The translations under genes and the position numbers were made by a program. Below, in pieces: positions 1 through 64,000 of a stretch of 64,000 nt of DNA. Below the pieces are notes generated by a model. That model was not told where the DNA came from, made no database searches, and worked only from the letters and a program-made list of their open reading frames with translations. This DNA is from Cristatella mucedo (Eukaryota; Bryozoa; Phylactolaemata; Cristatellidae), in assembly GCA_009760855.2 (NCBI GenBank), contig WPIO01000005.1, positions 2,341,001 through 2,405,000 on the forward strand. The letters are read 5' to 3'. Numbering within the stretch: the stretch's first letter is position 1; every line of letters starts with the position of its first letter.

Positions 1-1700
1 CCAGCCGCCGGTATCGTGCGAGCGCGCACTGCCTCAGCTCCTCCATCGACAACGCGCTGGCGCGATCGGATGCCTCGGTCTGACGTAGACCGGACGTACG
101 AGCGTGCTCGGGAGGCGGTTGCCGCGGCCGTGAGCTCCGCGGCAGCTACAGGCGTTCTCGGTAGTCTTGTGAGGCTCAGCTGTCGTCATCGTCAAGCGCC
201 GACTCTTTTCTTCCGGAAGTATCACGTTCTGTGCATGAGGGCTCACTCAACAGCCTCCTTTACATAGCGGTAGACGAGCCCTGGCGTCTATCGGTCAGTG
301 GCGATAGAGAATTGCACGAATCGATCCCACGACAGGGGGCATGTAGTTGGGGGCACCTTACCCCATAGGCTAAGACCAATACGCTTGCACACCTGTAGAA
401 GTGCGGTATAACTGGCAGGTTCCAGTCTCAGCACGGAATCGGCTACCATCAACAGTAAACGACGGCGACGCCGACTTCCCAGCGTCAAGCTGCCCACACC
501 AACTTCCGGCGGGTAACTTGACATCGGACTTGGCGCCCAGATGAGCCTCGCAGGTGGAAGCTTTTTTCTCGCTCGGCCTCTAGTCTGGCCAACCCCCTCG
601 GGGGGGGGGGGCTGTCGAGAGTAGCTTCGTCTGCGGGGACCGCGTCTGCCACGCCAGCTGGCGGCGGGCTACGTCGCCAAGAAATGTTTGCCAGAAGGAA
701 GGAAGGAAGGAAGGAAGGAAGGAAGGAAAGGCTCACGTTTTATCACGTTCGTCGAGTGCTTACCCTACCTACCGCTGTGGGGCCAGCGCTTGCAGCAAGG
801 AGCGTCGGAGCGATAGCGCTCCGACGTTCCTTCTCGAGGCTTAAGACGTACGCTCTCGCGCTATAAATTCTCTCCTTCGGTCCGCACTCAAAAGCGAAAT
901 GCGATTAGCCGGCGGGCTGCTTCGGATGCGAGGTGAGCAGGGGCGCCAGGACTCGGGCTTTCGCTTGACGAGCCGAGCACAGGTGGCTATAGTGAACTCC
1001 AATATTTCTTTGGCGGGCCGACGAGTACGGAGCCAAATCCGCTCTGCCAACCGGATGCTGAAGCAGAGACTTTTCAATCGTCCGATCATCCCGCCCCGGT
1101 GTGGGCACCCGGACGATCGGCTCAACGGCCTATCTAGAGGCAGGTCATGCGGGAGGGTACCGAGGCGGCTTAGCATTTGTCGTCATTCGTCATCTGGCTC
1201 TTTGATGACGCCCTGTTTCCATTGGGGTCGAAGTGTCTCCGCTTGAATTTCGTCAGCCTCAATTTACATCTTTAAGATCAGCCTAACGAGCGGTCTGCTG
1301 CACAAGGAGCGTGAGCATGAGTGTACAGGCCTTCGCCCCGTAAACCCTTATCTTAAATATCGGTCGGGATACGAGCTCATAAAGCAATAGCGCGGATGCG
1401 GCAAGAACCTGCTGTCGTGACGCACCGCCAGAGGTCAACACTGATCACTGGACCACGTCATCGCTGGGCCGCGAGATCGCTGGATTGCTGGACCGCGAGA
1501 TTGCTCGAGATTGCCGGTCTGGTGGATGAACATTCCACGGTAAGGGCAATATCATTCTTACCTACAATACCAAAATAATTTGCGTCTGATGCAAAGTCTT
1601 GACTCGCGTGCTGCAAATTTCGACTGATACATAAGGTGTAAGCACCGTCCGTTCGGATTCTTTCGGACCCCACCTGCTTAATTGCCGTTCAATAAGCGTT
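1..1700. other. CpG-rich left edge, no gene recognised
   Basis: High G+C and CpG in 1-1200, with overlapping frames on both strands (899-1246 plus, 841-1176 minus), none recognised. cgctataaattc at about 859-870 resembles a TATA box. Bases 3-83 can be read SRRYRASAHCLSSSIDNALA and on to a stop, which could be the end of an exon starting outside the window, but this is unsupported. Confidence 0.4.
694..729. repeat. GGAA tetranucleotide repeat
   Basis: About nine AAGG units. A G-run of 12 lies at 600-611 nearby. Confidence 0.95.
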
Positions 1701-1719
1701 GATTGTTCAAAGCGATTAG

Positions 1720-1848
1720 TTTGAAGGCACCATGCGATTAAATAACCCTAATTACCATAAAGCTTCTTGACAGTAAATGCAAAGCGCCTAGAAAGAGACT
1801 GAGTTATCTGGGGGCGCTTTATCAAGTGTATCATTATTATTAAAATAC
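1720..1848 (+). mobile_element. LINE F1 3' terminus
   Basis: A short 3' terminal piece: gcaaagcgcctagaaagaga, then ggggcgctttatcaagtg and an ATT-rich tail. The gcgcc...ggcgc pair forms the F1 terminal hairpin. No coding sequence. Confidence 0.75.
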
Positions 1849-2189
1849 TGCACAAATTAATATGAATCGGCAGCTAAACACAACAGTTATGCAACAACAA
1901 AATCATTTAAGATGTGATCGAAAAAGCCGCGGAGTTCTGCTTTCGAAGCCGAGCCATTGGTGCCGCATGGAAGCCAGTCTGCCAAATTATCGTTAAGAAA
2001 TTCTGATTTTCTGAGCAAATTGACGCTGTGTGCAAGCAGCAGGCCTCAGCTGTCTGCCTAGGCACTGCAAAGTAACCGTGCAAACGGCTTTACGTTCTCT
2101 TTTCTGGTTATATTAGTGACAGTTCTGCTCGGCTGTAGAATCTTCAATGTTTAGGCAAGTTTCTTAGGAGCCAGGCACAGCACCCACTT

Positions 2190-2295
2190 TGTCTTTGTGG
2201 ATTTGTGGAGTTACAGATGGATAAAATGTATTTGATTAGCAATAAGTTTTTTCTATAGCACCCCAAGAGAATCGAGTCTCAATTCACGCTCTCCA
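2190..2295. repeat. Worn F2 terminus and SINE-B/F1 tail remnants
   Basis: ttgtggagttacagatgg near 2203 resembles the F2 3' end. tagcaccccaagagaatcga and ctcaattcacgc at about 2258-2290 resemble the SINE-B or F1 tail read on the minus strand. Short and diverged. Confidence 0.4.
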
Positions 2296-3927
2296 CTACT
2301 TCCTGCACAAGAAGCAATAACCAAATAGTTCATGACAAGCATGATATCCTACATTGGCAGACATGCGGAAAACCCCAAGCATTAAGTGCAGACAAGCTTG
2401 CGAAAGCATATAAGAAAGTACTCAGGGCCTCTGGTCAGAAGGAACTCGAGTTATAAATATGTACTGAATCATCCAAAGGTAAGCACTCGAAGCACACAGG
2501 AAAGCAAATGTTTGGGATACCTAGGGGTACTGGGCAGTTGGAAACATAATTTCCTCTGATGCGTATACATATACAAGACGATTTAGCTTGTCATTTAGAA
2601 AGACTTGAGTGTAGGCCTCTTAGGATCCAATCTCCTAATCGCAGCCATGACGAGAGAGGCAAACAGGAGGGGGCTGGTTTCAAATCGTTTTCGGGCCAGC
2701 TAGAAAAGAACTTGCTCGGCGACTTGGTGCTTAACGGTCACCCATGTGCCTTCCTATGTTTGTCAGCCGTGCAACGTATAGGCTGGCCCCAGTGTTTGAT
2801 TAAAGTAATCCGTGTTAGCCGTGTCTGTCTCTGCAAATGGGTAGGCAGCATGTTAATACTCTTACCTCCTGCACTGCCAATGCATTCGAAATTCTTAGCA
2901 TACCTAATTTGGACTACAGGCCTCCCTAGTTCGTGTTTCCCAACCGGACTCAGAAGGTCTAGTGTTAGATTTAGGGGGCTCAAGTAAGCAATGCTTTTCT
3001 TTTTGAGTAACTGACATCAGATGAGATCATCTCCGAGAGCATGACACACGCAGGGTGATGGTAGAACGAGGAGATCAAGCAGTTTTCTATTAATGCATTG
3101 CACTGCTCTGCTCTACAACCGTCGGCCTTAGCTTGGGAAATGCCGAAAGTGCTGCCTTTCATCAATTGAGTGGAGAAACACGATATTCTAGAGCTAAGAG
3201 TCAGCAATAGCAGCACGTTAGCTTACGAAGATGTAGTCACCTAACTGGCAGCAGCATGTACACCTCCGTGAGGAAGTTCTGCCTGCCGGCCAGGAGCAGC
3301 CTGCTGCTAATCCAATATGGCATACCACTCTGGACAAACGCTACAGCTCTGCCTAGTCTGACGTGATTAGCCGATTGGTTTCCCGGACTACCGAGCTAAG
3401 GGGGCGGCACGATTACTACAGCTGACTGGTAATCCTATCCAAGCTTCTGAAGCCGACCAAGGTTTGCCACCAACCGGTTGCCCCTGCTGCTGGTGTTGAG
3501 CTTGTCAGTAAGTGGAGGTGGCCTCAGTGGCAGTAGCAGCAAAGCAACGAGAGGACCCTTCCTCCAAAATGCATTCGAGCAGCCATGTTACGGCTGTCAA
3601 GCAATCATTTTATCAATATATAACAGATTGACCCATAGGCCTCATATGTACAAGTGTGAACCCATCACGTTCTAGACATTGTCTCGACAGGGATACAGCT
3701 GCCGGGACTGCCGGGGCTTGCATTCGATGGCACCCTGAGCACACTGCCGAGGACAGCTGAAACGAAGTTGGCAGGCCCTGGTCTTGCCAGCGCTTCGTTG
3801 ACCTAGAAGCGAGCTTGGTATGCTACAGGGCTGCTATGGATCTAACGCCACTGAACACTTTTTAGCCTCGGGGTTTTCTACCACGGCCAGTTAGTTAGCC
3901 TCATTTGTGCCCCGGTTAAAGTCGATC
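2296..3927. other. No gene recognised
   Basis: Mixed composition. The 142-codon plus-strand frame at 2559-2987 has no recognisable motif, and an 81-codon minus-strand frame (2738-2983) overlaps its second half. No repeat terminus found. Confidence 0.4.
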
Positions 3928-3982
3928 GTGTGTGTGTGTGTGTGCGCGTGTGTGTGTGTGCGCGTGCGTGTGTGCGCGCGTG

Positions 3983-4030
<48 letters not shown>

Positions 4031-4058
4031 TGCACGCGTGTGTGTGTGTGTGCGTGCG

Positions 4059-4118
<60 letters not shown>

Positions 4119-4139
4119 TGCACGCGTGTGTGTGTGTGC

Positions 4140-4195
<56 letters not shown>

Positions 4196-4204
4196 CTGTG
4201 TGTG
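3928..4204. repeat. GT/GC dinucleotide repeat with duplicated palindrome
   Basis: 277 bp of alternating purine-pyrimidine GT with GC interruptions. The 12-bp palindrome CGCGTGCACGCG occurs at 4027-4038 and again at 4115-4126, 88 bp apart in similar contexts, so a block of the tract was duplicated. It gives long false open frames of Cys-Val or His-Thr in several frames. Confidence 0.95.
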
Positions 4205-5085
4205 TACAATAGCAGCAGTACGGTTGTGAGCAGAATCCAGAATCCAGAATCCGGTATCCCAGGAATTCACACCGCAGTCGGTGAGGATCGGCAAGCATCA
4301 CTTTAGCACACAAGCAAGCATGTCGACCAAGCAGCAGTGGCAGCGAGGCGCAGCGAGTCTTGCCTTTTTTGCAGTTGTCCAACGGCGTCGACGGGTACCG
4401 GGCAGCTTTGTTTCGTTCACGGTGATGCAGAGCGACGACACGCCGACAACTCGAGTTTCGCAGTGGATGTGAAGTGCCTGTGAATGCAAGCGAGCCGAGC
4501 TGACGTCCGAAGGGGGAGGCTCGGAGAGCAATAAAAACGCTGTCTCGGCAGTGCAGCCTTCGATCAATGCAGCTGGTTATATAATACATCAATCTGGCCT
4601 TCACAATCAGGCAGATCAAAGAAAGACAGCTTAGAGAGCTCGATTGGCTGGGACAATACCCGGCTGCACACAATGCTGAGCGGCAGAGGCCGACAATGGC
4701 ACGCTCTGTGGTGGCAAGCAGCAGCTTAAAGATGCCCAGTGGGCTGTTCAGCAGAGCAGCAGGAGGTAAATCCATTATCGCTAGCTGTCGGTCGTCAGCA
4801 GCTGGGCTGCTGCTGTGGTGGCTTCATTGTTGGCTGCTCGACAAAGGTCGCGAGGCAATGGTGCACGGCTACCTGAGAGGTCTTTCCTAGTGGCTCACAG
4901 AACAGTGCCTGCTCTCAAGCCCAACAAAAGGCCGACAATCAGGCCAGCAGGCTAACGTGTCAGCCTTTACGTGGCAGAGATAATAGAGCTGCCTATGGGC
5001 TTTACCACGCACTAGCCTAGTCTGCTTATGGTTTGGCTATCGATGATCGCAGCAGGCACCGACGCCAGACAACCACGGACTAGGT

Positions 5086-5275
5086 CGGTGGTTCTCAACC
5101 TGTGGGTCGCGACCCCTTTGGGGGTCGAACGACCCTTTTCACGCGGTGGCCTAAGACCATCGGAAAACGCATTTCCACATTTTGCAAACAATAATTCTAT
5201 GGTTGGGGGGGGGGTCGCAACAACATGAGGAACTGTATTAAAGGGTCGCGGCATTAGGAAGATTAAGAGCCGCTG
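5086..5275. mobile_element. SPIN/URR1-like hAT miniature element, copy 1
   Basis: 190 bp with terminal inverted repeats: left CGGTGGTTCTCAACC, right ending AAGAGCCGCTG. It is flanked by imperfect 8-bp target duplications gactaggt / tactagat (6 of 8). Internal blocks GGGTCGCGACCCCTTTGG, GTCGAACGACCC and AGGGTCGCGGCATTAGGAAG match from memory the non-autonomous SPIN/URR1 family (hAT-Charlie group) of rodents, bats and other tetrapods. It has no coding capacity. The middle is deleted relative to copy 2. Confidence 0.8.
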
Positions 5276-5280
5276 TACTA

Positions 5281-5480
5281 GATGCCTGATGGTGGCAGCA
5301 GCACCAGCCGCAGCAGCAGCAGCACCAGCCACAGCAGCAGCAGCAGCAGCCCAATAGTAGCAGCTGCAGTAGCAGTAGCAACTACAGCAGCAGCAGCAAC
5401 CGAAGCAGTAGCCAACCCAGCAGCAGCTGGTGCATGAGCAGCAGCAGAATCACCAACAGCAACAGCTGCCGCAGCAGCAT
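5281..5480. repeat. GCA/CAG trinucleotide-rich stretch
   Basis: Irregular GCA/CAG/CCA triplets for about 200 bp starting next to the SPIN-like element. Each frame has stops within 25 codons, so it is not a protein repeat. Confidence 0.85.
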
Positions 5481-5565
5481 CGTGAGATGAAGTCTGATGG
5501 CTATCGCATGTGCATCAAAGGCTGCTTAGTCTTTGATTGCTCTGTAGAAAACTCTGCTGTTTAAA
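5475..5565 (+). mobile_element. LINE F2 3' fragment interrupted by SINE-A
   Basis: gtgagatgaagtctgatggc through ctctgtagaaaactctgct corresponds to the F2 3' region of the other copies. SINE-A follows immediately, and F2-like terminal sequence (ctgtggagtcacggtccgtg, acactacatta) resumes after it at about 5745-5785. Confidence 0.65.
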
Positions 5566-5566
5566 A

Positions 5567-5745
5567 CCCACCGTAATAGCTCACCAGGTAAGGCTGTTGC
5601 TTTTCACGACCTCGGCTCCGAGGTCGTGGGTTCGAATCCTGCGGTGGGCGATCCTTTATCGCCACTGCAAGCGGCAGTGATAGCCGTAAAGGCTCTTCTG
5701 TCGCTATACAAAAAGAGGCTGTTAAATCAGCTAGCACTTAGTCCT
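5567..5745 (+). mobile_element. SINE-A copy with tRNA-like head
   Basis: 5567-5648 is tRNA-like: the acceptor halves CCCACCG and CGGTGGG are perfectly complementary, there is an A-box region (tagctcaccaggtaaggc), a long variable-arm hairpin gacctcgg / ccgaggtc, and the B box GGTTCGAATCC. The long variable arm suggests a Leu/Ser-type ancestor. A body follows (gcgatcctttatcgccactg; ggctgttaaatcagct) that is shared with the copy at 43236-43411. A repeat, not a working tRNA gene, because the body is shared and the anticodon arm is poor. Confidence 0.75.
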
Positions 5746-5810
5746 TGGGGCTCTGTGGAGTCACGGTCCGTGATACACTACATTACCAGCAACAACAGCA
5801 GCAGCACTCA

Positions 5811-8800
5811 GAAGTGGACGGGGCTGTGCAATGCAGAGCGGTAGGCCAACCCTAATAGAAGCACATCAGCTGTAAGCAGTGTTCCTGTTCATTCAAAGTT
5901 TGAAAATGCAATTGCTGTTCTTGCATTTGGTACTAGTTTTGACCTCGCCTGACTGAGAAGTTGCTACAAGGATAACGTTAACCTCTACCAAGATATCATA
6001 GCCAGGCCTATAAACTGCCGTCTACTGTGGTGTAGGGAAAAGGAGACTTCACGCAATAGCAAAGCAGCCGTGAGCTGTTATAAAGAGGTTTCTTCACCTA
6101 CTATGCTGCAATTTCCTGAAGCCACAGCCACTGTATAACAGTCATAGAAAGGTTACTTTCGCATTGTAAACTAAGGTTGCTGGTTAGAACAAGCAGAAAT
6201 GAGCCTGCCAACATTAAACAGCCTGCCTTTGTGGGGGAAGGGGGGAGTGAGATCAAAGTTACTGAGTATATGAATCAGCTGGAACTGCTTGGCAATTGAT
6301 TTTTATGCTATTTGTGAATGCAAAACCTACATGAATTGTACATTTGTTGTCTCATAAATTATACGATCAGATGCAAAAGAGCAAATTTTTATCGTTTTAT
6401 TGTCTTTGTACTAGATATGCCGATTGCCCTTATGATGCAATGGCATTGCTTACTAAAACAACATCTGCAATTGCAAACACTATCAGACGTCGTAATAACT
6501 GAACGACAAAAGGGCAAGGAGGGGATTGTATGGAGACGGGTATGCCTGATCAAAAGAGATATTTAGGAGAAGCACAGGTACCGTGATGTTCTCAAAAGCA
6601 GAATTACCCTTTGATATTACTTACATCAGCCGTTCGACCATGCTCCGGTGCCTTTAAGTGTAATAGTCTGTGCTCTTATTACTTGTCAGACACATTGAAA
6701 GATGAAAGGCTTCTCTACAACTTGATTGTTAATCTGTGGTACAAAAGCTAATAGCGATGACCAAGAGCAATGGAATTACTTGTGCCATCCTGGTGTGGTT
6801 TTAGGTACATGGAAAAAGTAGCGACTGCTATATGTGCTATATACAGATAGGTATGTATGTATGTATGTATGCATGTATTTATATTTGCACAAAATTCATG
6901 ACAGTGCTGCTGCACATCCCAATACACCTATACACACTAGCATATATTTACTCAATGCATACTCGCATATCCGCTAGGATATGCGATAGTTGCGGTGTGG
7001 AAAACCTCTTTGGCTCTCCAAGTTCTCCTTGCTTAAAATCATTTACCGACAGAGTCGGTGAGGGTTTTGCATCTACAGTCCAATTGAAGTCATAACTGTG
7101 GGTACCTTGTGAGGTGACTAGGGGGGGGAGTCACTTTTGAGCTAATAAATTCATCGAATTTGCACAACACTACAAAGCCAAGTGAGCTTTGAGACCACCA
7201 TAGAAAGGCACGGAGTTGCAAGGTTTTGCTCCCGGGAAACGGGTAATGTCTCAGACTGTAACAGTATGTGGACAGTATGTACAACATGTAGACAGGCCAT
7301 AAGCCTACTCCAAGAACAAAACGGCTTGCTTATAGAAAAAAATTAGGTAACTCTACGAAATCAAACGCGGGTTTAAATATACTGGCGCTGATCAGAGATC
7401 TACGTCTCTTAACTCTCACATTTGAAATCTTTCGTGGCTTCAAATTTCGCGACAACTTAGGGTCAACGAGTGCTACTACGTGAGAGCATGGAACCCAAAC
7501 GATAGCTATACGGTCGAGCTCAGGTGGGACCGCCAGCTTCAAGACATCTGATTGGCCCACAGAGAAGATGCTCAAATGCTCATTTCCATATCTTTGCAAA
7601 GCCCCCCCTAAGAGCCTCTAACTACTGAATCTCAGTCTGATGCAGTTTGTGTGGCTACTTCAGTCACGTGAGCGTTAGGAAGCAGTCCATCGTCAGCTGG
7701 TAAACGAAGCATGGCCATAACAGATAGCTAGCTTACCACTTGGCCGGATGTAAATGTTATCATGATTTCTAAATCAAAGACACTACTATCAGGATACAGA
7801 GGCCGCAAAGGCTCACAAACATTGGCGAGGGCTCACCTAACCGTTCGCTTTTCCTCCTTTACTGGTGTCCCAGAATAGCTAACATGATGCCTAGTCCTTA
7901 ACCATTGCTTTAATTTTGATTCCTTCACCAGCTATTAATATTTACGCCATTGTGGCTGTGAGTGAGCGACTCGTAAGTGCCAACGAGACAAGTCTGTCTA
8001 CAGCCGACATTCTGACCTTTTGAGCCATCGAAGTGTACATGGTCAGACAGAAGTGAGCTTAGGCCTATCGCAAATGCAGTCAACTGTATTTATCGTTGGG
8101 TGTCATTAATGTCTGGGTGGACGTACGGTCTAGGTACACCAAAGATTGGACGCTTCAAGACCAAAACTGATTCTTGAATTGGGATCAAGAGGGCCTACTA
8201 CATGTTAGCTAGCTTGCCTTGAATCGCTTTTGACGAGTAAAGCTCCAATGTGTATGGGGGGAGGCTGTTCAGCCTGATCTTTATCTGGCTCTGTCACCAG
8301 TATCATACTGCTTCACCTATAGTTACCTAGGAAATTTTACTGCATGACAGCTTAACAGCTATTCAATTTATGTCTGTTGGGTTACAACTTGGTTTGGACG
8401 TCGTCGTCAGTCCATCCGAGATACAGTTCAGCAGCAGGACCCAGTCTTTCGAGGAAGTTTACAATAAATCGCTAGACCGATGGGCAAGCATGCAAGTTAA
8501 TGAACTGAGCCAGGTCTAAATATACTATATAGTTACTCTGACTATACAGTAATCTTACAATATATTTATATGTAATTATAAAATATATATACATATAGAT
8601 GCAGATAAATAAATAAATATATACACAGGCAAATAAATAACTAAATAAATATGTAAATAAATAAATACATGTATTAATATATAGTTGCCCGGATGAGCGA
8701 TAATCGTCACGCTAGCTCAATTGAAAGGTTTGAAATCAAAGGTACTCCAGTGCGAAGGAGATTGTATAGGAAGCTCACGAAAAGCGCCGAAAGCAAAGCC

Positions 8801-9152
8801 GCCATGTCGGCAAAGCAAAGCCGCCATGTCGGCGAAATGCATCGTCGCTAGCTAGCTAGTAGGCGATAAAACACCTTTTTTGTCAGGTCAGGCGACGAGC
8901 TGCGGCTGCTATCAATTCTAACTGCTCACATTCTGGGCTTACTGTCGAGGCGATTGTGCAAACTATAAATCTATACTGGAGACAGCTAGCTTGGTATACT
9001 GCCAGGAAAGGCCAGGAACATCTGTACTTGCTCCTCTGTTTGGCAACTACTGCACGTGCCGTGAGAAGTCACGAAGTCTTCGATGAAAGCTAATAAAATG
9101 AAATCGTGGGAGCAAGGCACTTGATCGTAATAAGGAACTACACCGAAAGTTG
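5811..9152. other. No gene recognised
   Basis: Frames are all under 90 codons and unrecognised. A G-run (7122-7129) and a C-run (7603-7609) face each other about 480 bp apart, in a weak inverted-repeat arrangement. AT-rich repeat at 8515-8690. Confidence 0.4.
8515..8690. repeat. AT-rich tract with AAAT/TATA repeats
   Basis: Irregular (AAAT)n and (TA)n. Followed at 8792-8835 by two tandem copies of a 22-bp unit agcaaagccgccatgtcggc(aa). Confidence 0.85.
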
Positions 9153-9840
9153 GTAAATAATAATATTAATTTTAATAGGCCTGTTCTTAAAGCGCCCTAA
9201 GAGAACCTAATCTGTATCAAGGTCCTTTACAACACACTGCAAGAGAATCAGTATCCGAAGTTTAGTGACATGCACGGTATCAAGCATGTAAAAGAACGTA
9301 GGCATCGTGGTCAGGCTGCTGCTGTTAGTAAGACTCTGGCTACTAACGTGCACTGAATCATGCACAGTTACGCTTACAGAGCACACAAAAAAAGAAAAAA
9401 GACAGGTTTACTATGGAGAACAAGCTGGTCGGAATAGATATGTCTTGAGCTGAGACTTGAAGTATGCGAGGTCATTGCAGGTAGTGACCGTATTGAGAAG
9501 CGTGTTCCATGCTTTTGGCACATACGAGCTGAAGGTTCGATCACCTCAAGATTTCAACTTACTGCAACATCGTTAAACATGAGGATAGGTTAGTGTGAGA
9601 GTACACATGAGGAGCAAGGAGGCTGGATAGGTAGGCTGTTGTTTGCAAGCGAAACGACGTGTTAGCCAGACTGAGGATCACGAAATCAATTGGATGCTTA
9701 ATAGGGAGCCAATGAAGCTCAAACAGATGTTGGGTGACGTGGCAGCTACATCGTTGACGACAGACAAGATGCTCATGTGTCTTGAATAGGTTTTAGACGA
9801 TTAAAAAAATATTAGGCTGATTTAGCATGCTCATTTATGT
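9153..9840 (-). mobile_element. LINE F1 3' fragment, decayed
   Basis: Tail and hairpin (aaagcgccctaagagaacct, aatctgtatcaaggtccttt) near 9195-9235. The C-terminal region follows on the minus strand (ggcacatacgagctgaaggt; gggagccaatgaagctcaaa; cagacaagatgctc). Frames are broken. The sequence around 9365-9410 seems to be an unrelated A-rich insertion or slippage. Confidence 0.7.
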
Positions 9841-10139
9841 AGCTGCAGAAGAGCCCTCCTTGTTATAATCGCCGTTTGCAGTGGTCAATGCAGAATCGAC
9901 CGCTAATGGACTCAAACCCACGAGCGGGGCCGTACAGAGTGAGTATCTAACCCATGGGCAAAGCCCTAGGGGCGTTAAGGGCATAGGCTAGAAGCCTGAA
10001 TAAAGGGAGTTGTAGCAATGTGTACGGGATATCATGAATGCATAAACTAGTTCGGCTGTCATCCCCTTGTCGAAGCAGCCCTATTTTTGGCAATTTTCCT
10101 CAGCGAAAAGCAACCTTGATCGCATTTCTTGATTTCGCT

Positions 10140-10265
10140 ATTTGCTGCAAACAATTCGATCGTGCTTTCTTTGCAGCGCATATTAAGTGCCTAGAAAGAG
10201 ATTAAGTTCTCTGAGGGTGCTATATCAAATGTGTTATTATTATTGTAATTAAATACTACTACGTA
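10140..10265 (+). mobile_element. LINE F1 3' terminus
   Basis: The F1 3' end: attaagtgcctagaaagaga, ttctctgagggtgctatatc and a TTATTATT tail. No coding sequence. Confidence 0.75.
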
Positions 10266-12329
10266 GTCAAGCTTCTCCAGCCTATATGAGTACGAATTAA
10301 GGGCAATGGAATTGCATGCTGTGAATGAGCTGAATGTATATTAATGAGATAACGCCGAGGTCAGCATGAGCTCGAGACAGCCCCACTCGCAGCCAGCCTG
10401 ACTGCACTCAGGGATTTCGTGTCATTGTTCGAGACTCGCTTACAATTTATTTATGCTCGCTCGCATGGCCTCGGCGTCAGCACTTTCGGCCATAACCACA
10501 TGTGTATTAAAGAATGAGTAATTTAGGATTGATGAAGAGCTCAAGCTAAAGCGGGACTCCATTGTTGACAGACTTTCGATGCCGGCATTTTGAAAGCAGT
10601 CTTAGATTGCAGTGAATCGATCCCGTCCAGCAGCGAGCCCGACTGGAGCTGACAGCACCACCTCGGCGGTCCACTCCGTATGCGTATTCAGAGTGTCTCA
10701 TTGTCTCGCTGTACGCCGTTTGGTCGTTCTAAGCCAATACCGTCGCGCACATTATGGTCTAGGCATCGCCTGTGCATGAGCGTCACTTAGTCAAACGCCC
10801 TGCCCAACCAAGCCGAGGAGCCTCAAAAGCACCTCAGTTGTCTCGGTCTTCCGGCTCTCGCTATCTGAGTGCAAGCGCCACATCTGGCCCTAGCTGCAGT
10901 CGCTTATTCTGACCGTCTTGCATCCGCACTCTTGTTTGGCTACACATGTGCCTCTAGGAATAGCTTGCATGGCGATCTGGTAAAGAGGCATTTCGCTGGC
11001 CGTTTGGTTAATCGTGGACCATCATGTTGAGTGATGGATAGGTTTTCGAGAACTTACCCCGGATTGTCCGAAGTGTCACTTAGGCACTACAAATAGCGCT
11101 GTCGTAGTTGGTTCCAATTTACGGTCGAGAGGTCATAGTGCAGGACGGATTTGAACCTCAGACCACATGGTCCAAAATCTGCTTATTAACATACGATTTG
11201 GTATTTTCGGACTCTGCTTTGCTTCAGAGGCTACAGGTCGAGAGAAGTCAGCCTCAGCTATTGGTCTTAGTTGGGATCGTTACTCCAGATGGCATTCGTC
11301 ACAGCCGAAGTAGGCAGCTAGTCTTTGACCCGCCTCGGTACTAGCTTTTGATCTAAGTGTAAGGCTGGAATGCGAAGAGGCAGGGTACCTCAAGAAGGCG
11401 TGAGGCTGTGTGGCTCACGTGATCCTCGGCAATGTGCTACTTGGAGGTCCGCAGAACGAGAGGGCAACCCAATAAGCAGTCTCCGAGCAGCCCGGTAGAA
11501 GTTTTGCTAAGGTCAAATGTTGTAACTACAAGTAACTCAAATGGCTTACGATAAGCAAAAAGATGAGTGTCTTTTTGACAAGCTTGATGAGTAGGCGTTC
11601 AACGGCAGATACCCAGGCGCTGACTTACTTAGGGTGGGATTTTGTATTAACTCAGCATCCTCGTTTAACGGCTTAATTTATGATGCCCAATTCATCAGAA
11701 GAAACTCGCTCTATATGCACTTTGCGTTCAAGAAATAGTGAGCCATATTGCCTTCTGCTTGCGCATTTCTATCTCCGCAACTATTCATTGTAACTATGGA
11801 ATTTAAAAAAGTGGAAGATTAGTGGCCAACTGCAATCGCTAGCAGATTGAACGACCGCTTTTACCCTATAAGGGGCCACCAATATGCTCCCCTGTTTAGC
11901 CAGCCTTAGGGTGGTGGTTGTAAACTAATTCGGCTATTTAAGGCTTAACAACATATGTTCTTACCAGCTTGACTGTGATTAATCGTGTGATAAAGATCAC
12001 CAAAAATACAGGACCATGGAGATGTTGGTTCAGTGTTGAGGCTGCAGCGCTGCATACTAGAAGGATTGTGAGCAGCTGAGGCTACTCCAAGTAGTACATG
12101 TCGCATCCCTACTTTTGATGTTACAGGTAGTGAAAAGTCAGTTGCAAATAAGATCAATTCTAAAAATGGCCATTGAAATGACCGTTTTTGGCTTGCTTAA
12201 ATAGCACAGTCTGGAACGGGGACTCGAAACTGTCCGCAAGTTCGGGCACAAGTTGTCGACCTGTGAAGGATGCCTAATGAAATGTATCGTGTTGTGTTGT
12301 CAAAACAAACCAACTTGGCAAGTGGTTCC
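10266..12329. other. No gene recognised
   Basis: No frame above 80 codons. No gag, protease or reverse transcriptase motif was seen upstream of the Gypsy integrase fragment. Confidence 0.4.
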
Positions 12330-12790
12330 TCACGGAATTGCATGACATACACTCAGGCATAGCTAGGATAATAGACATAACCATTATCGTAAATGTGGCC
12401 ATTATCCTAAATCGAAGTATATACAAATATTGTTTAGTGGCCAAGCATCGATGCCAAAGTCAAATAATTGTTTGGGCTTGCATGGTTGTAGTGAAACCCC
12501 CACCCATCGACTTGCAAAGTGCTAGGATGGTTGCACCTCACATCGAGCTACTTCTCATCCTAAGGCTATACCTAAGAGTCCGTGGCAACGAATCTGTTTC
12601 TACTTTGACGGGCCCATGGGCTACTGCCTTTTTCTGAAAGGGGTCGACACCTTCACGAAGTGGCCTGAAGTGTTTGCCACGCAGCAGGTTCGCTACAGGG
12701 AAAACCTGCGCTACTTACGAAAGTATATCCTGTTCGGGCAAAAGAGTGTGCTCAAACTGTGGAGTCCAGCTGAGAAGAATATTTTATTGT
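12330..12790 (+). pseudogene. Ty3/Gypsy-type integrase fragment, broken
   Basis: Three pieces in different plus-strand frames follow the usual order of a Gypsy integrase. 12338 onward has HDIHSGIARI, like the His part of the N-terminal zinc-binding domain. At about 12570 comes HPKAIPKSPWQRICFYFDGP, and then YCLFLKGVDTFTKWPEVFAT, matching the start of the catalytic core (PWQR..., VDxFTKWPEV). The first Asp of the catalytic triad falls at FYFDGP or nearby; the rest of the core, LTRs and other pol domains were not seen. Frames are interrupted by shifts and stops. Confidence 0.75.
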
Positions 12791-13394
12791 TTTATGCTCC
12801 GACATAAAGGCAGAGAAGAGATACGCAAGAGTGATTGATCGAATCTCGATCGATCCTTCCGCGGCAGAATCTCTAGCGTGATATAGCGGCCGGTTCCAAG
12901 CATTTTCAATCCCTGGAACTTTCCAGCTGCACGAGACCCCCGAAAGTAGCCTATCTTCTGTCTGCATGTGGCTAGCTCGAGAATCTAGTTGACGCACTTG
13001 CGAACAATGCGCTGCTTTCTCCTACTTTCTTTGCGGGCTTTCTCCACGCACCTATTTTAGTGCAAGGAATATAGTCTATAATTTGATACAACAAAGTCGT
13101 ACGCACAGAGTATAGCAGCTAGTGGCTCCACTCGATTCTTAACCTCAAAGAATTTTTGGATAAAATGCAGAGCTTTCGCGATTTGTGGAAAGTGCTACGA
13201 GTAAGGCTTTCTGGATGGAGCCGTTACTGCATTTGCTTCAGGCTTCTTTAGGACGTTAGGCCCGCGGGGTTCTCTTCGCTGCTGTGCAAGCTTAGAGGCG
13301 ATAGTTGGTATTATGACGCTCGTGCTACTTTTGTCATGCGATTTGTCAAGTCAAGGCAGCGACAGTCACCAATAGTTTGTTGTTGGTGCATACG

Positions 13395-13740
13395 ATGGGA
13401 TGCGTCGCTCATCTACAGAATTTAAAGAAGCGCAGAGCCGGGCTGCTAGAATGCAGCAAAGCTGCCAGAGCCTCTAAAGCAGGAGCACGAAATTTAGTGG
13501 GTCCCTGTGATTCGTCCTTTATGTGCTTATGGGTGCTGACACTGTGCATGCTGCCACTAACCAAACTTGCATGCTGATTCTGAGCACGTCACCCCTAACT
13601 ATGTTACTCTTGTTGTTTATCAAAAATGAAACTACTAACCATTTGATTATGCTTCCTTTGCAGCAAATGCAAAGTGCCTAGAAAGTGATTGAGTTCTCCG
13701 AGGGTGCTATATCAAATGCATTATTATTATTATTATTAGT
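13395..13740 (+). mobile_element. LINE F1 3' untranslated region
   Basis: tgggtccctgtgattcgtcc at about 13499 onwards matches the region just after the F1 stop codon in other copies. It runs through the motif tgctgacactgtgcatgctg to the hairpin (gcaaagtgcctagaaagtga) and a clean (ATT)n tail at 13722-13740. Confidence 0.8.
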
Positions 13741-14234
13741 ACGTAGGTCTGCAAGCCTACCTGCAGCCAAAAACTGACAAAGGTACGGGGACAACGTAGA
13801 TTTATGCATATACCTTAACATTTGATTAGCTTAAAATACGAAGTACGTTTGGATTCTACTGTCGATGCTAGTTAAACAATTTGTTGGTGGCTGTGCCAGA
13901 TGGTTAGATTATTCGCTAAAGTGACTCAACAGCTGCGCCAGCGAGCGATTGCGGAGAATTACAGAGCGGTCCAATAATCTTCAAGAACGAGCCTCCGACG
14001 TTTTTTAAGCCGATGGATAAACTCAGTGCTTTCTCTGGAAATTAGTGCTTGCCTAGCTCAACCTATTTCAGCCCCAGTCACCCTATTTAAACCCCGGCAG
14101 GAACTAATATGACCTCGATTATGACTTCCGGACTAGAGATTCCTCAATTATAATGGCTAAAGACCATAATTATGGGCAGCTCAGTGTGCATGTATCTGCT
14201 TACATTAAGCCTGCTGCTTGCGTATGTTACTGCT

Positions 14235-14276
14235 TAGCACTTGGCAAACCTTTATATGCAGCATCTGTAAAGTGCC

Positions 14277-14354
<78 letters not shown>

Positions 14355-14400
14355 CATTTCTCCGAGGGTGCCATACACATATAATATTATGATTATAGCA
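14235..14400 (+). mobile_element. LINE F1 3' terminus expanded by a GA microsatellite
   Basis: gtaaagtgcctaga is followed by about 37 GA units and then gattcatttctccgagggtgc. In other copies only agagatt stands between these flanks, so the GA tract grew from the short purine run of the F1 hairpin. Confidence 0.8.
14279..14352. repeat. GA microsatellite
   Basis: About 37 uninterrupted GA units, embedded in the F1 LINE 3' terminus. Produces false Arg-Glu and Ser-Leu frames. Confidence 0.97.
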
Positions 14401-17400
14401 AAGAGTATCATCTCGTCAATACTTGGTCGTTCATCTGTCAGCTTCCTATGCGTTTAGAAGTGGCGGTCGCGCCGTGAAATGTAGAGCCAGAAAGCACACG
14501 GTTCGTATTGAGACACACAGTTTGCTGTCACGCTCCGATCTCACTTATATTCAGCATTCGTACGTGCATCGACACTACTTCTTCTCGCAATGGCTTTTCA
14601 AGGAGTTAGTTCCCCTACAATTTAATCAATCATCAGGGAGATATAGCACTGGTCACTACGGCAGCGTTTTGCTTGAAGACGTTTTTAGTGCAGCTACACG
14701 AAATCGTTGCACTGTTTACTGCTAGCAGGACTATGATTAGTGAGTAGACAACGGAACAAGGCTCGAAGATGTGCGAGAGACTATCAGTGATAAGGAGTTA
14801 GAGTCTGAGCCCGAAGGAGAATACATGCGTGCCAAGGAGGAAGGCTTGGTCTAAACCGGAATTTGCGTGGCATTTTGAAGACCATCATCTTTACCACCAG
14901 CAGAACCTGGCTAAGGTAATTGTGGACGTTGAAGGAAATTGGGAGAGTTGATTCCACACAAATTCTACTATCTAGACGATGCGTTAAAATCCTCTCTTTG
15001 GCCCATAACTCGCTCCACTCTCTAGCGCCAGCCGGAATTTACGTCCACCGTATGTTGGTTCAGAGTGCTCACTCACTATACAATCATGGTCGTGCAGGCG
15101 TTCGAGTTCGCTATTCTGATTAACAGTACTTCAAGGCCCCACGTTTTATAACCAAAGTTTGAGCGCTACCCATGCGCGCGTCCTTAAGCTCATTATTTAC
15201 TACTCACGTTATATATTCACGATGTAATTATTGCAACCAGGAAACTAACAACACAACAACAACAACACACTAACAACACACTCTAGTTATCTTTAAAGAA
15301 TAGAGCAGAGGTACTTAATAGCTAGTTCAATTTTCAACGAGCCTGTGGTGCTGGGATGAGGCAAGAGCTCATTCAAATCAGGTTTATGGGGTTAGGGCGC
15401 ACTCAGGGAAGCGTATCACCACCGTTCATTGCCATCGGTATTGCGGATAAGTTCTTTTATGCTCGTGCTAAATCAGAAGACAGTTGATAAGGCCAGGCTT
15501 GGCCGACCGTCTACAGCAGTGACTGACATTGAGCAGCCATTGCTCGTCATTATTCGAAGATTGCTGATGCAGAGAAAACTCACGATCTTATACTGATATT
15601 GCTTGCATATGCTTGCAGACATGTTCACGTAAATAGATAAATAAATAGATTTATGGAGATGCATAGCTGAGGCTCGCAGAGATAGTAAAAAAGATAAAAG
15701 ATGGTAAAAATAAAATAATAAATAAAAATAAAAATAAATAAATAAAAATATAAATATAAAATAAATAATAATATTAAAAATAAAAAGATAGTAAAATAAG
15801 CAGATAAAATTGGCCGGCAAGCGAATTGCAGTTTTCTTTCGAAGCAGCTTGCCGAGGACTTGGCAGCTGCTGATATTTGAATCGTTCGCTGCCGATCGGC
15901 ACGCCGCTTCGACGTTGAGCGCAACGACGCTTTGTGATACAGTCATCATTCACTGCTTTTGAAAGCGAATTAGTGCAGAAAAATTAGTCCTTGCAATGAC
16001 GATCTCTTATACATCTCAGATAGCCACCGTGCGCTTCAGAACTCTCTGGGTTCTACTACTCAGGCGAGTGGCTTGCGCTAAGCGCGCGGCTTTTTTAAAG
16101 CCCCTTTGCCTTCCCCGCCTAGATCGTAAGCTTCCTTTAAAGCGCGGCTTTTAAGGACATACTGAGTTGCCAGCAGATGGATAGGCAGCGGTGGCTCGAA
16201 TGGCCCGCGATCGTGCTTGCAGACCTCGACTAGAAGACTTAGTGATTAGTGGCGACGACACCAGTCATTGGAGCCACCAGCCTTGGCTTGGCCGCCCAGT
16301 TTAATCACGAATGATGCTACCGACGTTGAAGTTTGACCACGACTGCATCCGCTGAGAACTGAAATTCGCCAAGTCCCTGTGCCCCTTGCCCAAATCCGTA
16401 CGGTTTTGGAGGTCTACCAATTAGCGTCCCTCGGCGTTGCAATGTCTCGGCAGGTTTCTTCCCGATCTAGTATTTAGTCCCACGAGCTGGTTGATTTCGG
16501 ATGACTTTGTAAGACACTCGGAAGGTCCGTGAAATTCCTTAGCAAAGCCATGAAAGTCGACATTTTCTAGCATCTAACGACTGCTCCGAGTGAGCTGTGA
16601 ATGTGGCGTTACGAAGCGATACAGGAAAACACCCCAGTTTCCAAACCCCTAGACTCTGGAACTACGAACGCCAACAGATTAACCGAATCACGAGTCTTAT
16701 TGTAGAGCTCGCTAAAACGCTTTTAGAATGATATTCATTTGATTACAACAATTTACGAACAAGCCAAGCAACAAAGAGACGCTCTAATAAATTTAAGTCA
16801 GTCACCATGAGATCACTTTCGAGTGGAGGCAGTATGAAATCGCGTCACAATTTTCTAAACCATGAAAATGGTCTCAGCAGCAAACTGCGGAGCAATCGGG
16901 TGAAATGGTGAAAACAATCTTCGTAATAGGCACAGTAACTCAGGAAGAACATGTGGAGCCTCAATCTTGCGTAACGTAAACGCGTTTCGTTGCCGCTCTA
17001 CTTTCTCCAGGGATTAAACGCTGCTCAGATAAGACACGCGATTAGCACACAGGAATGGAGCTCAAAGCCGAATGGCTAAGGAAGAAATGTCAAAGCCCCC
17101 TCATGATCGATACCTTCGGATAGAGGCTAGGTGCAGACGTAGCTAGTAAATATCCGAAGGCCCGTGCTTGCCTAGTGCAGGCACTAACGATCGTGTCCAA
17201 GAGCCCAGTGACGTCGGACGCCAGCGGAGGATAAATCTTACGCTGGAAGTGGTCGACAAAAATTCGGTCTGCTCGGTCTGCCTGCAGTGCTGCTGGGGAA
17301 AGAAGGCCGCCAGGGGATCTTATGACTGGTTTGTAATCAAGCTGCTGATGCAGCTGCGTCCTGTCTCGACGAGCTAGTAGAGGGCAGCCTTTCTTCCGGT

Positions 17401-17870
17401 TTGCTCTCCATGCCCAAAGAGAACAGGCACAGGCTTGGCAAAGTGCATTAAAAGGGAACCAATTCCGCTCTAAAACAATCAGATGTTTTCGAAATTTCTA
17501 GCAATTGTTGACCCATACATTTCGTCAAGAAGCTTGAGCGAGAGAATGGTAAAATCCGGCAAAATCCGTAACTGAAGTTTGACGAGGGTGAACTGCACCC
17601 GCTTCGCTTACGGTAATTCTTGTTAAGTGCTCGTATTAAGCGCCTCTGGACTTGGCCTTCTGCATCACATCTCCGACCTCACAACCGGACACTGTTCTGG
17701 TTGATGGTAGAGTTAGCATGTTGATACGCCGCAACCACATTGAAGGCTAGCTAATGGGCGTAGCCCTTGCGGTGTTCCTAAGATTAGCCAGACCCCTATA
17801 AAGATAAGCTTTAGATCTTGCTTAATTTAATCCTGGGCGAGGCGCTGTGTGAATACACACAGACCAACAG

Positions 17871-17873
<3 letters not shown>
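14401..17873. other. No gene recognised
   Basis: Only short frames, apart from the low-complexity AAAT tract. 16000-16500 is somewhat richer in CpG. Nothing identified. Confidence 0.4.
15695..15800. repeat. AAAT/AAAAT-rich tract
   Basis: About 105 bp of A/T runs of aaataaataa type. It accounts for a false Phe/Tyr/Leu-rich frame on the minus strand. Confidence 0.9.
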
Positions 17874-17908
<35 letters not shown>

Positions 17909-17947
17909 GCACGCGCACGCACGCACACACACACGCACACACACACA
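17874..17947. repeat. CA microsatellite with CG interruptions
   Basis: CA repeats, with CGCGCACGCGCACGCACG-type interruption in the middle. It lies about 60 bp from the 3' end of the F1 copy at 18008. Confidence 0.95.
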
Positions 17948-18007
17948 TACGCTTAGACGAGAACGCACGAAAGCGCATGGCCACACGCCTGCACATAGAC
18001 ACGCCTA

Positions 18008-19183
18008 ATAATAATAATAATATTGCACTTGATAAAGCGCCCTCAGAGAACTTAATCTCTTTCTAGGCGCTTTACATTTGCTGCAAAGTGATACGCAATA
18101 GAATAGTAATTAAAATCATGCTTGAAAATCAAACAAAATGAATAACATGGTTAGGGGTTACATGCACTGGGTCAGCATGCAAATGTGGTTAGTGGCAGCA
18201 TGAACAGTGTCAGCACGCATAAGCACATCGAGGACGAATCACAAGGACCCACTAAACGCTGTCCTAAATAGGTATGTTTTTAAGTTTCTTTTAAATGTGG
18301 TCAGGTCAGGGGATGTTCTGATGCAGGTCGGGAGGGAGTTCCAGGCTGTGGGAGCATACGAGCTAAATGCCCGGTCTCCAAAGGATTTAAGGTTTGTACG
18401 AGGTATTTCTAGACTGTTGGATTCCGAAAAGCGAGTGGTACGATGCTTTGCCTGATGGGGTAGTATATCTGAAAGATAGGCTGGAGCCATAGAATGAAGA
18501 GACCTAAAAGTGAGCGACAAAACCTTGAAGTCAATCCGTTGCTTGACTGGTAACCAGTGCAGGTCGGCGAGAAGTGGAGTAATGTGGCAACTGCGACGCT
18601 CACGACAGACAAGCCTAGCTGCAGAGTTTTGCACCAGCTGCAATCGCCTGATCACACATGCTGGAAGGCCAGTAAGCAGTGAGTTGCAGAAGTCGAGACG
18701 AGATGTCACGAATGCATGGACCAACTTGGACGTGGTATCCTTATCTAAACAAGCCCTAATTTTAGCAATGTTATGAAGCTGAAAATAGGCTGATTTGACT
18801 GTGGAGCTGATGTGGTCGTCTAACGAGAGGTCGCTTTGGAATATGACACCTAGATTTCGAGCTGATGCAACTGGAGATATGCTGGCAGAGCCAATTTTGA
18901 AAGTCAGCCTTTCCAATTTCTGAATAACACTAGGTTTGCCCATAACTAGTAAGTTAGTTTTATCATCGTTTAGTTTTAGAAAATTTGCTGCCATCCAGGA
19001 TCGGATGTCATCAATGCATGCAGCAAGTGAGTTGAGAGAATTTGAGGTGCTCGAAGGCTGGGAGGGATCAAAGCAAAGGTACAACTGAGTGTCATCCGCA
19101 TAGAAGTGAAAGCCTAGATTGTGCTTGGCAATCACATCAGCAAGAGGGAGAGTATAAACGGTGAAAAGGACCGGACCTACATA
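18008..19183 (-). mobile_element. LINE F1 copy, CR1/Rex1-like, 5'-truncated, reverse transcriptase C-terminal part open
   Basis: This is the best-preserved copy of the main LINE. On the minus strand 18239-19186 is open for 315 codons: [15 protein letters not shown], the catalytic [23 protein letters not shown], then the thumb-region block LHWLPVKQRIDFKVLSLTFR and SLPTCIRTSPDL, ending FSGSL. The first residues are flanking DNA, because the copy is truncated near 19183. About 230 bases of 3' untranslated sequence end in a hairpin (gcgcctagaaagagatt / ctctgagggcgc type) and an ATT-rich tail at 18008. The clade (jockey superfamily; CR1 or Rex1) is judged from motif style only. It is not autonomous. 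Confidence 0.88.
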
Positions 19184-22100
19184 CACAATATACTATAAAT
19201 ATATATCTCTCGGTCTCTCTGTCCGTCTCAATAAATATGCATATTATACAGGTCCATACGCTGATAAGCAGTACATAGCCTGAATGCACGTACAGGTGCA
19301 TTCATTTGCATGTGTACTAGAGCTTGGAGCCTCTCAATAATGACGGGTGGGAAGATCCTCTAGAAGAGCTTCTTCTCAGCCTCTGCCACGACCCTCTTCA
19401 GTAGAAATAGCAAGGTCCGCCTCCCGTACAGACCTGTGGGTGACTGTCTGATTGCACGGTCTCTTATAAGCCTTATGAAGATCGTAACCCAAAACCCAAC
19501 CCCAAATTGCATTTTGAGCGAAACATTACACAGAATTCCCCGCCTATTAAGCGAAGTAGGCAATAGTTAGCTAGAAACTCCTAGGGTTTTTTAAGTTAAT
19601 TGCCCCTTCTGAGCTCCCTCTCCTACTACGAGCACCGCTTTTGTATATTCGATTCTATATAGGTTGAACTATAGACACGCCAAGTACGTACTACATATAT
19701 TTGCGTAGGTACATAAAAGCACATGCTTATTAAAGTGCCTAGAATACAACAACTGGCCTTGATGCCTCGTTCTTTGCCTTCCAATTTATTCTCATCTGAT
19801 GGGTGCCTTTTATCCTTCGTGTCACTTAGCATTTTCACTGTTAATCTGTGACTAGCTGAAATCGTAATCGTGTCAATGAGTTTATGTAACTTGTGATGCA
19901 ATCGTATCAGTAGTTCATTACAAAAGCTGAATTATTTTAGTGTTACATGATATACCGTTAGCTCACTTCTTAAGGTGCCTGTCAATAATGATGGCTCCAT
20001 GACTATGTGACTGACTATATTCTTTGGGCCACTTTCGGTGGAATTGCAGAAGGGGATAATTTGGGACATTTAATTGGTACACCAAGAGTCAAGGTAGAAG
20101 TGAACCTCTAGCTGGGTGAATGAGGGCTTGTCTTTATTACTGCGGCGTCTTATTATAATAATAATTTTGATCGCTCACAACCTAGGTTGCTTTTTGCTGT
20201 CCTTGGCACTTAGATGTTGTGCGTCATGACAGTATCTTATATACAAGTAGTAAGAGAAAAGCTTCTAGAGTTTGGTCAAATGCTGTGCGAGCAAAAAAAG
20301 AAATATTCACAAGCTTTCAAAACGTCAACCAGCGTTGGAAAAGGTCACGCTTGCTTCTTTGAATTGTCAGTTTCGTTATCAGAGACATAATCCAAAAGCT
20401 GAAACAACTTCTCTTAAATAATGATCTTGAAATTTTCGTATGCAATCCTTATTCAGTGAATGCACACGCTAATTATTTCAATCAAAGATGCAAGATTTAT
20501 CAGGAAAACGGAAATTCTTACGTACCTGTTTATCTTAAGTACTGCAGAAAAAGGCACTGAAACAAGTCATCTTACTTATTCGTGGCTGCATGCGATTTCC
20601 GCCATTCCTTACAGCTCCAGGTTTGATCAATATCTCATTCATAATATGTCTCTTCTTGTTTCGTGCAGTCAATCAATGCACTTCACAGCTAACTCATGAT
20701 GCTGGAAGCTGATGAGAACGCTGATATCGAGCGCTTAATTGCAGTCTAAGATGGAAAAATGCAAAGATGGGAAACCAAGTTCTCAATGTGCTCTCATTTT
20801 TTGGAGAGCAGATGTCTTTCTCCAACCGATTGTTTTGAAGGACAATGCAGTCAGTAATTTCAAACAGACGAAGCGTTGTAGCTTCAACCCTCTTTTATCT
20901 TTTACTTTTAAAAACCACAGTTTAGGAATTCTTCTATGTGGCTCCTTTTCCGTTTGATGCTAATTAAAGAATATGGTAAAAGTGATCAGCGACGGAATAG
21001 TCTAAGCTAAATATTGCCATAATCTGAGATGAAGAACAAATCTCTAAGAAAAATAAGGCTTTATGAATGTTTTGATTTACTTATTGAACCTCTAAATACG
21101 ATTTAAAATATCTTTCAAATGCCTAACCACAAAAGCTGTAAGTAGGGCGTTAGTTATAATATCTGTGGTTAAAGTTTCCACTATTTAAAATTAATGTTAC
21201 GAGCCGCGTTAGCGTGATGCTACGAATTAGTGGGTAGTATTAATTAAAAATTCTTAGAATTCAGCTGGTAATGCAGGTGCCGATGGTATGTCTGCAGCTC
21301 ATTGTTACGCACGCATGCTGAGAAAAGAGGCTCTACAGTTTTTTTTTATAACTACACAGAATTTTGTCGCACTTCATTGCATCGCATTTTACATGCTCGG
21401 GCAGAAGCTTTTCATTGCATGTGAAGAAGTGAATCTAGAGCTAGCTAGCTTGGAAAGCTTGGCAGTGCTCTTCTGTTGCCTTCTTTGCTGCGTTAGAGTT
21501 AGAGTTCACCCGAAGCGAGTTTAGATACCGCTGGCTGAGAGAGAAGGAAGTGACGTAGCAGCTAGGAGGTCAGCCTTTTATTCCTCTTTATATCGCTTTT
21601 ATATCTCTTACCGGCTTTGAAGCTGGAGATTTTATTAAAAGCGCAGAAATGCAGGTTATTTGAACAGTGCAACCAAAGTGAAAGTGCAGTCAGATGCGTG
21701 CAGGCACATGCCTGGTGGCTAGCATAGTGCCACAGGCTAGCGTGTACATCAAGCCAAGTTGATAAACAAAATTCTTGAAGACAAGCAGCACTAATCGCTC
21801 TGCTCTGATTCAGCTGCAAGAAAGTCAACCGAGTGAGTGAAACCGGTTGCCTTTAGGATACCCATGACCCCCGCCCACCCCGCTCTCGCCTCACTGTCGC
21901 AGTTGCAGGATAAGCCAGACATGTCATCCTCGCCGACCAACTGGCATCGCCTCTTCATACTACCAGCCACTTGTCGGATGCAAGGCTCTCTTTTAAGTCT
22001 TTTGAAGGTCATAATCAGAATACCTAGTCGTAGGTGACTATCCAAATAATCACTTTTCAACTGCAATCCGGATTACATGCTGACCAATTCAATGAAGTTT

Positions 22101-22854
22101 TTAAAGCTTTTGTCCTGCTACCTGTCACACGTACTAACGAACGTACACGCGATTTCTTACGATTTGACTTCGTGCCCACGTTAAGAAGGACAAGCATTGA
22201 AAGAAAAGCCCTCGAGAGCTTCGGCCGTTGTCGTCGGAGTTTACTGTTTGCAGCACGCGCCGGAGCCAGTGGTTCCGACGCCCCGTTGCTTCGCAGATTA
22301 AGCAAGTACTTCGCGGGCACCCAGCGAAGTCTACGCGATGCCAGCCGCCTGCCTAATTGAACAATCATAAAATTTGGAAAATCCTTAAGCCCGTAGTGTA
22401 GTTTCGCGGACTCGTACGGAATTAAACGTCATTTGAAGACCGGTCTCCAGTAAGATTTGAACACTTCTTATAGCGTTCTCCGGATTTGGATTACAGAACT
22501 TGCCCACTGTTACAAACTCACAGTCGCGGCTTTTACACTAATATCCTTACGGCCGCAAGCGCAAGGCTCATGCGAGTGCTAGTCCCAGCCGACGTGCGGC
22601 AAATACTGGCAAACCTTGTATTGCGGCTAGGGACTTGCATGTGGCAGCACCTAGAAACGCTGCTATGCCCATGGCAGCTGCCGGCCCTAGCACCGATAAA
22701 GAGCGCCCTTACGTTAATATATAAAGTCCAATTCAATTGTGCTGAGCAGTAAGATCCGTCAGTGGCGAAGGGCTACAGGTGCGAGAACCAGCCGTTGCGC
22801 ACACACAAACTCTCGCTCGACGCCCAGGGCAAGAACTCAACTGCCTGGCGAAAT
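19184..22854. other. No gene recognised
   Basis: Many short frames, none above 110 codons and none with a motif I know. 22100-22360 is CpG-rich, with overlapping frames on both strands. Exon 1 of bestrophin could lie here or in 25.8-28.3 kb, but I could not find it. Confidence 0.4.
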
Positions 22855-23250
22855 GGTTGCATCCCAATTAAGCCGCAATTTTGTGACCACTATTAATTAT
22901 TAGCGGTTACGGCTAAGAATCGATTGTGCTAAAATCTACGGCCAGCGGAGAGGCGTAAAAGCCGAAGCCGTGAAATGGTCCGGAGCTGGTGCTCTAGCAG
23001 CAGATAGCCGATTTTCAGCTCTAGATTTGGAGCCGTTGCACGAGAGCCGTTGCACCTCGTGGGCGCCGTTGAACGCCTGTAACCCTACGCTGCTGTCGAA
23101 AGGACTTCTCTGCACTCTGGATGCAGACTTGCTATGTTGAGATGCGGGCGCTCGTCGTTGCTACCGTATTCCGATACTGTCGGCGTACGTGCGTGCATTG
23201 TTGCTGCGCCTATACGCTGCTAGTTGCGATTCAAGGTTCAGCTGGTCATC
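22855..23250. repeat. Left member of a diverged direct-repeat pair (LTR-like)
   Basis: Blocks here recur in the same order and orientation at 25434-25830: gctaaaatctacggccagcg / gctataatctatggccaagg; gagccgttgcacctcgtggg / gagttgctgcacatcacggg; gcagacttgctatgttgaga / atggacttgcttatgttaag. The distance and lengths suit LTRs of a very old retroelement, but no primer-binding site or pol domain was recognised. Confidence 0.6.
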
Positions 23251-25433
23251 TGTGTTCGTCGCGAATCGGGTGGAACTAGTGTACTGTATCGAGCGCAATG
23301 TTTTCCTCTGGTTCCGTCGAGACGTTGAAGGCGTTGCACCCTCTTTGGATCATTTGGTGCTGCGTGAAGTGTTGGATAATTGCTGAGGACCGTTGGCTAT
23401 GACCTTTATGCAAGTCTTATAGCTTGTGACTTTACTTGCGACCGTTGAACCTGTGAGACGGAGTTCTTTATTCGCGTGTTTGAGTTACGGAATGAAAGTG
23501 ATGTCGAATCTTTGATCGACGAAGTAGCTGCCTGCTTTTCCAAACTTTGGAATTCAGAAAAATCCTCTGCTGAAATGCTGTCAATTTTGATGCAACGCTT
23601 AACTAAAATTGCAAATTGACGAAAAGCATTGTTCTGAATGTATGTAAATTATGAATACTTGTATATGCTTAGGCCACGGATGTCGCGAGGTAGTTCTGAC
23701 ATCTGAGCAGCATATACTTCAGTAGCCTTTAGACGTGATGGTCGTGAGAGCGTTGATACCATGAAGGCAAGTGGTACGTCAACGTCTGAATCGAAAGTCA
23801 GAAAAAGTTAACGTAAATGCCATGGCTAAGGAGCCGTCTACTAAGAGCGATGCTGAAACTGCTATGTGACTAGAGCTTGAGAAATTTAGTGACGGCAGCA
23901 TGCTTAAAATTACTACTGGTAATATTGAAGATGTCAAAGGTGGTAGGGTTACCACTGCCGCGAAGGTGCAGGTCATATTTAAAAATACGCTCGTTGAAAT
24001 CAGGAAGCGTGATATACGCCTTGCGAAGCCACACATTATGATTTTACACGAGAGCAAGGATACGGCTGCTGATAACATGCAATTGTGTGGTGCTTAAGCC
24101 TTGACCGTCAATTTGAGGAACGAATTGGTCGTTCTTCCTGTGCCAGTTATAGTCACTGTAGAGCCTGTGACTGTCGTTTTGCTCCGAGGCTGCTACTGTG
24201 CAAACCATTGAGGCTGTGGACTGCTGCCCTGCGGTTGGAAGGAAAATTCACTATAATGCACTGTAGATAATTCAATGCCAGCATACATCTAACGGTGTTT
24301 GCACTACGAGTAATGTGACTTTTGCTAACTTGTGGTGTGTGTCCGATAAGGATCCCTGTTTCTTCGATGATGTGTTATGCAGTGATATGGAAATGGCTCT
24401 CACGCCTTAGCTTTATGGTGTCGAGGAGGACCACTGTACATCTGGGTAGTTCTCTATCTCCGCGACCATTCCTCGCAGCGTTCGATATACTTGGCAACTG
24501 TGACTATAAGCAACCCTCGCTATACGCCAGACGAGTTACTAGGTTTTTCCAATTTTTAGTATGTTGAACATTTCTTATATCTCACGCCACTACTTTACGA
24601 TGACGGAGAGGGTTGCTTATATGAAATTGTGGTTGCACGTTTACACGACAACGTTTCGTCACTTTTGGTTTACTTCGGACGCTGCTAGTTCTATCTTTCT
24701 TAATATCTTCGAGGCTTAATCTGCGATATGCCCTCGATGAATGCCATGCCAAGAGCTACGTGCACGTACATATTGACCATCTCGATATGGTTACGACCAA
24801 ACTACGATTGATGAATCGGCACGTCATAAAAAGCAAACGTATGGTACTTTGTTGTTACGATTCGCACTAGCTTATTTGTTCATTGAATTCCTATAGTCTG
24901 CCAGTATGTGTATTCTCCTAAGAGACGCAGGGCATTGAATATTTCCATCATAATCCACCCAGACTGTCCAAGTGAAATGAGGCAGTCAGGACTGGATTAT
25001 TGAGGAAAAGCCAGTGATGATAAGTCGAAGTTGCAATCTCTCATGCAACGGTGCATGGACGTCTGCTTCTCGTTGTTTTGTCTGTAGTAATTTCGCCCAG
25101 GTTTCATATCGTTTCCGGTATCTATTAAGATAGCGCTGCAGCTGTAAAACAATTACCTGCCCCGGCCAAGTGAAGCGCTGATGATTGAACAACTGGAAGA
25201 CCGAAGATCCCTGAGACGCATTGAAGCCCCACTTGTTGGAGGGACGGCGGTGAAGAATAGATGGCTCCAACGACAGCTTTGAAGATGGTGTCTGAAAGGT
25301 CATCAGTAGTAATTCATGTTAGAGCCTGAAGAGGTGGCGAAGCTGAATGCTAACACCTACCGTAGGTGGTTGTTTTGGGTTTTTTAGTATTCCGGCCAAG
25401 AGTGGCCTTAATTTACAGAAGTGGCAGTGAAAT
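23251..25433 (+). other. Interval between the LTR-like repeats
   Basis: About 2.2 kb with no long frame. The best coding-like piece is near 23460-23620 on the plus strand: RVFELRNESDVESLIDEVAA and LWNSEKSSAEMLSILMQRLT, a leucine-rich, charged stretch that could be a gag relic. I do not recognise it. Nothing else is supported. Confidence 0.35.
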
Positions 25434-25830
25434 CCTGGCGTGCTAAGTCGGCCAGATTGTGACTGACATTCACAAGTCGCGGTTCCTGAATTAAAGGGCC
25501 AAAAGCTAGTTATGCTATAATCTATGGCCAAGGTAGCAGCACACTAGCCAAAGCCATGTCATAGGCAGGTCCAGCAGTTGAGAGCTAATTAGAGCTCTGG
25601 AGCCACACGAGAGTTGCTGCACATCACGGGCGTCGCTGAGCGCCTGCAAACCAACGTCGCTGTCGAATAGTCTTCAGTGCAATGTGAATATGGACTTGCT
25701 TATGTTAAGGTCAAGGGCGTTCTTCATTGCCACCTTGTCCCAATACGATATGGGCATATCACTGTGCATTGGCACTGCACCTACATGTCTTTAGCCGCGA
25801 TACTAGGTTCCGAGAATCACTACTCGCAGG
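25434..25830. repeat. Right member of a diverged direct-repeat pair (LTR-like)
   Basis: Homologous to 22855-23250 in the same orientation, with many substitutions and small gaps. See that entry for matched blocks. It could instead be a dispersed repeat present twice. Confidence 0.6.
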
Positions 25831-27537
25831 CTGGTACTGGCACCACTACGAGCGCTGTGATTGTGGCCTAGTTCTGTCCTGACGTGGAAGCCGCTGCAGC
25901 CAGTCTGTAGCTCCAGCTCGAAGCCTGGACATGACTTACGCTTTAATGCGGCCTAAGCCGCAGACTGCGGTATAACCTGTTCTTACTAATTAAAAATCTA
26001 GAACAGCAAATAATACAGATATTTCAAGAGTTGTTATCTGGTTGATGTAGAGCACCAATGTTTCACCTAACCCTCCTTAAATTAAGTTCGTCCTCAGCCG
26101 GAATATAAAATAAATCTAACACAACCTTGGCAGATGTAAGGGAACGTGACTCACGAGGCCGTTAACATTAGGCAGTGACCCTATGATGGCTGCCTAGGGA
26201 GCCGCCGGTTTTCAAGCGGTTGAATCGTGGACGATTGCTCGCAGCGGATGACTCGACACTCGACTCCAGCACAAATCCCTGCATTGGAGGAGGCATCTGT
26301 GGGGACATCCATCTACCGCAAACTGCCGCCAGCTGTCGTGCGGCTTTAGAACGAACAATTGCACGACAGTGCGAAAACAATGCATGAGTGGAATCTAAGG
26401 GCTTCCGGAGGAGTCAGCAGGAGGCGAGGAGGGAGGAGGGAGGCTAAAAGAAAGGCTGCCTGCTACGCCGGCAGCTTAAAGTCTAAGGTGTGTAGACTGG
26501 GCGTGGCCGGCGTGGTTTCTACTAACCGAGTGCTTGGTGTTTGAGCAAGAAGACCTGTTGCTCGGTCGTGCTACCCAGCCCGACGTCAGGCTGGGCAGGC
26601 AGGAGGGCTGTCGCAATAAATATCAATGCTGGGCTTCGCATCTTCTTTAGGTGCTAACATAAATTACTTCTGAGAATTTACAGAAACCTGCTTCGCTGCT
26701 ATCGTTAAAGCTCATTTCTTTATTTTCATCACCGAACGCCGACAAAGCGACATCGGTGGCTTCAATGTGTCTGCAGAGCCCTCGGCCCTTCGTGCTGTTG
26801 GCAGTTCACTTGAATAGAGATAGTAGAGCGCCGTTAACTTCGGATCTATCTCCATATATACTCGAAGCGACCTCAAAACTTGAACAGGATCAAGAAGGAG
26901 CTACCCTCCACGAATCGCTGAGTTAGCGATTGCCCGTACGACTTGTCGTCTTCATCCGAGGCATCCCTCGGCAATTCGGCAATGTCTCAGATTTGTGTTC
27001 AGCTAGAGGCTATGCAGGGTACATGAAAAACATCTAGAGGAGCTCTTAGGAGCCTATGCCCACTAGCATAATTTAGGAACCCAGTGAACAATTAAGTTAA
27101 TGCAAATACGAGCGAGATGTCTAATTCAATCTATAATCCACATATTTTAAGACGCACCGATTCAGCACTTGGAATATGGGCTTAGCCACCCAAAATTGGC
27201 TGACGTGCACGTGCACGAAGGCCACGGACTGAAGTTCACTAAATTGCAAAGTCAATGGAATAATCTTAAAATAAGGCACGTAGACATTAGGATCTTCAGA
27301 ATAAGGATCTTCCTCCTCCGAGTAGAGAACGACGACGAGTCGATGAAACGGAGACATCGCGTTATAGACAAGCCTTCCTCTACAACATTGGATTACCACA
27401 GGCAGCGTCATTAGTCTATTGCATTTCATCTCATTGAGCGAATAACCAGAGTTGGTAGCAGTCACATTTGTCGTAGCACCGATCGTGTATCTGTAGCGCC
27501 GTGGCAGAGTAGTAAAGCATCTGAACAGTAGTCCACA
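25831..27537. other. No gene recognised
   Basis: Frames up to 114 codons (27121-27465, minus) without motifs. Expected upstream flank or first intron of the bestrophin gene. Confidence 0.4.
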
Positions 27538-27545
27538 ACGTCAGC

Positions 27546-27781
27546 CAGTGGCGGAGCCAAGGGTGCAGGGAGCGTCCCCCCCCCCCGCCAAAGCAGGAGG
27601 AGCGACTTGTGCCGCCACCACATTTCCTGCACACTGGCCGTCACTAGTGACGAAATTATATCATACTTTCATGGGATGAGCGACCGCTGAGTTCTCTGTA
27701 ATTAAAAACTACGACTGCGAGCTATAATTTTTAATTACTTGCTGGTCTTGCACCTAAATGAAAATCTTAGCTCCACCACTG
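27546..27781. mobile_element. Non-autonomous hAT-like transposon, 236 bp
   Basis: The terminal inverted repeats CAGTGGCGGAGCCAAG and (right end, inward) CAGTGGTGGAGCTAAG match at 14 of 16 bases. Flanking 8-mers acgtcagc / acctcaac match at 6 of 8. The CAGTGGCGGAGCCA terminus is typical of widespread hAT miniature elements. A C-run at about 27577-27587 lies inside. It sits about 550 bp upstream of bestrophin exon 2. Confidence 0.7.
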
Positions 27782-28337
27782 ACCTCAACAGCTTGCACAG
27801 CAGTAGTGTCAAACAAGTTACGACAGCAACCGGCTCCACTGTGGCTGTAAACGACACAGGAACAATGACCACCTCGGTCCACATCATTTCACGAGGCTAA
27901 ATTATCTTACTCCAGCACATTATCAGCAGCCTGTTCTGAGCTGCAGTGTAAAATCGTAAACTCTTTTTCCAAGCCACACATTGTGTTTCTGACTTCAACA
28001 TATGGGGTTTTCAGCCTAGCTCTTGCACTTATTGCCCTGACATTTTCTAGGTTAAGTGCAGTCGGTTCAAATCTGCTGTCGTAATTAGCGAATTTAAGTT
28101 GCTGCCTCGTAGCAGGCACAGAAATTTCTCTCCGCAGGCGGCTCGTTATCGATGGCTCTTAATTCAGCTACAGCCTCTCGCCTCAGATGCATCGAGGGTG
28201 CATCCAAACTGTTCAGACTAATGCTGCTGATGTGCCAGTGCTCTGCTTCATGGACGCATACATAGTTCTATTGTAACTATTGTTACACTTAATGAGCATT
28301 ATGCACAATTTAATTTAGACAGCCGATATAATTTTAG

Positions 28338-28448
28338 GTGGAAAGGCAGCATATATAAAGTCCTCTGGAAAGACTTTATTGTCTTCGCGTCATTGTATTT
28401 TGCCGTGAGCCTTACATACAGACTTGTATTAACAGATTCCCAACGCCG
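28338..28448 (+). CDS. best: Bestrophin exon 2: first transmembrane segment
   Basis: The acceptor is attttag and the donor is CG/gtaggt. The exon starts with the third base of a split codon and ends in phase 2. It reads [20 protein letters not shown], then a hydrophobic stretch ending [11 protein letters not shown], which matches the family's WKGSIYKLLYREF...YRLLLTEEQRR region. This is the most upstream coding piece I could find. The preceding exon must end in phase 2. Confidence 0.9.
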
Positions 28449-31400
28449 GTAGGTGTGAGTTGCTAAAACATGTTACTCTGCATCTTGCATCATATATGAA
28501 GTCGCACATTCAGAAGATCGGCGGTAAGACATGCTATGGTGATTGCTTTTCTATAAAATAAGTTAGCGCTCGGTGATCTGGCAGTACGCATTGCATTTTT
28601 TTGCAGTGAGGTGATTTTAATTTGCTAGCAGCATTTTCTGCGAACTTAGCTAGCACTCACGTTTTACTCCTCAAAGGAACCCAGTCATGTGACTGTCAAG
28701 GCCCTAAATTGTGGCTAAATGCGGGCAAACCTGAAGCCATGATTAGTCTAAGGTAGTCTTAACCACTAATCGGCGTAAGGTGGTCACATTTAAGGACCAA
28801 GGTTGTGAGCTATAGCCTTGAGGCGCGTCTTTAAATGAATATATCTCCAAGTTCTCTCAGGGCGCTAACAAAATTAAGCCTTTCTTTTAAACCGATATAA
28901 TATTATAATGAAACATCACTGTAAGCGTACTCACACCTCACTGCGTGCATTAAAGCCAATCAAACCGACCAGTTTTGCAGGGCTTAATGCACACACTTCT
29001 CGGATGCATATAAGGTAGGCTTTTCGAAGATTTGTGTACATGATGGTTTTGTATATTTTCCATCCATCGCCGAACAAAACCGATCTTACAAATGAAAATT
29101 TATGTAAAGCGCATTATTCGTACACTCTACCAACTTAGCTTGCTCTAGAAGTTATTTTTTAACATTATTTGCTTGAGTTCAGAGAGCATCTGAAATGGGA
29201 GCCAGGTTCTGCATGTCACTTGACCAGATTATGTATCCACGGGAAGCCTCGGCTACCCCAACGATTGCCCCTCTAGTCCCCCCAAGTGGCTGAAGTTGAG
29301 GGTTTGTACGTCTACTACTTGCTCTCCCCCGGTACTTTCCATCCTCTAGTCTCTGATTCTAACAAGGCACGTTTGTATCAAAAGTCATACAAGAAATTGG
29401 CATGATTTAAAAAGATATAGCTAATTACTTGGCAGTTTTTGATCCTACTTCTATAACATGATATCATTTGTTAAAGCTCAATGTAGACCATGCCAGCGAT
29501 CACAGCTAGTCAGCCGAAGATTCTGTACCATCCCCTCTTTAGTTTTAATTATCAAATAATCTTAGCCTAGCCATAAATAATCTTTTTAATGTTTCACTGG
29601 ATAAAGTAGTTGTTCCGAAGTCTTTCAAATCGGCCATCATTCGACAGGTATTAAAACATTATGACGAATTCTGAGGTCCTAACATACTATAGTAAAGTCT
29701 CACTTCTTCCATAGCTGTCGAAGGTTCTTGAAAATGTTGTCGCTAAGAGGCTTGTAGAACATGTTGACAAGAATGAATTATCAGACAATTTTGGTCGTTA
29801 TCAATGCAAAATAACTCAACCGAAACTGCTCACCCACCCCTGTGTGAACGACGACATTATGAGAAGCGAAAATGATTGCAAGGTCACTTCCAAGATCCAG
29901 CTGGACGTAACGCATAGGTTGAATACTATTGACCATAATGTTCTACTCGGACTATTAAGAACAATGATCAGATCTCTCAGATCTATCTCACAGATCTAGT
30001 TTCCCACCAGGCGAAGCATAGTACCACTCGCTTCTCGGAATCCAACAGTCTATCAATACATCGTACAAACCTCAAATCCTTTGGAGACCGTGCATTTAGT
30101 TCATATGCTCCCAAAGCCTGGAACTCCCTCCCGACTTGGGTCAGAACATCCCCTGACCTGACCACATTTAAAAGGAACTTAAAAACACACCTATTCAGGA
30201 CAGCGTTTAGTGGGTCCCAGTGATTCGTCCTTCATGTGCTTATGCGTGCTGATACTGTGCATGCTGCAACTAACCACATTTGCATGCTGACCCCTGTGCA
30301 TGTTACCCCTAACCATGTTATTCATGTGGTTTGTCAAGCATGATGTTACTCACCATTCAATTGCATTTCCCTTTGCAGCAAATGTAAAGCGCCTAGAAAG
30401 AGATTGAGTTCTCTGAGGGCGCTTTATCAAGTGCATTATTATTATAATTATTATCAGTATGGAGTACGATGCTCTGGCATGGCTCGATTCATACTTTTAA
30501 GATCACGTGGAAGTCCGTGTCGTGTGGTGGCAATGTCTCGTCCAAAACACCAATCATCTGTGAAGCTCAGAAATGGTTTGTTCTTCAATCTTTGTTGCCC
30601 CAATTTAAACCGAGCCTTTAGGAGAAGTGATACGAGCCAATTACATCGGCTGTAGTTTCGATACTGGCTATAGAAAGCTGCACTTTTAGTTTAACTCATG
30701 AAAAATCAGCTGCAGTGACGGACCGAATGGGTACCTTGCCGACATTCAAGCCCAGATGCCCACCACATTTCCTAAGCTAAACGAGGATAAAACCGAATTC
30801 CTGCTTATAGAAAACCCTAAGCGTATGGCTGAACTAGGTGGCTTTGTTCTTGTAACTGGTGCTTCGGTAGTGCAACGGTCATTACGTGCTCCGAGTTTAG
30901 ATGCCCCTTATGATTAACGCTCTACGTTAAGGGCTTCATTGTGAAAACTGCGTCCTGAGCTATCCAAAAAGATTGATCTCTGTCAAAGATTCGGGACAGG
31001 CTTCTGTTGGTCTCAAGACTACTAAATGCAAATACTTTTTATAAACCTCATCTTTTTGTCGTGAGTGCCCACCATTGATAGCTGTCCAAGTTCTATTTAA
31101 TTTTGAGGTTTCGCTTTCGGGCTCAAGAGAATTAAGAGCTTTCACATGAAGTCTTTTGGGAGCCTTGCCTTCTCAAGAAGGTTTTCCGCAAAGGCTGATG
31201 CGAAAGCTCAACTTTTGGTGCGTGCTAACTTATGCTGCACTTTCTCAACTTGAAATCGCTAGCGTACTGACTGCAGCGCTGCTGGCCGCACAGTATTCTC
31301 TTTCACGATATTTGTTTACTGATATGCGAGGAAGTAGTTAATTTGCGGTCAAGAATTTGCCTGCTATCCTGGGTCAATTTTCAGGGAGTTTGAGAAGCTG

Positions 31401-32665
31401 GCAATTTATTGCGATCGACACACGGCCGACATCCCTGTTGCATTCGTCCTCGGATTTTATGTCACAATGGTGGTGAACAGATGGTGGGCGCAGGTCAACG
31501 AGGTGTGTCAGACGTTATGTTAATAGGCGGTTGCACATACAAGTAACGCTTCCTTTGGCACGGCTTCTTTACTCGGAGCTCGTGCAAGCGTTTAACGTGC
31601 TCCTCGTGTTATGCCTATAGCTCCAATCTGCAAGTTGTGCAGTTTTTGCTGCCGATGCGATCCGATTTCACAAGCCTTAAGTAGCGAGTGGCCCCCGTCG
31701 CGTTTCTTCTCTAAAAATGCAATTCAGTTGTATGAATTTCTGTCTAGTCAACAAAGTCAAAAAAGCAGGACAGGCTAAATGAGTTTGTGGCTGAGCATTT
31801 GTCTGCAGCATTTCGCCGAGCATTAGCTTCAAGATCACTACAAGATGGAAGACTGAGTGGCTAATCCTTCTCGGGTAGTAAACCACAGGCTGCACCTGAC
31901 GCAACCAGGGGAACATCGGAGAGCGAAGGGGAGTCGGGAGGAAGGTAAAGAAAAAGTGAGCAGCGCAGAAGGGGCCGCACAGGACGGCTGAACAAAGAAG
32001 AACCAGGGTTTGCAGCAGGACGGGAGAAGGCATAACCTTTCTGCAGGAACAGGATGAAAGTGATGCCCACAACCTAAGTCCCGCATAGCGACGGCTCGGC
32101 CTCAAACAGCATTCAAGTGAAAGCTTATGATGCGGATAAGTTATTAACCGGAGAAGAAATGAGGGCCATATGGAACTCGAGGTCTTACTAGTCAGTGTAA
32201 TAGCTGGGAATAGAGAGATCAAGCCTTACGAATGCCACGGTTATTCAAAAATTAGCTGCGTATTTTGGCCGCAGCTGCAAGCAAAAGTGCAAATGACGTA
32301 TCGTGAGGTCGAATACAAACTGAGTCATGTTTGTATAATGATTTCATTTTCTCAAAGGACTGTTACTAGCATTCTTATGGTAATTAAATTACTTGCCACG
32401 TGGCGTGATGGCATTTCGTGATGCCAAGATTTCTCGCGCTGTCAAGACGCCGAGATTTGCCGTGGCGACAGTCTTTTTCGCGGGAATTGATCGCGTAGCT
32501 GCTTTGGGTGGATTGGGGAGGGGTTGATTCAGCACGAAGTAACGATAAAAGCAACTATAGGTTCGTGGTCGGTCGCTGAAAGTGCACATTCCTTAAAATT
32601 GTGCTGATGAAAAGATTAGCCGAGAATAGCCAAGTATGAAAGGATTTATAGTAATATTGAAAGTA

Positions 32666-32701
<36 letters not shown>

Positions 32702-35700
32702 TACATAAAATATAACTACAAATATAAATATAAATACATATATAAATGTAAATATAAATAGAAGAAGTATGAAACAGACACAGCAATAACTGGCTGGCAG
32801 AAAGCTAATGCCAGATGCAAAGTGGAAGTACAAACAAGCGTGCTCATGAGATCAAGCTCTGTGCAAACGAGTTCGCAAGGTAGAACCGGAAGAACAACGA
32901 CGAGCGTGCGTGGCCTTGCATGCAGCCTTTAGTATCGTCAGGGAACCCCGAAAGCGGCAGTGCAGAGTGACTGCTAGTGAGGCTGCCATCACTCGCAGCT
33001 TGTACAACTGGATCAGGAAGGAATCCCGTGTAAACTGCCACGTTAGTAGGACGTGCAAAAGAAGCTTGAGAGGGTGACTATTTGAATTGAGCCGCAAGGA
33101 AATGATACTACAGTCTGAGAAGGAGATTAAGGATCTAAGTATACTATCTTAGCAGGAAAAAAGAGTGAGCTTGAACTTATTGTGATCTATATAAAAAAGC
33201 CATTAGGCTATTGCATCTGGTGATGAATATGGCTGTGAGGCTAGTTAACTAATCGGAGAGGTTTGATCATTCGTCTCCTTTGCTGAAGAAGCTCCGATGG
33301 CTTCCGGTTGATTGACCGAAACGGAGTAAAGTTTATACGCTGATCCACATGGCCCACCACGACATGGATCCTTCATACGTAGCTGAACTGATCCACCAGT
33401 TTCAGCCCCCTCTCGCCCTCAGGTCGTCTATGCATAATTAATTAGCTGGTCCATTTCCCCCTTAAAGATCGATGGCGACAGAAAAGTTTGCTCTTCAGAT
33501 CCTAGGCTATGGAACTCAATGCCGTAATTCTTACGCAACATCTAATCTCCTGCAGCAGACTGTTGCACACCCTTTCGAGCCATCCTGAGCCGCTAACTCC
33601 ATGCCACTCACTATCTCAACTGCTCTCCTGACTCAGCTATACGTCTCACTTTCTCTTTGTTGCATGAGATGAAGTCGGTTGGCTACAGAATGCGTACCGA
33701 AAGCCGCTTAGGCTGTGAGTGCGAAATTGAAAACTCTCATCCGTAACACGCACACAGTCTTTGTGACATTGGTGGAGTTATAGACTGAGATGCATGGATC
33801 TCCGACCAAGCGAAGCCAGATACAAGACAACAAGTTTGAGGGCACATTGTTGAAGTTCTCTTTGAGGACAGCATGCGTTAAGGAGGTTGCACACAACTAA
33901 TTTTCTCTCGTTTTTAAAGCAGAAATTTGGTAGTGAATGACTCGACATTAAAATCAAGTGATGAGTGGATATTTAAGAGCAGCCATCTTGTCCGCTGCAA
34001 GAACTTGCTCCCCAGGAGTGGAGCTGTCTAGAGCTGCAGTAGCATCTGCAAGCGGCATGGCAGCTCTCTTTGAAATTACTAGGGGGAAGTGAGCTTCATT
34101 AGTCCAGCCTTCAATTCGCTATGGCGTGAACCAGCTGCTCTATCGTGGATCTGGGCAGCAAGATAAACTGTAAATACAGGATTCAAGCACAAACCACCAA
34201 CTTAAAAAATAAGCCCCCTATCCGGGATGACTCAACAATTTGCAGCAGAACCTGGAAGGAGCACCTCAGCGCCAAAAATCCAAAATTTTATGCTAGATTT
34301 TTTCGTTACTAATTTTGGAATCCATAAGTAATACGTCAGACACAGAAATGAAATAGCCCAAATTTTTAGTAATGTAAGGTAGCTGAAAGTAGGCAGATTT
34401 GATTGTAGAGCAGATATGGGCGTCTAATGAAAGGTCACTTTGGAACATGACACCTAGACTTTGTGCAGGTTCAACAGGAGATATGCTGGCAGAGCCGATT
34501 TTGATCGTCTGCCTTTCCGATTTCTGAATCACACTTGGTTTGCCCATAACTAATAAGTTGGTTTTTATCATCATTCAATTTAAGAAAGTTTGCTACCATC
34601 CATGTGCAGATGTCATCAATACATGCAGCAAGGAAGCTGAGAGAATTCAAAGTGCTAAAGGGATGGGAGGGATCAAAGCAAAGGTACAACTGAGTGTCAT
34701 CTGCGTAGAAGTGAAAGCCTCAATTATGCTTAGCAACCACATCGGTAACATCGGTAAAAGGGAGAGTAGAGACTATGAAAAGAACATGACCAAGCGTAGA
34801 GCCCCAAGGATGCCCCAGACTTCAGAGGTTATTCGGATAATCTTTGTCTATTCGCATAAATACTCTGGAATTTCTCACTGAAGTAAGACACGAACCATTG
34901 CAGAGCAGTGCCAGTGATTCCCAGGCGAGATGAGAGGCGCTCGAGCAGGACTTGGTGATCGATGGCATCAAAAGCCGCCGATAGATAGAGCAAAATATGC
35001 AGAGATACTCTAATTAAGTAGAGATACTCTACTTAAGTCTGCATTCCTAACTAGGTGTAAACTCATGACAGCAGATATGGTTTCACATGAGGTTTTTAAG
35101 GATCCAAATCCTTATTACAGTGAACACTAAGCTTCAGGCAGCTAAGTAGTACTCAAGTTACCCAGTGCAATTGTAAGCTCATTTAGCTGATACTCAACGC
35201 TTTCAGGCAGTTTGACAATTCAGGTGACTCTTTAGGGCTTTTCGTATTTGCAATGGTATGCATCAATGATCTCTTGGCTAGCTGAAATTTAAAGAAGAAA
35301 CTAAAATTTCCTCTGCACCTCACAGCCTGGGCTCTGTCAACGTGAACTTTCCTCTCTGAGCTCAAATGTGCCGGCCTTTTTGTGCGTCACGTAAAATATT
35401 CTGCTCTCTTATCTTCCCCAGTCACTATAAATGCAATGCAGCTCAGCCACACGGCACGCATTGGAGATAAGCAATAGTCTCACCGAATGTCTAAATGCTG
35501 ACGACTTTCTTACGTTTCATATCTAAGTACGTACCTGGAACGGCCAACCTCGCTATTCTTGTGTCCGCGTTCCTGCACGGGAGTGATGACAGAGGCAGGT
35601 TATTGAGACGTACGATAATGCGCTACGTGACGCTTGGCTGGATACTGGCCATGAGGAGTATCAGCACGATGACTAAGAAGAGATTTCCTACTTTGGATCA

Positions 35701-38700
35701 CGTGGTTGAGCTAGGTAGCAGAAGCAGCGCTGCCACGTAAAGCATTTGGTGAATTCTGATCAGATCGCACTCCAATAGGACGCATTCCAATTAAAAAGGC
35801 CACCTCAAGTGGGCCCGCGCTTGTAAATTCATACTTGAACTGTGCATCTGTACTTGAATAAAGTTTGACTATCCACTACTTCGACTTGAATCTGTGCTCT
35901 AGGAACAGTTTTAATTTCAATCACTTATCAAAAATCGCATGAGTTCCTTGAAGTAAATCTGAAGTCATGGTGGCTATCTGTACTTTAAAGAACTCTTTTT
36001 GGTTACCAAAGGAGCCATCTATGGAGTTATAAGATAATTCACCAAGGAACCTCGCCATGTAGCTCCTAGTACAGAACTAAAACCAACGTACAGCTCGCAG
36101 AAGTTGTAACAGTACTTCAGTTTAGGTTGCGCTGAGGTAGAACAATTGCAAGTGACAGTAGCATGACATTGCACAGTGCGAACCCCTTTTCTCCGCTTAC
36201 TTGCGCATTTACAGTGAATATGCAGGACACATTCGGTGTATACAAACCATACGCTACCTGCATGCTGTTCAAAATAAAACATTTAATGAAATCTCTGCAT
36301 ACTTTTGCAAGCATGAAACCAACTGACAGCCGCAATGCTGAAGATTAGCAATGAACGAAATAGCAAACTTAAACTGTGAAAACCCAAAAATTCTTTTAGT
36401 AAAATTAAAATACATATTACAATCACGGTGTGATACTATAGCTAGCTCACTTAATGGCTACCGGCTTTTAAAGGAATATATAATACAAATATAATTCATT
36501 TATACAGCGCCCTAAGAAAACTTAATCTCTATTCAGGCGCTTCACATGTGCCTCGGGGCTCGAGCCCACGACCTCAGTCAGACCTTGGTCGGGGCGAGCA
36601 CCTTAACCGCTAGAGCAAAGTTGGGTAATCATAAAAAAGTGCTACTATAACTACTCTATAGAAACTCTTTTGCGGAAACACCCTTTAAAATTGAGACATG
36701 AAAACATTAATATCTGGCTCTAAAAGAACTAAATATATTTAAAGAAATTTAATAACTACAATAGCTTTTAGCAATAATGATACACAGTTTGTATCGCACC
36801 CTCAGTGAAATTAATTTCTTTGTAATAATAATAATAAAAAACTTGATAAAGAACCCTCAGCTAACTCAATCTCTTTCTAGGCGTTTTACATTTGATGCAA
36901 AGGAGGCATGATTGCATGGTTAGTAGTACCATGCTCAATAAACAATAAGAATAACATGGTTAAGGGTGACATGCACAGAGTCAGCATGCAAGTGTGATTA
37001 GTGGCAGCGTGCACAGTGTCAACACGCGGTAGCCAATAAAGGACGAATCACAGGGACTCACTAAATGCTGTGATTGGTACTTTTAAAAATGCTGTACAGG
37101 AAGCATGACCGCATGCTCAGTGGTAATATGCAGAGTGACAGCGTGCATATTATGGTTGGTATATGCGCACTTTCAGTAGGCATAAGTATACAAAGGACAA
37201 GTCGAATGGGATCTGTAGATGTTGTGAGGAAAAGGTACATTTTTAATTTCTTTTTAAATGTCAAGTCGGGAGGTGGGGCGATGTGACTTCAGTCGGGAGT
37301 CAGCCCTAGGCTTTGTGAGTTGACAAACTGAAACGGTTTCGAAAGGATCTGAGATTGGTTCGAGGCATAGCTCAACAATTTGAGTAAGAAGATTTCGGTT
37401 ACTTATATTATGCTCAAAACAAGCTTGTCAATTGTCTGATAAATATGCATAATTTCAACACTTAAAAGCCCATAAAGAACAATTAATTTAGATCAAAGGT
37501 TCTCAAACCTGTGGATGACAACCCCTTTGGAGGTCGAACGACCCTTTCACAGGGGTCGCCTACGACCATCGGAAAACACGCATTTCCGATGGTCTTAGGT
37601 TCCTTGTGATTATTATGAAGAACCAATTATCATAATCCGTGGCTGTTTGCGCCCTTGCTATTTAATAAGCTGAGCCGTGAGATTCACATTACGATTCTTG
37701 TAGCAGAATTACAGTTATAAAGTAGCAACAAAAATAATTTTATGGTTGGGGTCACCACAACATTAGGAACTGGATTACAAGTTCGGGGCATCAGGAAGGT
37801 TGAGAACTACTGACTTAGATGAGCAAAGACAGAGGTGAACTGGCTTGCTTTTAGCTTTTTATAAATGTCGACAAGTGAGGGATTGCCGTGATGTCGGCGG
37901 CTAGTGAGTTGCAGGATTTGGGAGCATGACAACTAAAGGCAAGCTATCCAACGAATGTTAATATGAGGTTCATTAAAGAAAGCTACATACGACTGAAGTG
38001 GGGGCAGCGAGTAGTAATAAGGGACGCCTGATTAGACTAACTGTTAGGATAATAGTGCATCTCCTGCAGGACCTGCAAAGAGCAAGTTGCACAAGTCTAA
38101 ACGGAATGTCACAAATGCACGGAAAAGCCTGGCTTTGGTGCCCCTATCTAAGCAACCACGATTTACTGTAATGCTAAACTTAACTGCCTAGTAGATGAGC
38201 GCCACGCAGGCTTTGGGCAGCCTTAGTCTATCACTCGCGATTCGCAAGGAAGCGGCGGTTTGTGAATGAATTGAGCTTTACAACAGAATCTATATGTGCT
38301 CGGGCTCGTGTACCTCTACAGCACCAGAGCTCGAGTCATCGACGCTGCATAGAGTCAAGATAGCAAGGAAAGAGATCGGTTCTATGCCGCAGGGATGTCC
38401 ATTCTCCGGAGTCGAAACCTAACCCCAGGGGGTAGGGTCCGACGGCTGCACCTCTCCTGCATCGTATCTCCACTCATTGCGAAGGTATGGGGTTTGTCGA
38501 ATAGTGCAGTTTTCACCGTAGCCGACTACTGACCGGTCCACCCACTATTTACCTGCACCTCGAGGGAGCGCCATCAGAGCGCCATCAGGAGAGGCGACTC
38601 CTACTCGTGGCCCTAAGTGTGCATGCTCTACAAACCGAGATTCTCCAGCATCCACAAAGGCATAAATCTCGATTGCTCGCAAGCTGACATTCATTTGCAG

Positions 38701-41700
38701 CAGTGCTATTACCAAACAGGGTATTAAATAGGCACCGAAGAACTGGCACTGAAACTTACCCTTGGCAACCTAATAATGATAACAATACTGAATAAAATAT
38801 AATAATGTAATATAATATAATATCCTACTTAGTCGCCCTTGGCGATTTCAAGGTTTTGTCACTCGCTTTTAGGTCCCTTCTTTCTTTGGCTCCAGCCTAC
38901 ATATCACATCTACTTCCCCACCAGGCCACGCATAGTACCACAAGCTTTTCGGAATCAAAGTGTTTACCTATACCGGGTACGAACCTCAAATCCTTTGGAT
39001 TCTGTGCCTTTAGTTCGTACGCTCCCAAAATCTGGAACTCACTACCGACTGGCGTCGCGACATCCCTTGACTTGACCACCTTAAAAAAGGCATCCATTTA
39101 TCGCAGCTTTTATTAGGTCCATGTGATTCGTCTTTATTGTGCTTATGCGTGCTGACACTGTGCAAGCTGCCGCTAACTACATTTGCATGCTGACCCTGTG
39201 CATGTCACCTCTATGTTAAATTGTTGTTCGTTGAGCATGCCACCGCTAACCATTCGCTCATGCTTTCTTTGCAGAAAATGTTAAGTGCCTAGAAAAAGAT
39301 TGAGTTCTCCAAAAGGGATATATAGAATGTATTATTTACATTATAATCCGGTCGTTTAGTGAAAGGTAAAAATTTGACCAGGGCAGACACATTTGTGTGC
39401 AGACATCGTGAGAAATAGCCAATTTTCCCATTTTGAGGGTTACGCCTTCTAGCTTCCGAGCGACACAAACCCTTCCCTTAAATACTGAATTGCTTATATG
39501 AGGATTACATTGGAAACACTTGCTTCCGTTCAAAGTACAAATTACAGCCGCATGGGAAAGTTTGTGAGAGAGTTTAAAATGCTGTTAGGCAGGGAGGTAT
39601 CAAAATACTAGCACGATAGTTTGTCACACAGATAAAAATGAAGGCTCAGATATGTGATTTGCGATTACAGTGGAAATAAGAATGGTACAGATATAATAAA
39701 GAAGAGGACACAGAAGATATTCCTATTCTTTAAAATCACTGTGTAACCATCGTTGGTTAAGCTATAGTCTTTGAAATCTTCTAATGAGATAAGACCTAAA
39801 TATTGTATCGAATTGCCCACGATCTCCAGTTGAGATGCTAGGCCCTAAAGAATGACTGGATGATCACTAGCATCAAAACCGACAGAAAGATTGAAAGGAA
39901 TTAGCGGTGAAACTCCACCTAGGTCAGTGTTTCTGAGGAAGACGTCATGTAGTATATGCAACGGTGTTGACTCTGTAGAGAGATTTCCTTTACAATAGGA
40001 CTTTAACCTTAATTGCTAGGCTTAATATTTGATTCACAAGTTTAGCTCGTCTGCTAATATCGTTCCAGTATCTTTGATATGAACTTTAGTAGTAAGTCTG
40101 AGCGAAAGATGTTGACGCTCTGCGGTTCTAGTGTCGACATGTTTACGAATAGCATGACAATAGCCAATTCGATGGGAGCAGTTACATGCTCTTAGGCTGA
40201 GGGCATACTTTTTGTGTTAGCTATGCAGAGTAGTGTCAAATCGAGGCATGAAAAATGGAGATTGTCAGGGTTCGGGTCTGGAGGCCTGTTTGTCTTAATA
40301 GACTTGAAGATGAATTTGGAGATGAGTTCAGTGGTGGTCGACTTGAAAGTAGATGACACACATGGTGATCGGCTTGAAAGTAAACGTTAAAGTCGCATAC
40401 AGCGGAGGTTAAAGATTCCAGGGAGGATTCTACCTTGGGTACGGACACTCCAATCTTATCTATCTTTCTGAAAAGTAAGCCAAACGACCTGCCTGATCCC
40501 CGAAAGGATTGCTAGGATAAGGTGTTGACCCGCGAGCGATTAATGATATGCTTGATGGTCGTCACCAATGAGTTAAGATTCTGTATCTGCGATACCGCTA
40601 CCTTTCTATAGCAGATATGAGATGGGATAGAATAAATTGGTATATACCTGGCTCCCAAGGAGCTGCTAATGATCGCAACGACATTTAAGACAAGCAAATA
40701 ACTTGTCTGTTCCTCACAGTCATTGTTCCGTCCACATGAGTCGTCCCTTGTGAGCTTTTTAATGCTGAGATTGTACACGTTGATACTAGTCACCTGCCAT
40801 GCTTTATATCCAGCATATTTCAAGTGCTGAGAAAAAGATTTAGTTCTTTCTCTTAGAAAACTATAAAATTAGTGGTTAACAAAAAATAAAGACCCATAGG
40901 TGTCGGCACGAATCCTTCTGGTGGTACAATTTTTAAACCCTTAATTGACACTAACCATCACCGAGTAGTCTGAAATGCGGCACAGAGGGAATTTTGAGAA
41001 CGCCAGTAACCTGAAGGGAAATCCAAAATTGCTGCCGCCTCGCCACAGGCCCGGCACTGTTCATTCACAACTGTAAATAAGATCACCATAATTAGCTTTC
41101 TTTTAACAGAGTGGCTCTTTTATTAGCTTCCATGAGCTTGGCGTTTATACATATATGAAGTTAATATATCAGATTATGAAGCCTGATTATTTCTTATTTC
41201 TTCACAAGTAAAACGTCTATCGCAAGATATAGGTCAAAACTGTCAAAGCAGACTGAAAGACCGCCGATGACATATGAAACTGAGATAGATTATGGGATTA
41301 CTTTAAGCTAGGCCCGGTATTCAATGCGTTCAGGCTTGAAGTTACAAAGCGGCTCCTGCAGTAATTAGTGTCTTGGCTCAAGAGTAGAGTGACTTCATTG
41401 TGAGATAGGTAGCGGAAAATGGAAATCACGACGTTTACAAAACATTTTGACTAGTATGTTGGTTTTTATTGTCATTCGGTTTGGGAATGTTTGGTTAAGT
41501 CAAAGTGCGAATGTCAGAAAATCATTTTGGAAGAGAGTAAAGAGAATTTGACGCCCTGGAAAGTAGGGAGGGATAAAAGGACAGGGGTACAGCTGTGTGC
41601 CATCTGCATAGAAATTAAAGCCAACTTCGGGTTGGGCGATTATATTGGCAAGAGGGAGATTGTAATTTGTGAGATAAGCTGGACAAAATACAGATCCTCA

Positions 41701-44700
41701 GGGTATCGTGAGGGAAATTTAAGAGGCTCATCGGATTCCCGTTCACCTAACTGCTCTTCAGCCTCCATCTGAGATAGAACCTAAACCGTTGCAGTGCAGT
41801 GCCAGTAAAGCCCCAGCTAAGTGACCGATACTCGTGGTGGAATTGGTGATAAATTAAATCAAACGCTGCCAAAATATCAAACAAACATCAGGGCTACTCT
41901 TACCTAAGCCTGAATTTCAGAGAAAATCCTTACACACTCACAGATTGCTGACTCGGTATAGTGATTAGCTCTAAAATTTTGCCAGAACTTACTTTCTAGG
42001 TTTGGAGTTTTGATAATAGAGTTTATGAGATCTGAAACACCTCGAAGAACCACATCTAAAAGAACTTCGCTGGATCATTTTACGCATAGTTTTGACGCTG
42101 GTCAGAGCTTGAATTTATTTTCCAAATGTTCTGCTGCAGTCGACAAACACGAGCTAACCTAGTTCGAACAAAATGTGTCGCTCCCCTTGGTAATTTTATT
42201 TGCTGCATTAACTTCCATGAAAATATTTGATGCTGGATTGCGTAGATAGTACACCTATAAAATAATTAGTAACCCCTTTGTAACTTGCTTCCTCGAATGG
42301 ACCATCATCTACAGAAACTCAGGAGGCGCGCTATGAATAAAGAATAGTGCTTTTACGTATCCTCTATGGATTATGGTCAGTAGCTGCATTTGGCTGCCGA
42401 CGAGATTCCTGAACAAAATTACGAATTAAAATTGGTTACCTTATAGAAAAAAGTTCCCATTATATTTTTTCTTATATAATAAGTGACATTTTCTAATTAT
42501 TCCTCAAAAGTATTAAAATGCCGTTCCTTCCCACGATCTTTGATTTGTGAGCAGGGTAGCGGTAAATATGAAGTTTCTGTATTTGGCCAAAATATGTGGT
42601 AGTAATAGCGAACTCTAAAAGGCTGGTGCTACGTATACATTCATAGTGTTGCATATAATCATTATTTGTACAAAATCGCACTAAAAATAATATAGTAATC
42701 AGAATATATTTGTCATATAAGCTATGAGCGGTTTAGTATTTGATATGTTTACTGCGGATCACGAGGTGAAGTCATTGAGGTAAAGTATTCATAACTTGTT
42801 CCATGAATTTCTTGGTGATTAGAATATATTAGTCATTCATAATTTCATGTAATATACATAGAATAAATATTGGAGTCCTAAACCCTCGAGCTTAATGTAG
42901 CTCCAGGTTCCTAAATTGCCCCCTAAATGCATTTTCCTGAGGTGGCATTAAAAGGCTGCAAGCATCCAGTGGACGTATTTTGCTGCATCTGCAGCCAATT
43001 CGTAGAGGTTGGTGAAAAAATAACCGAAATAACCACGTCTTTAGCGCATATACATTTATCTGGCTTGGTGCACTTGGTGCACTAAAAGATGATTTCAGCT
43101 GCAGCATCAAACTCGGGTGGCTGCATTGAGGTATGACCATATCGGCTGGGATGTGATCAGAACCTTCAAAATGTTAACATTCCTAATGGATCTCCAACGG
43201 ACGACCACTGCCTTGACTTGCCGCGGCAGAATAAGTTAAATAAATAAATACAAGCTGATTTAACAGCCTTTTTTGGCTAGTGACAGAAGAGCCTTGACGG
43301 CTATCACCACCGCTTGCAGCGGCGATAAAGGATCGCCCACCACAGGATTCGAACCCACGACCTCGGGGCCGAGATCGTGAAAAGCAACCGCCTTACCTAG
43401 TGAACCATTTTTCTCTGTGGGAGGCAGCAACGTCACAAGGGAGCTGTTGATACACTACAGAAAATGCCACTGCTGCATATCAACTTATACCTGCTGAAAA
43501 GACTTTTTACTCTTCTAGGAGTCTTCTAGCAGGCTTCGAGTACTTTCAAAACTACTTCAATATTGACCGAAGCAAAGGTGAAAGCGGAGTCTTTTTGGAG
43601 CCTATCCTTGAGTTCAAGGATTTTAAAAGGATGCTCGCTACTAAAGTAAGAAGATAGCCACTTGGAGCAGCTTCATCACAGTGGTTCGAGGCGGCTTCCA
43701 AGGAAGCCGCCTTGAACGATGACGAAGATGAGGGAAAACTCAGTCGTTCTAGTTGAGATCACTGCGATGACTAATGAACAATGGCTGCGATGCGATCCTT
43801 GTTCTTGATGCCAAGTGTGATGAATTCAAGGAGAAGATAATTGCTTCTTCGAAGGAGCAAGACGAGCAAGACTTCCATCAGGATTTAGAATTAGGCTTTG
43901 AATGCCGATACCAAGGACCGTATAACGAAATATGGCGGTAGACGCAGTCTGCGGGCTTGCTCATGAAATCGATTTGCAATATAATATCGTACATCTTTAA
44001 AACTGTTCACTTCTAAATATTGGGGTTGTTCCTATACAATTTATTTCAGTAAGGTGCTCCGTAAAAGTAATGTCTATTTTTAATATGAATACATGTGATA
44101 TGTAACATTCGGCACAGTGAATTCATCCACTTTTACTGGAAGTGAATACAAGAAAAATCGCACAGCCCTGGTCGTTAAAGGAAAATGTGTGAGGAATAAT
44201 ATCCATTTTTTGTACCTTTGAGGCAGAATCTCTTTCAAAATTACAAAAACTAACCTGAAAAAAAGCTGCTTTGCAAGGTGTTATTAAACATGTTGATCAA
44301 ATGTGGCGAGGATAGCACACTCTACTGCCCTGAAACTAGTTGGCATCAACTGACTGAGTGAGGTGACTTGAAGCGGAGGCATTTTAGGTCATTTCATTGC
44401 AGGCGCGATGACTACAAACGAGAGGGACATATACGAGAATGTGAAGACCGCAAGCAATAAATACTTCTTGCCCTACGTATGGGCTTCCAGTTTGCTAAAG
44501 CGGGCTAGGAAAGAAGAGAGAATCACAAGTGACCACGCATTTGTCACACTGGTGCAGGTGAGGATGACTTCTCTAGCAGTGTATTTTATCTGCTGCGTAT
44601 TACCTACCTACAAGTATATTTTTAGACCGAAAGGACGCATTACGCCATTGTGTGGTATGGCGACAGTATTTTTTGTTTAGAGTCTGCTAATTTTATCTTT

Positions 44701-47700
44701 TACCCGAATTCAAAAATCCAATGCCGTCATTAGTTTAATGTATAGGATCTTAGAATATGCGTTATTTGTATGCATTACTATGTATAAACAAATGTTTACA
44801 GGATAAAGCATGCGCCATCTGCGTATTTTCCCGACCTTATAGAATTAGCAGAGAGACCTCTGATATCTTGCCCGCATCCAGAAAATCGAGACTGCTACTG
44901 CTAGTTAGACTACAAACAGAATTTCTACAATGAATATATGCGTAATGCACGCGTGTGCGCAATTCTGCGCAGATGCAATTATATGTACAAGGACGCGGCT
45001 GCAGACCACGTATAGGGGTCGGCCGCCGCGAACCTCGAATTGGACTGCATTTTCTATCTAATTGCAAACCTACCGCGGTCTTTTGTGTCGCGGCTGCGTT
45101 GCGACTGCCTCAGAGCTTGTCCTCTGCGCCGAAAGTGGTTTTAGCAATTGCTGGCCACCAAAATTTATTGGTTGCCAATCTGTGATGCCAGCCCATTACA
45201 GATCGGCTTCGCCTGGCTCGCGGCAAGCAAAGTACTACCGTGTATTGTGTACGCGTGCGCCCACTTCTCTGACTGCCGTCGGCCTGGTCTGATCTCTCCT
45301 TTCTCATCCTTCCGATGGCGAATAAATAAATCGTCAAGAGCAGAGGTTGACAACCTACGGCCTTTAGGAGAGATATGACCTATACTCCAGTCCGGCCTAA
45401 CGCCCCTTAGCTATTTATTGTAGGGTCCAGCTTCCTAATTGAAATTGAACCCATTTGATCCCTAATTGTCGCTGTTTTGCTTCATTACTGCTGGTTGCAG
45501 CTCAAGCTACGGCCAATGTTTCGTTTTTAGAACTGCTGCCACGCGCTTGCATGAAGCAAAGGCGCCTAACCAGGGAGGAATGATAAATGTCTACTCTATT
45601 GATATGATAATTGCCGTGTGCGTCTGTGCGTCTGCTGCGACTGTTTGTTCGATCGTCTGGCCACGCTGAATAGTTGTCGGCCAGTAGAGTGGGGTTGTCT
45701 TCTCCTGATCCAGTCAGATGCCTTTTTGACCTCCTAAAATGGCCGAAAGTAGTCCGAAAAGTTTGCTGATCCCTGGTCTAGAGTATTAGCACGTGTCGCA
45801 CGAGACAACGAATGCTAAGGCCAACAAAGCCGACAATAAATCGCGAGGTAGCGCATTTTCCGTGGCCAACAGCATCGGATCTAATGGTTGCAGCTTGGAA
45901 CAGAATGCAATTTTGAGCATGCACATTGATTCACCCAGAAAGCCTGGATTCAGCTCAATGAAATTATTGAAAATGTAATGACTGGGGCTTTAAAATTTTG
46001 TGTTTTGCGTCAAAGGAAATCAGTCTTTTAAATTCAAACGGTAGAGCTGATAATAGGTGATTACAGGAATGTTACATTCCTTTTATTAACGCATTGTAGC
46101 GGCTTCTGAATGAGGTCGTAAGGCTAAAAAAATCAGCTAATGGTGCTGGTTCTTGCTGACTGCGACAAAAATCGTTGAAGCATAAACGCTTATGCGTTGC
46201 TAGCTACATCTACAAGGTATCAATGAAAAACCCATAACTTAATTAAATAATAATAATAACAATAGGAAGAAGAATTTTGAACAGCGATGCACGATAACTA
46301 AATATATTTCTAGGTACTTGGCTTTAGAACTGAATACCTTTTTAGTAAAAGTCATGCATGTCGACTGGTTAGTGATTACATGCACTGTGTCAGTACGCAT
46401 CATCGCGCAAAGGGCTATACATATGAAGCAAGCAAATGATGGGTGAAAAATGCATTCTAGCATCTTTTAGATTGCCGTTAGGTCAGGCGATATCGTTGCG
46501 TAAGCCAATAGTTCCAGGCTAAGGGAGAATAAGAACTACAGGCATGGTCTCCGTACGATTTGAGGCTGGACACAGAGCACAGGTACATAAAATGAGTCGC
46601 AAGTGAAGCGGGTACAAAGATGGCTATGATTGATATATTAGGAAGTAGTTAGGACAGGTGTTCCGGAGAAAGAGAATGAAGAGTTCTAACATCGAGTGGC
46701 TAAAACCTTGAAGTCGATACGTTATTTGATGGGGAGCCCGTGCAGGTTGGTGAGAAGAAATGTAATGTGACCATTGCGATAGCGGCAACGAAAGACAAGC
46801 CTCGGTGGAGTGGTTCTCACTACTAAGAGCGCGTAATTGCGTAGGCCCAAAAGCCTCAATCAGTGAGCAGCAGAAGCATGTCTCTCGCGATGATAGACAA
46901 CGTCCAATAGAGCTCCTCAGGAGGATAGACTCAGTGGCAACACTTTAGAAAAGAAGTGAAAAAAGTGAGCTACTGCGAATTGGAACAGGACGTCACACTT
47001 TACCTTTCCAGTCCGCCGATTCTGCAACCCGGGCAGGGTCGTAGCCGCATCTAGCTGGTTGACATGAACGTGCACGATGATCGCAAAGAATTACACTCAC
47101 AAAGTTCTAATGTATTTGGAATAATCGACAGAGAAGAACGCAGGTAGATATGATATTATATTATATTAAGCTGAATGAGGAGCTCCGCTGAGGAAATATA
47201 AAATGAAGACGAGTTGTGAGCAATTAGAACTCTCAACTATGCTGAGCCATTCTACCAATCATCGAAAAGCAGCGGCGTTTAAGGCATGCCAATTCCAGTG
47301 CATTGCAAATCGTTGCAGAAACGAGGCTCTCCACCGGTCACGTGAGAGAGCCCACAACAGTCAAATTACTCGTAGTGTGCAGGCCATAAAAAGCATGATC
47401 GCAGTGTTATGACCGGCTATGTGCGCGAGGACTTTGTTGCTCACGTATTCAGTTGAGGCCAAGGTACAAGATACCCGCATGTTACAAGCAGCCAATTCCA
47501 TCGTCTCGTGTGAAATCATAAGCTATGGGTCACCAAGCCATATATTCGGTTTCCTCGTTACAATACACGGAGCTTCAACTGTGATACGCTTCTGTACCAC
47601 GCTGGTCCTATTGTCGTAACTGACATCTTCTAGACTAACTAATACACAAATAATTTGAAACCTGGTGGAATTATTAGAAAACTTATGTTACTGCTTTGCC

Positions 47701-50700
47701 GTTATCTCAACATTACTCTCCAAAGACTGCTCATTAACGCGGGTTCTTAAATTTATTTACTGCCTTCTTATTGCATCGGACAGCGACGCACCTCTGTGTG
47801 CAGGGTGTACAGACTTTCAAGATCGACACGTCTCATTGCATCTGTATGCCTTTGAGCAGCCAGCTCTGCCTCGACAACTCTTTGAATATAGCGTCAATTT
47901 AGGGTTCGCATTCATTCAATGCAATATATAGTTCCTGAAATGCTAGACATTTGATCTGAAAAGCTCATCAATTCGCATAATTCCATCAACGGATTATTCC
48001 TCTTAAGAATTCCGAATTTTGACACAGTCATAAGCTACTTAAGCTTTGAAGCATTCAATACTGAATTTAGTACGTGCCATACTCAAACCAATATCGAAAG
48101 CCATGCTTCAGGGAAAAGGCTCACATGTAATTGCGAGTGGCGAGACTAGCACTGGGCAACTTCTAAGAGATCTCTCTCAATACATTATCCCGCACTTCCG
48201 ACACCAAACTTTACATGCCCACGCGCGACTTTGACTCAGTAAGTTAAAGCACATCGGATTTGTACAGGTTTGTACAGGAGTGCATCCTTTCAAAGAGCGC
48301 TCGCTAGTTCGTCGTTCGGCTGCCGCTCTGTGACTGTCGTCGACGTACGACCGGAGATATGATCGACGACTCTCGCGCTTTCGTCAGTTCACCGTCTCCG
48401 CAAGCGTGCCAGATAGGCGATCCCGCTGCGCCGGATCCGATCTCCCAAGGCGAGGCAGTCAGGCCTCAGCGGATCTGCAGAACAGAAGCGTCAGCAGCGT
48501 CGCCTCTACTAGCTGCTCGCACACTTGTTTGTCACCAAAGGTGCCATGCATTTTACTGGTGATTTAAATCCTGATATTTATTCTCTAATCGTCTCGCTTC
48601 ACGATGAATGCGAGAGGAGAAGCGAAGGACGGAAACAGTAAACCAAAGCCGCTTAAGCTTTCGGCCTGGCACCGGGCACCGTTTGCTGGTCAGGTCACGA
48701 GTAAATTCTTAACCCACCTGGCAATGGCGGTCCGAAAAAAGTATGGCACAAAAAGCATAAAGAATCTATAAGTCTGCATTATTTCAGAAGATAACAATGC
48801 AATTTCGTGGCTCTCCGCCCGCAACTCCGCAGATCCACGAAGACCGAGTGGGTGCTGCCAAAGAGAGTTTTCTGTAGCGCACTTAAAGGCTACGCGGCTG
48901 TCGTTGCGCTTCTACCACAGCCAGCAGACTTCACCTCACGCAACAAATAGAAAGTGAGAAGCATAGCTGGGTCAGTAGAGCAATCGAGGAAGTGAGAGTA
49001 GCGAGGGAGTCGCAGCCTGGGCGGCTGGAAACGATGCGCCTCAGTCGGCAGCCGGAGAGTCGATGTCATTGTGAAGTAGGGACACTTACTGTGTTTGATT
49101 GATTCAAGTTGTCTTCTTTAATTAAAATGCACAGCAATTTATTGATCGCCGAGCTCGAATTTACTTGCAGGAAGTATGCAAATTCCGTGGCAGTCTTGCG
49201 ACACTATTCAACTACGACTGGATTAGCATTCCACTGATGTATACGCAGGTAAAGAAGAAAGTCGCTATTTTGTTTGCCTTTCATAGAGCCTTTTTCATGG
49301 TCAGTGACAAGCAGTTTTAGCGCTTAAAATATTTCTTACATTTTTGATGGTTTTTAGCCCTAAGTAAAGACGATTTTAAAAACATTATCGAAAGCAATTA
49401 AAGGCAAATTAAGTCATTGAATGATTTAAAGTACAATAAGCGTGGAAAAAGAGCTAGTTTCAACGTGCATCTGATATTAGTCGAAGGACTAAAAAGCCTC
49501 TAAATGACGGTCGTTCGTTTAAACTTGAATTCTGGAAGTGTAGTTCTTCTGCTCTACAAGTAGAATGCATAATTAGCTTATCTTGAAATATTGATGCCAT
49601 TTTAAATTAAGCATGGTAGTAGCAATGTTTTTTTTAGTGTAAGTTACTCAAAAACGTAAATGAAAAGGCTTTGTTTATATAGCGGGAGAGAAACCGTATC
49701 AGCATATTGCCACCCCCAGCATTCAGACGAAAATAAACGTTCGCTTTCTGCATGAATTGAAACCCATGAACTAGGGTTAGGGTTTTGGTCGTGAGTCGGG
49801 ATCACCTTACCTCAGGTCTAAGACAATTTGGGTCGGTGATTTATTGCCCACTGAGAGCTGACTTTCAATCGTCATGGTCATCTGCCGATATTTAAATCAG
49901 ACCTTCGAATCTACTGATCAATTTATTTTTTACTCAGTAGATGTTATAGCGGCTGCTCAGACTTAATATCATCCGTCATTTACTCCTACGCAGTTGGCAG
50001 GTTCTTTCTCGCAAGTTAAAGTTTGCTAAGGGACTGTTTGACAGGCTCACTTCTTGGCAAAGTCTTAAACAACTTCCCAACAGAAGTTAGCAGTTACTGC
50101 TAGGAAACCTTCTAATGGCCTCTCCTGAATTTTTAATTACTCGGCTATCGCTCTCAATTTTTTGATTCGTCGACATAAGATTTGGTTGATAAAGTTGATA
50201 ACTTATTCATCATTTACAATCCGATGTTTTGACTCAAATTCGCGTTGTGTGCAAAGGTGCAGAAGTGCTAAAAGTGGGATTTAAAATATAATAAAAATAG
50301 AATGAAAATGAACTACAAACACGCTTATAACGCAGACTTGGACCTAACCTTTTTGAAGGTCATCATCATATTCTCTTTTGCCATTATATATTCTGTCGAT
50401 GCTGAACTCTAATATAAATAATGCTATTCGACTTTATTCGCTTATTATGTTTCCATTAAGTGCAAATAAAAGCTTACGCACGCGAACACGAGTGTACTTC
50501 ATGACTAGGGTAGCGTGAAGCTGCGTGTCACCGTGTAACCTTTCTGGACCTCTTTGGATCAATTAACTGAGCGCAGCGTACAGTGAGGTTAGTCCTCAGC
50601 TAAGTTTCGCTCACCGAAAAACTCATGACCAGCAGTCATGCTCATTCGCCAATCCTAAATTGCAGATGATTACTCGAAAACTTTTGATTAGCGATACTTA

Positions 50701-53700
50701 AATATACTGTTACTTGAAGTAATTCCTTGTGAAAAATCTAATGACGCCCGTATTGTTGTTAGAGGTTAATTCTACATTGCCATTTTACGAAAAGTAACAA
50801 TGCTAGTTGAATTTCGTCAGCAGGAACTTGGGACGGAGTGAAAGCGATGTTCACACGGTAGCAGATTGCTCAGTAACTCATTCATTGAAGTTAGAGTTCA
50901 CTACAAGCAGGCGATTTAGATGCTACTCATACTCATTCGCGGCTTCAACTACCCGGATGTTTTTTCGCACTCTTCAGGGTCCGGGAGTTGCAAACTCGCG
51001 CTTGTGATTGCCGTCAGACAAATGCATCGATCATTATCTGACTAAACATTACTTAGCTAAACTTCGAAAGTCACCATAGAAAATTCTCAAGAGGTTTCGT
51101 GGCTAAAAGTAATTATGCATCAATTAATGTTTACTGAGGTTTTAGGGTTTTAAGGAAAAGTAAAAAAAGAGCTGTTTGAGACCCGACGATGATATTATTG
51201 TTGCAGGTGGTTACAATCGCAGTGAGGGTATACTTCTTTTCCTGTCTATTCGGCAGACAGTTCCTGGACACCTCCCAGAATTACGAGAGCTACCAATTGG
51301 ACATATATATACCTGTATTTACCTTCCTACAGTTCCTTTTCTATGTTGGTTGGCTTAAGGTGAGAGTCAATGTAAGGCGCAGCGTGTGTCAGATGTCCGC
51401 TACGATGATTATGGAAGAAACTGGTCTCATAGTTTCGCTCGTATGCATCAATATGGACTGCATATCGCACCGTTGCTATGAATTGCGGCGACTGGACCGG
51501 GGCTTGAAATGAACTTTAAACGGTAGGGCACTGAGCGTACCACGTATATGGCAAGTAGAGTTACAATTACTGCCAAAGCGTTACATGATCAGGAACAAGC
51601 ATGAAAAATAACAGGCGTGGTTTATATTTAATAAGATTGATTCTTTCATTCAATGTAATAAAGTAAATTCCGTAAATTAGCCTATAACCTCGAGCTATTT
51701 TTTGGTGTCTCTTGATTTCTGGATTTTAAATTTTTTAGTTAATCAGCCAAGTAAGAGGTATACATAGGTCATTCTAACGAAAGGCTATTCAGCCGATTTC
51801 ATCGCTGTTTTTAAAATATATATACAAAGGCTGTATACATAGATATAACTAAATATATAGAATATTCGCTTAAGGTTGATATCTGCTAGGCGAGTGAACC
51901 CGGAATTTAGTACCATCACCATCGTATGGCCGCATACAAGTGGCACAAAGCTCCGACTGCTTACATTCATTCTGACACTTGGGATTCATACTTTATCACG
52001 CCATTTCAATGCTAAGAAAAACTCGTAATTATAAAATTGAATCGTTAGTTCCATTTGAGCACCTTGAAAGTGCTTCTGAAAATGTTTGAAAGCAGCTTGG
52101 CTACTTAATAAAAATAATAATCACACGCTTGAAAGAGTGCCCTCAGAGAATGCAATCTCTTTCTAGGCGCCTTAAATTTGCTGCAAAGGAAACGCGATCG
52201 AAAGGTGAGTGGAAATATCATGCTTAATAAACAACATGAATAACATGGTTAGGGTTGACATGCACAGTGTCAGCACGCATAAACACATCATAGACGAATC
52301 ACAGGGACCCACCAAATGCTGTCATAAATAGGTGCTTTTTAAATTTTTGTTAAATGCGGTCAAGTCAGTGGATGCCGTGACGGAAGTAGGGAGAGATTCC
52401 AGGCTTTGCGAGCATACGAACTAAAGGCACAGTCTGCAAGAGATTTGAGGTTTGTACGAGGTATAGGCAAACAGGTCGTTTTCCAAAAGCGGGTGGTACG
52501 ATGCTTGGCTTTGTGGGGGAGTGGATCTGATAGGTAGGCTGGAGCCAAAAAATGAAGGGACTTAAAAGTGAGCGACGAAACCTTGACATCGATTCGTCGC
52601 TTGACTGGTAGCCAGTGCAGGTAGGCGAGAAGTGATGCGATGTGGCAATTGTGACGCTCACGACAGACAAGCCTAGCTGCACAGCTTTGCAAGAGCTCTA
52701 AGTACCTGTTTGCACATGCCGGTAGACCAGAAAGCATGGAGTTACAGAAGTCAAGACAGGATGTCACAAATGGACGGACCAACTTAGATGTGGTATCCCA
52801 ATCTAACAAACCCGAATTTTACCAGTTTTATGTATCTGAAAGTAGGCAGACTTGTCTGTGGAGCTGATGTGGTCGTCTAACGAGAGGTCACTTTGGAACA
52901 TGACACCTAGATTTCGAGATAATTCAACAGGAGATATGCTGACAGAGCCAATTTTGAGGGTCAGCCTTTCCAATTTCCGAATCACACTGGATTTGCCCAT
53001 AACCAGTAAGTTAGTTTTATCATCGTTTAGTTTTAGAAAATTTGCTGCCATCCATGTGCGGATGTCATCAATACATGCAGCAAGTGAGTTGAGAGAATTT
53101 GAGGTGCTTGAAGGTTGGGAAGGATCAAAGCAAAGGTACAACAGAGCGCCATCCGCATAGAAGTGAAAGCCTAGATTGTGCTTGGCAATCACATCAGCAA
53201 GAGGGAAGGTATAAACCGTGAAAAGAACTGGACCTAGCACGGAGCCCTGACCTACCCCATATTTCAGAAGTACCTCGGATGATCTTTGTCCATTTACGTC
53301 CATACTCTGGAGTCTCCCACTGAGATAGAACCTGAATCACTGCAGAGCAGTGCCAGTGATGCCTAGGTGAGATGAGAGGCGATCAAGAGGAACTTTGTGA
53401 TCGATGGTATGCAAAGCTACCGAAAGATCGAGCAAAACAAGCAGACACTCTACCTATGCCTACATTTCTTAGTAGGTCGTTGTACACCCTAAGCAATGCT
53501 GACTCTGTGGAGTGATTAGCCCTAAAGCCAGACCGGAACTTACTAGCAAGGTTTGAAGTTTCGATATATGAGTTCAGCTGGCCTGCCACGACTCGTTCTT
53601 GGTTGCTTCGTCCGTGATATTTTATTGTCTGCACATACAAATGAGAGCGCATGAATAAATCAAAATCCAAGATCCACAAAACACGTAATAATAATAACGT

Positions 53701-55831
53701 TGTAAATGAGAGAACTGATAATATAAAGTGCGGCGTAGTGCGTACTACCTTAACCTTGCGATGGTTATCGCAAGCACCCGGGGGTGAGCGTGCATGCACC
53801 TCCCGAGTCCCACGGACGTCTTCCGGTCATTCGTATTTTAATTCAAATTTATTAGTGGGAACTTATGTTTTCTTTCGATGTCACGGTGCCGAAGGTGCTC
53901 TTGCATTATGACAGTGAAATTAAAGTTTCCAAAAGCTAGCCGATCAGCTCTAGCATGAATTGAAAGAGGAAAACACTAAAACACTCACCGCACCCAAACT
54001 ATAATTGTCGTATGTTATAATACCAAAATATTAATTAGCGCAGTTCTTGCAACGAGTACAATATCCCCTAGCCTCGAAAAATATGCCTCTTATCGTCAAG
54101 CAGGCGTTTAAAGACTGTACTTTCGAGGACAGCGAAGTTACTTCCATATTTTTGTGGAAGTGATCTATATCGTATTAGCACAGTGTTGTAGAGTGCAATC
54201 GTAATCTGCAGATGCAAGTTTAACCAGTTGATATATACGTACGTATATACCAGCTTAAGTCGCTGGAAAATTACGTAAGATTCTAGTGTCGTATTGAACT
54301 GAAGATCCGACTGTCCGTCAGGCAAGCTGGTAAGCCTTTTAAAGACTCGAGAGTTGGTTAAAGACTCGAACCGCCGACCTGGGCCCCGAGGTGCTCGCAC
54401 ATTACCTTCAGTATATTTATTATCGTGGCTCATTTACTCTGCGATATGCACGAAGTAAATTGAACTTCCTTTTTATAATATATATGATGTATAAATATAT
54501 AATTAATTTATACAGCACCCCAAGAGTCCCAGAGGTTTGAGCACGTGTCTCTTTTGCTAAAAGAGCTATGATGGATGCCGGTTAAGCAAAGGATACGGAG
54601 CAAAGTTCTTACGAAGGTACAAGGCTCGCCACGGCTTGGCTCCTTCGTACCTAGCTGAACTGCTGCACCAGTTTCAGCCTCTTCACGCCCTCAGGTCCTG
54701 TGTGGACAATAAATTAGCTGTTTTATTCCTTCGCTTAAAGATCCTTGGTGACAGAAACTTTAGCTCTACAGGTCCTAGACTGTTGAACTCGCTTCCACAG
54801 TTCTAATGCAACGACAACCACTCTCCTACTGCCGACTTTGGCTCATTCTTTACAGCGGTCTTGAGCTGCTACTTCCATGCTACTCACTACCTCAACTGCT
54901 CTCCTGACTCTGCTATGCTTCCCAATTTCTCTTTGTTGCGTGAGATGAAGTCTGTTGGCTACCGAATGCGTACCGAAAGCCGCTTAGGCTGTGAGTGGGC
55001 TATACAAAACTCTCCTGCGTAACACCCAAATGGTCTTTATGACTTTGTGGAGTTACGGACAGAGATACATTACATTAAAAGAAAACTTAATCTCTATTCA
55101 GGCGCTTCACGTATGCCTCGGGTCTCGAGCCCACGACCTCAGCCAGACCTTGGTCGGGGCGAGCTCCTTAACCGCTGGACTAAATCTCAATGGAAAATTT
55201 TTTAAACGCGTATATCGCTAATGTTTTGGCGTCTAAGGTGCCTTCCAAGACTTCTGATGCATTTTATGTGAATCGACGGCTGTTATTTTTATCCCGAAAT
55301 GCCATTGGTTGGTTTCCCCGCTTTAAATGCGCTATAGATTTCTTGACTTGTCTGGAACCATTTGTGGCCTATATCATTGCATGTGCATAACTGAATGTCT
55401 CAAATCTTGGCAGAACCTCATAAATTAATTCCCCACACAATTTTAGATGCATTTGTCAAGAGGGTTAGTTACATTGCCTGTACAAAAATTGTTACTTCGC
55501 GGTGTTCTGATGGTGCTGTCAAAAGCTAAGCTTCGTGGACCGAAACTATTTCGGGAATCCCTAAAAACCATCAAGCAAGTCATTTTATCTTAATTTTACA
55601 CCTAGTAAGCTAACCAAGATCTCAGAATGCAAGTTAAGCAAGGTTTAGTGCTTCCTATTTTTAAGACCACGATGTCATAGTATTTTGGACTTTACTTTCC
55701 TAAACCACTGTGACGCTTAAGATTTGTGTGAACTGATAGGGTCTGCAAATTCTTGCGCCAGATATGCATGCATATAAAATATACGTGCGCGAACATTCAC
55801 ATACACGTACAAACCCAAACGCACGCATACA

Positions 55832-55874
<43 letters not shown>

Positions 55875-58800
55875 ACACATATATATTGATTGATTTATTT
55901 GAATATTTACAAATGTATTCTCTGTATGCATATACATATTTACCATGAATGTGAACAGGGGCGGAGGCAGGACTTATATTCCCCTGGCTCTGCCACTGAA
56001 TTCGATGGTAGGGAATACAATTTTACCTCAGATAAACCCCGGTTAGTGATCAAATCAGTTAAGCGTGACTTGGTGCGTGCGCGACGACTTTTCAATAGCT
56101 CAGAGTTTTAAGCGGCTTTAATAAGCACCCTGCTTTACTTTAAAACTTCGAACAGGTGGCGGAGAGTCTCATCAATCCTTTTGGTGAAGACGATGACGAC
56201 TATGAAACGAACTGCGTTTTAGACAGAATCATTCAGGTTTGTAAATAAAACACCTATTCGCAAGCAACAACGTAAAATCCTATAACTTGTCTACTTTGCC
56301 GAGTAGCCGAAAATGCAGTACGCAGCGACTTTTCTATACAATTCCTTTAATTGAAGAATACAAATTAGTATCGTGTTTGCTATATAGTTAATACACAAGA
56401 GTGAACGCCCAGCAAGTGGTACTATTGCAGCTAAAGATCATTGCAGGCCACCAAAAAATCTCAGTGCGCTTGCCATTAAAAAACTAGATTTCTGCAAAAG
56501 CACACTCAGCTTCTAATCGTAAAGGCTTTCGCGGTGCCTGATTGGCGCGCGTAGCCTGTGCACACCCGTGGGCTAGTGTGTAAACTTATCATCCGTATAG
56601 ATTCCTTAACATGACTCCTTAAAATGGCGCACCGTCACCGCCTCGCGTTTAAAGACAGCCTTTGTAAAGTTCGCGAGTCCCGACGATGCGCCCAACAGAA
56701 AATGCCGCATCCGAGAGTTTGCGAGCTGAGCGAGAACGATCTAGATGACCTTGCAGCCAACGGTGAAGCGGCTCCTCTCTTAAGGTGTATCCAACGACGC
56801 CGCTACCAATCTGCGGTCGCTTTCAACAACTGGTGGCCTCGCTCTTATTGTAGGTTGGCTATCTAATCGTAGACGAGCTGCACAACGAGCTGCCGACGCT
56901 AGTCAGAGACCAGTACTGGGACGAGGTGGAGTTCGTGCTGCCCTATACTGCCGCCGCCAAGCAGTACCAGAACGCGCCCTTCCAGGGCTCGGCCGATCAA
57001 GTGCAGTAAGCTGTACTCGCCAGCGCGCACACGCGCGGCCGCGCGTACGCTCGGTCGCGAACTGACTTTAGTCGCGAACTGGCGGGAGCGCTTTAGTATG
57101 TGGGCGGCCAAGCGTGCGCAATCGTTCACTGGGCGCCGGCGGGCTTGCGCTGGGACGCGTTGAGGCTCGCGAAAGTGCCGCCGGTTCGAGAGAACGGTGC
57201 GCTCCGGGCCGAAAGCGAAAGCTCTCTGCGGAGCTCGGCAAATGACGGCGGCGTAGACTCAGCAAATGGCAGCGGCGTAGACTCGGGGATGCGGGACGCG
57301 AGCGCAACACGCGTGGCCCGGGCGAGCACTCGCTCGCAGCTGTCGCACTCCCTCGTCGCACGAGGCCCTGCGAAACTCGTGGACTTGCGAGCGCGTCGAT
57401 CGGTGGGCGTCGTCGGTCTGCCGCACTTCCGCTTCCGGGAATTTTTTCCATGAGTTTACCTCCGCAAAGTCAAGGGGAGGGGGTGGGGGCGGCGGCAAGC
57501 ATCGGGGATCGAGCGCCTGGCTCCGGCTACTGGATATTCAACCGCCGTCTTCAGGGTTAGCACTTCGGAGCAGCAGCTACTTCTTCCGGTAATCGAAGAA
57601 CGAGACGAGTCGGCGGAAATGGCGGCGGAGACAGCCGAAGGCAAAACGGAGCCGAAGAAATCGCCGTCTCATAAAAGTCCGGATAGAAATCCCGCGACTG
57701 CGAAGTCGAAAGGACTCGTGTCGATGCTGTCGAGGAACACTCGCGCACCGGCCGATCAGAGCAAGCCAGCCGTGCGGCTTGTCTCCGTCGCCCAGTTCCG
57801 CCAGCAGCGCGAAAGAGGTAGGCGGCTCGCTCCTTCCTTCCTTCCTTACTCACTTTCGTTGGCGACCGCGCGAGCGGCGCGCACAGTCGTGTCAGCTTCT
57901 GCTGCGAGCAGCTCTCGCGAGCGGTGTGGCGACGTCAGTTGGCTCTCCAGAAACTTGCCACCGGCTGCTGCGTTTTGGTCAGCAGAGCGTGCCTGCCCTT
58001 GTTTTTCGCTGGTGTCGAATTTTGTTCGCACTGACTAACGGTTCGCTCATCGCCACGTGACGGAGGCGTAGCGACTGCTCAGGGCTCGAGTGCATGCGCC
58101 GCGCGAAGAGGACACTACCCCCAAACAGGAGTTACACGACGACGTAATGCTTACCTAGCTGGTCGGTCGAGCAGAGAGGTGCTAAGCACGGAAGCGTGGC
58201 GGACAAAGATAGAGTAAGAAAATAGCGTCCGTGCAGGCCGACGAGCAGGCAGAAAATTCGGAGCTCGACGTTGCATGGGTCATGTGACACGCGCAATCAC
58301 GCAGTCGCATAGCGGCCGGCCGTTCCTAGCTTATAGCTGGCCTAAGTAGACTGCTGCTCTGGTGTGCAGAAGGCGAGACCGTCAACCGATGCGGTCGACT
58401 TTTGGTTGAGAAAGGAAGCCAGTCGCCGAGCTGGTTTGGTCCAGCGGTTTTGGTGCTTGCTCCCGACCAAGGTCTGGCTGAGGTCGTGGACTCGAGCCCA
58501 GAGGCATATGTGAAGTGCCTAAATAGAGATTAAGTTCTCTTGGGGCGCTATAAAAATAAATGAATGAATTATAAGTCAGCCTGCACAGCTTGAACGAGTC
58601 AACCCCCTCGTGGCCCATAACTACGCATGCCCGTCATCATGAGGTTAGCTGTTGCGGCTATTAGACGCTCGTCTCCAAATCATTAAAGTTAATTACCACG
58701 TTCGCACGTTCTCTGAACAGCAGGGCTATTGCTAACTAACACTTTCAAAGCTAAAAAATCTTTGCCCTACAAGTGTAGGCATTTTATGTCCACGTAACCG

Positions 58801-61196
58801 TTCTTAGTTCAGAAAGCGGCACAGCGCGTGCAATGTACATTTCCGACTCCCACAACATGCCTACAGGTTGAAAACAGAGTTTTTTCTAATTTCCGCAAGT
58901 AGCACAAAAAAGCATCAAATTCGCAAATGCGTAAAGACTTGCCTGCTTATGAAGCTGGAAGGCAGGTGACGTCAGGTAGGCTCGTTGCTCGCTTATAGCT
59001 GCAAATGTTAGATAATGCATTTTCGGTTTTAAACTGTGTGTACATGATGTACGTGATTTTCTGGTCTACCCCGGTGCGGCTGCCTGAGCGTGCCCTAAAG
59101 CTTGCTTACTCTCTGGCAATTAAGCCCCTCTAAGAGACATCTTAATAATAATAATAATAATTTATCTGTATAGCACCCTCAGAGAACTGAATCTCTTTCC
59201 ATGCACTTTACTGATGCTAAATGGAAATAATTACAGCAATTGGTGCTAACACCTGAAAGCAGCAAGCACAGTGTAAGTACACTTATGCACACGAAGGAAA
59301 AATAACAAAGACCCACTAAGACCCACTAAGTGCTGTACAAGATTTCCATGCACCCATGAGACTGCTTTATGTCAGTTCTGGTCTCCTGGGGTTCAGAAAC
59401 CAAACAATATCTTCTTGAGACTTGAACCTTGGGTAGCCCTTATGGCTTCTGCCACAATCAAAACCAACACTTAAGCAAGTACAATATATACAATATCAGG
59501 GTTCATAGCTGCATTTACAATCATCGAGGTCATGGTGGCCTCGCATTTGAGTTACGGAGACATCCATTGTTTTAGAAAAAGCAGTTTCTTAAAACGTAAG
59601 AGGACAAGGGAGCAGAAAAAAGCTGATTCGGTAGCTTGTCACGGTGCGTTGCTTGCATGTAATGTAGGCTGTCTACAAAATAATTCTCGCTAAATATGCG
59701 ATCGAACCAAATACATGTGCATGTGCAGTGAATGTAGGTTGCCTGTCTAACATGCATGGTTTGGGCTATGTATTCCTTAACCAGATCTAGGGGAAGTTAA
59801 TCAAAGCCACAAATCCTTGGATACTTTTGGCTGAATATAGGGTTTGATTAAAATCTATCAAGACATGGTTTTCTATTTTAAAATTATTCAATGCCGAATA
59901 AAAGCTAATCCGGGAGACAAACTTTCCATATTTTTCGTAATCCATTCTACAGATGCAGCTAGCGCCAAGGCGGTGCGCATCGACAAGCACCGGAGCGATC
60001 CGATAGTGGCACCAGCCAATAGAGATTCGCTGATCTCAATAACAAAGAAAAACATGGAAATGCAGGGACACACAATGGCAGCGGTTACAGACGAAAGCCA
60101 GGTTTGTCGTCATAGCATAGCGCTTACTTGCCTTGATTGTTATGCATTCTTTCCAGTGGTCCTGAACTGCTACTTGATGCTACTCACGACCTCAACTGCT
60201 CTCCTGACTCTGCTATGCTTCCTACTTTCTCTTTGTTGCGTGAGATGAAGTCTGTTGGCTACCAAATGCGTACCGAAAGCCGCTTAGGCTGTGAGAGCGC
60301 TATGCTAAACTCTTCTGCGTAACACCCACATAGTCTTCGTGGATTTGTGAAGTTACAGACGGAGATACATTGCATTACATCACATACCTGTATTTGTGTT
60401 CGTGGCTGGTGGAGTATATGGCTGACATTGGTAGGAGTATGATCCTAGATAGATTGCCCAAAGAAAAGTGAATGTCCGAGAGGAAAAGGAGATCTGCGAT
60501 AGAAAAGCTTTAGCGACTTTAGCCCTGCTTTTAGTCGGCATCAAAGGCAGCCGGCTACAGGGCTCAAGCTCATGATCCAAGACATGTAGCTCGAGCGCTA
60601 TAATCACCCAGTTAAGAGCTCGTTGCCCGTTCAGTACTCTTAAGTCTTAGTTTCTGATTTTAAAATTAATGGGAGCTTTGTTATTCCATCTATTTTTGTA
60701 AAAGTTTTTATGTCCAAATTATTAAGTTGCTCTGCTATTTTTTTCAGCCGATTCATAGATAACACGTCATTCGTTGCAGGTCCCGAAACGATCGACGAGT
60801 GGTGAAGGTGCGCAGGCAGAAGCGGTGTCGTCAGCTTTGCACCATGCACCACCAGGCTCCCCCATTCAGGTATTAGTTAGCTCTCCAGATGATGTAAGCG
60901 GAAGAAACGGCATATCTACATCCGTCACTGTAATTCCGACCTGGTCTATGTCTCGCGGACCAGCAGCCACGGCCACAGATGTGGAGGCGCCGCTGGCTTT
61001 AAACCGTCGCATGTCTCAAGCCGCCGAAATTGAAACGGGAATGACTTCTACGGGACGGCTATCGCGAATAGCTGCTCACGAAACACCAGTCGAGCTGCCG
61101 GAAAAACTGAATAGCAACAGTGCTCTTAACCGTCAAGATGGCCTTGGCGCTCAGGATGCTTCTCCAAAAGAACATTGGCACAAGTTGGATGTTTAG
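28338..61196 (+). CDS. best: Bestrophin-family anion channel, 11 of about 12 coding exons (exon 1 not found)
   Basis: Seen: eleven exons whose joined reading frame aligns end to end with animal bestrophins. In order they carry RWKGSIYK-type TM1 entry ([13 protein letters not shown]), the pore-neck segment [49 protein letters not shown], the acidic Ca2+-clasp motif NPFGEDDDD, and PYTAA. A Ser/Thr-rich C-terminal tail follows and ends at the stop at 61194-61196. Every junction has AG/GT borders and matching phase. Known of the family: bestrophins are pentameric plasma-membrane or ER Cl-/HCO3- channels opened by cytosolic Ca2+; the neck Ile-Phe-Phe and the Asp/Glu clasp are kept here. The visible part is about 620 residues, close to vertebrate bestrophins of 500-670. 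Oddities: the usual PWPD segment reads VPGT, the Trp of the ETNW segment is Cys, and TM2 contains AVRVYFF. Inferred to be an intact gene because no stops or frameshifts occur. The exact orthology (BEST1-4 type) cannot be told. Confidence 0.93.
29590..30455 (+). mobile_element. LINE F1 copy with internal deletion
   Basis: Bases 29590-29965 carry the early reverse transcriptase region in broken frames ([19 protein letters not shown]-type blocks, NHNVLLGLL-like end). At about 29970-30000 the sequence jumps to the far C-terminal region ([20 protein letters not shown]) and the 3' untranslated region. The last 90 bases hold the hairpin aaagcgcctagaaagagatt / ctctgagggcgctttatc and the ATT-rich tail. 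The missing part is roughly 1 kb compared with the copy at 52107-53610. It lies in intron 2. Confidence 0.8.
31385..31502 (+). CDS. best: Bestrophin exon 3: pore-neck segment
   Basis: The acceptor follows tttcag. The first G completes the Arg codon split with exon 2. It reads [12 protein letters not shown], then [20 protein letters not shown], which contains the neck Ile, Phe and Phe of the channel. I end it at AACGAG/gtgtgt, giving WWAQVNE and a length one residue longer than relatives; a donor at 31494 (GCGCAG/gtcaac) is also in frame but makes the loop three residues shorter. The exon ends in phase 0 either way. Confidence 0.9.
32668..32760. repeat. AT microsatellite and AAATAT tract
   Basis: (AT)16 at 32668-32699, then an ATAAATATAA-rich stretch to 32760. 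Intron 3 of bestrophin. Confidence 0.93.
33250..33800 (+). mobile_element. LINE F2 3' fragment
   Basis: A second LINE family. The start reads [18 protein letters not shown], like the thumb-region LxWLPV block of F1 but otherwise different, then [20 protein letters not shown]. The 3' end has ggctacagaatgcgtaccga and aaagccgcttaggctgtgag, shared with the copies at 54527 and 60143. Frames are broken. Intron 3. Confidence 0.75.
34310..35180 (-). mobile_element. LINE F1 fragment, decayed reverse transcriptase
   Basis: Minus-strand frames 34293-34574 and 34471-34689 read [31 protein letters not shown] and [17 protein letters not shown], the F1 palm-to-thumb region, split by frameshifts. Sequence further right (tgatcgatggcatcaaaagc) corresponds to the earlier RT segment. 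The 3' end is missing. Intron 3 of bestrophin. Confidence 0.8.
35528..35714 (+). CDS. best: Bestrophin exon 4: cytosolic loop with GRLLRRT motif
   Basis: The acceptor is atatctaag and the donor is GAGCTAG/gtagca (phase 1). It reads [18 protein letters not shown], then [15 protein letters not shown] and [14 protein letters not shown]. This aligns with the family's WPDRLMSLVSGFVEG...GRLLRRTLIRY...KRFPSAQHLVQAG. The highly conserved Trp-Pro-Asp of this region is replaced by Val-Pro-Gly. Confidence 0.92.
36495..36620 (-). mobile_element. SINE-B copy
   Basis: Minus strand: tail tttatacagcgccctaagaa and ctctattcaggcgcttcaca, then the tRNA-like head ggctcgagcccacgacctca and ccttggtcggggcgagca. Same order as the 58425 copy. 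Intron 4. Confidence 0.8.
36785..37410 (-). mobile_element. LINE F1 3' fragments, two nested or tandem
   Basis: The ATT-rich tail and hairpin (ataataataataaaaaacttg, then ctcaatctctttctaggcg) are at 36820-36900. The F1 3' untranslated region follows, with repeated motifs (cagcatgcaagtgtgattag, cagagtgacagcgtgc) that occur twice around 37075, so two copies or a duplication are joined. A block resembling the C-terminal end of F1 runs to about 37410. Confidence 0.7.
37494..37812. mobile_element. SPIN/URR1-like hAT miniature element, copy 2
   Basis: 319 bp, left end CAAAGGTTCTCAAACCTG, right end GGTTGAGAACTACTG, flanked by 8-bp target duplications atttagat / acttagat (7 of 8), as hAT elements make. 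Internal blocks shared with the SPIN/URR1 family include TTACAGTTATAAAGTAGCAAC and AATAATTTTATGGTTGGGG. It interrupts a run of minus-strand LINE F1 sequence, so it inserted after or among those copies. An extra inverted pair gaccatcgga / tccgatggtc lies near the left end. Confidence 0.8.
37820..38190 (-). mobile_element. LINE F1 fragment continuing beyond the SPIN-like element
   Basis: Diverged minus-strand sequence similar to the C-terminal and thumb region of F1 (tttataaatgtcgacaagtg; gagttgcaggatttgggagc; agcacggaaaagcc-type). It is separated from the 36785-37410 fragment by the SPIN-like element at 37494-37812. Confidence 0.6.
38835..39345 (+). mobile_element. LINE F1 3' fragment
   Basis: Plus strand 38856-39116 reads [38 protein letters not shown] and [20 protein letters not shown], the F1 C-terminus. 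The 3' untranslated region and a worn hairpin (taagtgcctagaaaaagatt) end at about 39345. Intron 4. Confidence 0.82.
39350..40215 (-). mobile_element. LINE F1 fragment, strongly decayed
   Basis: Minus-strand sequence similar to the F1 palm region (cgtttagtgaaaggtaaaaa, gttacgccttctagcttccg) and to earlier RT sequence (gatcactagcatcaaaaccg). It directly abuts the plus-strand fragment ending at 39345. No usable frame remains. Confidence 0.6.
41430..42090 (-). mobile_element. LINE F1 fragment, decayed
   Basis: Similar to the F1 palm region on the minus strand: gttggtttttattgtcattc, tgtgccatctgcatagaaat, ggcgattatattggcaagag, and accgttgcagtgcagtgcca further on. No open frame remains. Intron 4. 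Confidence 0.65.
43236..43411 (-). mobile_element. SINE-A copy
   Basis: On the minus strand: tRNA-like head with B box GGTTCGAATCC and hairpin ctcggccccgag, then the same body as the 5567 copy (gcgatcctttatcgccgctg; ggctgttaaatcagctt), ending in an (ATTT)n tail. The acceptor stem is worn at the 5' end. Intron 4. Confidence 0.75.
44403..44557 (+). CDS. best: Bestrophin exon 5
   Basis: The acceptor follows cattgcag and the donor is GTGCAG/gtgagg. The first two bases complete a Gly codon begun in exon 4. It reads [15 protein letters not shown], then [20 protein letters not shown] and [12 protein letters not shown]. Relatives have GLMTENE...YWVPIVWAASIITRARKEGRI at this point. The ATG at 44408 is internal and is not a gene start. 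Confidence 0.92.
45341..45775. mobile_element. Non-autonomous hAT transposon, 435 bp
   Basis: The left end is CAGAGGTTGACAACCTACGG; the right end read inward is CAGGGATCAGCAAACTTTTC, imperfect inverted repeats. It is flanked by 8-bp target duplications gtcaagag / gtctagag (7 of 8), the second matching the nTCTAGAn preference of hAT insertions. No transposase frame is inside. It lies in intron 5 of the bestrophin gene. Confidence 0.75.
46240..46960 (-). mobile_element. LINE F1 3' fragment, decayed
   Basis: An ATT-type tail (ataataataataacaatagg) at 46246, then the F1 3' untranslated region (gcactgtgtcagtacgcat) and C-terminal region (taaaaccttgaagtcgatac, gagcccgtgcaggttggtga) read on the minus strand. 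Intron 5. Confidence 0.7.
46961..49170. other. Rest of bestrophin intron 5, nothing recognised
   Basis: No repeat terminus or coding motif identified. 48300-48560 is CpG-rich with a 67-codon frame of no known type. Confidence 0.4.
49171..49248 (+). CDS. best: Bestrophin exon 6: [12 protein letters not shown] motif
   Basis: A short 78-base exon in phase 0 on both sides, with acceptor ttacttgcag and donor ACGCAG/gtaaag. It reads [20 protein letters not shown] and then PLMYTQ, the most strongly conserved bestrophin block. It is too short to stand out as an open frame and was found by motif and phase. Confidence 0.93.
51207..51359 (+). CDS. best: Bestrophin exon 7: TM2 to TM3
   Basis: The acceptor is attgttgcag and the donor is CTTAAG/gtgaga; phase is 0 on both sides. 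It reads [20 protein letters not shown], a short loop [10 protein letters not shown], then [17 protein letters not shown]. The AVRVYFF stretch puts an Arg where most bestrophins have Tyr-Ser (AVYSFF), inside a transmembrane helix. Confidence 0.94.
52107..53610 (-). mobile_element. LINE F1 copy, longest, 5'-truncated, catalytic Asp lost
   Basis: Minus strand in intron 7 of the bestrophin gene. It contains the early reverse transcriptase block [20 protein letters not shown], then [39 protein letters not shown] and [17 protein letters not shown]. The second catalytic Asp of YADD is Gly (codon at 53148-53150), and the frame shifts between the early block and the VGQGSV block and again near 52805. 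It ends with the F1 hairpin and an (AAT)n tail at 52107. A dead copy. Confidence 0.87.
54500..55185 (-). mobile_element. SINE-B copy split by a LINE F2 insertion
   Basis: The left part 54500-54526 (aatttatacagcaccccaagag) and the right part 55077-55185 (aaaagaaaacttaatctcta, ggcgcttcac, ctcgagcccacgacctcagc) together make one SINE-B like that at 36495-36620. F2 lies between them. A few A/G bases are present on both sides, consistent with a short target duplication. Confidence 0.75.
54527..55077 (+). mobile_element. LINE F2 3' fragment inserted inside a SINE-B tail
   Basis: It starts with an LRWLPV-like region in broken frame (agaggtttgagcacgtgtct; tggctccttcgtacctagct; cagtttcagcctcttcacg). 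It ends tggagttacggacagagata and cattacatta. Bases before it (54500-54526) and after it (55077-55185) are the two halves of one minus-strand SINE-B, so F2 inserted into it. Intron 7. Confidence 0.8.
55780..55885. repeat. CA/AT-rich tract with AT microsatellite
   Basis: acacgtac/acgcacgc stretch followed by about 17 AT units at 55835-55868. Intron 7 of bestrophin. Confidence 0.9.
55956..55998. mobile_element. 43-bp remnant of a hAT element: two termini only
   Basis: CAGGGGCGGAGGCAGG is followed after 11 bases by CCTGGCTCTGCCACTG. The second, read inward, is CAGTGGCAGAGCCAGG, so the two are near-perfect inverted repeats of the same type as the element at 27546-27781. Flanks aatgtgaa / aattcgat match at 5 of 8. 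It probably arose by internal deletion. It lies in intron 7 of the bestrophin gene, 157 bp before exon 8. Confidence 0.55.
56156..56236 (+). CDS. best: Bestrophin exon 8: Ca2+-clasp NPFGEDDDD
   Basis: The acceptor is cgaacag and the donor is ATTCAG/gtttgt; phase is 0 on both sides. It reads [19 protein letters not shown] and then CVLDRIIQ. The acidic run (56186-56200) is the family's Ca2+ clasp and is complete. The next residue block is normally NWIVDRN; here Trp is Cys (TGC, one base from TGG) and the last Asn is Ile. Confidence 0.95.
56854..57005 (+). CDS. best: Bestrophin exon 9: PYTAA segment
   Basis: The acceptor is cttattgtag and the donor is GTGCA/gtaagc (phase 2). It reads [20 protein letters not shown], then YWDEVEF and [18 protein letters not shown]. 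Relatives have SLLAVDEMHQDLP...MYWN...PYTAASA...FMGS. This closes the conserved channel core. The exon is markedly more GC-rich than the upstream exons and opens a CpG-rich stretch. Confidence 0.93.
57238..57285. repeat. 24-bp tandem duplication in the CpG-rich intron 9
   Basis: Two units of gcaaatgacggcggcgtaga-type sequence, differing at three positions. Confidence 0.85.
57555..57817 (+). CDS. best: Bestrophin exon 10: start of variable C-terminal tail
   Basis: The acceptor is gccgtcttcag; its first G completes the Gln codon split with exon 9. The donor is GAAAGAG/gtaggc (phase 1). It reads [20 protein letters not shown], then a Lys/Ser/Pro-rich low-complexity tail ending [10 protein letters not shown]. 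No family motif is expected here. Support comes from phase agreement on both sides and the absence of stops. Confidence 0.8.
58425..58575 (+). mobile_element. SINE-B copy, complete
   Basis: tRNA-like head: gtttggtccagcggttttgg (A-box region), long-arm hairpin around gaccaaggtctggctgaggtc, B-box-like ggactcgagccc. The tail is agtgcctaaatagagattaa, then gttctcttggggcgctata and AAAT repeats. The tail closely matches the F1 LINE 3' hairpin, so F1 is the likely source of its reverse transcriptase. Intron 10. Confidence 0.8.
59146..59350 (-). mobile_element. LINE F1 3' terminus
   Basis: An (AAT)n tail, then agcaccctcagagaactgaa and F1 3' untranslated sequence on the minus strand, ending near a directly repeated acccactaag at about 59318-59338. 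Intron 10 of bestrophin. Confidence 0.75.
59953..60101 (+). CDS. best: Bestrophin exon 11: C-terminal tail
   Basis: The acceptor is attctacag and the donor is AGCCAG/gtttgt. The first two bases complete an Asp codon split with exon 10; the exon ends in phase 0. It reads [20 protein letters not shown] and then a Met/Thr-rich segment. Tail sequences are not conserved between bestrophins, so this rests on splice sites and frame. Confidence 0.75.
60143..60390 (+). mobile_element. LINE F2 3' terminus
   Basis: 240 bp matching the last part of the 54527 copy: actctgctatgcttcctact, ttgcgtgagatgaagtctgt, aatgcgtaccgaaagccgct, and the end gagatacattgcattacatc. It lies in the 678-base intron 11, right after bestrophin exon 11. 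Confidence 0.78.
60780..61196 (+). CDS. best: Bestrophin exon 12: C-terminal tail and stop
   Basis: The acceptor is cattcgttgcag, in phase 0. It is open for 138 codons, beginning [15 protein letters not shown] and ending HWHKLDV, with TAG at 61194-61196. It is rich in Ser, Thr, Ala and Pro, as in other bestrophin tails. An ATTAAA at about 61318-61323 could serve as a polyadenylation signal. An in-frame cryptic donor (CATTCAG/gtatta near 60870) could shorten it; I see no need for it. Confidence 0.75.
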   Translation, partial: VPKRSTSGEGAQAEAVSSALHHAPPGSPIQVLVSSPDDVSGRNGISTSVTVIPTWSMSRGPAATATDVEAPLALNRRMSQAAEIETGMTSTGRLSRIAAHETPVELPEKLNSNSALNRQDGLGAQDASPKEHWHKLDV

Positions 61197-61769
61197 ACTG
61201 ATCGCAATGAGAATGAAAGCTTTGAACTATATAGCCACATCCGCAGCGCCAACCATCTAGGCTGAATAAGTAATTGCTATTACAAAAGCCTTTGCACATT
61301 TTAATATGCTGTGGGGGATTAAAAAACACATAGCATTCCTGTAAAAGTTACCCAGCTTGTACCTTTTTCAAGTTGTCAGGTTTGATGATGAATTGGCAGA
61401 AGCCCAAAAAAGATAGATGTGTCGCTGGCACCAAAGAAAAAAAGGAATGGAAACTTCTTTATATAGTTATACTATTGGAAGTGATAGAGTTATACCACCA
61501 TTTTCGTTCACATCTAGGATCACGGTACAAATCTGATTGACTATGGATGTATTTTCTTGACATATACCAAAAACACCTCACCGAAATAACTTTTCGCTGA
61601 AAATTTCCTCGGGTTTACTGCACAAATGTCTGGAGTTACCTCTGAGGTATGAGAACGAGAGAGTGCAAAAGCAAGGCATGCATGATTAGACGGATGAAAA
61701 ATGAATGCTTTGCAAATATATATTTTTTTTAATTCTCAAAGAAATCGTTTCATCAATTGCGCATATCGA

Positions 61770-61857
61770 GTAAGCAGTGGCTCGACCATATACAGCTCCT
61801 ATAGCATCCGAAAGTAAGCAGTGGCTCGACCATATACAGCTACTATAGCATCCGGAA
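61770..61857. repeat. 44-bp tandem duplication
   Basis: Two adjacent 44-bp units starting gtaagcagtggctcgaccat. They differ at two bases (c/a and a/g). About 570 bp downstream of the bestrophin stop. Confidence 0.93.
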
Positions 61858-61966
61858 GCAAGCTGAGTGTCCGGAACGGGAATAACATTTCAGTAGATGA
61901 TTAAATCAGCTCCGTAGTCAGGTCTGCCTATTTTGAGCTACGGGGCTTCGTGAAAAATTTAGTTTT

Positions 61967-62205
61967 ATATAATAATAATAATAATAGTAATGCAATTGAT
62001 AAATCGCCCGTAGAGAACTCAATCTCTTTCTAGGCACTTTGCATTTGCTGAAAAGGGAAACGCGATTGAATGGTGAGTAACATCATGCTTGATAAACAAC
62101 ATGAATAACGTGGTTAGGGGTGACATGCACAGGGTCAGCATGCAAGTGTGGTTGGTGGCAGCATGCACAGCGTCAGCACGCATAAGCAAATGAAGGACGA
62201 ATCAG
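61967..62205 (-). mobile_element. LINE F1 3' terminus
   Basis: An ataataataataataa tail, then gagaactcaatctctttcta and the F1 3' untranslated region (gacatgcacagggtcagcat; cagcgtcagcacgcataagc) on the minus strand, cut where the TA/GT repeat begins. It lies just downstream of the bestrophin stop. Confidence 0.8.
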
Positions 62206-62238
62206 AGCTGAGCTGATCCATGCATATATGATATCCTG

Positions 62239-62261
62239 TATATATATATATGTATACATAC

Positions 62262-62315
<54 letters not shown>
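62239..62315. repeat. Compound TA and GT microsatellite
   Basis: TA-rich repeats to 62272, then about 21 GT units. It joins a minus-strand F1 tail on the left to a plus-strand F1-like fragment on the right. Confidence 0.95.
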
Positions 62316-62317
<2 letters not shown>

Positions 62318-62319
62318 CT

Positions 62320-62730
62320 TACCACTGGCAGACATTCATGCCTGTGCTATATGACCCTTACCGCTTTTGCAAAACACTGGGGCTAGGCTTGTCCGTCACT
62401 CTTTTGTACTTCCCAATCAGGCTAGGCACTGTACCGCCCACTCGTTCTGATACCAGTTGTCTAGCTGGGGCTCTAACAAAACTTAAATTCTTTGAAGAAT
62501 GTTCCTGTAATTCGTCTGCTCCCATAGCCTGGAACTTACTGCCGACTGACGACAGATGCTAAAAGCGCACCTGTTCCTTGAAGCATTCACCGCGTCCCTG
62601 CGAATTGCTCTTTGTGTACTTAGGCTTACTGAAACTGTGCATGCTATCGCTAAGCATTTGATCTGTTGGCTTTAGAGCACATTTAAAGTCCTGGAAAGAG
62701 ATTTATTTCTCGCACCGCGCTTCAAAACAC
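62320..62730 (+). mobile_element. LINE F1-like C-terminal fragment, diverged
   Basis: Plus strand 62272-62562 includes SSAPIAWNLLPTDDR, resembling the F1 block SSYAPTAWNSLPT. The 3' end cctggaaagagatttatttc with gcgcttcaaaac is a worn F1 hairpin. More diverged than the other copies, so an older insertion or a related subfamily. Confidence 0.6.
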
Positions 62731-64000
62731 GTCATTTGGTTAATAATATCATTATGCATTTCAAAACTGTGATGTCACAACCTTCTCAATCAACTGCATT
62801 GAAAAATCATGATGTTGCGTATAATATTCAAGGTTCTGTTTCACATTTAGGCTCCTTAATTCTGTTGAACTGGTCTACTTAGCGGAAATACTTACTTAAT
62901 TACTTACCAGCTTGGTATCGTATCAAGAGCAACTCTCCACATGGGAGACTGTACTTCTTATTTATTTGCTCAACAAAGGCTTAGCTCTCTATGGACTGAC
63001 TACACCTCCGCCGACTTGCTGACACTCAAAAAAAATGCTAAAATCCACCCCACTTAAAGAGATTTAGTTTCCGTAGGGTTCCGTGCAAATCGCTTCTTCT
63101 TAATACTATTATTATGTGCTTGATATTTATACGCATGCGTTTGGTGCAAGTCTCTCATTATGAATTTTTCTTCCAACGTTGTAGTCGCTGACCATAGGTC
63201 CGCTGGCCAAGCAATGCCGACGCTGAGCACGTTAGTAGCAGCTGAGTTCGTTAATAGCACGTATCTGGAATAGGTGAACGAAAAAAGTGTTTCTGAATGG
63301 CTGCGTGGCAAGGGAATAGCTTGGTACAGACCCCTGAGAGGTCTAATAGCATTGCTTAACACACCAAGCAAAAATGTTTGGTTACAATGGTCGTGAATCG
63401 CTCAGAAAAAACTGGTGAGACAGCAGAAGCAAGTAACAGTCAATTATTTGCCTTTATTGCAAGTCACAGGTTTGTTGGCGTTCCCCTCGATAAATAACAC
63501 AACTCTAAGCCAACGACTACCGATTTTAGATCAGGTTTGAAGGGAGGGAGGTAAAAATCACTTTTAGTCTTTCCACCAAACGGTGCTACTAGTATGAGGC
63601 ATTTTATAAGACTTCTCATACACTCAAGACTTCGACATTACTAGTACCTGAGCTTTCTGATCGAGCTTTCAAAAGCTGAGCAAAGCGAGAGCTTTTGGGA
63701 GAGTGGAAGAAAGCGAGCGGTTCTGACGGCGAATCGAGATGGGCGAGGGAGACGACGAGATGGCATGGAGTGAGGCAGATAGGGAGACAGAACGAGAACG
63801 CTCGAGATTGAGAGAGTGAAGTCAATGCCCCGCGGGTACCAGACTACGAATCTCGTTTCTGGTTATTCTTTCACAGCGATATTTTTCTCCCGCTGCAGAC
63901 TGTAGCACTGCAGCCCTACCGGACGTTCAGAGCTGCCAATTCCGTGTTACTCACGCCATTGACTGCCCCAATTGACTCGGGTAAACGTGTCAATTTCTTT
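62731..64000. other. Right edge, no gene recognised
   Basis: The 105-codon minus-strand frame 63054-63371 has no motif I recognise; its right part (cacttaaagagatttagttt at 63050) weakly resembles an F1 tail. 63640-63820 is purine-rich with gagag-type stretches. Confidence 0.35.

What the first reader, a model, noticed from the sequence alone, without database searches (positions are those of the whole stretch)
5086..5275. SPIN/URR1-like hAT element in an invertebrate-looking genome
The terminal and internal blocks match, from memory, the SPIN/URR1 non-autonomous family known from mammals, lizards and frogs and reported in a triatomine bug and a pond snail as a case of horizontal transfer. Target-site duplications are seen. 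If the genome is not from one of the known hosts, it adds a new branch to that transfer.
Basis: partly seen in the sequence, partly recalled or inferred. Interest (0 to 1): 0.8.

Follow-up and report, generated by a model that had tools for sequence, protein, structure and literature searches.

The report
SPIN-like jumping DNA in an invertebrate
Two short, worn copies of a cut-and-paste DNA transposon, closely resembling a family known for jumping between vertebrates and invertebrates, sit in an unnamed animal's DNA, one of them inside a gene that looks non-vertebrate; this may add a host to a known story, but the host could not be identified and the family match rests on recalled sequence.

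Summary
Two copies of one short transposon lie at 5086-5275 (190 bp) and 37494-37812 (319 bp). They share both ends and inner blocks, far above other pieces of the window. Each has imperfect terminal inverted repeats (11 of 16) and flanking 8-mers matching at 6 of 8 and 7 of 8. All four 8-mers fit nnnTAnnn, the printed target site of Buster-type hAT transposons. Six-frame Pfam scans showed no transposase domain, so these look like MITEs moved by a transposase from elsewhere. A recalled URR1/SPIN sequence matches well beyond the ends, including 55 columns inside copy 2 (46 identical, 5 mismatched, 4 gapped), while a recalled MER5A control matches only 11-18 terminal bases. No reference SPIN sequence could be reached, so membership is likely, not formally tested. 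Copy 2 lies in an intron of a bestrophin gene that falls outside vertebrate BEST1/BEST2, which argues against vertebrate contamination. Host species, copy number and horizontal transfer remain unshown. SPIN or SPIN-like elements are already in print for the invertebrates Rhodnius and Biomphalaria.

The parts
5078..5085 (.). left flanking 8-mer GACTAGGT (target-site duplication, copy 1)
   Evidence: 6 of 8 identical to the right flank; fits nnnTAnnn
5086..5275 (-). copy 1: 190-bp SPIN/URR1-like hAT MITE (strand given in the recalled URR1 orientation), lacking most of the middle of copy 2
   Evidence: shares both arms with copy 2; matches recalled URR1/SPIN ends
5276..5283 (.). right flanking 8-mer TACTAGAT (target-site duplication, copy 1)
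37486..37493 (.). left flanking 8-mer ATTTAGAT (target-site duplication, copy 2)
   Evidence: 7 of 8 identical to the right flank; fits nnnTAnnn
37494..37812 (-). copy 2: 319-bp SPIN/URR1-like hAT MITE, in an intron of the bestrophin gene
   Evidence: lies between the exon at 35531-35731 and those at 44399-44506 and 49165-49251
37559..37599 (.). inner inverted repeat of copy 2 (17-base arms, 94% complementary, 7 bases between)
37813..37820 (.). right flanking 8-mer ACTTAGAT (target-site duplication, copy 2)
28321..56991 (+). host bestrophin gene, the setting of copy 2: seven exon matches at E 1.3e-4 or better (28321-28446, 31389-31493, 35531-35731, 49165-49251, 51192-51362, 56153-56239, 56854-56991), one weak but collinear (44399-44506, E 0.041); a possible first exon at 15996-16061 (E 0.21)
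   Evidence: tblastn with recalled human BEST1 (17 rows listed, these 9 kept, the other 8 have E 0.63-9.6); Pfam PF01062 best E 1.8e-17; joined exons hit PDB bestrophins at E 2.8e-128

Best explanation
These are two worn copies of a non-autonomous hAT transposon (a MITE) of the Buster branch, most likely of the SPIN/URR1 family, in a probably non-vertebrate animal genome. Mechanism: a Buster-type transposase encoded elsewhere in the genome (inferred; none found in the window) recognised the terminal inverted repeats and subterminal blocks, cut the element out and pasted it at a site with central TA, leaving 8-bp duplications (shown, as imperfect remnants). Short forms arose by internal deletion (inferred; shown is that copy 1 lacks most of the middle of copy 2). 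The copies then mutated separately (inferred from their divergence). That the family entered this lineage by horizontal transfer is inferred from what is known of SPIN and is not shown here.
For: Shared arms and inner blocks. Flanking 8-mers 6 of 8 and 7 of 8 identical, all four fitting nnnTAnnn (read), the Buster target consensus quoted in PMC3499496 and PMC3517528 (passages); PMC3499496 places SPIN in the Buster family. No transposase domain at E 0.01 or better in six-frame Pfam scans of the window, 30 stretches in three sets. Recalled URR1/SPIN left end: 74 of 81 ungapped bases in copy 1, 120 of 134 in copy 2; right end: 79 of 82 and 75 of 81 (local alignments that leave off the last four recalled bases); scores 114-182 against maxima of 22-28 in 300 shuffles each. 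A stretch of the left end that only copy 2 covers: 46 identical, 5 mismatched, 4 gapped, score 66 against at most 25 over 393 other pieces. A recalled MER5A control matches only 11-18 terminal bases. Copy 2 is in an intron of a bestrophin 57% (185 of 324) and 55% (177 of 324) identical to a PDB Bestrophin-2 and a PDB Bestrophin-1, which are 68% (222 of 327) identical to each other.
Against: That no column differs from the recalled sequence in both copies at once (0 of 169) looks too good and may reflect this. Only two copies were seen and their duplications are imperfect. A stop-to-stop reading frame of 145 aa (5012-5449, - strand, no start asked) runs across copy 1; it drew no Pfam family in the six-frame scan, and I take it as chance. 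Patterns from the family gave 0 matches in viral contigs and genome contigs, and copy 2 (copy 1 was not sent) gave none in plasmids or phages; those collections are of viruses, bacteria and archaea, so this says little.
Confidence: 0.8

Rival explanations
1. A different, native hAT Buster or Charlie-type MITE family of this animal that shares SPIN-like ends by common descent, with no horizontal transfer.
For: Buster elements are widespread (bat, mosquito, sea urchin, zebrafish, planarian; passage in PMC3517528), and CAGTGGTTCTCAA-type ends recur in many hAT families (recalled); the SPIN comparison uses recalled sequence.
Against: Likeness to recalled URR1/SPIN runs 139 bases of the left end in copy 2 (81 in copy 1) and 81-83 bases of the right end, and holds in an inner stretch; a recalled relative (MER5A) matches only 11-18 terminal bases.
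Confidence: 0.17
2. Vertebrate DNA contaminating an invertebrate assembly, or a vertebrate genome misread as invertebrate.
For: Vertebrate BEST3 and BEST4, and jawless or other early chordates, were not compared.
Against: Copy 2 lies, in a window without N, inside an intron of a bestrophin outside vertebrate BEST1/BEST2; CpG observed/expected is 0.88, unlike the depletion usual in jawed vertebrates (recalled).
Confidence: 0.06
3. Chance resemblance or a simple repeat rather than a mobile element.
For: Copy 1 sits beside a CAG-rich array and contains a run of C.
Against: Self-match E = 3e-19; score 110 against a maximum of 29 in 786 comparisons; target-site duplications.
Confidence: 0.01

Closest known systems
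SPIN (SPACE INVADERS) non-autonomous elements, including rodent URR1 (the link of the two names is recalled)
   Same: Ends, subterminal blocks and an inner stretch match the recalled consensus at roughly 90-96% of ungapped bases by arm; Buster-type target site.
   Different: The middle of copy 2 was not matched to anything; copy 1 is a shorter form; compared with recalled sequence only; host unknown.
SPIN-like hAT of Biomphalaria glabrata (about 1,000 copies; passage in PMC5440852)
   Same: A SPIN-like hAT in an invertebrate.
   Different: Window G+C of about 45% is above what I recall for pulmonate snails and for Rhodnius; one look for the Biomphalaria value found none.
TcBuster and other Buster-family hATs
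   Same: 8-bp nnnTAnnn target duplications.
   Different: No sequence comparison made; no transposase seen here.
OposCharlie1 (OC1)
   Same: A transferred transposon family with hosts including a triatomine bug and planaria (table in PMC3621081).
   Different: OC1 sequence not available here; no comparison was made.

Membership tests
hAT superfamily | 8-bp target-site duplication | tested here: met
   6 of 8 and 7 of 8 identical flanking 8-mers at the element ends; 8 bp stated for hAT in PMC11008031, PMC3517528 and PMC3942097 (passages)
hAT superfamily | short terminal inverted repeats | tested here: met
   11 of 16 in each copy, imperfect; range 5-27 bp quoted in PMC3517528
hAT superfamily | mobilised by a hAT transposase | not testable with these tools
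   No transposase domain among six-frame Pfam hits of the window; genome search did not complete
Buster branch of hAT | target-site consensus nnnTAnnn | tested here: met
   All four flanking 8-mers (two insertions) fit (read); consensus
SPIN/URR1 | high nucleotide identity to the SPIN consensus over ends and interior | tested here: inconclusive
   Strong match, but to recalled sequence only; no reference found in the collections searched or as oligomers in paper text
SPIN/URR1 | many copies across the host genome | not testable with these tools
   2 copies in the window; the genome search did not complete
Horizontally transferred transposon | patchy host distribution, and identity above that of vertically inherited genes | not testable with these tools
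   Host not identified; no relatives' genomes available

The most novel reading that the evidence does not exclude
SPIN entered an animal lineage not yet known to carry it, perhaps a parasite or intermediate host that links snails, blood-feeders and vertebrates, and left an old deletion-derived MITE family there, including an insertion in a bestrophin intron.
Probability: 0.4. Interest if true: 0.6.

Novelty: new member of a known kind. Interest (0 to 1): 0.42.

Why it matters
SPIN is a textbook case of transposons crossing phyla, and the routes are still argued over (recalled). Each further invertebrate host, above all one in contact with both snails and vertebrates, makes the route more testable. 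The element itself is an ordinary MITE; what would be new is the host, which could not be named here.

Tried and rejected
Contamination from a vertebrate was considered and disfavoured because copy 2 lies in an intron of a bestrophin outside vertebrate BEST1/BEST2. Naming the host failed. Six-frame Pfam scans at E 0.01 gave only bestrophin, reverse transcriptase and DUF3915; a scan of ten reading frames at E 0.1 added three weak hits below their curated cut-offs (Med24_N, BRI3BP, T6SS_VasE), which I took as chance. No Rfam match reached the gathering threshold, ARAGORN found no tRNA gene, and Rfam at a loose threshold on 37450-37850 gave two weak hits far below their gathering scores. A sea lamprey, tick, fluke or caenogastropod host was considered on G+C and CpG (recalled values) but could not be tested. 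Looking for SPIN or URR1 sequence in print by searching paper text for 12 oligomers found 0 papers. The two founding SPIN papers and two further DOIs were not held; statements about them are recalled or come from citing papers. Paper searches on SPIN, URR1, OC1 and Buster; most listings were off topic. For ten papers I saw passages only (PMC11614815, PMC5440852, PMC13155389, PMC11008031, PMC3499496, PMC3517528, PMC3942097, PMC3621081, PMC4054807, PMC5331948); none was read whole. Mended on checking: a reading that the bestrophin exon at 35531 has lost residues is dropped (see Noticed in passing).

Full report
What is there. The window holds two copies of one short transposon. Copy 1 is 5086-5275 (190 bp), flanked by GACTAGGT and TACTAGAT; copy 2 is 37494-37812 (319 bp), flanked by ATTTAGAT and ACTTAGAT. 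The two share both arms; copy 1 lacks most of the middle of copy 2. BLASTN of the window against itself finds one arm at E = 3e-19. nhmmer built from both, with a preliminary end of copy 2, lists four hits up to E = 10: copy 2, the two arms of copy 1, and a short inverted match inside copy 2. So there is no third copy that it could see.

More than chance. Copy 1 scores 110 against copy 2 and at most 29 in 786 comparisons with other 320-base pieces (both strands). With 30 bases removed from each end the scores are 83 and at most 29 in 484 comparisons (+ strand only). Flanking 8-mers match at 6 of 8 and 7 of 8; random window 8-mers do so in 0.48% and 0.05% of 200000 draws. When the edges are slid by up to 15 bases, 5 of 961 and 15 of 961 placements reach 6 of 8, so these duplications are good but not unique evidence on their own. 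Terminal inverted repeats agree at 11 of 16 in each copy.

What kind of element. Eight-base duplications and short inverted repeats are hAT features (passages). All four flanking 8-mers fit nnnTAnnn, quoted as the Buster target (passages in PMC3499496 and PMC3517528); PMC3499496 puts SPIN in the Buster family. Six-frame Pfam scans of the window at E 0.01 show no transposase domain, only bestrophin, reverse transcriptase and DUF3915. A 145-aa stop-to-stop frame runs across copy 1 without a Pfam match. So these are most likely MITEs moved by a transposase encoded elsewhere (inferred). Copy 2 contains a 17-base inner inverted repeat, and none of 100 shuffles folds as well as it does as single-stranded DNA (z = -4.8).

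SPIN or not. No reference SPIN or URR1 sequence could be reached, so I used ends recalled from memory. Left end: 74 identical, 7 mismatched for copy 1; 120 and 14 for copy 2. Right end: 79 and 3; 75 and 6, leaving off the last four recalled bases. Scores are 114 to 182 against shuffle maxima of 22 to 28. All of this was typed after reading the window, and the right end in particular is not independent. The fairest part is a stretch of the left end that only copy 2 covers, where recall and window differ in places: 46 identical, 5 mismatched, 4 gapped, score 66 against at most 25 over 393 other pieces. A recalled MER5A control, which shares hAT termini, matches over only 11-18 terminal bases. 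In a three-way alignment of 169 ungapped columns, 135 agree in all, 16 differ in copy 1 only, 17 in copy 2 only, 1 differs three ways and 0 are shared differences from the recalled sequence. If the recall is right, the source element in this host was very close to SPIN and the copies diverged from it independently by about 10% each; but this result is partly circular and I give it little weight.

Host. The window has no N, G+C of about 45%, and CpG observed/expected 0.88. Bestrophin exons lie on the + strand from 28321 to 56991: seven at E 1.3e-4 or better and one collinear at E 0.041, out of 17 rows listed; several have splice-like edges, others are unresolved. The joined protein is 57% identical to a PDB Bestrophin-2 and 55% to a PDB Bestrophin-1, which are 68% identical to each other, so it branches outside those two. 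Two of the 13 PDB sequences matched were compared in this way; BEST3 and BEST4 were not compared. Copy 2 sits between the exon at 35531-35731 and the next ones at 44399 and 49165. This disfavours vertebrate contamination but does not name a phylum. I recall G+C of about 34-38% for Rhodnius, Lymnaea and Biomphalaria, which would argue against these hosts; one look for the Biomphalaria value in print found none and the others were not looked up.

Known background. Rhodnius carries SPIN, OC1, hAT1 and ET (passages in PMC11614815); Biomphalaria glabrata has a hAT of about 1,000 copies with significant identity to SPIN (passage in PMC5440852); OC1 occurs in planaria and a triatomine bug (table in PMC3621081); 385 SPIN elements occur in the painted turtle (passage in PMC4054807). 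So a SPIN-like element in an invertebrate is not new in kind.

Verdict. A real, worn, non-autonomous hAT element, most likely of the SPIN family, in a probably non-vertebrate animal genome. Interest depends on the host, which could not be identified: the genome search did not answer in 13 attempts.

Noticed in passing
15996-16061 and 28321-56991: Bestrophin gene on the + strand. The exon at 35531 reads VPGTANL where the printed PDB bestrophins read IPWPDRI or MPLPDAL: the motif is changed, and the join to the exon before it is not resolved, so a diverged or decayed paralogue, or a misread edge, is possible.
   Followed up: partly
18005-19192 (-), 52106-53574 (-), and pieces at 29983-30453, 34355-35003, 36823-37074, 38843-39347, 41450-42023, 61970-62207 and elsewhere: Many fragments of one LINE with a reverse transcriptase and an ATT-rich tail (L2-like by recall), the most often repeated sequence in the self-comparison.
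   Followed up: partly
5575-5740 and 43245-43409: An 89%-identical pair containing GGTTCGAATCC, which looks like the head of a tRNA-derived SINE.
   Followed up: no
36494-36619, 55079-55184, 58435-58561: A second short repeat family, 87-94% identical between copies, unclassified.
   Followed up: no
33257-33795, 54531-55070, 60149-60377, 48812-49071, 5481-5571: Another dispersed repeat family of up to about 540 bp, 74-89% identical between copies, unclassified.
   Followed up: no
5295-5479: CAG/GCA-rich imperfect trinucleotide array just beside copy 1.
   Followed up: no
3928-4205: Long GT dinucleotide array, 139 units, 86% matches.
   Followed up: no
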